Part shown: positions 1 to 37,204 of the stretch, in pieces
How the letters are laid out: each line of letters starts with the position of its first letter
How positions within the stretch are numbered: position 1 is the first letter of the stretch
Assembly: GCA_013390785.1 (NCBI GenBank)
Contig: JACASW010000009.1
Coordinates: 1-37,204 of the forward strand
Length of the DNA stretch: 37,204 nucleotides
Source of the DNA: Marine Group I thaumarchaeote
GTDB taxonomy: Archaea; Thermoproteota; Nitrososphaeria; Nitrososphaerales; Nitrosopumilaceae
Direction: 5' to 3'
Translations under genes and position numbers: made by a program
Notes under the pieces: model-generated
What the model saw: only the letters and a program-made list of their open reading frames with translations
Told to the model about the DNA's origin: nothing
Database searches by the model: none

Positions 1-55
1 GCAAGATGATAATGAAGGACCAGCGCCTACTACGAAAACTGGTTTATTCTCAATT
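1..55. repeat. Left copy of 55-bp terminal direct repeat
   Basis: Bases 1-55 are identical to bases 37150-37204. The repeat lies inside the mptE coding sequence, not in a mobile element or an intergenic repeat. An exact overlap of this length at the two ends of a contig is the usual signature of a de Bruijn assembler that closed a loop (overlap equal to k). It marks the arbitrary cut point of a 37,149-bp circular sequence. Confidence 0.93.
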
Positions 56-195
56 AGATCTCTGATTTTTACAATCGGAGTTTTTTTTGGTAATAATGAA
101 TCTAATAATTTACATGATTGGCCATCCTTCTTTCTTGAATAACCAAAATCTTTTAGGATCTTCTTGTATTTTGAATCCCAACCAACAATAGTCAT
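1..195 (-). CDS. mptE: 6-hydroxymethyl-7,8-dihydropterin pyrophosphokinase MptE, N-terminal part (continues at the right end)
   Basis: This is the first 65 codons of the archaeal MptE/DUF115 family kinase, which transfers pyrophosphate from ATP to 6-hydroxymethyl-dihydropterin in the cytosol. The ATG is at 195-193 and the protein starts MTIVGWDSKYKKILKDFG. The reading frame ends exactly at base 1 with the glycine-rich motif VFVVGAGPSLSSC. The rest lies at 36604-37149: codon 65 joins in frame to ISILKKNKKITKIVADGAT there, giving a full 246-residue protein, about the usual family length. The gene is divergent from the folP-like gene with only 22 bases between the two starts. The two genes act on successive pterin intermediates, so the arrangement looks native. 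The protein is broken only by the contig ends. Confidence 0.88.
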   Translation of the reverse strand, partial: MTIVGWDSKYKKILKDFGYSRKKDGQSCKLLDSLLPKKTPIVKIRDLIENKPVFVVGAGPSLSSC

Positions 196-217
196 ATGAC
201 TCAAATTAGCAGGGTTT

Positions 218-1078
218 ATGATAAATTGTGTGAATAAATTAGGAACTATTAGTGTAGGAGACTCGAATCCTGTCAGAATAATGGGAATTTTAAACACAAG
301 CCCTGAATCATTCTACAAAAAATCCATCTCAATTACCAAACAAAGAATTGTTGATGCGGTTAACAAAATGGAAGAAGAAGGTGCTGATTTTATTGATGTT
401 GGAGGCATGTCTACTGCACCATACCTTTCAACAATGGTATCAGAAAAAATTGAGATGGCTCGCATAGTTAATGCAGTTAAGATAATCCAACATACAACCA
501 ATTTGCCGATTTCTGTTGATACGTGTAGGGCTGCAGTGGCAAAAGAGGCTTTAGAATTAGGTGTGGATATAATCAATGATGTTACTGGTTTGAAATACGA
601 TCCATTTATGCCAAAAATAATTGAAAAATATTATCCATCGCTCATTTTGTGTGCATATAGTAAAAAAATCATTACAGGCAATCAACTGCTGGAAACAAGA
701 CAGTTGTTTAAAAAAAGTCTGGAAATAGCAAAATCAGTAAAAATTCCTAGAACGAAAATTGTTTTAGATCCTGCCATAGGATTTTTCAGGAAAAAAGGCA
801 AAAATTCTTTTTTTACAAAGATTAATTCGGATTGGGTCAAAAGAGATTTGTTGATTTTGGAAAATTTACGATCAATCAAATTGAATATGCCACTTCTTGT
901 ATCAGTTTCAAACAAATCATTCATTGGTAAAATTTTAAAAAAAGAAAATCCATCTGATAGACTCGCTGGATCATTAGCGGCTGAAGTAGTATGTGTCTTA
1001 AATGGAGCAAACATAATTCGTACTCATAATGTAGCAGAAACAAAGGAAGCAATCAGAACAGCTCAAAAGATATCATAA
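218..1078 (+). CDS. Dihydropteroate synthase family protein (FolP-like)
   Basis: A 286-residue TIM-barrel protein of the dihydropteroate synthase family, which couples 6-hydroxymethyl-dihydropterin pyrophosphate to an aromatic amine in folate or methanopterin synthesis. Visible family motifs are MGILNTSPESFY (residues 22-33, compare MGILNVTPDSF), IDVGGMSTAPY (the usual GGESTRPG loop is altered), ISVDTC, INDVTGL, IVLDPAIGF, SNKSFIG and the C-terminal RTHNV (usual RVHDV). Several substrate-loop positions differ from bacterial FolP, as is common in archaeal homologues, so the exact amine substrate is unknown. The ATG at 218 keeps the first beta strand; an internal ATG at 281 would remove it. It sits between mptE and guaB, fitting a GTP-to-pterin neighbourhood. 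The family is sure, the exact substrate is not. Confidence 0.85.
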   Translation: MINCVNKLGTISVGDSNPVRIMGILNTSPESFYKKSISITKQRIVDAVNKMEEEGADFIDVGGMSTAPYLSTMVSEKIEMARIVNAVKIIQHTTNLPISVDTCRAAVAKEALELGVDIINDVTGLKYDPFMPKIIEKYYPSLILCAYSKKIITGNQLLETRQLFKKSLEIAKSVKIPRTKIVLDPAIGFFRKKGKNSFFTKINSDWVKRDLLILENLRSIKLNMPLLVSVSNKSFIGKILKKENPSDRLAGSLAAEVVCVLNGANIIRTHNVAETKEAIRTAQKIS

Positions 1079-1100
1079 TGGCAAGAAAGGCTTATAACAC

Positions 1101-1109
1101 TTTTTTTTT
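1101..1109 (+). terminator. T-tract, possible terminator after folP-like gene
   Basis: A run of nine T lies 22 bases after the folP-like stop codon and before guaB. Archaeal RNA polymerase terminates at such U-tracts without a hairpin. Because guaB follows within 20 bases, termination may be partial. Only the T-run is seen; termination is inferred. Confidence 0.4.
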
Positions 1110-1117
1110 CTAGAGTA

Positions 1118-1122
1118 GGAGG
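1118..1122 (+). promoter_or_regulatory. Shine-Dalgarno site fixing the TTG start of guaB
   Basis: GGAGG lies five bases before the TTG at 1128. It is one of the few clear Shine-Dalgarno sites in the window, where many genes look leaderless. It supports TTG as the start codon, because no ATG is available at the right place for IMP dehydrogenase. Confidence 0.7.
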
Positions 1123-1127
1123 TTCGT

Positions 1128-2564
1128 TTGAATATACGAGAAGGATTGACATTTGATGATGTTCTCCTTGTACCCAAATTTTCAGATGTGACAAGCCGTT
1201 CTCAGACCGATCTTTCAACACAACTTTCTAGAAATATTTCGATAAATATTCCGTTAATCAGCGCCAACATGGATACAGTTACGGAAGCATCAATGGCGGT
1301 AACTATTGCCCGTGAGGGTGGTATAGGAATCATACATAGATTTCTGACAATTAAAGAAGAAGTAAATGAAGTTCTCAAAGTCAAGCGTTCCGGAAGTGTG
1401 ATGATAGAAAATCCATATACAATTAACCCTGAACAAACAATTCATAACGCTTTCATCACAATGAATGAAAAGCAGGTATCTGGACTTTTGGTTGTTGATT
1501 CTAACTCTAAATTAGTAGGAATTTTGACTGAGCGAGATGTATTATTTGAACCACCTAATTGCTCCAAGTTAGTTAAGGATCTAATGACAAAAGATGTTGT
1601 TACTGCAAAACAAGGTATTGATTTGGAAAAATCAAAAGAAATTCTCAAAAAGAACAGGATTGAAAAATTACCTATAATAGATGATAATAATCTAGTTAAA
1701 GGTCTGATAACGAGTCAGGATATTTCCAACTTGGAAAAATATCCTAATGCATCAAAAGATAACAAAGGACGGCCAATTGTTGGAGCAGCTGTTGGTGTTA
1801 AAGGTGATTTTATGGAAAGAACAGAAGCATTGATTGACGCAGGGACGGATGCTATAGTAGTTGACATAGCACACGGTCATAGCGAGAATGCTATAAACAC
1901 AGTGAAAAATATCAAAAAGGCATTTCCTAATTGTGAGCTTATTGCAGGAAATGTAGCAACAGCTAAAGGAACTGAAGATCTGATTAAGGCTGGTGTTGAT
2001 GCAGTAAAAGTTGGAGTTGGCTCTGGTTCTATTTGTATAACTAGAGTTATCACAGGCTCTGGAGTTCCACAGCTTACAGCTGTTATGGATTGTGCTAAAG
2101 TTGGAAATGAGCATGGCATACCAATAATTTCAGATGGAGGTACAAGAACCTCAGGTGACGCAACAAAAGCCTTGGCTGCAGGTGCATCTTCTATCATGGT
2201 AGGCGGTATATTTGGTGGAACGGATGAAACACCTGGTACCACAATTACAAAAAATAATAAACGATTCAAGATTTATCGCGGAATGGCATCTTTAGCAGCC
2301 TCCATGGGGAGGAAAACGAAAGAGACTGGAACTCTTGAGCTAACAGACGACATAAACGATTATGTCGCTGAGGGGGTAGAAGGTATGGTTCCATACAAAG
2401 GAAGTGTTACTGACATCATAACACAAATGACAGGAGGAATTCGTTCAGGACTGAGTTATTGTGGGGCTCATAACATAAAACAAATGCACAAAAATGCAGA
2501 ATTTATTAAAATATCACGAGCGGGATTCGCAGAAAGTCAGCCTCATGATGTAGACGTGATGTAG
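1128..2564 (+). CDS. guaB: Inosine-5'-monophosphate dehydrogenase
   Basis: A 478-residue IMP dehydrogenase, which oxidises IMP to XMP with NAD, the committed step to GMP. The N-terminal motif LTFDDVLLVP, two CBS domains (about residues 95-205), the phosphate-binding loop and the catalytic loop GVGSGSICITR with the active cysteine at residue 303 are all present. So are ISDGGTRTSGD, GGIFGGTDETPG and the C-terminal segment GGIRSGLSYCGA. Length is typical of the bacterial/archaeal enzyme. The start is TTG at 1128, supported by GGAGG upstream and by the family N-terminus NIREGLTFDDV. It is transcribed with the folP-like gene. guaA, the next step (XMP to GMP), is on the other side of mptE when the circle is closed. 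No inactivating change is seen. Confidence 0.97.
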   Translation: MNIREGLTFDDVLLVPKFSDVTSRSQTDLSTQLSRNISINIPLISANMDTVTEASMAVTIAREGGIGIIHRFLTIKEEVNEVLKVKRSGSVMIENPYTINPEQTIHNAFITMNEKQVSGLLVVDSNSKLVGILTERDVLFEPPNCSKLVKDLMTKDVVTAKQGIDLEKSKEILKKNRIEKLPIIDDNNLVKGLITSQDISNLEKYPNASKDNKGRPIVGAAVGVKGDFMERTEALIDAGTDAIVVDIAHGHSENAINTVKNIKKAFPNCELIAGNVATAKGTEDLIKAGVDAVKVGVGSGSICITRVITGSGVPQLTAVMDCAKVGNEHGIPIISDGGTRTSGDATKALAAGASSIMVGGIFGGTDETPGTTITKNNKRFKIYRGMASLAASMGRKTKETGTLELTDDINDYVAEGVEGMVPYKGSVTDIITQMTGGIRSGLSYCGAHNIKQMHKNAEFIKISRAGFAESQPHDVDVM

Positions 2565-2568
2565 TTAG

Positions 2569-2598
2569 TTTTTTATTTATCATTTTAGAGTTTTTTTT
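2569..2598 (+). terminator. T-rich tract after guaB
   Basis: The 34-base gap between guaB and the next gene holds a T6 run (2569-2574) and a T8 run (2591-2598) that ends directly at the next ATG. It fits an intrinsic archaeal terminator for guaB, or the leader of the downstream gene. No hairpin is visible. Confidence 0.4.
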
Positions 2599-3069
2599 AT
2601 GTTAAACAAGTATACTGTAATTGGTTTAATTGTCGGATGTATTATCTCAGGACTTGGTGTTGCTTCCATGATAGATTTCCTTGCAAATCCAATTGACATT
2701 ATGGATTTTGATGACAACTTCGGAGTTGGAGAATCAACTATATTTTCATTCCAAGCACCAGAAAACTCTTTACAAAAATTAATGATTACAGGAGATTCCT
2801 TTGACGTTAAAGTCTCAATACCGGATAATGTAGCAAAATTTGATAATAGTTACAAGAACACGGCAGATTTATCGTGGATAAATACTATTTCAGGTGAGAA
2901 TGTAATCAAAATTCAGAACATTGGAAATTCTGAATTAAATGCAAAAGGAACCTTGGAGAAATCACGAGACCCATTATTCCTCACATATCACATTTTAGTT
3001 ATTATAGCGGGTATTGTTGTAATTGGATTCAGTGCAGCTTTTACTGTAAGAAAGCCACGAGGATTCTAG
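2599..3069 (+). CDS. Hypothetical membrane protein with two transmembrane segments
   Basis: I do not recognise a named family. The 156-residue protein has a hydrophobic N-terminal segment (about residues 7-28, possible signal anchor), an extracytoplasmic domain of roughly 100 residues with beta-rich composition (FSFQAPENSL, DSFDVKVSIPDN, ENVIKIQNIGNSE), and a second membrane segment (about residues 128-148, LVIIAGIVVIGFSAAF) followed by the basic tail VRKPRGF. This is a common design for small thaumarchaeal envelope proteins with a domain outside the membrane. The ATG directly follows a T8 run, so the mRNA leader is likely short. The stop overlaps by four bases the stop region of the convergent pheA gene. 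Function unknown; it could be a small-ligand or protein-binding sensor. Confidence 0.75.
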   Translation: MLNKYTVIGLIVGCIISGLGVASMIDFLANPIDIMDFDDNFGVGESTIFSFQAPENSLQKLMITGDSFDVKVSIPDNVAKFDNSYKNTADLSWINTISGENVIKIQNIGNSELNAKGTLEKSRDPLFLTYHILVIIAGIVVIGFSAAFTVRKPRGF

Positions 3070-3881
3070 TCTAGCTTTGCAATAGGATACGAACCTAAAA
3101 TTTTCAGGAAAGTAGTATTATCTCTTAACTTTTGCAATACATCCTTAATTGCCGAGTCATCTTGATGACCCTCAAAGTCAACATAAAAATTGTATTCCCA
3201 TGCTGTATTTTTGTTTGGTCTAGATTCAATCTTTGTTAGATTTATTTTCTGCTGGTAAAACTCATTGATGATTTGATATAGGGCACCAGATTCATGTTTT
3301 ACCGAGAAAATTATCGACGTCTTGCTATTTTCAGTTTCATCACTCTTTTCTTTAGAAAATATCAAAAATCTAGTATAGTTATTTGTATTATCTTCAACAC
3401 CCTCTTGAATTACCGGAACATCAAAAATTTTTGCTGCGTTTGAACTTGCTATGCATGCTGCACTATTCTTATTCAAATCTTTGATAATTTTTACACTGCC
3501 AGCAGTGTCATAAGATGGAATAGTCTTTAATGAATTTTTTTGAATAAACTGCCTGCATTGACCTAAAGCTTGTGGGTGTGAATATACTGTATCAATATCC
3601 CCAATTGATCCTGTTCCTATAAGGCAATGATGTATTCTATGATAAATCTCACCTACGACATTAAGCTTCGTTGATAACAACAAGTCATTGCTTTCGCCCA
3701 CGCTTCCTTCAAGTGAATTTTCAACGGGCAAAACAGAGTAATCACTTGCACCGTTTTCTGTATTTTTTAATGCATCAGCAAAAGTAGAGCATGGAATAGT
3801 ATTTACCTCATCTCCAAAAAATGAAACTGATGCAGCTTCACTATATGCTCCTCGTTCACCTTGGAACGAAACACGCTTCAT
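3066..3881 (-). CDS. pheA: Prephenate dehydratase
   Basis: A 271-residue monofunctional prephenate dehydratase, which converts prephenate to phenylpyruvate for phenylalanine synthesis. The catalytic domain covers about residues 1-180 (VSFQGERGAYSEAA, LPVENSLEGSV, VYSHPQALGQC, and TRFLIF, whose Thr is in the family's catalytic TRF motif). A C-terminal ACT domain (about 190-271) contains ESGALYQIINEF (family GALYxxL) and ESRPNKNTAWEYNFYVDFEGH (family ESRP), the phenylalanine-binding site for feedback inhibition. It starts three bases after the stop of csl4, so it is the last gene of the minus-strand dph2-csl4-pheA run. Pairing with an exosome gene is only physical linkage. The sequence looks complete. 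Confidence 0.95.
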   Translation of the reverse strand: MKRVSFQGERGAYSEAASVSFFGDEVNTIPCSTFADALKNTENGASDYSVLPVENSLEGSVGESNDLLLSTKLNVVGEIYHRIHHCLIGTGSIGDIDTVYSHPQALGQCRQFIQKNSLKTIPSYDTAGSVKIIKDLNKNSAACIASSNAAKIFDVPVIQEGVEDNTNNYTRFLIFSKEKSDETENSKTSIIFSVKHESGALYQIINEFYQQKINLTKIESRPNKNTAWEYNFYVDFEGHQDDSAIKDVLQKLRDNTTFLKILGSYPIAKLD

Positions 3882-3884
3882 ATC

Positions 3885-4433
3885 TTATTCTCTCACTTTT
3901 AAGAAATCAGTTTTTAAAAAGTCATTTGATAGCTTTCTATCATCAGTCCATCCACATTCAACACATTTTATGATATCACGTAGTGGTTTTACACCCATAC
4001 CACATTTTCTACATTTCGTAAATAATACTCCTAATTCTGGATCCTGAATAGTGGCATGTATTGCTCCATTCAAATGTCCAATAATTTTCAGTTTGACTAG
4101 ATCTTTTACCAAGGCAACATTCTTTTTTCTAATATTTCTTGTTGCGCAAATACATTCTACCTGTGATTTGACTGGTCTAGAGTTTATGTATTTGATCATT
4201 ACAGCAATCATTGATCCCATCACAGCTTCAACTGTACCAATAACAATATCATCTTTTTCTGGAATTGAGATAGGCTTGTTATTTTTGACATTAACTAAAC
4301 GGTTTTTTTTATCAACTTCGCTTTCACCAATGACAGTAGCTCTAACAACATGACCATCATCACAAGCATTGCTTCCCGCCTCATATTCTTCAATTATAGC
4401 TATCTTGTCTCCTGGTAAAACTGAATTAGACAT
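3885..4433 (-). CDS. csl4: Exosome RNA-binding subunit Csl4
   Basis: A 182-residue Csl4, a cap subunit of the archaeal RNA exosome that feeds RNA to the Rrp41-Rrp42 core. An N-terminal domain (LPGDKIAIIEEYEAGSNAC, a Csl4 hallmark) is followed by an S1-type OB fold (about residues 60-130, starting DIVIGTVEAVMGSMIAV), and by a C-terminal zinc ribbon with two pairs of cysteines (CRKC and CVEC, about residues 141-160). In archaea this ribbon contacts DnaG, which recruits the complex to poly(A) RNA. The gene follows the dph2 part of the chimeric ORF after 32 bases and precedes pheA by three bases. Length is typical. The upstream chimera means its native promoter may be missing from this molecule. 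Confidence 0.93.
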   Translation of the reverse strand: MSNSVLPGDKIAIIEEYEAGSNACDDGHVVRATVIGESEVDKKNRLVNVKNNKPISIPEKDDIVIGTVEAVMGSMIAVMIKYINSRPVKSQVECICATRNIRKKNVALVKDLVKLKIIGHLNGAIHATIQDPELGVLFTKCRKCGMGVKPLRDIIKCVECGWTDDRKLSNDFLKTDFLKVRE

Positions 4434-4465
4434 GTATAACTTCTCAAATTATAGCTATTATTTGT

Positions 4466-5689
4466 TTACAGCCAGTGTTTTATCTGAAAATAATTCTCAA
4501 TGTTTTCTTTTCTTAGTAGTTTCATGAGGGCAACAGCCTGAGGGGTTGATAGAACAGGCTTATCAAACCTATTATCAGTTGAAATTCTTGGGCATGCTAC
4601 CTGAATAAAAGCATCAATATCTTTTAGATTCCTTAATCTTTCATTTGTAATATCCGTTAACGCAATGAGATGAACAGTTTTGCCTGCACTTTCTAACTCT
4701 TTTTTAAACTTAAGAGCAGTTAATTTAGAAATCTGACCTTCTTTTAATCCAACTATTACACCAAAAGTTTCCGCATCAACAGATTTGTAAATCTCTAAAG
4801 TAGCTTTTTTCTGTAATTTTTTCGCAAAGTCAGTAATTTCTCGTATCTCATTAAAGTATGGATCTAAAATGTAAGTTGGTTTGTTTGTAGCAAGAGCTAC
4901 CCCCGCAGCATGAAAGTTGCTTTGCCCTAAAAAGACGTTAGCATCTACATCATCAATCATTTCGGTTGCAGGATAGAATTCGCACCCAAAAACTTGTCCA
5001 TCGTTAAGTTGTCCGCTTCCTTTTCCAATTTTTACATTAACACCATTTTCTTCTAACACATTCTTAATTGACTCAATTTGGTTGAGGTGTTGACTATCCG
5101 TAATCAATGAAATTGTTTTTCCCAGAAGCAGCTTAGTGCATTTTTCTACAACTCTATCAAAAGAAATATCATCAAAAGCATCAATCATTATTACATTTTT
5201 TTCAAATGTTTCCATGCTGTTTGTATGGCCAATATTGAATAGTATTTCAGCATTCAATACTTTTGCTCCATTAGAATTCAGATCACAGGTGCCCCAGGTA
5301 GTATCAGCAAGTAGATAGGCTGGAATTCCATATTTCTTGCCAATTTTTAATGTTAGATCCTGTACTTTAGGCAATAAGCCATCTGGACCATTTAAGGCTA
5401 CAGAAGTAGGCTTGCGTGCCTCAATAATATCAAACTTTAACGCAGGATTGTCATAACCAATTTCCGCAATAGTATCTCTTACAACTTTTTCAATGTCAAA
5501 TTTGCCTTTTGATGTAACCTCACCAGCAACTGTAACAAAATCTGTTGTCACAAGTGTCTCAACCGCTACTCTCGAGTCTGGATCATGCCTAAGAAATTCG
5601 TCTAGTATAGCATCAGAAATATGATCAGATACTTTGTCTGGATGACCTTCAGTAACAGATTCTGACGTGAAAATATAGTTTTTTGCCAT
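4466..5689 (-). CDS. metK-dph2: Chimeric ORF: MetK N-terminus fused in frame to Dph2
   Basis: The 407-codon frame joins two unrelated enzymes. Residues 1 to ~87 are the start of a bacterial-type S-adenosylmethionine synthetase ([20 protein letters not shown] with its ATP-site histidine, then VAVETLVTT and VAGEVTS), about the first quarter of MetK; the remaining ~300 residues are absent. From about residue 88 the sequence is Dph2, the radical enzyme that makes the 3-amino-3-carboxypropyl histidine of diphthamide on aEF2 using SAM. It has ALNGPDGLL, the three cluster cysteines C135 (WGTCD), C236 (FGCEF) and C366 (ACPR), and a normal C-terminus. Spacing of the three cysteines (101 and 130) is close to that of known archaeal Dph2. 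Only about 10-25 N-terminal Dph2 residues are missing. I know of no natural MetK-Dph2 fusion. The metK end follows lsm by 13 bases, and the dph2 end precedes csl4 by 32 bases, so each half sits in a plausible native operon. The frame may be an accident of a DNA join. Confidence 0.9.
5425..5440 (-). other. Likely novel joint between metK and dph2
   Basis: MetK similarity fades after [12 protein letters not shown] and Dph2 similarity begins around [17 protein letters not shown], which places the join within about 5425-5440. Both halves share AT-rich codons here (AAG TTT GAT ATT), so a few bases of microhomology could have bridged the ends, but the parent sequences are not available to prove it. 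Because mptE is intact across the contig ends, this is the only visible broken-gene join on the circle. Confidence 0.7.
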
Positions 5690-5702
5690 TTGTAATTACA
5701 GT

Positions 5703-5945
5703 TTAAAGCTCATTTTCTAATTTGATAAAGAGTACGTTATTTCCTCGTAAAATTACTCTTCCAAACTTTTCAACGGTTTTGCCATCTCTTAGTTCTTCAG
5801 CGTCAGTCATTATCAAATTCATATAGGAATCGACATTAGCTATCTTACCTTTGTATTCAACATCATTTTTCAATCTAACAATAACGCTTTTTTTCGTGTT
5901 TTTTTGTAAGGTTGTTAATGGTCTTTTTGCTGTTGTTTGTGACAC
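5703..5945 (-). CDS. Sm-like (Lsm) archaeal RNA-binding protein
   Basis: An 80-residue Sm-fold protein that forms a ring and binds U-rich RNA in the cytosol. Sm1 is visible as KKSVIVRLKNDVEYKGKIANVDSYMNLIM (residues 18-46; key residues are the G of YKGKI and the DxxMNL motif, the RNA-binding loop), and Sm2 as GRVILRGNNVLFI (about 62-74, family IRGxxV). The start is GTG at 5945; the 102-base gap to the divergent RadB-like gene holds a TATA-like TTTAATTATA about 40 bases upstream. It lies 13 bases before the metK start, probably one transcript. Archaeal Lsm proteins associate with tRNA fragments and small RNAs. Complete and typical in length. Confidence 0.93.
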   Translation of the reverse strand: MSQTTAKRPLTTLQKNTKKSVIVRLKNDVEYKGKIANVDSYMNLIMTDAEELRDGKTVEKFGRVILRGNNVLFIKLENEL

Positions 5946-6047
5946 TTGTTATTCACTTAATGCAATTTTCCTTAGTCACTATAATTAAAGCCTTGCCTAT
6001 CGAATTATTTAGGAAAAATTCTTTAGTTTTTTAGTGTAAACAAAGCC

Positions 6048-6698
6048 ATGATCGAGACTGGATTAAAAAAACTGGATCAGTTTCTTGGTGGTGGGATTAA
6101 AGATGGATTAGTTACTAGTATTTCTGGGCAAAATGCTACTGGAAAAACACAGTTAGCATTTCAAATCTGTCTTGGTGCTTTACATAATGGTAAAGAAATT
6201 CTTTTCCAAGATACTACTGGTGGATTTAGACCTGAACGACTTGTTGAAATGATGCAATATAGGAAAATTAATTCATCATTACTTGATAAAATCAAGGTAA
6301 ATCGTGTTACTAATACTGCACAACAGATTAAATATTTATTAAAAACACCACTCGAAAACTACTCTTTAATTGTAGTTGATAGTGTAACAGATCTTTTCTC
6401 ATTCGAGTATTCAAAAAAAGAGCAATCTCTTGAAAAACATATTTCCTTTATGAAATACATGCATAGTTTATCAAGTATTGCCATTAAAAGAAAAATTCCT
6501 ATAATTGTAACTAACATTGTTAGAACTATTGACAAACGTGAGAAGGAAAACTTGGAAGAATCAATCAGCATGTATACACACACCAAAATTAAACTTTCAA
6601 AAGGTGATAATGGATATTTTTGTCAAGCCATTTCCCCATTTGATGATAAAAAATTTCAGTACACTATTACTTCTAGAGGTATTACTGATCAATCTTAA
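6048..6698 (+). CDS. RadB-like RecA-family ATPase
   Basis: A 216-residue single-domain RecA/RadA family ATPase without the N-terminal helix-hairpin-helix domain of RadA, as in RadB recombinase paralogues. It shows the entry GLKKLDQFLGGGIKDGLVTSISG, Walker A GQNATGKTQ (about residues 27-35), and Walker B LIVVDSVTDLF (about 105-115). A conserved TN near IIVTNIVRT fits the L2-proximal region. RadB modulates homologous recombination and Holliday-junction processing in euryarchaea; the role of the thaumarchaeal copy is inferred. It is divergent from lsm and followed by a small membrane ORF and the Lhr helicase, itself a repair gene. An alternative reading is a KaiC-like ATPase of unknown role. Confidence 0.8.
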   Translation: MIETGLKKLDQFLGGGIKDGLVTSISGQNATGKTQLAFQICLGALHNGKEILFQDTTGGFRPERLVEMMQYRKINSSLLDKIKVNRVTNTAQQIKYLLKTPLENYSLIVVDSVTDLFSFEYSKKEQSLEKHISFMKYMHSLSSIAIKRKIPIIVTNIVRTIDKREKENLEESISMYTHTKIKLSKGDNGYFCQAISPFDDKKFQYTITSRGITDQS

Positions 6699-6730
6699 TG
6701 TATTTAATACACTAAGAGTGTGTGTATTCA

Positions 6731-6850
6731 ATGACAGACTTTTTTGATTACATTCCAACTATAACTATTATTTTATTTGCAATGGGGATTATTGGTGCGA
6801 TAGCTTATGAGCGAGTTAGAACAAAAAATATTGAAGAACCCTCCCCTTGA
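6731..6850 (+). CDS. 39-residue single-pass membrane microprotein overlapping the lhr start
   Basis: ATG at 6731 opens a 39-codon frame ending TGA at 6848-6850. The product MTDFFDYIPTITIILFAMG continues IIGAIAYERVRTKNIEEPSP. That is a short acidic N-terminus, one hydrophobic segment (about residues 8-26), then a basic cytoplasmic tail, so topology outside-to-inside by the positive-inside rule. The last 44 bases overlap the start of the Lhr helicase in another frame, which could couple their translation. It lies 32 bases after the RadB-like stop. Nothing else explains the 108-base gap. It is too short to assign a family; its clear membrane-helix pattern and tail argue against chance, but conservation was not checked. 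Confidence 0.45.
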   Translation: MTDFFDYIPTITIILFAMGIIGAIAYERVRTKNIEEPSP

Positions 6851-9563
6851 AGCTTTTCTTGAAGAAAAATTTCATTCATTAGGATTTGAACAATTAACAG
6901 ACATACAGAAAAGATCACTACCAATAATTTACCAAAAAATCGATTCGTTGGTTATAGCTCCAACCGGCTCTGGTAAAACAGAATGCTCAGTGATTCCTAC
7001 TTTTTCACAGATCAAAAAAACAAAAAAGGAAGGAAAGATCAAGCTACTTTACATTACTCCGTTAAGATCACTTAACCGCGATGTTTTTCGACGAATAGCT
7101 AAATATGCTGAATTAGATGATCTAACAATTCAAGTTAGACATGGGGATACTTCTCAATCACTTAGAAAAAAAATTTCAGATTCACCACCTGACGTATTAA
7201 TTACAACACCAGAAACGCTTGTTATCCTTCTTACTCAACAAAAAATGTTAACTGCACTTTCTGAATTGGAACGAGTCATAGTTGATGAGGTACACGAGCT
7301 TTTGGCAAGTGAAAGAGGCTCACAATTATCAATAAGCCTAGAAAGACTACAACTTAACTCAAACCAAAAAATTACACGGACCGGCTTATCAGCTACCATT
7401 GGGAATATTGAAGACGCTGGACACTTTCTTGTTGGAACAAAGAAACCATGTAAGATAATTCGGGATAAATCAATGAGGAAATATAATGTTGAAGTCAAAT
7501 TTGTGAAAGGTTCAATTTCTGAAGTGGCTGATTCAATCATTCACTATATTGAAAAATCAGACATAAACTCTCCAGTTCTTTTGTTTACTAACACTAGGGG
7601 CGAATCTGAATTTTTAGCTTCAATACTAAGAGAAAAAACTTTGATGAATATAGAATTACACCATGGCTCATTATCAAAACAAGTTAGAGAAGAAACAGAA
7701 AGCATACTTCGGAGTGGAGCAGGTGGCATAGTTGTATGCACATCATCTCTTGAATTAGGATTGGATATTGGTTCGGTAGAACTTGTAATTCATTATGGTT
7801 CGCCACGTCAGGTATCAAAATTAATGCAACGAATAGGCAGGAGTAAGCATTTTCGAAATTCATCTGCAAGAGGACTAGTTATCACAAATAGACCTGATGA
7901 TGAATTTGAAACAAGAGCAATCCTTGATAGAATAAAAAATAGCTCCATTGAAGAACAAAAAATTCATAATGAATCTCTTGATGTTTTGGCCCATCATCTG
8001 GTTGGCTTGTCACTACAGATGGGGGAACTATCTATTGATTTTGCATATAAAATAATCAAACAAGCCTATCCATTTAGAAATTTAACATTAGATGAATTTT
8101 GTAATGTTCTAGAAATTTTGGATCAGATCTATATTTTATCTTTTGACAAGAAAAAAATGAAATTTTGGAAAACACGTAAAGCATTTAGATATTATTTTGA
8201 AAATCTTTCAACAATTCCAGATATTTTAAAATTCAGAGTATTTGATTCAGTAGGAAAGAAGATCATAGGATCCTTAGATCAAAGGTTTGTAGGAGATCAT
8301 GGTGAAGCGGGAAACATATTTGTCCTCCGTGGAATGCAGTGGAGGATACTGAATATTGACGAAAAAGCTTTGCAAGTAAATGTTGAACCAATCAGAGGTG
8401 AACGAAAAAATGTACCTTACTGGGAGGGAGAAAACATTCCCATAGATTACGATACTGCACAAAAAGTTGGATTGTTCAGAAATAAAGTAAAACATGGTTC
8501 ATTATCGATGTTTAACAATATAATTTCGGATCTAGATTTTAACATTATACCTGATGAGAAAACTATTGTAATTGAATCTGTGAGAACAGATCGTAATGTA
8601 GTTATTCATGCATGTTTTGGTACAAAAATCAATTCAACTCTAGCAACTACACTTTCTTCACTACTAGAATCAACTCTTGGATATGTTGTTCAGTCAAGAT
8701 CAGATGCATATAGAATTATTTTGGAATCTAATGCAAGAATCAGCAAGAAGATCATTGTGGAGACTTTAACTGAAGAATTTGTTCTTCGTGACATTGTAAC
8801 TGCATCTTTGATTGGGACACATAATGTTAATTGGAGAACATGGTGTGTTGCAAAAAAATTTGGAATGGTGGGTCGTGGTGCTATTTATGATAGAAAATCG
8901 GGCCGTTTTATTTATGAGCGATATCAAAACACACCAGTTGTTATCGAGGCATTAAGAGAGCTGTTTCACGACAAATTTGATCTAAATGGTACTGAATCTA
9001 TCTTAAGCAGAATCAGAAATAATGAAATTCAGATTGAATGGGTTGATGTTGACAAATTTTCAAAACTAGCAGAACCATTATTAGATCACGCTACAAAATA
9101 TTACGCATCTCCGGCAAGTGTGGATAAGGCAATTCTCGATTTAGTAAAAAAGCGGCTGTTGAAAACTAAACGGCGTCTAATTTGTGCTCGCTGTGGTAAA
9201 TGGCAACTAGCAGTCATTACGGAAGAAGTAAAGAAAAATCTTCATTGTAAATATTGTAAGAGTAGACAAATTACAAATACGTTTTATACGGATTATGATT
9301 TGGTTAAAATCATTCAGAAAAAATATAATGGTAAAAAACTTTCTGCTGAAGAAAATAAAAGTTTTAAGCGAGCCTGGACAGTTGCTTCGCTGATTGAAAC
9401 TTTTGGTAAAAATGCTTCAATTGTATTAGCGGGACATGGTATTGGTGCTGATACTGCGAAAAGGATTTTACGAAATATGACTGATCCAGATCTTATGTAT
9501 AAACAAATTTACGAAGCTGAAAGACAGTATGTAATGACAAGACCTTTTTGGGATGATAATTAA
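6807..9563 (+). CDS. lhr: Lhr-type superfamily 2 ATP-dependent DNA helicase
   Basis: A 918-residue large helicase-related protein. RecA domain 1 shows the Q motif (FEQLTDIQKRSLP), Walker A APTGSGKT (residues 51-58), TPLRSL, TTPETL, the DEVH box (160-163) and SAT in GLSATIG. RecA domain 2 has LLFTNTRGESE, HHGSLSKQVR, TSSLELGLDIG and QRIGRSKH. A long C-terminal part holds the winged-helix and DUF1998-free Lhr-core region and a zinc ribbon (CARC at 793-796 and CKYC about 20 residues later). Archaeal Lhr-core unwinds DNA and RNA-DNA hybrids 3'-5' at stalled forks. Its stop overlaps by four bases the stop of convergent rpa. Start ATG 6807 overlaps the microprotein gene. Length matches Lhr-core rather than the much longer bacterial Lhr. 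Confidence 0.92.
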   Translation: MSELEQKILKNPPLEAFLEEKFHSLGFEQLTDIQKRSLPIIYQKIDSLVIAPTGSGKTECSVIPTFSQIKKTKKEGKIKLLYITPLRSLNRDVFRRIAKYAELDDLTIQVRHGDTSQSLRKKISDSPPDVLITTPETLVILLTQQKMLTALSELERVIVDEVHELLASERGSQLSISLERLQLNSNQKITRTGLSATIGNIEDAGHFLVGTKKPCKIIRDKSMRKYNVEVKFVKGSISEVADSIIHYIEKSDINSPVLLFTNTRGESEFLASILREKTLMNIELHHGSLSKQVREETESILRSGAGGIVVCTSSLELGLDIGSVELVIHYGSPRQVSKLMQRIGRSKHFRNSSARGLVITNRPDDEFETRAILDRIKNSSIEEQKIHNESLDVLAHHLVGLSLQMGELSIDFAYKIIKQAYPFRNLTLDEFCNVLEILDQIYILSFDKKKMKFWKTRKAFRYYFENLSTIPDILKFRVFDSVGKKIIGSLDQRFVGDHGEAGNIFVLRGMQWRILNIDEKALQVNVEPIRGERKNVPYWEGENIPIDYDTAQKVGLFRNKVKHGSLSMFNNIISDLDFNIIPDEKTIVIESVRTDRNVVIHACFGTKINSTLATTLSSLLESTLGYVVQSRSDAYRIILESNARISKKIIVETLTEEFVLRDIVTASLIGTHNVNWRTWCVAKKFGMVGRGAIYDRKSGRFIYERYQNTPVVIEALRELFHDKFDLNGTESILSRIRNNEIQIEWVDVDKFSKLAEPLLDHATKYYASPASVDKAILDLVKKRLLKTKRRLICARCGKWQLAVITEEVKKNLHCKYCKSRQITNTFYTDYDLVKIIQKKYNGKKLSAEENKSFKRAWTVASLIETFGKNASIVLAGHGIGADTAKRILRNMTDPDLMYKQIYEAERQYVMTRPFWDDN

Positions 9564-10957
9564 TTCTTTTTTACAATAGTTGAAAATGGTGTTAAAAATA
9601 ATTCTGTTCTTCCTTCAAGTCCAGCTTTTGCGTTAACTGTGGTAACAGAAATTATCTCGCCCACAGAAAGCCCATCTAAAAGAAGAGCTTGATTTCTCCA
9701 CCCTTTAATCCAAATTTGGCCACTATCATCCTCAACGAACATTTCTGATAACGAAATTGTTTCTCCAGTTTTTGTTTGAACTTCTCGCTTTTCTGGTTCT
9801 TTCAAAATTATGGCTTCAACACAGTAATCATTTCCGGATTTAACATCAGAAATTTTTGTTCTTAGACTGGATAATGATGGTACGCTTTTGTCATCTTCAA
9901 TTTTTCTTAGAAATGAATCTTGGTTTATTGTTATAGAATTACCAAAAACTTGTGATGGCATGCATTCTATAACATCTCCAGTATTGATAGAATCTAGCAT
10001 GTTTGATGAATCTGATATGTATACCATGTTCTTCTTATCATCTATGCCTGTCGCAATAGTTTTTTCTCCATCATTTCTCTTTATTGTTGCAATGCGTACA
10101 ATAACAGGCTCTGTTTCTTTTCCTCCTTCAATCTCAACCAATGTTGCCTCATTTCCATGAATCTCAAGACCTTGGTTTCCTACCTTTGTTCTGACGCCTA
10201 AGAGCCGAACTTTTGCATTCTGAGGAATAAGTTTTGGTAAAAATGATTCATCTTTTCCCCATATCACTACACCTTTTGCAGCGCCATCATTTCCTTTTAA
10301 TCTCATTTTAAGTCCTTTTCCTGGTTCTCCACGCTTGTTCGTAAATTCCAGTGTAGTTATGTTACCATCAATTTTACCTAAAACAACTAAATTACTTTGA
10401 TTTTCCTTAACATCACTGACATCAACAGCTAGATCATCAATTGGACAAATTTTGCTTTCTTTATTGGCTGATTCGATATTAGATCCTGAACCAACATTTA
10501 TCGTTGGACTACCGTTAAGATCCGATTTAACGTAAGCCTTGATTATTTTTATCAAATCACCGGGTTTTAGTTCTTCAATTCCTGGAAGGTTAGCCTTTTC
10601 ATCCCAAAGTTTTACACTAGCAGTAGAATCGTTATCATAAACAGTCATAGTTCTAAGTAAGAAAGGCGAGCCATCTTTTCTAGAAAACTGCTTAGTAGGC
10701 GAAATGTTCAGAACTCTGCTTTCGATTGATACATCTTTCGCGCCTACGTAAATATCCTTTAGACCCATTTCAACTTTCAATGTTTGCTTTAATGTTATTC
10801 CCAGATCTGATGCAATAAGAAAAAGGGCACCTTGATCCGTTAAATAACCAACGCCTATCTTTTCCTTTTTTTGTTTAATTTTATCATCAATGTCTCCTTT
10901 AGTTAATTCAGGTTTTTGTTCCCGAATCTTTTCTAGTAATTCTTCAAACTCTGACAA
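9560..10957 (-). CDS. Replication protein A, single-stranded DNA-binding, multiple OB folds
   Basis: A 465-residue RPA-like protein that coats single-stranded DNA in replication and repair. After a helical N-terminus (residues 1-60, SEFEELLEKIREQ) come repeated OB folds, seen as SRVLNISPTKQFSRKDGSP with KLWDEKANLP (about 80-165), KIDGNITTLEFTNKRGEPG with VVIWGKDESFLP (about 190-280), a third near IVRIATIKRNDGEK, and a fourth ending QIWIKGWRNQALLL and GRTELFLTPFSTI. No zinc finger is visible. The start is TTG at 10957, supported by GGGAG eight bases upstream; SEFEELL fits the family N-terminus. It is divergent from the ABC exporter genes and convergent with lhr. The four-OB count is from reading the sequence, not from alignment. 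Confidence 0.88.
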   Translation of the reverse strand: MSEFEELLEKIREQKPELTKGDIDDKIKQKKEKIGVGYLTDQGALFLIASDLGITLKQTLKVEMGLKDIYVGAKDVSIESRVLNISPTKQFSRKDGSPFLLRTMTVYDNDSTASVKLWDEKANLPGIEELKPGDLIKIIKAYVKSDLNGSPTINVGSGSNIESANKESKICPIDDLAVDVSDVKENQSNLVVLGKIDGNITTLEFTNKRGEPGKGLKMRLKGNDGAAKGVVIWGKDESFLPKLIPQNAKVRLLGVRTKVGNQGLEIHGNEATLVEIEGGKETEPVIVRIATIKRNDGEKTIATGIDDKKNMVYISDSSNMLDSINTGDVIECMPSQVFGNSITINQDSFLRKIEDDKSVPSLSSLRTKISDVKSGNDYCVEAIILKEPEKREVQTKTGETISLSEMFVEDDSGQIWIKGWRNQALLLDGLSVGEIISVTTVNAKAGLEGRTELFLTPFSTIVKKN

Positions 10958-11025
10958 GTTGCTCCCTTAATTTTTCACCTTTTCATCTCTTATTAACATT
11001 TAAGGAGTCTAGGATTTTAAGAAAC

Positions 11026-11979
11026 ATGAAATCTATTTTTGCCCGATCGCTTTTCAAATCATATGACGGAATAAATGCAGTAGATGGTATAGATCTAGAT
11101 GTAGATGAAGGACAAATTTTTGGTTTTCTAGGACCAAATGGAGCAGGAAAATCAACTGTGATTAAACTGCTAACTACATTGATCCAACCAACCAGTGGCA
11201 AAATTTCAGTTCTAGAAATTGATACAGCAAAGGAGCCATTAAGCATAAGAAAAAAAATCGGTGTAGTTTTACAGCAACCAAGTTACGAACCAACACTTTC
11301 AGTAGAAAAATCACTTGAAAAATATGGAATGATGTGGAACCTTGACAAACAAACTAGAATGGATAGAACAGAAGAACTTCTTACCTCCTTTAATCTAGTT
11401 GAAATTAGAAAGAAAAAAAATGAGGACCTTTCTATTGGTCAGAGAAGACGAGTTCAGGTTGCTCGTGAGTTTATGCATGATATGGATTTGTTATTCCTAG
11501 ATGAACCTACTGTTGGATTGGATCCAACTGCCAGGCGTCAATTATTAGATTTTTTAAAAAATAAAGTAAAGGAAAAAAACTTGACAATATTTTACACAAC
11601 GCATGTATTGACCGAGGCAGAATATCTCTGCGATAACATTGCAATTATCAATAAAGGTAGAATAATTACTATTGACTCCCCTAACGAACTTAAAAAAAGA
11701 TTTGGTAGTGAAAAAACAATCAAAATTCACGTTTCTTCCAATACTGAAGCATTAGAAAGTATTTTAGAAAATGTTAATGATTGTAAAATTGAGTTTAATA
11801 CAGGAGCAACAATCACAATACATTCTACTGATTCTGAACTTGTTTTAATGAATATTCTAAAAATTTTAAATCAAAACAATATAGCTATAGATGATTTGTC
11901 TGCAATACCGACAAATCTTGAAGAAATATTTCTCAAAGTTGTAAGTGATTCTAATGCATCCGATAATCAGACTAGTTAA
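11026..11979 (+). CDS. ABC transporter ATP-binding protein (DrrA-like exporter type)
   Basis: A 317-residue ABC ATPase. Walker A GPNGAGKST (about residues 38-46), Q-loop VLQQPSY, signature LSIGQRRRVQVA, Walker B LLFLDEPTVGLDP and switch histidine in YTTHVLTEAE are all intact. The extra C-terminal ~90 residues (IKIHVSSNTEALES to LEEIFLKVV) are the regulatory extension of the DrrA/CcmA drug- and lipid-exporter group. It energises the permease encoded immediately downstream, whose start lies within the end of this gene. The 68-base gap to rpa holds ATTTAAGG about 27 bases before the ATG, a candidate TATA for a leaderless mRNA. The substrate cannot be read from the sequence. Confidence 0.93.
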   Translation: MKSIFARSLFKSYDGINAVDGIDLDVDEGQIFGFLGPNGAGKSTVIKLLTTLIQPTSGKISVLEIDTAKEPLSIRKKIGVVLQQPSYEPTLSVEKSLEKYGMMWNLDKQTRMDRTEELLTSFNLVEIRKKKNEDLSIGQRRRVQVAREFMHDMDLLFLDEPTVGLDPTARRQLLDFLKNKVKEKNLTIFYTTHVLTEAEYLCDNIAIINKGRIITIDSPNELKKRFGSEKTIKIHVSSNTEALESILENVNDCKIEFNTGATITIHSTDSELVLMNILKILNQNNIAIDDLSAIPTNLEEIFLKVVSDSNASDNQTS

Positions 11980-12715
11980 TAGAAATATTACCATCTCGGT
12001 AAATCCAGGTTTTTTAATCTGGCAAGTAATTTTTCCCTTGATTTGGATTTTTGTAGCTGGGTTCGCATATACTGCACTGATAGATGAAGTATCTTTTGGA
12101 ACTAAAGATCTAAGCTATCCAGCATTCTTAGCTTCTGGTATGATCGGTTTTAACATCATGAACAGCACTCTCGTTTCTGGAATTATAATTTGGAATGATA
12201 GAAGACATGGAATGTTTGAACAAATAATGTCAGGTCCATTTACAAGATCAAATTATATTCTTAGCAATATCACTACCATTGCTGTAATTGGTCTAGTTAG
12301 TGCTGCGTTAATTGCGGCGGTTGGCTATCCAGTATTTTTTCAATCAGCAGAATTTAGCTTAGTTACAATTCCACTGATAGTTTTCAGCTCAATAGTCGGT
12401 GCAATATTATTTGGTTCCATCGCTTCAATCATCTCCGCAAGACTGCGTTCAAGTGAGGGCTTTAACGTAATTATTAATACAGTTTTTATTTTCTTTGCGT
12501 TTGTAAGTACGGCTTTCTATCCAGCTGCCGGCGCTCCACAACCTCTTGCAACTATATTTTATTTGAATCCATTGACATACCTTGTAGATATAATTAGGGC
12601 TGGAATTTTTGGTACAATCACAGAGTTTGTTATTTTAGAGATGGTGATTTTGTTAGCTCTCGCATCGGTTCTTTTTGTTATCGCTACAAAATTGTTAACT
12701 AAAATGGATTTTTAA
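11954..12715 (+). CDS. ABC-2 type transporter permease (DrrB-like)
   Basis: A roughly 253-residue integral membrane protein with about six hydrophobic segments (IWQVIFPLIWIFVAGFAYTA, then near residues 57-72, 105-125, 133-155, 170-195 and the C-terminal LVILLALASVLFVIATKLL). The conserved ABC-2 features RRHGMFEQIMSGPFTRS and YLNPLTYLVDIIRAGIFG are present. It overlaps the ATPase gene by 26 bases, so the two are translated together and form one exporter. I chose ATG 11954 (MHPIIRLVNRNITI); a GTG at 11945 is possible. It ends eight bases before the antisense tRNA-Gln gene. Substrate unknown; lipid or small-molecule export are possibilities for the family. Confidence 0.9.
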   Translation: MHPIIRLVNRNITISVNPGFLIWQVIFPLIWIFVAGFAYTALIDEVSFGTKDLSYPAFLASGMIGFNIMNSTLVSGIIIWNDRRHGMFEQIMSGPFTRSNYILSNITTIAVIGLVSAALIAAVGYPVFFQSAEFSLVTIPLIVFSSIVGAILFGSIASIISARLRSSEGFNVIINTVFIFFAFVSTAFYPAAGAPQPLATIFYLNPLTYLVDIIRAGIFGTITEFVILEMVILLALASVLFVIATKLLTKMDF

Positions 12716-12723
12716 AAAAATAG

Positions 12724-12795
12724 TAGCCCGGCCCGGACTCGAACCGAGGTCAAAGGCTCCAAGGGCCCCTATGCTTGCCACTACACTACCGGGCT
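12724..12795 (-). tRNA. tRNA-Gln (anticodon UUG)
   Basis: A 72-nt cloverleaf. Acceptor AGCCCGG pairs fully with CCGGGCT, discriminator A at 12724, no encoded CCA. The D-arm is GTGT/GCAT, the anticodon stem GGGGC/GCCTT (two G-U pairs), and the T-arm CTCGG-TTCGAGT-CCGGG. The seven-base anticodon loop is CCTTGGA, giving UUG at positions 34-36, glutamine. Position 33 is C, not the nearly universal U. In archaea this tRNA is charged with Glu then amidated by GatDE, encoded at 18982-22391. Confidence 0.9.
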
Positions 12796-12827
12796 TCAGT
12801 ACGTTTTTTCCCTATCCCCTTATAATA

Positions 12828-13865
12828 TTACTTCAATACAGATTTCATTGTTTTTACAAGGATAGGATAAGGATCTTCCATAGAACTCCATATTTTTTTG
12901 GATCTCTTTTTTGTTTCTAAATTGGAAGATTCAAGAATATTCCTAATTGATATTGCTACTCGTTTAGGATTTGTTTCTCTTATCACCAATTTTTTCCTAA
13001 CAAGATAAGATTCTATAATATTTGGAACAGCATTGTATGAAATTGTAGGAATACCAAGCAGTGCAGATTCAGCTGTCATTGTTCCGCCAGATCCAACGAA
13101 AACATCAGTGTTTTCTAACAATATTTTACTATCAATTACCTTGCTTAACACTATTATTTTCTTCCCAAAAGTTTGAGCCAATTGTCTTACTTGAGAAGTA
13201 TATCGTCCCATCACAACAATCTCTTCATCATTAAAATTTTTGATTATTTCTTTGATAATAGGAATTGCAGGTCTTTTTTTTGTTGAATAAGAAGCATATT
13301 CCTCTTCAACCCTTACTAGAATTGCTCTTCTTCCACTTTCTTTATCTAACCTTTTATTATTTTTTGAAACTTTTCGTTTCGCTATTATTGAAGCATCAAT
13401 TGCTTTGTAATGTATGACATCGTTACTATTTATTCCGAATTTTACGAATTCTTTTTTTGGAATAATCCATGGTACCAGTAGTTTTTGAATTAGAGGTACA
13501 ACAAGTCGCATAACAGCGCTGGCATGAGGTGAATCAGAAAAACATATGTGAATAATATCTAATCCATAGGAAACTCTTGCTGCTTCAGGCGAACAGAAGC
13601 TTATTGTGATATCAGGCGAAAATTTCTTTATTCTTGTAGATAGCAATTTTGCTCTATGTAGACTAGCATTTAGCTTATCATGTCGTTTGGTTCCTCCATG
13701 CTTTCCTACTATTATCAATTTGAGATTTCTTATTTTTGCTAATTGTGTTACTTGGTTATAATCGCGTGAAGTACATAATACAGTATTATTTTTTTTAATA
13801 CGTTTGATCATTGGTTCAAAAAAAAGTAGTTGTTTTGGAGTTAAAACGTCAAACCAAATCTTCAA
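12828..13865 (-). CDS. DUF354 family protein, glycosyltransferase-like
   Basis: A ~345-residue DUF354 protein, structurally like UDP-GlcNAc 2-epimerase/GT-B enzymes. Visible features are the N-terminal KIWFDVLTPKQLLFFEPMI, the middle FCSPEAARVSYGL and HICFSDSPHASAV, and the C-terminal donor-site region DVFVGSGGTMTAESALLGIPTISYN. Length is typical for the family. I place the start at the TTG at 13865, because family members begin MKIWFDVLTPKQ; the longer frame to TTG 13892 adds nine atypical residues, and a TATA-like AAATACTTATT (on the minus strand) lies about 30 bases upstream of 13865. It is divergent from a Rossmann protein gene. DUF354 genes often lie in polysaccharide or glycolipid clusters, but the substrate here is unknown. 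Confidence 0.82.
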   Translation of the reverse strand: MKIWFDVLTPKQLLFFEPMIKRIKKNNTVLCTSRDYNQVTQLAKIRNLKLIIVGKHGGTKRHDKLNASLHRAKLLSTRIKKFSPDITISFCSPEAARVSYGLDIIHICFSDSPHASAVMRLVVPLIQKLLVPWIIPKKEFVKFGINSNDVIHYKAIDASIIAKRKVSKNNKRLDKESGRRAILVRVEEEYASYSTKKRPAIPIIKEIIKNFNDEEIVVMGRYTSQVRQLAQTFGKKIIVLSKVIDSKILLENTDVFVGSGGTMTAESALLGIPTISYNAVPNIIESYLVRKKLVIRETNPKRVAISIRNILESSNLETKKRSKKIWSSMEDPYPILVKTMKSVLK

Positions 13866-13908
13866 GTATTTTGACTGAATTGTGAACTGCAATAAGTATT
13901 TCTTAGCC

Positions 13909-13918
13909 TAGATATCTA
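13909..13918. promoter_or_regulatory. 10-bp palindrome in a divergent promoter region
   Basis: TAGATATCTA is a perfect palindrome in the gap between the divergent DUF354 gene and the Rossmann gene (13866-13931). It could be an operator for a dimeric regulator of both genes. A 10-base palindrome in AT-rich DNA can arise by chance. Confidence 0.25.
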
Positions 13919-13931
13919 AGATAGATATAAG

Positions 13932-15062
13932 ATGAAAGAAAAAGTTGTGTTTTTTGGATTAAGTACGGAAGGATATTCTCTTGCTAGTAAGATGGTTATC
14001 AATGGTGCAAACGTGCGGATAATCGATGAATCGTCCTCTTCTGCAATATTACTTAAACCAGAAACTGCAAAAACCTACACAAATGTGATCTCACTTCGAG
14101 AAGATGAACCTCTACTAGCTATGCAGCCAAGCAACGTTGCGATTTCAGAAGCTAAATATCTTTTCTTTACACCACGAATAAGGAAAACTGGTCAGGATCT
14201 AAAAACAGAAGTAAATTCCAAGTTTAAAGAAGCAGTAGGAGAATTGAAGGAAGGCAGTTCAGTTATTAATTGTCTTGCTACTGGATTTGGTGGAAATAAC
14301 GAAAATATATCACTTTTAAAACATGTTACTGGATTCGAAGTTGGAAAATCAATTTCTTACTTTTATTTTCCACTAAACGATTTGAATAAAACACCAGAAG
14401 TAATTGGTTCACTAAAAAGTATTGAAGAAAAAAAGCTTTTACCATTACTAAAAACGGATAAAAAAGAAAAAAAATTTATAGATATTTCTTCTGCAGAGTA
14501 CTTGCATGCAATTAATACCATCCAAAGATTCTCTAGTTTGTGTACTGTTTTAGAAGTTTTACGAAATGTAAACAGGGATACAAGGCACGCCAAATTATTT
14601 AGTGATTTTAATAATCTATATCTTGATGATATGGTAACTGGTCTTTATGATCTGCGTATGCTTGGATCCTCATTTGAGAGCGCACAAACTTTGATGTACC
14701 TGATTAACGGAAGCGTTAGAGGAATTACAGGTTATATCAAGAGATTGATTGATACTATTAGAATAACTTTGAAAAAAAATGATCTGAAAGCTAGTAAGAC
14801 CAAAATTGTATTATCATGGACATTGGATACAAATGAAATGAGAGGAGATAAGATTGAGATGTTAAATATCATTGCTTCTAAACTGCGTGATTATATTGGT
14901 GACATAGAAACATCAACCGGCTCAGTGGATTTGTTTCATCATGATAAAGTAACAATAGTAGTAGCTTGTTCTAGTTCTGATTATAAGGCAATAAGCGAAA
15001 TTGAAAAAGGCAAAGACATTTTTGTGATTAAAGCAAATCCTCTATGCGAAATTTCGTCATAA
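13932..15062 (+). CDS. Rossmann-fold protein, distant relative of nucleotide-sugar dehydrogenases
   Basis: A 376-residue protein with an N-terminal dinucleotide-binding fold (VVFFGLSTEGYSLASKMVINGANVRIIDE, residues 5-33; the usual GxGxxG is GLSTEG), a second strand-loop segment (SVINCLATGFGGNNENISLL) and a helical middle region (about 190-275, EYLHAINTIQRFSSL and NNLYLDDMVTGLYDLRMLGSS). This order resembles UDP-glucose/GDP-mannose or 6-phosphogluconate dehydrogenases, but the catalytic GFGGxCxPKD motif is not present, so a different reaction or a non-enzymatic role is likely. A C-terminal ~110-residue domain (KTKIVLSWTLDTNEMRGDK to the end) is unassigned. Divergent from the DUF354 gene, followed after 33 bases by grpE. 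Function unknown. Confidence 0.65.
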   Translation: MKEKVVFFGLSTEGYSLASKMVINGANVRIIDESSSSAILLKPETAKTYTNVISLREDEPLLAMQPSNVAISEAKYLFFTPRIRKTGQDLKTEVNSKFKEAVGELKEGSSVINCLATGFGGNNENISLLKHVTGFEVGKSISYFYFPLNDLNKTPEVIGSLKSIEEKKLLPLLKTDKKEKKFIDISSAEYLHAINTIQRFSSLCTVLEVLRNVNRDTRHAKLFSDFNNLYLDDMVTGLYDLRMLGSSFESAQTLMYLINGSVRGITGYIKRLIDTIRITLKKNDLKASKTKIVLSWTLDTNEMRGDKIEMLNIIASKLRDYIGDIETSTGSVDLFHHDKVTIVVACSSSDYKAISEIEKGKDIFVIKANPLCEISS

Positions 15063-15095
15063 AGATAAAATTATCTAAAAAAATTTGAAAGATCA

Positions 15096-15650
15096 ATGAC
15101 TGAGAACGAAAATAATGATAAACGCTTTAAACAAGAAGCTGACGATAAGAAAGAAACTGAAGAACCAGAACCGGTAGACTATAAATCAGTAGACCACGGT
15201 GAAGGATATGCCCAACAAAAAATAGATGAATTAACCAAACTTTTGGAAAAAGAGAAGCAAAAATCATTACGTTTACTAGCTGATTACCAAAATCTGGAAA
15301 AACAAACAGTTGATAGAATCAATGCACGTGAAGACAAAATAATTTTGAATTTCTTAACTGTGTATGAAGACTTTGTTCGTGCAAAAAATATATATGAAAA
15401 AGAGGGAGGAAATGTAGACAATCTAAACAGTATCATAAAAAACATGGAATCTATCTTGGGAAATTATGATGTAAAACCAATAGAAACAGAAGGGAGAAAA
15501 TTTGATCCTAAGCTGCATGAAGTAGTACAAGAGATTGAAGATAATGATCATGAGGAAGGAACAATTGTGAAAGAGATCGCAAAAGGATATATTATTCGGA
15601 ACGAGGTAATGAAATACTCGAAGGTATGTGTTTCAAAAAAAAATAATTAA
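15096..15650 (+). CDS. grpE: GrpE nucleotide-exchange factor
   Basis: A 184-residue GrpE that releases ADP from DnaK. A charged, disordered N-terminus (residues 1-35, rich in E, D, K) precedes the long dimerisation helix (YAQQKIDELTKLLEKEKQKSLRLLADYQNLEKQ, about 38-70) and the C-terminal beta domain with FDPKLHEVV, EEGTIVKEIAKGYIIRNEVMKYSKV, the DnaK-binding region. First gene of grpE-dnaK-dnaJ, a bacterial-type system that mesophilic archaea acquired by transfer. An AT-rich TAAAATTATC about 27 bases before the ATG may be the TATA element, but no archaeal heat-shock element can be assigned. Complete. Confidence 0.94.
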   Translation: MTENENNDKRFKQEADDKKETEEPEPVDYKSVDHGEGYAQQKIDELTKLLEKEKQKSLRLLADYQNLEKQTVDRINAREDKIILNFLTVYEDFVRAKNIYEKEGGNVDNLNSIIKNMESILGNYDVKPIETEGRKFDPKLHEVVQEIEDNDHEEGTIVKEIAKGYIIRNEVMKYSKVCVSKKNN

Positions 15651-15667
15651 AGAATAGATGATAAAAT

Positions 15668-17518
15668 ATGGCAGAAAGAATAATTGGTATTGATTTAGGA
15701 ACAAGTAACTCAGCTGCTGCAATTATCCAAGGTGGTAAGCCAACAATAATTCCTGCAGCTGAGGGTCAAACGGCACATGGTAAAGCATTTCCATCAGTTG
15801 TTGCATTTCCAAAGGATGGTAGCGCTATGCTTGTTGGCACACCGGCTGTTAACCAAGCTGTAACAAATCCTGAAAATACAATTACTAAGGCAAAGAGACA
15901 GATGGGTACAGACCATGTTTACAAAATTGAAGGTAAAGAATACAAGCCACAACAAATCTCTGCGTTTATTTTACAAAAAATTAAAAAAGATGCTGAGGCA
16001 TTTACTGGAGATAAGATTACAAAGGCAGTAATTACGGTCCCTGCATATTTTGATGATAATCAGAGACAAGCTACCAAAGATGCGGGAACAATCGCCGGAC
16101 TTGAGGTAACACGAATTATCAATGAGCCTACTGCAGCTGCTCTTGCTTTTGGTCTTGATAAAGCAAAGCAAGACATGAAGATACTGGTGTTTGATTTTGG
16201 TGGTGGTACACTTGATGTAACAATAATGGAAATGGGTGGTGGCGTTTTTGAAGTAATGAGTACTTCTGGCGATACTAAGCTGGGTGGTACTGATATGGAT
16301 TTAGCAATAATAGATTATGCCAAAGAAGAATTCAGAAAGAAAGAGGGAGTTGATCTTTCAAGTGATAAGAAAGCTATGGAACGACTCAGAGAGGGTTGCG
16401 AAAAGGCAAAGATCGAACTTTCTGGTGTAATGGAAACGGACATAAACTTACCATATATTCATGAAAAAACTGCGCTTGAAGTTAAACTAACAAGAGCTAA
16501 ACTAGACAGTCTTGTAACATCACTAGTTGAGAGATGTAAGCCTTCAATTGATAAGGCGCTAGAAGATGCAAAGATATCCGCTTCAGACATCACCAAAATT
16601 GTACTTGTTGGTGGACCTACTAGAATGCCAATTGTGAAAAAATTTGTAGGAGATGCAGTTGGACAAAGTGCAGAATCTGGAGTTGATCCAATGGAGGCTG
16701 TAGCATTTGGAGCTGCCATTCAAGCTGGTATCATGGCGGGAGACGTTGAAAGTGATATTGTCTTACTAGATGTGACTCCATTAACGTTAGGAATTGAAAC
16801 CTTAGGTGGTGTACGTGAACCAATTATTGAGAGAAATACCACAATACCTACATCCAAAGATAAGACTTTCACAACAGCTGCTGATAGCCAAACCGCAGTT
16901 ACAATAAATGTAGTTCAGGGAGAGCGACCAATGGTTGCTGATAATGTTTCATTGGGTAGTTTCAACTTAACTGATATTCCGCCTGCTCCTAGAGGAGTTC
17001 CACAAGTCAACGTAAAATTCGATATTGATGCAAATGGTATCATAAACGTAACAGCAAAGGATCTTGGAACTGGAAAGGACGCTAAAATTACAATAGAATC
17101 TACTACAAAATTATCAGATGAAGAAGTAGAAAAATTGAAGCAAGATGCAGAAAAGCACGCAGATGAAGACAAGAAGAAAAAGGAATCTGTAGATATCAAA
17201 AATGAAGCAGAAAGCTTCATCTACACAACGGAAAAATTGGTTAATCAAGATCTTAAAGACAAAATATCACAAGAACAGGGAATCAAGATTACAGATGCAG
17301 TAAAAGAAGTAAAGGAAGTGCTAAGTCAGGATTCAGAACAAATTAAGACAAAACTCGATGCATTGAAAGCAATAGTTAATGAAATAACCACCGAGTTATA
17401 CAAGAATGCTACTCCTCCACCAGGTGCAGCTCAACAGGAAGACGGAGCCAAATCTGAAGAAAAATCAGAGCCTGAGCCAGAACCAGAATCTAAACCAGAT
17501 GAAGAGCAATCTAAATAA
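15668..17518 (+). CDS. dnaK: Hsp70 chaperone DnaK
   Basis: A 616-residue DnaK. The nucleotide-binding domain (about 1-360) shows [63 protein letters not shown] and [10 protein letters not shown]. The inter-domain linker [16 protein letters not shown] leads to the substrate-binding beta domain and helical lid. The C-terminus is a low-complexity stretch with repeats of EPEP and ESKPDEE. Length is typical of actinobacterial or archaeal DnaK, slightly shorter than E. coli. It lies 17 bases after grpE and 29 before dnaJ, one operon. Likely cytosolic, with ATP-driven client folding and heat-stress protection. Confidence 0.98.
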
Positions 17519-17547
17519 AATTCAAAACCCAAATTGTTTGATTAGAG

Positions 17548-18657
17548 ATGAGTGCAAAGCGTGATTATTACGAAGTCTTAGGTGTTTCGAAGGATACTCA
17601 ACTGAATGAGATCAAGTCCCAATACAGAAAATTAGCTTTAAAATTTCACCCAGACAGAAACAAATCTGCTGAAGCCGCTGAACATTTCAAGGAAATTTCA
17701 GAAGCATACGCAGTTTTGTCAGATACAAAAAAACGCAGTCTTTATGATCAACATGGTCATGCTGGTGTAGATGGACGATACAGTACTGAAGATATTTTCA
17801 GAGGAGCCGGAGCTAACTTTGATGACATCTTTAGTGACTTGTTTGGAGGAAGAGGTCGAAGAACGACAGGTGGTTTTGATTCTATTTTTGAAAATCTCTT
17901 TGGTGGGAGGTCACAAGGATTTGGTGGTTTCGGAAGACAAAGAGGATCTGACATGCTGTACGAAACCTCTGTTTCGCTTGAAGATGTGCTTAACGGAAAA
18001 AGAATGGAGCTTGATTTGCAAAAAAATGTGGATTGTCCTGATTGTAACGGTTCTGGATGTTTTCCTGGAACATCAAAAACAAAATGTTCGGATTGTAATG
18101 GTCAAGGACAAGTAAGAATTAGTCGGAACATGGGATTTTCTACTTTTGTAACTGTCCAACCATGTAGAAAATGCAGTGGGCAAGGAATGATGATAGAAAA
18201 ACCATGCAAAAAATGTAAGTTAGGAAAAGTAAAAGGTACTAAGCACATATCGTTTGAACTTCCTGCCGGTATAGACAATGGTGATTATGTGATATCTGGT
18301 GAAGGGGAGTCAGTACCAGATGGTGCAAATGGTGATCTAATAATAAGAGTTAACGTTGAACCACATCCTAAATTCAAACGTGATGGAAGAGATATTTTTT
18401 ATGACACACAAATATCAATAATGGACGCAAGCTTGGGGAAAAATTTGGAAGTTCCAACGCTAGAAGGATCCAATAAAATTTCTGTGGAACCTGGCAGCCA
18501 ACCAAACACAATAATCAAACTTAAGGGAAAAGGATTGTCAGGACGTGGACTTAGAGGTAGAGGTGATCAATATGTTAGATTAGTAGTTAATATTCCAAAA
18601 AAACTAAGCAGGCACCAAAAAGATTTGTTAAAGGAGTTAGAAGACTCGTTTAATTAA
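17548..18657 (+). CDS. dnaJ: Co-chaperone DnaJ (Hsp40)
   Basis: A 369-residue type I DnaJ. The J domain (residues 1-70) contains DYYEVLGVSKDTQ and the HPD tripeptide in LKFHPDRN that stimulates DnaK ATPase. A G/F-rich region (about 75-130, FGGRGRRTTGGF, FGGRSQGFGGFG) follows, then the zinc domain (about 155-225) with CPDCNGSGC, CSDCNGQGQ, CRKCSGQGM and a fourth element CKKCKLGKV, which departs from the CxxCxGxG consensus but keeps its cysteines. C-terminal beta domains end the protein. It is the last gene of the chaperone operon. A convergent small gene begins on the other strand ten bases later. Confidence 0.97.
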   Translation: MSAKRDYYEVLGVSKDTQLNEIKSQYRKLALKFHPDRNKSAEAAEHFKEISEAYAVLSDTKKRSLYDQHGHAGVDGRYSTEDIFRGAGANFDDIFSDLFGGRGRRTTGGFDSIFENLFGGRSQGFGGFGRQRGSDMLYETSVSLEDVLNGKRMELDLQKNVDCPDCNGSGCFPGTSKTKCSDCNGQGQVRISRNMGFSTFVTVQPCRKCSGQGMMIEKPCKKCKLGKVKGTKHISFELPAGIDNGDYVISGEGESVPDGANGDLIIRVNVEPHPKFKRDGRDIFYDTQISIMDASLGKNLEVPTLEGSNKISVEPGSQPNTIIKLKGKGLSGRGLRGRGDQYVRLVVNIPKKLSRHQKDLLKELEDSFN

Positions 18658-18666
18658 CACTGAATT

Positions 18667-18852
18667 TTAACCGGTTTCAGATTTTTTTTTATGAATTTTT
18701 ACGTGATGCCCACCACGAGTGTGCGTAACATGTATGGTTTGAATTAGCCCATCAACCACATCCTCCGAATAGTATTTCACATTGTATCTAGCAAGCACTT
18801 TCTTACAATTATCACAGTATATCTCTCTAAATTCCACTAAATTGATAGACAC
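18667..18852 (-). CDS. Small putative zinc-binding protein (61 residues)
   Basis: I do not recognise a named family. The 61-residue frame starts at GTG 18852 (V/M)SINLVEFREIYCDNCKKVL and ends before dnaJ. It has one CxxC pair (residues 13-16) and a histidine-rich stretch IHVTHTRGGHHVKIHKK, giving enough ligands for one metal site. The mixture of hydrophobic beta-like segments and a basic C-terminal tail is more like a real small protein than a chance frame, and nothing else explains this gap. Convergent to dnaJ, divergent from tRNA-Leu. Could be a nucleic-acid-binding ribbon. Conservation untested. Confidence 0.6.
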   Translation of the reverse strand: MSINLVEFREIYCDNCKKVLARYNVKYYSEDVVDGLIQTIHVTHTRGGHHVKIHKKKSETG

Positions 18853-18915
18853 ACTCGACTATTTTGTGTTTACTCACGAAAAAGAAACTTATTCTATGTT
18901 TTTTCTTTTCTTGTT

Positions 18916-19000
18916 GCGGGGGTCGCCCAGCCTGGCCAACGGCGTAAGGTTCAGATCCTTATCTCCTAGGAGTTCGTGGGTTCAAATCCCACTTCCCGCA
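18916..19000 (+). tRNA. tRNA-Leu (anticodon CAG)
   Basis: An 85-nt class II tRNA. Acceptor GCGGGGG pairs with TTCCCGC (two G-U pairs), discriminator A at 19000. The anticodon stem TAAGG/CCTTA is perfect, with loop TTCAGAT, so anticodon CAG reads CUG. A long variable arm (about TCTCCTAGGAG) marks a class II leucine tRNA. The T-arm is GTGGG-TTCAAAT-CCCAC. No CCA encoded and no intron. The last 19 bases overlap the 3' end of gatE on the other strand. Confidence 0.95.
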
Positions 19001-21105
19001 TTTTTATAATTCTGAATCTCTTTTTGCCAATATTCTGCTATTCGTTTACGTGGAAACGAGGAAGCTTGTTTTATTGACAATCCCATCAGAGTTTGTAAAT
19101 GACCATTCTTCACAAATTCCATATTATTTTGTTTTATTCCATCTAAAATTTGATATAAAGAATCATACATCACATTGTCCATTGGGCTACCAAGATATTC
19201 TTTAATTACGTGTAACATCTTCCAAGGATCCATATGTCTTCTGCCACCTACTAGAATACCGGGCTGGCCGGTTTCGGGTGGACCTACTTCCAAGTGTTTG
19301 CGCAGTTCTTCCACGGTTAGTGGAATTTTCAACTTCTCCATATTTTCGAAATCATTTTTGAGCTGGTCTGGTATGTTTTCTGGAATTTTACCTGACACAA
19401 TGTATTCAAAAATAGTTTCCAAGTAATCTTTGAATATTTTATTAGACGCAAATAGTTTAAAGAATTCTATAATGACTGTGTCATTCTTGTGGCATGGACA
19501 AGTGAATTTGCGTTTCAATCGGCTGGTATCAAATCCTTTCCTTTTCCAGTTTATCATATTCGAAGTGAGTATTGAGAAAACATAAGCTGGTGTAGGCTCT
19601 CCAGGAAGCATTTCTGACTTTTTAATTTCACATATTTTTACAAACTCCTCTGCGTATTCTGAGTCAAAAATTTGTTCAGCCTGTTCTTTGTTTAGGTTGT
19701 ATTTTTTCTGAATTTTAGATATCGCTTCATCCCATGTTGGTGTTGTATCTGCTTCATCCATTGCACGTTTTACTTCTTTCGGCTTTATGCTAATGGAAGG
19801 GATATCAGTTTCTGGATACATTCTTGACGCACCAGGACGCGGTCTAAGGAAAACAGTCTCGCCTTCTTGTGTGGCAGCTCTGGTCTCTGCTGGTACTCCG
19901 CTAGTTGCATCTTGGATTCTCTTTATTATGGAATCTATAGCATAATCCAACTTTGGATCCTCACCAGCTATAATCAGGAAACCATCTTGGTTTGTTAATT
20001 CAAGATGCTTTCTTATTTTATCAACATCAGAATCGTTAATCCCGTAATTAGGCAGCTCATCCGAATGGAAAACTCCTCCAATGCCAAAAAATCTTACAAG
20101 CTGTCCAATTTCTTTTCCCAATCTAATTCCAGAGTATGGTTCAAAACCAAAAATACCCGAAAAATTTCTTAGACGTATTGCCTTAATTTTTGCTTTTGAT
20201 TTCAGTGCATTTTGAATTATTTTTGATTCGCATTCCTTGAGAACTTGAGAAATATCAAAAACATCTTCTTCTGTGATTGTTATTGATAGTTTTTTGAGTT
20301 TTTCACCAATCTGAATTAGTCCGTGTTGTCTTTTGGCTTCATAACCAATTATTTTTTCAAGTTGGTCTAGTTGCTGTACGCCCTTCACTTCTACAACTCC
20401 ACCGCCACCACTGACTGAAATGTTTACATCCTGTCTAACGGAACCAATTCCTCTTTTTACCTTCCCTGTTACTCTTAAATTTCTTCCAAGCGTTAATGCA
20501 ATTTCCTTAACTTCAGAGGGCTTGGTACTGACAGGTTCTAAGGCAATTTCAACTAATGGTACACCCAAACGATCCAAACTGTAATTCGTTTCATTTTGTT
20601 CATTACTGAGAAGTTTCGCTGCATCCTCCTCAAGACAAACTGCTTGCACTCCAATCTTTTTTCCACCCACCTTTAGATTTCCTCCCTGGGAAACAAGCAT
20701 GGTTCTTTGAAAGCCAGACGTGTTAGAGCCATCAATGACGGTCTTTCTCATAACGTGAATCTCGCTGAAAATTTTTGATTCAAGCATGCTGCTAATCAGT
20801 AATGAAACCTCCTTTGCACTATGATCTAGATCATGAGGAGGCTCTTCGTCTTTTTCAACCAAGCAACTGCTTTGAGAATTTGCATAGTAATTGATTTTCT
20901 TTGCTTTTGCCTTCTCAAACAGTGCAGCCGGATCTGTTTCTCCAAGCTCACTTTTTGCCGTTCTTAAGCTTCTAGAGAATTTTTCAGTATATTCATCATT
21001 CTCTATCGGCTTGCATTTGCAAAATAATTTTTTATCTGTATTCAGCTGTTGGTGAATTTCTAATCCGACCTTCAAACCAATTTTTTCGAAATCAATTTCT
21101 GTCAT
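18982..21105 (-). CDS. gatE: Glu-tRNA(Gln) amidotransferase subunit E
   Basis: A 707-residue GatE, the tRNA-binding and kinase subunit that converts Glu-tRNA(Gln) to Gln-tRNA(Gln) with GatD. The GatB/E core is clear: KVGLEIHQQLNT, KLFCKCKP, EDAAKL, DRLGVPLVEIALEP, GIGSVRQDVNISV and EVKGVQQL. A GAD domain (about residues 290-410) and the GTP/AspRS-like GASRMYPETDIPSI follow. The tail is about 80 residues longer than commonly seen in archaeal GatE and contains FTCPCHKND and a segment with VGPPETGQPGILVGGRRHMDPW that I do not match to the usual C-terminal helical/YqeY region. It ends with the stop TGA at 18982, inside the antisense tRNA-Leu T-arm. It follows gatD by two bases, one operon. Confidence 0.95.
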   Translation of the reverse strand: MTEIDFEKIGLKVGLEIHQQLNTDKKLFCKCKPIENDEYTEKFSRSLRTAKSELGETDPAALFEKAKAKKINYYANSQSSCLVEKDEEPPHDLDHSAKEVSLLISSMLESKIFSEIHVMRKTVIDGSNTSGFQRTMLVSQGGNLKVGGKKIGVQAVCLEEDAAKLLSNEQNETNYSLDRLGVPLVEIALEPVSTKPSEVKEIALTLGRNLRVTGKVKRGIGSVRQDVNISVSGGGGVVEVKGVQQLDQLEKIIGYEAKRQHGLIQIGEKLKKLSITITEEDVFDISQVLKECESKIIQNALKSKAKIKAIRLRNFSGIFGFEPYSGIRLGKEIGQLVRFFGIGGVFHSDELPNYGINDSDVDKIRKHLELTNQDGFLIIAGEDPKLDYAIDSIIKRIQDATSGVPAETRAATQEGETVFLRPRPGASRMYPETDIPSISIKPKEVKRAMDEADTTPTWDEAISKIQKKYNLNKEQAEQIFDSEYAEEFVKICEIKKSEMLPGEPTPAYVFSILTSNMINWKRKGFDTSRLKRKFTCPCHKNDTVIIEFFKLFASNKIFKDYLETIFEYIVSGKIPENIPDQLKNDFENMEKLKIPLTVEELRKHLEVGPPETGQPGILVGGRRHMDPWKMLHVIKEYLGSPMDNVMYDSLYQILDGIKQNNMEFVKNGHLQTLMGLSIKQASSFPRKRIAEYWQKEIQNYKNAGSGI

Positions 21106-21107
21106 AC

Positions 21108-22391
21108 TTAAAACTCTGAGGCAATATTCTCCATCATTAGTGACTTCATCTCATCGGAGTTTTTTGAATTTCCTAGTGCCCACATCGCTTTTACAAGTGA
21201 AGTCTCTGGCGTCATATTCTCAAGAGGAGTGATTCCTAATTCCAACAAATCCCTGCCGCTTTCATAGACTGTCATCCTAACCCTACCATCGATACACTGT
21301 GATGTCATTCCCAAAAACAGATCATTTTCATTTGCATTTTTTATAACATCATGCATTGTACGTCCAACATGTCCTAGTCCAGTTCCCTCAAAAATTATTG
21401 CCTTGCATCCTGTTTGTATCAAGTTTTCAATTAATTTTGGGTCGTAGCCAGGATGATATTTTACAAGTGCAACTTTGGTCTCAATCTTCATTCTTGGGTT
21501 GTATTTTGTGTCTTTAAAAAAATCATCTTGTATATTTTTTTTAATTTTTCCTTCAGCAATTATGAACGCAGGGTCACTACCCATTGTCTCAAACGCTCCA
21601 CGCTTGCTTGTATGATTTTTTCTAACCCTGGTTCCCCCATGGCATGCAACTGTCTGATCATTATCGTTATGGTGCATAACAAGAAAAACGCCTTTTGTGT
21701 TGGATTCAACAAGAAATTTTGAAGCTGCAATCAGGTTTATCGCTGCGTCAGATGATGCTCTATCAGACGATCTCTGTGAGCCAACAAGTGCAACGGGAAT
21801 GGGAAATCCGGCAAGTGCAAAAGACAAAAAAGAAGATGTGTAATGCATGGTGTCTGTTCCATGCGCAATCAGTATACCCTTGTAGTCAGAGTTTGCGAGC
21901 GAATCAAGTTTTTCCGCAATTTTTGTCCAGTGGTCTGGCTGTAAGTTTTCTGAATATTCCGAGAATAAAACTTCCGCATCAATATTAGCAATTTTTCCAA
22001 GCTCTGGAACTGCTTCATTAAGATCAGATGCACTAAGTGCAGGCGTAACAGCACCAGTTCTGTAATCAACCTTACTTGCAATTGTTCCTCCCGTAGAAAG
22101 AAGCAAAATTTTCGGAAGAGATGGATCCTCTTTTCTTTCTTGATCCTGTTTAGGCTTTACTTCAGAACTAGAAACGATCTCTATGTTTTGAATCTCATCA
22201 ACATTGATCCCTACATTGTAACCGCTTCCTAATTTTACTACTAGATGTATATCATCACCAGACTCGTATCTAGGCATTAGGATTCCAGAGTATGTCAAAT
22301 CAGCTGTGATCTTGATTGAATCGCCAACTTTGACATTGTTTTTTTTCAAACAATCAAGCGATTTTCCAGAATATCCTTGGTCTTCTGACAT
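21108..22391 (-). CDS. gatD: Glu-tRNA(Gln) amidotransferase subunit D
   Basis: A 427-residue GatD, the asparaginase-like subunit that releases ammonia from glutamine or asparagine for GatE. An N-terminal barrel domain (residues 1-85, KVGDSIKITADLTYSGILMPRY) precedes the type-I asparaginase fold, with LLSTGGTIAS (catalytic Thr), AHGTDTMHYT (Thr-Asp pair), GSQRSSDRASSDA and the later EGTGLGHVG. Only GatD proteins have this N-terminal extension, so it is not a free asparaginase. The ATG at 22391 starts MSEDQGYSGKSL. The gene runs directly into gatE and follows cdc48 by 31 bases on the same strand. Complete and typical. Confidence 0.97.
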   Translation of the reverse strand: MSEDQGYSGKSLDCLKKNNVKVGDSIKITADLTYSGILMPRYESGDDIHLVVKLGSGYNVGINVDEIQNIEIVSSSEVKPKQDQERKEDPSLPKILLLSTGGTIASKVDYRTGAVTPALSASDLNEAVPELGKIANIDAEVLFSEYSENLQPDHWTKIAEKLDSLANSDYKGILIAHGTDTMHYTSSFLSFALAGFPIPVALVGSQRSSDRASSDAAINLIAASKFLVESNTKGVFLVMHHNDNDQTVACHGGTRVRKNHTSKRGAFETMGSDPAFIIAEGKIKKNIQDDFFKDTKYNPRMKIETKVALVKYHPGYDPKLIENLIQTGCKAIIFEGTGLGHVGRTMHDVIKNANENDLFLGMTSQCIDGRVRMTVYESGRDLLELGITPLENMTPETSLVKAMWALGNSKNSDEMKSLMMENIASEF

Positions 22392-22422
22392 TGTGGTGGA
22401 TTAAGCAGTTATTTTATTAAAA

Positions 22423-24681
22423 CTACCTGAAAGCAGAAAGTTCCACTTTCTGTCCAATCTTCAAGTCTTTTTGCTCTCTTACTTTCTTGATAGCATCCTC
22501 AAAGTGTCTCATTGTAACTTTTGCCTCATCAGCAGATTTTTCAACTTTTGCAATTTCCTTATCCTGTTTTGTTATGGCTTCTTTTTCTTCCTCTGTCGTT
22601 GAATCTTTCTTGGCATGTATGCCAGCCATTGAATATTTGTCCAAGTGTTCATGAATGACAAAAGATACAGCAGTATTCGCTATAGCTGCTACATCTGCAC
22701 CGCTAAATCCATCAGTTCCCTCTGCTAATTTATTAAAATTCACATAGTCTGGACTGTTAGGATCTTTTTCGAACGGAATATCCTCTGCATTGATCTCCAA
22801 AATCTTTTTTCTGGATTCCTTATCTGGCAAAGGAATCTGTATAATTTTATCAAATCTGCCAGGTCTAAGTAATGCTGGATCAATCATGTCTGCCCTGTTT
22901 GTTGCGGCAAGTACTACAACACCATGCATCTCTTGCATGCCATCTAGTTCTGTTAGTAGTTGACTTACAACTCTTTCAGTTACTTGCGTCTCTGCACCTC
23001 CTCCTCGAATTGGAGCTATTGAATCAATTTCATCAAAGAATATTACACATGGAGATGATTGTCTTGCTCTTTTGAAAATTTCTCTGATTCCTCTCTCTGA
23101 TTCTCCTACCCACTTTGATAACAATTCAGGACCACGTACAGAAACAAAATTTGCTTCACTCTCAGTAGCAACTGCTTTCGCTAACATTGTCTTTCCTGTA
23201 CCGCTTGCACCATGAAGCAAAATACCATGTGGCATTTTATGTCCCAACTTTTCATAGAGTGCAGGATATTTCATTGGCCATTCAACTGCCTCTTGAAGTT
23301 CTTGTTTAGTATCATCTAGACCACCAACATCAGCCCATTGTACATCTGGGTTTTCAATATACACTTCCCTCATACCAGATGGTGTAACTTCCATCAACGC
23401 TTTTTTGTAATCTTCTCCATTAACAACTAACTTGTCAAGTGTTTCAGGAGGAATCTTTTCATCGTCTAAGTTAATCTCAGGCAGCAACCTGCGTAAACAT
23501 TTCATGGCTGCTTCCTTACACAAATATTCCAAGTCAGCACCAACATATCCATGGCTAACTGAAGCTATACGTTTAATGTCTACATCCTCATGCAATGGCA
23601 TGTTTCGTGTGTGAATATTAAGAATGTCAGTTCGTCCCTTTTTATCAGGAACCTTGATCTCAATCTCTCTGTCAAACCGTCCAGGTCTTCTTAATGCTGG
23701 ATCAATTGCATTTGGTCTGTTTGTTGCTGAAATTACTATTACCTTACCTCTCGCTTCTAATCCATCCATAAGTGAAAGCATTTGTGATACAACTCTTCGT
23801 TCAACTTCCCCAGTAACTTCTTCTCGTTTAGGAGCTATAGAGTCAATCTCATCAACAAAAACAATTGATGGTGCCTTTTCTCTAGCTTCCTTGAATATTT
23901 CTCGTAGTCTAGCTTCACTTTCACCATAAAACTTGCTCATAATTTCAGGACCAGAAATGCTAATGAAGTGTGCATTACTTTCATTTGCTACTGCCTTTGC
24001 TAACAATGTCTTACCCGTGCCAGGTGGTCCATAAAGTAACACCCCCTTTGGTGCTTCTATTCCTAATTTTTCAAATATTTCTGGATGACGTAGTGGAAGT
24101 TCAATCATTTCTCTAACTTTCTTAATTTCATCAGTTAAACCACCAATGTCTTCATAAGAAACTTGTGGAACTCCTCTTAACGTCTCTCCTTTTTCAGCTA
24201 TAGTAAAAACTGTTTTTTGTGTTACAAGTACCGCATCAGCATTAGGTGTGACTCCAATTATCTGAAATGTTAACCTACCACCAAAATATGGCACCATCAC
24301 ATTATCACCCTTGATCAAAGGTACACTTTCTAATGCATCTGCAAGATATCGCTCATCAATTGGTGGTATAGCTTCTAATGGCGCTACAATAATTTTTTCT
24401 GCTGCAACAGCTTTGATCTTTTTTACTGAAATGCTATCTCCAATTGCAATTCCGGAATTGTTTCGCCCCAATCCATCTATCCTAATAATGCCTTTTCCTT
24501 CATCTGAGGGGTAAAGAGGCAAACATTTTGCAACAGTTCTTCGTTTACCTTTAATTTCGATAACATCACCTGTTGATGCATTTAGATGATCCATAGAATC
24601 ATAATCAATTCTTGCTACACCACGCCCAACGTCCCGTGTATATGCCTCTAGGACCTTGAGAGAAAGCTCATTTTCGCTCAT
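22423..24681 (-). CDS. cdc48: CDC48/VCP-type AAA ATPase
   Basis: A 752-residue double-AAA unfoldase. The CDC48 N domain (about 1-185) is followed by D1, with Walker A GPPGTGKT (about 219-226), [12 protein letters not shown] and arginine fingers in RRPGRFD, and D2, with Walker A written GASGTGKT (about 492-499), [15 protein letters not shown] and LLRPGRFD. The second P-loop therefore lacks the usual PP. The C-terminus [12 protein letters not shown] lacks an obvious HbYX proteasome-docking end. It extracts and unfolds proteins for the archaeal proteasome. It is divergent from rpl2, with a TATA-like site 26 bases upstream of its ATG, suggesting a leaderless mRNA. Confidence 0.97.
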
Positions 24682-24702
24682 AATTTATCACCCTTTATGT
24701 AT

Positions 24703-24712
24703 TGTTTATACC
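24703..24712 (-). promoter_or_regulatory. TATA box (BoxA) for cdc48
   Basis: The minus strand reads GGTATAAACA, centred about 26 bases before the cdc48 ATG, the spacing expected of a leaderless archaeal transcript. The purine-rich ACAAA just upstream could be a BRE. This is a position and sequence match only. Confidence 0.55.
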
Positions 24713-24756
24713 TTTGTCGATGAATTTCAATGCAAATACTTCATTTAATCAGAAGC

Positions 24757-24763
24757 TTAAAAT
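24757..24763 (+). promoter_or_regulatory. TATA-like element for rpl2
   Basis: TTAAAAT lies about 29 bases before the TTG start of rpl2, again the spacing of a leaderless transcript. No Shine-Dalgarno site precedes the start, which supports this reading. Confidence 0.45.
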
Positions 24764-24789
24764 CTGTTGAATAATCAAAAATTTTTACC

Positions 24790-25524
24790 TTGGGAAAAAG
24801 ACCTCTTGTTAGAAGACGTGGCCGTGGAGGGTTGCAGTTTAGAGTACCTGCTACAGGAAAGATCGCACCAGCAAAATATCCTAATTTTGAACTTTCAGAG
24901 AATCATGAAGGAGAGATAATTGATCTTGTTCATGAACGTGGTCGTGATGTTCCATTAGCAAAAGTAAGATTTAACGATGGTAAAATTTCATATATCCCAG
25001 CGGTACTTGGTGCTAAGGTAGGTTCACAAATACAGTTTGGGCTAAAATCTAAAATTACCGATGGTAATATAATTAGCATTCAAAATATTCCCGATGGTAC
25101 AACTGTATGTAATGTGGAAAAACAATTTGGGGATGGAGGTTCTTTTATGAAATCTGCTGGCACAAATGCTACAGTGTTTTCACATGAAGACAAGGGCGTT
25201 ACGCTAAAACTTCCCTCTGGAAAATTTACTACTCTTAATCCAAAAAATAGGGCAATGATAGGAACTTTGTCTGGTGGCGGCGTTGGTGATAGACCATTAA
25301 TGCGTGCAGGAGTAGCAGTAAGACGGTTTAAAGCAAAAGGACAAAAATATCCAATTGTTAGGGGTGTAGCTCAAGGAGCATATAATCATCCACATGGTGG
25401 AGGCAGACACCAACATGTCGGTCAAAGCTCAACTGTTTCACGTGATGCACCACCGGGAGCAAAAGTTGGAAGTATTGCAGCTAGAAAAACTGGAAGAGCA
25501 AGAATTAAAGAAAGAAAGAAGTAA
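24790..25524 (+). CDS. rpl2: Large-subunit ribosomal protein uL2
   Basis: A 244-residue archaeal uL2, which binds 23S rRNA near the peptidyl-transferase centre. The archaeal N-terminus GKRPLVRRRGRGG, the SH3-like domain (about 85-165) and the C-terminal conserved loop VAQGAYNHPHGGGRHQHVG with the functionally important histidine are present, followed by a basic tail RARIKERKK. Start is TTG at 24790: the protein from there matches the family N-terminus and there is no ATG in the right place. No other ribosomal protein gene is near, so L2 here is not in an S10-spc type operon. Followed by acylphosphatase after 45 bases. Complete. Confidence 0.97.
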   Translation: MGKRPLVRRRGRGGLQFRVPATGKIAPAKYPNFELSENHEGEIIDLVHERGRDVPLAKVRFNDGKISYIPAVLGAKVGSQIQFGLKSKITDGNIISIQNIPDGTTVCNVEKQFGDGGSFMKSAGTNATVFSHEDKGVTLKLPSGKFTTLNPKNRAMIGTLSGGGVGDRPLMRAGVAVRRFKAKGQKYPIVRGVAQGAYNHPHGGGRHQHVGQSSTVSRDAPPGAKVGSIAARKTGRARIKERKK

Positions 25525-25569
25525 TATTATTTTATTAAAACTGATTAGTATCCTTGTTTTTGTATATAC

Positions 25570-25848
25570 ATGAAACAACAACGTGTACATCTTTTGGTTA
25601 GTGGTAAAGTTCAAGGAGTTTTTTTTAGGCAAGCTCTAAAAGTTGTTGCTAAAAAGAATAATGTGTTAGGTTTGGTTAGAAATCTAAAAGATGGACGTGT
25701 GGAAGCAATACTTGAAGGAGATAACAAATCAATCAATTCAGTTATTGAATGGACTCGCATCGGTCCTGCAAATTCACGTGTGGATGATATCGAAGTGAGC
25801 AATGAAGAATTCAAAAATGAATTTTCAACATTTGATGTTTTATACTAA
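25570..25848 (+). CDS. Acylphosphatase
   Basis: A 92-residue acylphosphatase, which hydrolyses carboxyl-phosphate bonds such as those of acyl phosphates. VSGKVQGVFFRQALKVVAKK (residues 11-30) holds the phosphate-binding loop and the catalytic arginine of the VQGVxxR motif, and GLVRNLKDGRVEAILEGD the catalytic asparagine (GWVxN). Here position GLVRN replaces the usual GWVRN. Start ATG 25570 matches the family. Its role in the cell is not settled in any archaeon. It is convergent with the SRP RNA gene, 19 bases apart. Complete and of normal length. Confidence 0.95.
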   Translation: MKQQRVHLLVSGKVQGVFFRQALKVVAKKNNVLGLVRNLKDGRVEAILEGDNKSINSVIEWTRIGPANSRVDDIEVSNEEFKNEFSTFDVLY

Positions 25849-25867
25849 AATTTGTTAAGAGAAAATA

Positions 25868-26185
25868 CGGTAGTAGTTCTGCTGGTTCTAGACTAGATCG
25901 ATAACCCCATTTCAAGGCATACAAGATCCGCCACGTTGACGAGGAAGCGTGAATGTTCGACCTTAGGATTGCTCCCTCCCGGACCTGATCCCTTTCGATC
26001 GTTCGGTCTTAGAAATTATCCCTTCGGATAATTCTAGTCCTACAACCACCCGCCTCGGCGTGATTTCATTTCCGCACACCAAGTGGGAATCACCATTCTA
26101 GAGATTTACCCAGCAGTTGCTGACCTCTGCGTATAGCCGGTTTCAGAATAGGGCACGGCTAGCACCCCAGTCCTACCTACTACCG
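25868..26185 (-). ncRNA. Signal recognition particle 7S RNA
   Basis: About 318 nt on the minus strand. The ends pair perfectly (CGGTAGTAG at the 5' end, 26185-26177, with CTACTACCG at the 3' end, 25876-25868), the archaeal helix 1. Helix 6 is AATTATCC-GAAG-GGATAATT with a GNAR tetraloop (26022-26025), the SRP19 site. Helix 8 holds the SRP54-binding core ATCAGG-TCC-GGGA-GGG-AGCA with its tetraloop at 25977-25980. Tetraloop GGGA replaces the common GGAA but still fits GNRA. Length is typical for archaeal 7S RNA. It lies between acylphosphatase and the tRNA thiolase gene. Ends are set by the helix 1 pairing, so may be off by a few bases. Confidence 0.93.
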
Positions 26186-26221
26186 TTCATGATTCAAACT
26201 AATGTTATATTTGAATTAGGA

Positions 26222-27130
26222 TCATTCGTTAGTCAAACGTGTTATCATTTTACACACAGAACAAACATTACCAGTGCATTCATTACCACAAACTGAACAA
26301 TTTCGTTTTTCTTTATGGTTTGAGTTCTTAACAAATTGGGAAATTTTCAAAACTGAGTTATACATATTATTTTTTATTCCACTATGGTTTGATTCAAGCG
26401 AATTTAGAAATTCACGGATCTCCGTTCTAATCCCCTCATCCATATGTGGACATGGTTCTGTTTGAAAAGGAAGATTATTTGTAAACGCATAAAATACAAT
26501 TTCAGATTCGTAAATTTCAGACAACGGTTTAATCTTTCTCAGTTTATTTGAAGATGTATCAGGATCCATCCAACCAATTTTAGTAGTATCTCCAGAAAGT
26601 GTGTTTATTAGAAATGTTTGGAGAACATCATCCAAATTATGACCAGTTGCAATGACATCCGCATTAATTGATTTTGCTGCATGATCTAATGCTCGGCGCC
26701 TAAATGTGCCACATATTGAACAGGAAGAAAGTTTTTGATCCTTTCTTAGTTCTAAAGATTCCTCCAATGTAAGATCAAAGAGTTTTTTATACGAGAAAAC
26801 CTTGTGCTGTATATTTAACTGCGCACAAAAGTTTTCGACAATTTTTAATGCTTCATCTCTGTACCCAGGAATTCCCTCGTCAATTGTAACAGCGAACAGT
26901 CTAAAATTATGAGTTTTTGACATTTTATTTAAGACATTTAATAATACTAGGGAATCTTTTCCACCGGAAACAGCAACGCAAACAAGTTCATTATTTTTGA
27001 TCATTTTATATTTTGAGATTGTTTTAGCTGCTTTGTGTAAAATCGAATTAGAAAAACATTCAGAACAAAGTGTTTCTCCAGAATATTTTCTTGAATAAGT
27101 CGCTTGTTTTTGACATTTATTACAAATCAT
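26222..27130 (-). CDS. TtuA/NcsA-type tRNA 2-thiolation enzyme
   Basis: A 302-residue adenylating PP-loop enzyme of the NcsA/Ctu1/TtuA group, which thiolates a uridine in tRNA (U34 for NcsA, U54 for TtuA). An N-terminal zinc site (C3, C6, C22, C25) is followed by the PP-loop SGGKDS (residues 55-60), a conserved cysteine pair in SSCSICGTFRRRALDHAA, GHNLDDVLQTFL, and TEPCPHMDEG. A C-terminal zinc ribbon (CSVCGNECTGNVCSVC) closes the protein. These two zinc sites and the cysteines that hold the Fe-S cluster fit TtuA/NcsA and not TtcA. The ATG at 27130 starts MICNKCQKQA. Which tRNA position is modified cannot be read. It lies next to SRP RNA. Confidence 0.9.
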   Translation of the reverse strand: MICNKCQKQATYSRKYSGETLCSECFSNSILHKAAKTISKYKMIKNNELVCVAVSGGKDSLVLLNVLNKMSKTHNFRLFAVTIDEGIPGYRDEALKIVENFCAQLNIQHKVFSYKKLFDLTLEESLELRKDQKLSSCSICGTFRRRALDHAAKSINADVIATGHNLDDVLQTFLINTLSGDTTKIGWMDPDTSSNKLRKIKPLSEIYESEIVFYAFTNNLPFQTEPCPHMDEGIRTEIREFLNSLESNHSGIKNNMYNSVLKISQFVKNSNHKEKRNCSVCGNECTGNVCSVCKMITRLTNE

Positions 27131-27196
27131 ATCTTTTTAACTATTTTTCAGTAATTTAGGTTTTAACGTGAATCATATTTTATTATACTTGTTACA

Positions 27197-28393
27197 TTAG
27201 ATTGTGAACCATCCGGATTTCATATAAGATAATGCAATATTGAGACCAAATATGACAAAGGTAATTCCATAAATCGAAAACATAATCGCGTTAATTTTTC
27301 TCTCTGACGCTTTCTTTTCAATAATTGTATAGATAAATTTGCCTCCATCAAGTATTGGTAATGGAAGCATGTTGATGATTCCAATGAAAAATGAAATCAT
27401 CCACAACCAAAGTAAAAACATAGATACTTGAGGGTCCCATTCTATGAAATTATAAACTGGTTTGTAAAATGCACTGTCTCTCATAATCCCAACTAGACCC
27501 TTATCAGGATCATCAGGAGAAGGCATGATCTCAACAGGTAATTGTAATAGTTGTCCATCTCTCTGTACTGTCACAGTAACAATATCTCCGGGTTTTAGAT
27601 CAGCTTTTTGGAAATCCACCGGTGTTATAATCGGTATACCATCGATTCCTGTTATCACATCATTTTTTTGCAGACCAGCTTTTTCTGCACCACTACCTTC
27701 AATAATTGAAATGATGCCAACGCCATCTGGTGCATCATAAAACCATTCCAAAAGTGGTTCTGGTAAAATTAGTGCAAATAGTGGGTTTGTTAATAAAATT
27801 GCCCCTAAAGCAAATGCAAAGATTACATTCGATGTTGCTCCTGCACCTATTACTCTAAGCTTTGATATTTTTTTTGCTTTATCAAATTCCTCCTCATCTG
27901 GTTCTACAAATCCGGCAAACAGTGCAATAAAAATAGCAAACCCTCCAGTTTTGATCTTTATTTTTTCTAAAGTAGCTACTATGCCATGAGCACCTTCATG
28001 CATAACAAGAACTATTGGAATTGATAATAGAAAATAGAGTATTGCTGAGGCAGAAGTTAATGTAACTCCTGGTATCAACACTGTAAGTTCAGCAAATTCT
28101 GTTGGCTCTACAAAAAAGTTTGCAATGTTTGCAAGTAAAAACCAGAATGCAAATCCCATCATTAGAAATCCTGCTATCACACTAACATCCGCAAAAACTC
28201 GAATTCCTCGTTTTGTCCTAGTTAACATTTTTGAAAGCGCTGACTGGACTTGAGTGTTTTTGTAAGTAAGACTATAGGCTTTTACTGTAAAACCATGTTT
28301 TTCCAGTTTTAGAGCCTTTGCTATAGCTAATATCACAACCCATGCTATCAGGACGTAAATTATTGCATTATCAGTAAGCATTTCAAAAGCCAA
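27197..28393 (-). CDS. Site-2 protease family (M50) membrane metalloprotease with PDZ domain
   Basis: A 398-residue multi-pass protease. The zinc-binding HEGAH (residues 132-136, an HExxH) lies in a membrane helix and the third ligand is in INMLPLPILDGGKF (family NxxPxxxLDG). Between them is a PDZ domain (about 225-310, VGIISIIEGSGAEKAGLQKNDVITGIDGIPI). About six transmembrane segments. S2P enzymes cut membrane-bound regulators inside the bilayer; the substrate is unknown. The frame starts at TTG 28393; an ATG four codons later (28381) is an alternative. It is divergent from cutA with 43 bases between, and the next gene downstream is the tRNA thiolase. Confidence 0.93.
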   Translation of the reverse strand: MAFEMLTDNAIIYVLIAWVVILAIAKALKLEKHGFTVKAYSLTYKNTQVQSALSKMLTRTKRGIRVFADVSVIAGFLMMGFAFWFLLANIANFFVEPTEFAELTVLIPGVTLTSASAILYFLLSIPIVLVMHEGAHGIVATLEKIKIKTGGFAIFIALFAGFVEPDEEEFDKAKKISKLRVIGAGATSNVIFAFALGAILLTNPLFALILPEPLLEWFYDAPDGVGIISIIEGSGAEKAGLQKNDVITGIDGIPIITPVDFQKADLKPGDIVTVTVQRDGQLLQLPVEIMPSPDDPDKGLVGIMRDSAFYKPVYNFIEWDPQVSMFLLWLWMISFFIGIINMLPLPILDGGKFIYTIIEKKASERKINAIMFSIYGITFVIFGLNIALSYMKSGWFTI

Positions 28394-28436
28394 ATCGATT
28401 GGTACTTTTTTTATTCACGTAAATTTATCGGTTACT

Positions 28437-28748
28437 GTGAAGCCTGTGATTGTAGTATCAACATTTCCTAGTAAACAATCAGTCACAAGCATTGCCAATA
28501 AACTGGTAAAGAAGAGATTGGCTGCGTGTGTCAATATCACAACGATTTCGTCTATTTACACTTGGAAAGGAAAAATTGAAAACCAGAATGAATATCTTGC
28601 ACTTTTTAAAACCACCAAAAAAAATCAATCAGTACTAAAAAAAGAATTGAAGAAACTTCATCCATATGATGTGCCAGAAATTGCGGAAATTAATGTAGAG
28701 TCCATTAATCAACCATATATGAAATGGCTTGTTGATTCTACTAATTAG
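28437..28748 (+). CDS. cutA: CutA1-like divalent-cation tolerance protein
   Basis: A 103-residue CutA1, a ferredoxin-like trimeric protein. The family pattern is clear: VSTFPSKQSVTSIANKLVKKRLAACVNI, SIYTWKGKIENQNEYLALFKTTKK and HPYDVPEIAEINVESINQPYMKWL. The start is GTG at 28437; the next residues KPVIVV are the first strand. CutA is often linked to copper tolerance, but the molecular role is unsettled. It is divergent from the S2P gene, and its stop overlaps the stop of the convergent pelota gene by eight bases. Complete. Confidence 0.95.
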   Translation: MKPVIVVSTFPSKQSVTSIANKLVKKRLAACVNITTISSIYTWKGKIENQNEYLALFKTTKKNQSVLKKELKKLHPYDVPEIAEINVESINQPYMKWLVDSTN

Positions 28749-29796
28749 ATTCTACTGCAAATCTTAGAATTGAGATAATTCCACCAAGTCCAGTGACTCT
28801 AAGTCCAGCATCAGTTGTTGTATCTACACTGTACACCTTACTTCCCTTTGCTTCCACATCATTTAGGAAATTGATGATTTCTTGTTCATCATGACTTTGA
28901 ATTGCTTTCTCTGAAAAAATTAGCGAATCTATCGCACCATATTCATTTGCTTTTCTAGTCTCTTCCAAGCCCATTGTAAACTTGCGGCTTTTTTTGTTTG
29001 CAAGAAACATTACTTGATCTATAATGTCAGAAACCTTTGCAAGCTTGCTATTTGATATTATTTCTTTCATTGATTTTGATTTGGTAAATATATGAATGCC
29101 ATCTTCGCCGCTGGAATCTATCCCCTCAATCATTTTAATTTCATGATTTTGCCCAATCTGTGTTTTTGCTAGAAAGTTTACAAATTTCTTTTTTGTTTCA
29201 CCTGGACCAAATACTACAAGTTGATAGTTTGCTTTTACAACAGGCACTAATGTTTTTGAAATCTCCTCAAAGAAGTTTTCAATTTTAAAGTTGCTTTTGT
29301 ACTGTTTTCCGCTTGATCCAGAATATATGTTAGGTATTATGTGCATGTGTGTACCTTTTAGTTTTCCAATGCCACAGTCACTAGTATCTATTGCAATTAA
29401 GATAAACGTTAGATTATGATCGCTGGCTGTCACAAGTTTTTTTTCTACAGATGTCCATTTCTTTTTTAGTAGATTAAATGGCTGATCGATTTTTATGATA
29501 AATGAATGATGTGAGCCATGAGGAACTGATTCATTGTTTGATTCCTTGATTATTCCACCAACACGCATTCTATCTAATACACTGTCAAGGGATATCTTTT
29601 CAACTTCTAGTGATAGTCTAATCTTAATACGTTCCCCCTTATCTGGTCTTGCAAAATCTTTTTCCTGTTTGATAACACGAACAGTCTCTCCAATAATTTT
29701 ATCTCCCTTTTTGATAACTCTGCGAAGAATAATTAGATCATCAGAATCTTCTGGTATACATGAAACTGAATTTTCATCAATAATTTTAGTAATCAT
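28741..29796 (-). CDS. pelA: Pelota (aPelota) ribosome-rescue factor
   Basis: A 351-residue archaeal Pelota, a paralogue of aRF1 that, with aEF1A or aABCE1, splits stalled ribosomes. The N-terminal Sm-like domain (about 1-120) includes ILRRVIKKGDKIIGETVRVIKQ and VGGIIKESNNESVPHGSHHSFII; the central domain shows VTASDHNLTFILIAIDTSDCGIGKL and FGPGETKKKFVNFL; the C-terminal domain has EYGAIDSLIFSEKAI and VYSVDTTTDAGLRVTGLGGIISILRF. No GGQ motif, as expected for Pelota. Length is typical. The ATG at 29796 follows the stop of the 131-residue unknown gene on the same strand by about 30 bases. Confidence 0.95.
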   Translation of the reverse strand: MITKIIDENSVSCIPEDSDDLIILRRVIKKGDKIIGETVRVIKQEKDFARPDKGERIKIRLSLEVEKISLDSVLDRMRVGGIIKESNNESVPHGSHHSFIIKIDQPFNLLKKKWTSVEKKLVTASDHNLTFILIAIDTSDCGIGKLKGTHMHIIPNIYSGSSGKQYKSNFKIENFFEEISKTLVPVVKANYQLVVFGPGETKKKFVNFLAKTQIGQNHEIKMIEGIDSSGEDGIHIFTKSKSMKEIISNSKLAKVSDIIDQVMFLANKKSRKFTMGLEETRKANEYGAIDSLIFSEKAIQSHDEQEIINFLNDVEAKGSKVYSVDTTTDAGLRVTGLGGIISILRFAVESN

Positions 29797-29827
29797 ATCT
29801 GTTTTTTATTACAAAAAGAAAAACATG

Positions 29828-30223
29828 TTAATTTTCTTCAGTTTTCTTTCGAACATAATTTTCTACCCAATCAAGGGTAATTACTCCACTCTGTGCTAAG
29901 TTTACAAGGGAATTTGATGAAGCTTCACCTGTTACCTTACCATTATTGCGTCTAATTTGACGCCACTTTAGTTTTGTATTTCCACTTCTAGAATTATAGA
30001 TCATTCCTAATACATCTCTTGCATTTACAAACGTAATATCACGGATTTTCTTTAAAGTTACTTTATCTGCAGCTTCAACGTATATGGATCCAAGATCTTC
30101 TTCACGCTCTGGAAAAACTTCTGTGTCATCCGTATAACTTTGTGGAGCGAATGAACTGCATGTACTAACCATCACGAATGTTCTAAAACTCTCCATTGAT
30201 GCTGGAGTATCTATTTGTACCAT
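29828..30223 (-). CDS. Hypothetical protein (131 residues) upstream of pelota
   Basis: I do not recognise the family. The product begins MVQIDTPASMESFRTFVM, has an acidic segment EVFPEREEDLGSI, then a mixed alpha/beta part with VTLKKIRDITFVNARDVLGMIYNSRSGNTKLKWRQIRRNNGK, and a helical, basic C-terminus ITLDWVENYVRKKTEEN. No membrane segment or metal motif. A TATA-like site lies about 25 bases before its ATG, and it is followed by pelota on the same strand after 31 bases, so the two may be co-transcribed. The basic residues could bind nucleic acid. Start ATG 30223 is supported by the promoter spacing. Confidence 0.7.
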   Translation of the reverse strand: MVQIDTPASMESFRTFVMVSTCSSFAPQSYTDDTEVFPEREEDLGSIYVEAADKVTLKKIRDITFVNARDVLGMIYNSRSGNTKLKWRQIRRNNGKVTGEASSNSLVNLAQSGVITLDWVENYVRKKTEEN

Positions 30224-30242
30224 TATGTTCTGATGTTAATTG

Positions 30243-30251
30243 TTATTTATC
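30243..30251 (-). promoter_or_regulatory. TATA-like element for the 131-residue gene
   Basis: The minus strand reads GATAAATAA centred about 24-25 bases before the ATG at 30223, typical spacing of a leaderless archaeal transcript. Position and sequence match only. Confidence 0.45.
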
Positions 30252-30295
30252 AAGCTTCTTGAAAGATTCATTTAGTATTTCTTTAAAGATAATAT

Positions 30296-30356
30296 GCAGG
30301 CATTGATGAGCTTATCCCTTTGATTTGATGATGAGGATCTTGAGTTCTGAGCCTGC
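30296..30356 (+). ncRNA. C/D-box guide sRNA
   Basis: A 61-nt intergenic element with every part of an archaeal C/D sRNA. A six-base terminal stem GCAGGC/GCCTGC (30296-30301 with 30351-30356) encloses C box TTGATGA (30303-30309), a 10-nt first guide (30310-30319), D' box TTGA (30320-30323), a 4-nt spacer, C' box ATGATGA (30328-30334), a 12-nt second guide GGATCTTGAGTT (30335-30346) and D box CTGA (30347-30350). The C and D' boxes are slightly off consensus. The reverse strand has no such order. Such RNAs direct fibrillarin to 2'-O-methylate rRNA or tRNA; the targets were not identified. Confidence 0.8.
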
Positions 30357-30380
30357 GTAATTCTTTCTGTAGTTATAGAA

Positions 30381-30545
30381 TTAACCAAAATCAACGTCAC
30401 GTTTTTGTGACTGGCTTTCATTCATTCTCGCAGATTCTCTATATTTGTCATCATGATTTTGGCGTCCATGACCACATTTTACACATCCAACCTTTTGACC
30501 ATTTGGATTTTTTTCAAAATCGTTACATCCACAAAAACATGTCAT
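30381..30545 (-). CDS. 54-residue zinc-finger microprotein
   Basis: ATG at 30545 opens a 54-codon frame to TAA at 30383-30381, in a gap with no longer gene. The product MTCFCGCNDFEKNPNGQKVG continues CVKCGHGRQNHDDKY and has C3, C5, C7, C21, C24 and H26, followed by a charged tail ending KRDVDFG. The spacing of CxC, then CxxC with a histidine two residues on, fits one zinc-ribbon site. The pattern of cysteines is unlikely by chance. I do not recognise a named family; small ribbon proteins often bind nucleic acid or act in repair. Same strand as the downstream 131-residue gene and between the sRNA and the dtxR-like gene. Confidence 0.7.
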   Translation of the reverse strand: MTCFCGCNDFEKNPNGQKVGCVKCGHGRQNHDDKYRESARMNESQSQKRDVDFG

Positions 30546-30591
30546 ACCATAATCAACCTACATGTTGTATATTTTCATTGGCATTGAAGTG

Positions 30592-31047
30592 CTAGTTTTT
30601 TTCACAGCATTCTCCTTCAGGGATTTTGTGATTGTGTGGGCATTTTCGTGGATGGTTCAGCATCGTACATAGAGCGTCTGTAAATTGTTTGTTCATATGA
30701 TGTTCAATTCCACATACCATTTCTTCATCAATCTCTACCTTAAGTGCACTATCCATTAAAACTTCAAGTAATCTACTATTTCTCATCATATTTGAGCCAA
30801 CTTTTTCGCCACTCTCGGTAAGAAAAACACCAGCTTTATTGTATTCAACAAGATCTTGGCCATTTAATTTTTTTAACATCTGAACAACACTTGGTTGCCT
30901 TACGTGGAGCATTTTTGCAATTGTACTGATTTTTACTGGTTCATTTCTTTCCTTTATATGCCAAATTGCTTTGAGATACATTTCAACATGTTCAGCTTCA
31001 GCAGTTCCGACAAAAAGAATTTCATCATTATCAGCCAAACTTATCAC
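30592..31047 (-). CDS. DtxR/MntR family metal-dependent transcription regulator
   Basis: A 151-residue metalloregulator. The N-terminal winged helix (about 17-77) shows ISTIAKMLHVRQPSVVQMLKKLNGQDLVEYN, the usual DtxR recognition region, and GVFLTESGEKVG. The C-terminal dimerisation and metal domain has EEMVCGIEHHMNKQFTDALCTML, with the Cys-Glu-His-His anchor of the family, and a histidine/cysteine-rich tail HPRKCPHNHKIPEGECCEKN. It probably represses metal-uptake genes in the presence of Fe or Mn. Start is GTG at 31047, which overlaps the TGA stop of the upstream TrmB-like gene (GTGA), so the two are translationally coupled. The tail cysteines suggest an extra metal site. Confidence 0.92.
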   Translation of the reverse strand: MISLADNDEILFVGTAEAEHVEMYLKAIWHIKERNEPVKISTIAKMLHVRQPSVVQMLKKLNGQDLVEYNKAGVFLTESGEKVGSNMMRNSRLLEVLMDSALKVEIDEEMVCGIEHHMNKQFTDALCTMLNHPRKCPHNHKIPEGECCEKN

Positions 31048-31814
31048 TTTACCTTTGATACATCTTTTAATAAATATTCAAAATACTCTCTTGCAAAGCC
31101 AGACAGCTCAGCATGATCTGTACATATTGCTATAATTTCAGAAGCATTTGAGTGACTAATTTCTGGACCCAATAAAATTACAACATTATGCTTATCTGAA
31201 ATTATACCACCTCCAAAGAGTCCTTTCTTTATCTTTACAGTAGCGAGCCGAGTTAATCCTTTGATTGCATTTTTGTCAAATTTATCAGATGTTAGAATTG
31301 TAATTTTAACTCCCTTGTCATGTAACTGTCTTAGTTTTGGTAATGCCTGTTTTACCATTTCTTCTCCAGCTTTTGGAATTGCAATTAACACTTCTTCTCT
31401 ACACGTTTCAATCATCTCAAGAATTCTGGTTGCTATATTCATAGTTCCTGTTAAAACCCAGATGTCAGGTCGTTCTGCAGTTCCACTTTTTTTGTATATT
31501 GGGTTAAGATCGTTTAGGATAATTTTCTCATTCTTAGCAAAATCTTCCTCGATTCTTTGTTTTGTTGTTTGTAATGCAGAATTGGGAGATTTAGCAAAAT
31601 ATTTTGTCGGTCTTGATTTATCGGATCCTATCCAACCTTTCTCTTCTAATATACTCAAAACCTCGTAAATCTTTGAATATGGGACGCCAGACTGTTTACT
31701 CAAATCTGATGCAGTGTTCTCTCCAGCTTTTACCAGTGCGACAAAACTCTTAATTTCATAGCTTGTTAGACCAACTTTTTCCAAAGATTTTCGTGTCTGA
31801 TCGGAAACACTCAT
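31044..31814 (-). CDS. TrmB-family transcriptional regulator
   Basis: A ~256-residue TrmB-like regulator. An N-terminal winged helix-turn-helix (LTSYEIKSFVALVKAGENTASDLSKQSGVPYSKIYEVLSILEEKGWI) is followed by a coiled linker (NSALQTTKQRIEEDFAKNEK) and a ~150-residue PLD/TrmB sensor domain (VLIAIPKAGEEMV, VKITILTSDKFD, NVVILLGPEI, CTDHAELSGFAREYF). I put the start at the ATG at 31814 (MSVSDQTRK) because a TATA box at 31840-31845 is 29 bases upstream, whereas the first ATG of the frame (31835) would be almost on it; the ATG at 31817 is also possible. TrmB regulators sense sugars, but no ligand is evident here. It is divergent from the tetraether synthase and followed by the DtxR-like gene. Confidence 0.88.
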   Translation of the reverse strand: MSVSDQTRKSLEKVGLTSYEIKSFVALVKAGENTASDLSKQSGVPYSKIYEVLSILEEKGWIGSDKSRPTKYFAKSPNSALQTTKQRIEEDFAKNEKIILNDLNPIYKKSGTAERPDIWVLTGTMNIATRILEMIETCREEVLIAIPKAGEEMVKQALPKLRQLHDKGVKITILTSDKFDKNAIKGLTRLATVKIKKGLFGGGIISDKHNVVILLGPEISHSNASEIIAICTDHAELSGFAREYFEYLLKDVSKVK

Positions 31815-31839
31815 CATTTTACTTCGTTTTATCATACAC

Positions 31840-31874
31840 TATAAACTACTCTCCTATTCCAACGGTGTAGAGTA
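31840..31874. promoter_or_regulatory. trmB TATA box with adjacent inverted repeat
   Basis: On the minus strand TTTATA (RC of 31840-31845) is a TATA box for the TrmB-like gene. Immediately beside it, TACTCT (31847-31852) and AGAGTA (31869-31874) form a perfect six-base inverted repeat with a 16-base spacer. The half-sites resemble the TACT...AGTA half-sites of known TrmB operators. It could be an autoregulatory operator and could also act on tes. Confidence 0.4.
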
Positions 31875-31883
31875 TGAAAGCGA

Positions 31884-31893
31884 TTATATACTA
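31884..31893 (+). promoter_or_regulatory. TATA box for tes
   Basis: TTATATACTA is centred 28 bases before the ATG at 31916, so the transcript is probably leaderless. No Shine-Dalgarno site is present in the A-rich leader, which supports this. Confidence 0.55.
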
Positions 31894-31915
31894 ATTTTTA
31901 AAAAAATCAACAGTA

Positions 31916-33583
31916 ATGGCATTAATTCAGATTTCCAATCAATCGACTAAATCATTGGGCAAAAAGTCTACCATTCGTTTTACTCAAAGTATTTGTCCTG
32001 ATTGTAATATGATTCTGGACGCTGAGGTATTTGAAAGAGATGAACAAGTCTTCATGTCAAAGGTTTGTCCAACACACGGAGAATGTGAAGAACTGTATTT
32101 CGGTTCTTATGACATGTACAAGAAATTTAGTACTTATTGGGTAGATGGAAAGGGAGCCCACGCACCAAATGTAATGATGGAAGACAAATGTTCATGTCCA
32201 AATAATTGTGGGCTTTGTACTAATCACCTTTCTCATAGCGGTCTGGCAAATATCATAGTAACAAACAGATGTGATCTTACATGCTGGTATTGTTTCTTTT
32301 ATGTCAAGAAAGGTCTTGAGGGTGCTTACATGTATGAACCAAGCCAAGATCAAGTACGCGCTATGATGAAAACGCTTAGGGCAGAAAGACCAATACCTGG
32401 AAATTCTATGCAGATTACCGGCGGTGAGCCAATGTTAAGAGAAGATATTACTGATTTAATCAAGATAATGAAAGAAGAGCACGTTGATCATATACAAATG
32501 AATACCAACGGAATACGTCATGCATTAGATCCAGAAGCTGGCAGAGATGTAAGAATGGCAGGATGTAACAATCTTTATCTTAGTTTTGATGGTGTAACAG
32601 CAAGAACTAATCCAAAAAATCACTGGGAGATCCCATATGCATTAGATACTTGTAGAAAAACAGGAACTACTGTAGTCTTTGTTCCAACTGTAATTAAATC
32701 AATTAATGATCATGAGCTTGGTGGTATTATTAGGTATGCACAAAAGAATATGGATGTTGTACATGCAGTAAACTTCCAACCAGTGTCGTTGACTGGAAGG
32801 ATGGGAAAAACTGAAAGAGAAAAGTATAGAATTACTGTTCCTGATTGTATACAGAGAATAGAGGAACAAACACAAGGTCAGGTGACTGTTGATGATTGGT
32901 ATCCTGTACCAAGTTGTATGCCACTTACAAATGTGATTGAAGCATTTTCGAGTAAACCAAAGTACGAACTGTCAATTCATTTTGCATGTGGTGCAGGTAC
33001 ATATATTTTTGAAGATGCGGATACAAAGAAATTTGTTCCTATGACACGATTCTGTGACCTTCAAGGAATGCTTGAGTTATTTGAGGATAAATCAGAAGAA
33101 ATTCGTTCTGGTGCTAACAAGTACTTTACAATGTTAGAAGTAGTAAGAAAACTGAAAGGCTTTATTGATAGGGACAAACAGCCAGCTGGTCTCGATTTGG
33201 CTAAAATGTTTAGTAGCATACTAATGAAAAGATCTTTTGACGCAGTTGGAGGCTTCCATGTCAAGGGATTGTTCTTAGGCATGATGCACTTCCAAGACAA
33301 GTATAATGAAGACCTTGAAAGATTACAAAGATGTGACATACATTACACTACACCAGACCTTAGAGTCATTCCTTTCTGCGCGTTCAATGTAATTCCAGAA
33401 TGGTATAGAGACAGAATACAAAAGAAATATTCCATGACTGTTGAGGAATGGGAAGAAAGAGAAGGTGAAAAACTCGAAGATGGCCTTTACAGAGGTCTTA
33501 TGAGAAGGGGTGCAGGAGACGATCTTGCCTCAGGTTGTGCCAAGAGTCAGATGTTCCATGATGCACAACAGGCAACAATGTAA
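31916..33583 (+). CDS. tes: Radical-SAM tetraether lipid synthase (Tes-like)
   Basis: A 555-residue radical-SAM protein of the Tes family, which joins two archaeol lipids tail to tail to make tetraether (GDGT) membrane lipids. The radical-SAM site is CDLTCWYC (C119, C123, C126), with ITGGEP (SAM binding) about 50 residues on. The many other cysteines fit extra metal sites: C27, C30, C51 and C57 (SICPDC and KVCPTHGEC) and C92, C94, C98 and C101 (KCSCPNNCGLC). Near the C-terminus FCAFNVIPEWYRD is another family-typical motif. It is divergent from TrmB and DtxR-type regulators, with a TATA 28 bases upstream. Homologues may act on other prenyl substrates; I rank Tes first because thaumarchaea make GDGTs. 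Confidence 0.8.
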   Translation: MALIQISNQSTKSLGKKSTIRFTQSICPDCNMILDAEVFERDEQVFMSKVCPTHGECEELYFGSYDMYKKFSTYWVDGKGAHAPNVMMEDKCSCPNNCGLCTNHLSHSGLANIIVTNRCDLTCWYCFFYVKKGLEGAYMYEPSQDQVRAMMKTLRAERPIPGNSMQITGGEPMLREDITDLIKIMKEEHVDHIQMNTNGIRHALDPEAGRDVRMAGCNNLYLSFDGVTARTNPKNHWEIPYALDTCRKTGTTVVFVPTVIKSINDHELGGIIRYAQKNMDVVHAVNFQPVSLTGRMGKTEREKYRITVPDCIQRIEEQTQGQVTVDDWYPVPSCMPLTNVIEAFSSKPKYELSIHFACGAGTYIFEDADTKKFVPMTRFCDLQGMLELFEDKSEEIRSGANKYFTMLEVVRKLKGFIDRDKQPAGLDLAKMFSSILMKRSFDAVGGFHVKGLFLGMMHFQDKYNEDLERLQRCDIHYTTPDLRVIPFCAFNVIPEWYRDRIQKKYSMTVEEWEEREGEKLEDGLYRGLMRRGAGDDLASGCAKSQMFHDAQQATM

Positions 33584-33618
33584 CTAAAACTTCAAAACTT
33601 ACTGAATAAACTATATTC

Positions 33619-34488
33619 GTGCATAAAATTGGAATTGATCTTGGCGGAACCAAGATTGAAGGAATTTTACTAGATGAAAAATATAACACAATTCAACGCA
33701 AACGCATTGAAACACACCAAGAAAATGGCTATGATTCTATTGTAAAGTCTATCATATCTTTGGTGAACGAATTAAAAGAAAAAACAAGTGAAGAAATAAC
33801 TGTTGGAATGTGTACACCCGGTGTTACTAACACTAATTCAGGATTGATCAAAAACAGCAATACCCAATGCCTCATAGGAATGCCATTGAAAAATGATATT
33901 GAGAATATACTTGGTTGTGAAATTGCTATGGAGAATGATGCCAACTGTTTTGCACTTTCAGAGTCAATATTAGGATCTGCTAAAGGATACGATGCTGTTT
34001 TTGGAGTAATAATGGGAACAGGTGTTGGAGGCGGGATTGTAATTAATGAAACTTTACACAAAGGAAGAACAAACATTGCCGGCGAATGGGGGCATCACAC
34101 ACTACATCCTAATGGAAATGGGTGTTATTGTGGAAAGCAAGGATGTGTTGAGACGTATATCAGCGGGCCTGCTCTTGAAAAGCGTTGGCTAGAAATTACT
34201 GGAAAAAAAGAACCGTTGCAATCAATAGTACAAGATTTCTCTGACGAAAAAGCAAAACAATGGAAGGAAGAGTTTCTTGAAAATTTTGGAATTAGTCTTG
34301 CGAACGTAATTGACATTTTAGATCCAGATGTTATTGTTTTAGGAGGGGGTGTTTCAAACATACCTTTCTTGTATGATGAAGGGAAAGAAGCGGTTTATGA
34401 TAAAGTGTTTAGTGATTCAGTTGATACACCAATACTAAAAAATAGTCTTGGTGATTCGGCTGGTGTTTTTGGTGCCTGTATGATATGA
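33619..34488 (+). CDS. ROK-family sugar kinase
   Basis: A 289-residue ROK protein. The ATP-binding motif IGIDLGGTKIEGIL (residues 4-17), GMCTPGV, the catalytic aspartate in MENDANCFALSE (about 111), and MGTGVGGGIV are intact. A zinc-binding motif GCYCGKQGCVE and VIVLGGGVS follow. Because the DNA-binding helix-turn-helix of ROK repressors is absent, it is a kinase, probably of glucose, fructose or N-acetylmannosamine. Start is GTG at 33619: MHKIGIDLGG is the family N-terminus. It lies 35 bases after tes on the same strand and its stop touches the stop of convergent guaA. A link to lipid glycosylation is only a guess. Confidence 0.92.
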   Translation: MHKIGIDLGGTKIEGILLDEKYNTIQRKRIETHQENGYDSIVKSIISLVNELKEKTSEEITVGMCTPGVTNTNSGLIKNSNTQCLIGMPLKNDIENILGCEIAMENDANCFALSESILGSAKGYDAVFGVIMGTGVGGGIVINETLHKGRTNIAGEWGHHTLHPNGNGCYCGKQGCVETYISGPALEKRWLEITGKKEPLQSIVQDFSDEKAKQWKEEFLENFGISLANVIDILDPDVIVLGGGVSNIPFLYDEGKEAVYDKVFSDSVDTPILKNSLGDSAGVFGACMI

Positions 34489-36012
34489 TTATTGTGGTTC
34501 TATTGTAGCAGGTGGCTTGCTTGACACCACATAAGATACCCAAGTAACATCGTCAATCTCATTTGTAATTCTATTACTTATCTTCTCTAGTAGTTCATTT
34601 GGTAATCTAGTCCAGTCTGCAGTCATTGCATCTATAGAATCTACAATTCTAATCATTACAATATTACCATATTTTCTTTCATCTCCAACAACACCAACAG
34701 CCTTATCATCTCCTACTGCAGCATATGCTTGCCAAACTTTATCATACAAGTCTGCACTTTGTAATTCCTCTTCTACTATCTTACTTGCAACCCTTGTGAT
34801 TTCCAATTTCTTTTTTGTAACTTCACCGATAATTCTTACTGCTAGACCAGGTCCCGGAAATGGATGCCGCACAAGTAAATTTTGAGGAACTCCAATAATC
34901 TTTGCAACCTTTCGCACTTCATCTTTGTACAAATCACGAAGTGGTTCCAAAACTTTCAGCGCCAGCCAATCCGGTAGACCACCAACGTTATGATGTGTTT
35001 TGATTACTGATGCAGGTCCTTTTGATACACCACTTTCAATTACGTCGGGGTAAAGAGTTCCCTGAGCAAGCCAGGTAAACGGCTCATTTTCCTTGGAAAA
35101 TTTTGTAAAAATTTTAACAAATTCTTCGCCCACAATCTTCCTTTTTTCTTCCGGATCAGTTACTCCTATTAGTTTCGAAAGAAATTGGTCCTGTGCATCA
35201 ATCTTTGTAAAATTAACTTGAAAATTCTTCTTAAACATATTTTCCACCTCTTCTGCCTCATCTAGTCTTAAAAGACCATTATCAACGAAAACACATTTTA
35301 GCCTATTTCCAATTGCTTTGTGAATCAATAATGATGCTACAGTAGAATCAATACCACCACTAACTCCACACAGAACGTTTCCATCCACTTTGGAAATATT
35401 TTCAACAGAATTTTCAACAAATTTTTCCATAGTCCAATCTTGATTTGCATTACAAACTTTTAGGACAAAATTTTTTAGAATTTCAGTTCCTTTTTCTGTG
35501 TGTACTACTTCAGGATGAAATTGAATTCCAAATACCGTTTTCTGTTTGTTTGCAATAGCTGCAGAACGTGAGCTTTCGGTATGGCCAATTATTTCAAAAT
35601 CTTTTGGCACATTCTCTGCTTCATCTCCATGACTCATCCATGCTCTGACAGAATCTCCAATCCCATTGAGAATGTCTGAATTGTTGTCAATCGTGAGTAC
35701 AGATGAACCATACTCTTTGTTTGCGCGCTTTATTTTACCACCAAAATTATTCACAATAATTTGATGACCATAACATATTCCTAATATTGGCACGTTTAGC
35801 TGAAAGATTTTTCTATCAGGTACAGGCGCATTGGAATCATATACACTTGATGGTCCACCAGAAAAGATAATTCCTTTTGGGTTTAACTTCTTTATGTTCT
35901 CTAAGGAAGTATCAAACGGTAAAAGTTCTGCATATACTGAAAAATCTCTAATTCGTCTACATATCAGATGACTATACTGTGAGCCAAAATCTAAAACCAC
36001 GATTTTATCCAT
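34489..36012 (-). CDS. guaA: GMP synthase (glutamine-hydrolysing)
   Basis: A ~507-residue fused GMP synthase that aminates XMP to GMP with glutamine and ATP. The class I amidotransferase domain (about 1-190) has ILGICYGHQII with the nucleophile cysteine, and GIQFHPEVVHTE with the catalytic His-Glu. The ATP pyrophosphatase domain shows the PP-loop VSGGIDSTVAS, and the C-terminal dimerisation domain has RHPFPGPGLAVRIIGEV and DWTRLPNELLEKISNRI. Many archaea carry the two halves as separate genes, so the fused form is notable. I choose the start at MDKIVVLDFGSQYSHLI (36012, with ATG 36015 next to it), which follows directly the stop of the upstream gene. The longer frame to 36033 would overlap it by 17 bases. 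Confidence 0.96.
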   Translation of the reverse strand: MDKIVVLDFGSQYSHLICRRIRDFSVYAELLPFDTSLENIKKLNPKGIIFSGGPSSVYDSNAPVPDRKIFQLNVPILGICYGHQIIVNNFGGKIKRANKEYGSSVLTIDNNSDILNGIGDSVRAWMSHGDEAENVPKDFEIIGHTESSRSAAIANKQKTVFGIQFHPEVVHTEKGTEILKNFVLKVCNANQDWTMEKFVENSVENISKVDGNVLCGVSGGIDSTVASLLIHKAIGNRLKCVFVDNGLLRLDEAEEVENMFKKNFQVNFTKIDAQDQFLSKLIGVTDPEEKRKIVGEEFVKIFTKFSKENEPFTWLAQGTLYPDVIESGVSKGPASVIKTHHNVGGLPDWLALKVLEPLRDLYKDEVRKVAKIIGVPQNLLVRHPFPGPGLAVRIIGEVTKKKLEITRVASKIVEEELQSADLYDKVWQAYAAVGDDKAVGVVGDERKYGNIVMIRIVDSIDAMTADWTRLPNELLEKISNRITNEIDDVTWVSYVVSSKPPATIEPQ

Positions 36013-36016
36013 CATA

Positions 36017-36562
36017 TCACGCTGAATTTTCAATCATTCGCGTCAAAGACCATGTTGCAGTGTTAATGATTTCATCTACTCTCTCTTTTTCACGATAATT
36101 TTTGATTACAATTTCTCTTATCTTACTGCCATTGTCATTTATTATACAATCAATAACTTCATGATTCTTTATTTTGCCATCCTCAACCTGTCGAACGTCA
36201 TTTTTTTTCATTTCGCCAATAATACGATCAACAAAAAAAGTTTTCAGAGGAGGTGTTTTGGAATCAAGTATAACATTATCTTCTAAAACAATTGAGACCT
36301 CATTATTTGTAACAAATGCATTAGCGATGATTGTGCCATCTGAGCTTTTTGTGATTGCTATTTTTCTTTCTTGTTTTATTGTTTTTGGGGCATTACGAGT
36401 AAGATCTGAAGCTTTTATAAAACTAGATTGCTTAAGTATTGTATCTAGCACAGAAATATTTTTTTCTAGTTTTTCAATCTGTTCTTTATATTTGATTATT
36501 TTTTCAGAAAGATCTTCTTTTAATTCTAATACATCACGAATTTGTTCGTCTGAGAACTTCAC
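36017..36562 (-). CDS. Hypothetical protein with coiled-coil N-terminus
   Basis: I do not recognise a named family. The 181-residue protein opens with a likely coiled coil (about residues 5-45, IRDVLELKEDLSEKIIKYKEQIEKLEKNISVLDTIL), then a basic linker (TRNAPKTIKQERKIAITKSSDGT), a compact beta-rich domain (about 75-165, TIIANAFVTNNEVSIVLEDNVILDSKTPPLKTFFVDRIIGEMKK) and an end helix ATWSLTRMIENSA. It lies 41 bases after mptE and its stop is next to the guaA start, so mptE, this gene and guaA form a minus-strand operon. A role as an RNA or nucleotide-pathway partner is possible but unsupported. Confidence 0.75.
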   Translation of the reverse strand: MKFSDEQIRDVLELKEDLSEKIIKYKEQIEKLEKNISVLDTILKQSSFIKASDLTRNAPKTIKQERKIAITKSSDGTIIANAFVTNNEVSIVLEDNVILDSKTPPLKTFFVDRIIGEMKKNDVRQVEDGKIKNHEVIDCIINDNGSKIREIVIKNYREKERVDEIINTATWSLTRMIENSA

Positions 36563-36603
36563 ACATCTACTTATCTAAAACGATATTAAAACGCATCCTA
36601 CTG

Positions 36604-37204
36604 TTAATTCTTAGATATTATAGTATCTATTTTTTGAAGGTTTATTTTTGTGAATCCTTTGATTTTGCTCGTAGAATAAAGATCAGATCCACTTTTTTTT
36701 GCAAGCCATTCCAGTAATTTTTTCCCACGACGTAATTTTGTAATTTTAGTCGTTCGATTCTCTACTTTACTCTTAGAGTATCTTCCAATCCTGGTTCCAA
36801 AATCCATTCCCAGAAGAATTATTTTTTTGGCCTTAAAATGATTAGCCAAAAACACACATCTATCTCCATCTGTAAACCCCCCAAAGTTATGAACTCTTCC
36901 TGTAGGTTTTGTTTGCGTTGTTCCTATACAATTTTTAAAGTTTTTTACAAGATGAATCTTATCAGCGTTATCACCATGTGCATGTACAACCATTAGTGTA
37001 TTTGTCCGACCAACTTTTTTTAGTGATTTTATATCACCATCAAGATCCGTAACCACGATATCTGGTTTCAAACCATTTTCTATTATTGCCCTTGTAGCAC
37101 CATCAGCCACTATTTTTGTAATTTTCTTATTTTTTTTTAAAATTGAAATGCAAGATGATAATGAAGGACCAGCGCCTACTACGAAAACTGGTTTATTCTC
37201 AATT
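36604..37204 (-). CDS. mptE: 6-hydroxymethyl-7,8-dihydropterin pyrophosphokinase MptE, C-terminal part (5' end lies at the left end)
   Basis: The C-terminal 181 residues of MptE lie at 37149-36604, and the last 55 bases of the window repeat its upstream codons. The DUF115 hallmarks IVADGATRAI, LKPDIVVTDLDGD (acidic metal-binding cluster), VVHAHGDNAD, GGFTDGDRCVF and ILLGMDFG are all present. The first in-frame GTG inside this piece (37110) is not the true start; the gene really begins at 195 on the other end of the window. Joined across the ends it makes a complete 246-residue enzyme. It is first in the mptE-unknown-guaA operon. Confidence 0.9.
   Translation of the reverse strand, partial: IENKPVFVVGAGPSLSSCISILKKNKKITKIVADGATRAIIENGLKPDIVVTDLDGDIKSLKKVGRTNTLMVVHAHGDNADKIHLVKNFKNCIGTTQTKPTGRVHNFGGFTDGDRCVFLANHFKAKKIILLGMDFGTRIGRYSKSKVENRTTKITKLRRGKKLLEWLAKKSGSDLYSTSKIKGFTKINLQKIDTIISKN
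37150..37204. repeat. Right copy of 55-bp terminal direct repeat
   Basis: Identical to 1-55. Together they define the closure of a 37,149-bp circular sequence (37,204 minus 55). The repeat lies wholly in mptE and the gene reads in frame through the join, so the overlap marks continuity and not an inserted element. Confidence 0.93.

Follow-up and report, generated by a model that had tools for sequence, protein, structure and literature searches.

Chimeras made by phi29 polymerase during MDA join non-adjacent sites of one genome through a short overlap, with a modal length of 6 nt (PMC1855051, PMC4595205); most of the overlaps are between 5 and 8 nt (PMC4595205). In an earlier survey, 85% of MDA chimeras were inverted; direct joins between sites more than 10 kb apart made up 58 of 475, and 27.6% of these had at least two complementary bases (Lasken and Stockwell, 2007; PMC1855051). 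The stretch of DNA analyzed here (the window; 37,204 nt) contains a junction of this general kind, designated break A, which likewise joins non-adjacent sites across 6 nt, is found in one assembly only, and breaks a gene. It differs from most described MDA chimeras, which are inverted and join sites close together, in being direct and order-reversed, with its two sites ~37 kb apart, so that it gives a loop.

The circular contigs produced by de Bruijn assemblers are a second point of comparison. As in the window, their ends overlap by the assembler's k value (here 55), they are cut at an arbitrary point within a gene, and the reading frame is intact across the ends. Contigs of this kind are commonly interpreted as plasmids or complete virus genomes, but the content of the window is core chromosome. 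Its gene order, including the join between its ends in mptE, is shared with Ca. Nitrosopelagicus-type chromosomes (AC-665-F20, AG-439-M12, AG-426-M08) at 83–89% identity; unlike the window, these have metK and dph2 complete and at separate places, and other neighbors for their rSAM and ROK genes. The window is likely to be a stretch of the chromosome of a Nitrosopelagicus-type marine ammonia-oxidizing archaeon that was closed into a ring by a chimeric metK::dph2 junction of laboratory or assembly origin.

Terminal overlap and the mptE gene

Bases 1–55 of the window, within mptE, are identical to bases 37,150–37,204, exactly as the original prediction had it, and 55 bp is the longest exact suffix-prefix overlap present. 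No other copy of this 55-mer was found in the window or in the rest of its own assembly (G000; 949 kb in 26 contigs, designated C; comparison genomes are numbered from G001). Once circularized, the sequence is 37,149 bp long. On the minus strand, positions 195 to 1 contain mptE codons 1–65, which continue in frame at 37,149 with codons 66–246 and a stop codon ending at 36,604. The restored 246-aa product matches the Pfam family MptE-like (PF01973, 4e-34), and intact homologues in congeners are 52–86% identical to it; the alignment to the closest of these, in G010 (86%), spans the join. The in-frame reading and the intact homologues thus agree with the earlier claim that joining the ends repairs mptE. 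A chance terminal repeat is ruled out by the 55 exact bases together with the restored gene.

Relatives also show the same arrangement around the gene. Contig C3 of G010 is collinear through the join, with window positions 36,617–37,204 corresponding to its 32,624–33,211 and window positions 1–5434 to its 33,157–38,590, so that the two ends of the window share exactly 55 bp of this contig. In seven genomes (G010, G024, G007, G003, G019, G004, and G013) mptE is followed by DHPS-IMPDH-g2599-pheA-csl4-dph2, and in six of them (G010, G024, G003, G019, G004, and G013) ROK-guaA-g36017 is on the other side of mptE on the same contig; the exception is G007, whose mptE contig starts ~230 bp from the gene. 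Because DNA and gene order in relatives run collinearly through it, the mptE join is, as judged from sequence comparison, the normal chromosomal order, and the contig appears simply to have been cut at an arbitrary point. A second overlap of the same size within G000 supports the suggestion of an assembler k value of 55: contigs C18 and C10 share exactly 55 bp at their starts, in opposite sense.

Gene content and chromosomal blocks

The window encodes 34 proteins, with roles in folate and purine metabolism, translation, chaperone function, and repair, and two tRNAs. A Pfam scan of all 34 proteins found only housekeeping families, and none for replication initiation, partition, integration or mobility, or viral functions. 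Four proteins are without a Pfam match (13,932–15,062, 2599–3069, 29,828–30,223, and 36,017–36,562); all are in conserved chromosomal order in congeners. Apart from one fusion ORF, described below, each of the remaining 33 proteins has orthologues in the same order on chromosomal contigs of congeners, within two blocks. Other than short tRNA and paralogue matches, there is no further copy of the ring genes in G000.

The first block, segment 1, is 9 kb long and runs from 33,582 through the 37,149/1 join to 5434. Its left part (1–5434), from the 5′ part of mptE through dph2, is unbroken at 83–88% DNA identity in G010, G007, G024, and others; its right part (33,582–37,149; ROK, guaA, g36017, and the 3′ part of mptE) is collinear in relatives and contiguous with the left part via the join. 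Segment 2 (5429–33,588; 28 kb) begins with the 5′ part of metK and continues through lsm-radB-lhr, grpE-dnaK-dnaJ-gatE-gatD-cdc48-L2, and further genes to rSAM. It too is a chromosomal block, but located elsewhere than segment 1 in relatives: it is collinear with positions 22,959–50,896 of contig C3 in G007, and is split between contigs in G010 (C2/C9) and G024 (C2/C18). DNA identity of the ring to congeners is fairly uniform, at 83–89%. Contamination from a second organism is unlikely, since the two segments are similarly identical to the same relatives.

The metK::dph2 junction

Break A (5429–5434; GCCTCAATAATATCAAACTTTAACGCAGG) joins dph2 to metK across a 6-nt overlap, ATCAAA. In DNA comparisons with four close relatives, the match to segment 1 ends at 5434 and that to segment 2 begins at 5429. 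Because an overlap of at least 6 nt is expected in only 0.26% of random position pairs of the window sequence, its presence here is meaningful; it is also within the range of ~5–8 nt looked for in a chimera. The metK/dph2 join is absent from all relatives checked, in which each side continues normally elsewhere, and neither this junction nor the rSAM|ROK junction discussed below was matched in IMG/VR.

Across break A runs a 407-aa fusion ORF (4466–5689, minus strand). By Pfam, residues 1 to ~87 are metK (S-AdoMet_synt_N), and those from ~86 onward are dph2 (Diphthamide_syn): metK is cut after ~86 of its ~390 codons, and the start of dph2 is removed. No homologue spanning the fusion was found in a search of 84,980 species, each represented by one genome; matches cover either residues 1–87 or residues 86–407, and one distant homologue of the metK part covers residues 3–103.

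G000 lacks the remainder of metK (PF02773), which was found in 12 of 15 congeners searched, in one of them split between two contigs. The archaeal-type synthetase (PF01941) was not found in any member of the genus searched, G000 included. Only the bacterial-type MetK was found within the genus (G000–G015 searched); G025, from another family of the order, has both types. S-adenosylmethionine synthetase is essential, and a cell with only the break A form of the locus would have none. With metK cut and both PF02773 and PF01941 absent, no viable lineage could therefore have the ring as its only version of this locus, and break A probably does not exist as a stable state. Sequences that would be expected to flank the intact genes are also short or missing: contig C2 of G000 ends ~1.5 kb beyond the metK cut, and the 12 kb beyond dph2 that are conserved in relatives are absent from the assembly.

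The ring is closed at break A alone, 5.4 kb from the mptE join. Of the original prediction of a closed loop, it can be said that the ends do join and that the assembly does contain the loop; a natural circle does not follow, as the ring is closed abnormally at break A. Read support at 37,149/1 alone would pass while leaving break A, the decisive junction, unprobed.

The rSAM|ROK junction

The two segments also meet at break B (33,582–33,588; CAACAGGCAACAATGTAACTAAAACTTC), where rSAM is joined to ROK with an overlap of 6–7 nt (~AACTAAA) at the rSAM stop codon. If break B were, as is proposed for break A, an amplification chimera, the ring would consist of two unrelated chromosome pieces joined twice, a reading that overlaps with the one preferred here. 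The overlap is of similar length to that at break A, and the rSAM|ROK adjacency was not found in relatives, where AglB is located beyond rSAM and a thermosome gene beside ROK. A chimeric break B is nevertheless unlikely: the junction is intergenic and breaks no gene, and the displaced neighbors AglB and thermosome adjoin one another within the 91-kb contig C18 of G000 (~67,526–71,603), separated by 85 bp of diverged spacer, which is what a genuine reciprocal rearrangement would leave behind. Break B is for this reason probably a genuine, lineage-specific chromosomal rearrangement.

A contig of G012 with rSAM and ROK 15 kb apart was considered as a missing intermediate, but guaA does not adjoin ROK there, and the contig was left out when the chromosome was ordered. 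The neighborhood of AglB, an N-glycosylation gene, is variable in another respect. In G010, a 398-aa gene whose product by eye resembles an NAD-dependent formate or hydroxyacid dehydrogenase is found between AglB and rSAM (C9, within 17,000–30,400); in G000 it is on contig C21 instead (within 7000–11,500).

Origin of the ring

If break B is genuine and break A chimeric, the linear order in the organism would be metK, segment 2, rSAM|ROK, segment 1, dph2. A chimeric molecule would then have joined metK to dph2 via ATCAAA, closing the ring. The likeliest source is a template switch by phi29 polymerase while the whole genome of a single cell was being amplified, which would give tandem or looped copies of the stretch. 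With the flanks of metK and dph2 unrecovered, a k = 55 de Bruijn assembler would have met an unbranched loop and cut it arbitrarily, in this case within mptE, leaving the 55-bp terminal overlap. That the assembler saw no branch is attributed to the missing flanks.

Both phi29 amplification of the sample and an origin of the chimera in vitro rather than within the cell are inferred. Among the nearest named relatives are several whose names mark them as single-cell genomes (AC-665-F20, AG-439-M12, and AG-426-M08). A final k of 55 is also the default of metaSPAdes for ordinary metagenomes. Single-cell genome pipelines assemble with SPAdes --sc (PMC5519541, PMC10224968). The Bigelow pipeline trims 100 bp off contig ends (PMC5519541), which would have erased a 55-bp overlap, so the assembly came from a different one. 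Against an in vitro origin, microhomology-mediated joining in vivo leaves the same scar as a phi29 chimera.

The ring could also be a real circle that arose in one cell, or in a minority of cells, when microhomology-mediated joining linked metK to dph2 and excised the stretch, and that was then preferentially amplified by the rolling-circle mode. A 6-nt microhomology suits end joining, and an unbranched loop that is cut away from break A and lacks both flanks is what an already circular template should give. There is no replication module on the circle, however; the reciprocal flank-to-flank product was not found, though ~18% of the genome is missing; and no second case turned up among relatives or in IMG/VR. 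This origin is unlikely. It would place in a single streamlined marine archaeal cell a spontaneous 37-kb circle of core genes (guaA, IMPDH, L2, cdc48, dnaK, and tRNAs) with a 6-nt microhomology joint, which is itself improbable.

If the 37-kb stretch were duplicated in tandem in the chromosome, break A would be the novel joint between copies, and metK and dph2 would each be intact at an outer edge. A direct, order-reversed joint is exactly what this predicts, and with complete genes on the outside the cell would stay viable. In that case, though, a branch would be expected in the assembly graph at break A, with the contig ending there and not in mptE, and the assembly does not contain the outer flanks; such a duplication is distinctly improbable.

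Plasmid or virus status

A stable 37,149-bp circular replicon, whether plasmid, chromid, or virus genome, is very improbable: the exact 55-bp overlap and the mptE gene restored across it fit a closed molecule, but all of the genes are core chromosomal genes in the order of relatives' chromosomes, none is a plasmid or viral hallmark, GuaA and rSAM are without relatives in IMG/VR, and the join that closes the ring destroys the only type of S-adenosylmethionine synthetase in the genus. More specifically, the Pfam scan of the 34 proteins gave no replication, partition, or mobility genes of the ring's own, and nothing in its gene content stands apart from the chromosome of relatives, every gene falling within the two collinear blocks. 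As for a virus or provirus, there is no viral Pfam family, and searches of IMG/VR gave neither a GuaA or rSAM relative nor either junction. Gene content and synteny are accordingly the grounds on which the plasmid and virus readings are rejected. Although the assembly does contain the loop, the evidence argues against a natural replicon of 37 kb.

A simple rule for reading circular contigs follows. When a gene is restored across a terminal overlap, this proves no more than that the contig was cut at an arbitrary point, and before a ring is believed, every other join in it should be tested against relatives. Otherwise the metK::dph2 ORF, the product of break A, could be misannotated as a new bifunctional or fused enzyme, and the circle, taken at face value, would lead to a piece of core chromosome being catalogued as an archaeal plasmid or virus.

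Follow-up and report, generated by a model that had tools for sequence, protein, structure and literature searches.

The in-frame joint between metK and dph2 described here is very probably an in vitro chimera from whole-genome amplification, by which a 37-kb piece of chromosome was turned into a false circle. The window, that is, the whole stretch of 37,204 nucleotides that was analysed, is the entire contig C26 of an assembly (G000) of 949,320 bases in 26 contigs that is 81.84% complete. The DNA of this assembly had presumably been amplified (multiple displacement amplification, MDA, of a single amplified genome).

The fusion ORF and the circular contig

The following features of the window are referred to below.

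4466-5689, minus strand: fusion ORF, MetK N-terminal domain followed by Dph2, 407 aa (ORF call and profile searches)
5429-5689, minus strand: metK 5' fragment, residues 1-87 (the sole TIGR01034 metK match in the assembly)
4466-5434, minus strand: dph2 without about nine first codons (profile searches and comparison with relatives)
5429-5434, no strand: joint, six bases that metK and dph2 have in common in relatives; here the circle closes (match to relatives)
1-55, no strand: terminal 55-base repeat, copy one (identical to 37150-37204; closure collinear with relatives)
37150-37204, no strand: terminal 55-base repeat, copy two (identical to 1-55)
33582-33600, no strand: second adjacency seen only in the window, a probable inversion breakpoint (comparison with relatives)

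The in-frame MetK-Dph2 fusion reported in the first-pass annotation is real in the sequence: a single ORF of 407 aa carries both Pfam domains, S-AdoMet_synt_N at aa 4-90 (E = 1.1e-36) and Diphthamide_syn at aa 102-400 (E = 5e-70). NCBIfam agreed with Pfam (metK at aa 6-88 and arCOG04112, Dph2, at aa 96-390), and relatives of solved structure were found for both halves. Cysteines occur at positions 135, 184, 236 and 366 of the ORF, so that the three named by that annotation (C135, C236 and C366), which we take to be the ligands of the Fe-S cluster, are all present. The annotation had also estimated that about 300 residues of MetK and 10-25 residues of Dph2 are gone. The former estimate holds, with about 298 of 385 residues absent relative to the relative G010, and the latter was slightly too high; compared with G010, the Dph2 part lacks about nine residues (MIVIDEEKI), if the start in G010 is that Met.

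We then located the joint by comparison with relatives. The window matches their metK up to the bases TTTGAT (sense; plus-strand positions 5429-5434, residues 86-87 of the fusion) and their dph2 from TTTGAT onward. This switch between the two genes at six bases shows that the frame does mark a DNA joint, as had been claimed, and that the interval first given for it (5425-5440) was too wide. The joint connects two non-adjacent genomic segments with few shared bases, as MDA chimeras do. When joints between metK and dph2 of G010 were placed at random, at least six shared bases were found in 0.3% of 200,000 trials. That the frame remains open across the joint is a matter of luck, with a chance of 1 in 3.

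The first and last 55 bases of C26 are identical, which makes the contig a circle of 37,149 bases. DNA across the contig-end closure is collinear with the relatives G010 and G028; therefore, nothing is anomalous about the contig ends, which represent ordinary chromosome. The circle closes at 5429-5434, in agreement with the earlier proposal that the metK-dph2 joint is the point where it was made. Two tRNA genes are present in the window (12723-12795 and 18915-19001), neither of which is near a joint. Searches against family libraries were confined to the fusion ORF, and the other ORFs of the window were judged from their translations, among which we recognised many genes that we take to be core genes, and neither a replication gene nor a recombinase gene.

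metK and dph2 in related genomes

The fusion query was matched in 57 of 60 relatives, and in none of the 60 did a match extend over both halves. Both halves were present at separate places in 32 of the 60 (counted by hand from the listing), which bears out the suggestion that each half has native neighbours of its own. Similarly, 11 related loci were found in genome_contigs, including Marine Group I thaumarchaeote and Candidatus Nitrosopelagicus, and none of them matched over both halves. The viral contigs contained no relatives of the fusion and no instance of the exact joint pattern. An intact copy of the fusion in independent genomes had been named as the observation that would speak against a novel joint; given that 0 of the 60 relatives have it, the claim of a joint is not refuted.

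In G028, metK and dph2 are located on one contig and on the same strand, about 83 kb apart. Window positions 5429-33597 map in pieces to 35.9-64.0 kb of G028, and positions 33617-37193 together with 167-5413 map to 110.6-119.6 kb. Read in the direction of transcription, dph2 precedes metK. Given this order, the succession of a metK start and a dph2 end is a backward joint, such as arises in a chimera, in a tandem repeat or in a circular molecule; a deletion between the two genes cannot produce it. The simple deletion between adjacent metK and dph2 that had been offered as an alternative thus does not fit the gene order in G028.

Missing flanks, contig ends and the origin of the joint

It had been suggested that the same dataset be searched for the missing 3' part of metK and 5' part of dph2. 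This search showed that the neighbouring DNA resumes at the very ends of two other contigs of the assembly, C2 and C3, and that the parts themselves are absent. TIGR01034 gave one metK match only in the assembly, namely the N-terminal part in the fusion, and no archaeal-type metK (PF01941) was found there. The missing metK part belongs towards C2: with G010 as the query, the match starts 603 bases past the metK stop, at the last base of C2 (152540), about 1.5 kb from the joint. The missing dph2 part belongs towards C3. The 5' flank of dph2 in G010 gave nothing in the assembly over about 12.7 kb, except for three matches of <100 bases on C1 and C18, and C3 picks up this flank (in G010 coordinates) from its last base, 76925. 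By these matches, C26 is a piece of ordinary chromosome that belongs between C2 and C3, separated from each of them by a gap.

We also compared the contig ends of the assembly, using the 23 contigs with readable ends (C7, C8 and C9 read as N and were left out). Exact 55-base inverted ends, which correspond to hairpin loops in the assembly graph, were found in four of the 23, C10, C16, C20 and C22. In C10, C16 and C20, each of the two ends shares a 55-base overlap with one and the same end of a neighbouring contig (C18, C23 and C15, respectively), and C22 has no exact overlap with any neighbour. Plain 55-base overlaps connect C2 with C17, C4 with C13, C5 with C17, and C12 with C25; C26 overlaps itself only. 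The 55-base end of C22 resembles the 3' end of C23, where the outermost bases differ and there is no exact 55-base overlap. Among the small contigs, C4 had a GC content of 42.4%, compared with 28.1-36.6% in the other nine small contigs measured, and it could be foreign or contaminating.

The hairpin-ended contigs were then compared with relatives. The relative G026 runs straight through bases 1-7132 of C22, the last 55 bases of which are its beginning reversed, with an overlap of six bases. In G010 and in G007, this 55-mer has a single matching site. On this comparison, C22 is clearly an inverted jump over about 7.1 kb. The last 55 bases of C20 match its beginning reversed in G007, G025 and G010, and relatives carry the rest of the contig split up over several locations. 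The bases shared at the jump number nine by G007 and seven by G010 and G026, and C20 is probably also an inverted jump, with weaker support than C22. C10 showed weak matches only in relatives and C16 showed no match in the loci compared; the hairpins of these two contigs are candidate chimeras and are unconfirmed. As a control, inverted ends were found in none of 10 contigs of G010 and none of 10 contigs of G030 (inverted terminal matches did not exceed 2 bases, and direct ones of 15 bases or more were absent), although G010 is possibly itself amplified, in which case this control would not distinguish amplified assemblies from unamplified ones.

It has previously been reported, in the passages of Lasken and Stockwell 2007 (PMC1855051) drawn on here, that 85% of 475 MDA chimeras were inverted and 15% direct, that inverted jumps within 10 kb were the main product, and that direct chimeras mostly joined positions more than 10 kb apart. 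The same passages describe up to 21 shared bases at the chimeras and about one junction per 22 kb. The segments in C26 are likewise joined in reversed order at few shared bases, and a direct joint over more than 10 kb (C26) and an inverted jump within 10 kb (C22) both belong to classes that these passages describe (PMC1855051). However, the C26 joint differs from the chimeras of these passages in that it closes a whole 37-kb contig, and its origin in amplification is one that we infer. In addition, complementary bases were seen there in only 27.6% of direct chimeras of more than 10 kb (PMC1855051), that is, shared bases are uncommon in the long-range direct class; the six at the C26 joint are therefore not typical of that class, as far as these passages describe it. 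Inverted hairpins together with a direct backward joint across 37 kb agree with the MDA picture, although the numbers are small and two or three of the four hairpins are no more than probable or candidate jumps.

Thus, C26 consists of a chromosome stretch of about 37 kb, from the start of metK to the end of dph2, the ends of which are joined backwards at six shared bases. We propose that this stretch was an amplified island, and that a 3' end displaced at one of its edges may have mis-primed on the six matching bases at the opposite edge. If coverage stopped at both edges, the chimeric path would have been the only one open to the assembler, and a circle would have been reported. The first-pass annotation had regarded the joint as a novel one in the cell; the flanks in C2 and C3 and the hairpin-ended contigs point instead to a chimera of whole-genome amplification.

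We also considered the possibility that the circle is real. Extrachromosomal circular DNA can form by microhomology, and C26 resembles such DNA: it is a circular piece of chromosome, and a short sequence is shared at its joint. Excision in the cell at the six shared bases, perhaps then favoured by amplification, would account for a circular contig with a single joint, and metK and dph2 are in direct orientation, as excision requires. However, excision leaves a reciprocal scar that joins the metK 3' part to the dph2 5' part. None was seen at C2 and C3, which end about 1.5 and 12.7 kb short of the joint, so that this is an absence of data and no disproof. Moreover, the translations pointed to many core-looking genes and to none that we recognised as a replication or recombinase gene, and the further chimeras elsewhere in the assembly offer a simpler cause. 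It therefore seems unlikely that a 37-kb circle with many core-looking genes was really excised from the chromosome of a Nitrosopelagicus-like cell at the six bases that metK and dph2 share. If true, core-looking genes would have been moved out of the chromosome to an extrachromosomal element, which would be striking.

A misjoin by the assembler, with no joined molecule behind the joint, would agree with the loss of both flanks, as happens at coverage gaps. However, gap closing by assemblers needs longer overlaps than six bases, and the shared stretch is far below the 55-base overlaps seen between contig ends, which makes this explanation very improbable. If the 37 kb were duplicated in tandem on the chromosome, the joint would lie between the copies, and intact metK and dph2 would be present at the outer ends. 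Such a duplication would give the same backward joint and would remove the problem of essentiality, because both genes are kept. In that case, the assembly graph should branch and break the contig at the joint, whereas C26 closes on itself and overlaps no other readable end; the metK 3' part is also absent from the assembly, and we consider a duplication to be still less probable. The explanation least to be expected is a genuine fused gene that replaced metK in this lineage: the frame is open across the joint, but the fusion is absent from all 60 relatives, the circular contig closes at this very joint, and an assembly that is 81.84% complete without a full TIGR01034 or PF01941 metK would mean that the enzyme was lost, unless it lies in a gap.

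Plasmid and phage candidates were rejected. The region 4400-6700 matches 13 plasmid records, in a short stretch within the metK part and over at most 10% of the query, and the matches of two phage records to the region 3000-8000 cover 2-4% of the query. Perfect circularity of a contig in a draft genome does not by itself make it a plasmid, and inverted ends on other contigs of that assembly quickly give warning of this. In the collection of papers searched, there was no paper combining diphthamide, S-adenosylmethionine synthetase, gene fusion and archaea, and none combining Nitrosopelagicus, single amplified genomes and extrachromosomal.

A second adjacency near position 33,583

A second adjacency at 33582-33600 is flanked by the end of what is presumably a radical-SAM-like ORF and by what is presumably a ROK-kinase-like ORF, both named from the sequence. 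No match in 36 relatives spans this adjacency, and its two sides occur at separate places in 11 same-genus relatives (counted by hand). If the segments concerned are denoted A, A', B and C, then, in the assembly under study, the window carries A-B, and A'-C is found on contig C18, near 69955-69979. In G026, A adjoins A' (contig C29, 84684/84692) and C adjoins B (contig C37, 3361/3345), and the breakpoints in the two assemblies agree within about 15 bases. In G010, C also adjoins B, and A' is located about 1.2 kb from A.

We considered whether a second chimera lies near 33,583 and set this aside, given that the reciprocal product is found on C18. Since both products of one exchange are present, two chance chimeras are unlikely and hardly to be expected. 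From the order of the segments in relatives, the adjacency is probably a real, lineage-specific chromosomal inversion with breakpoints between genes. Such an inversion would in addition have shortened the distance between metK and dph2 to no more than 37 kb.
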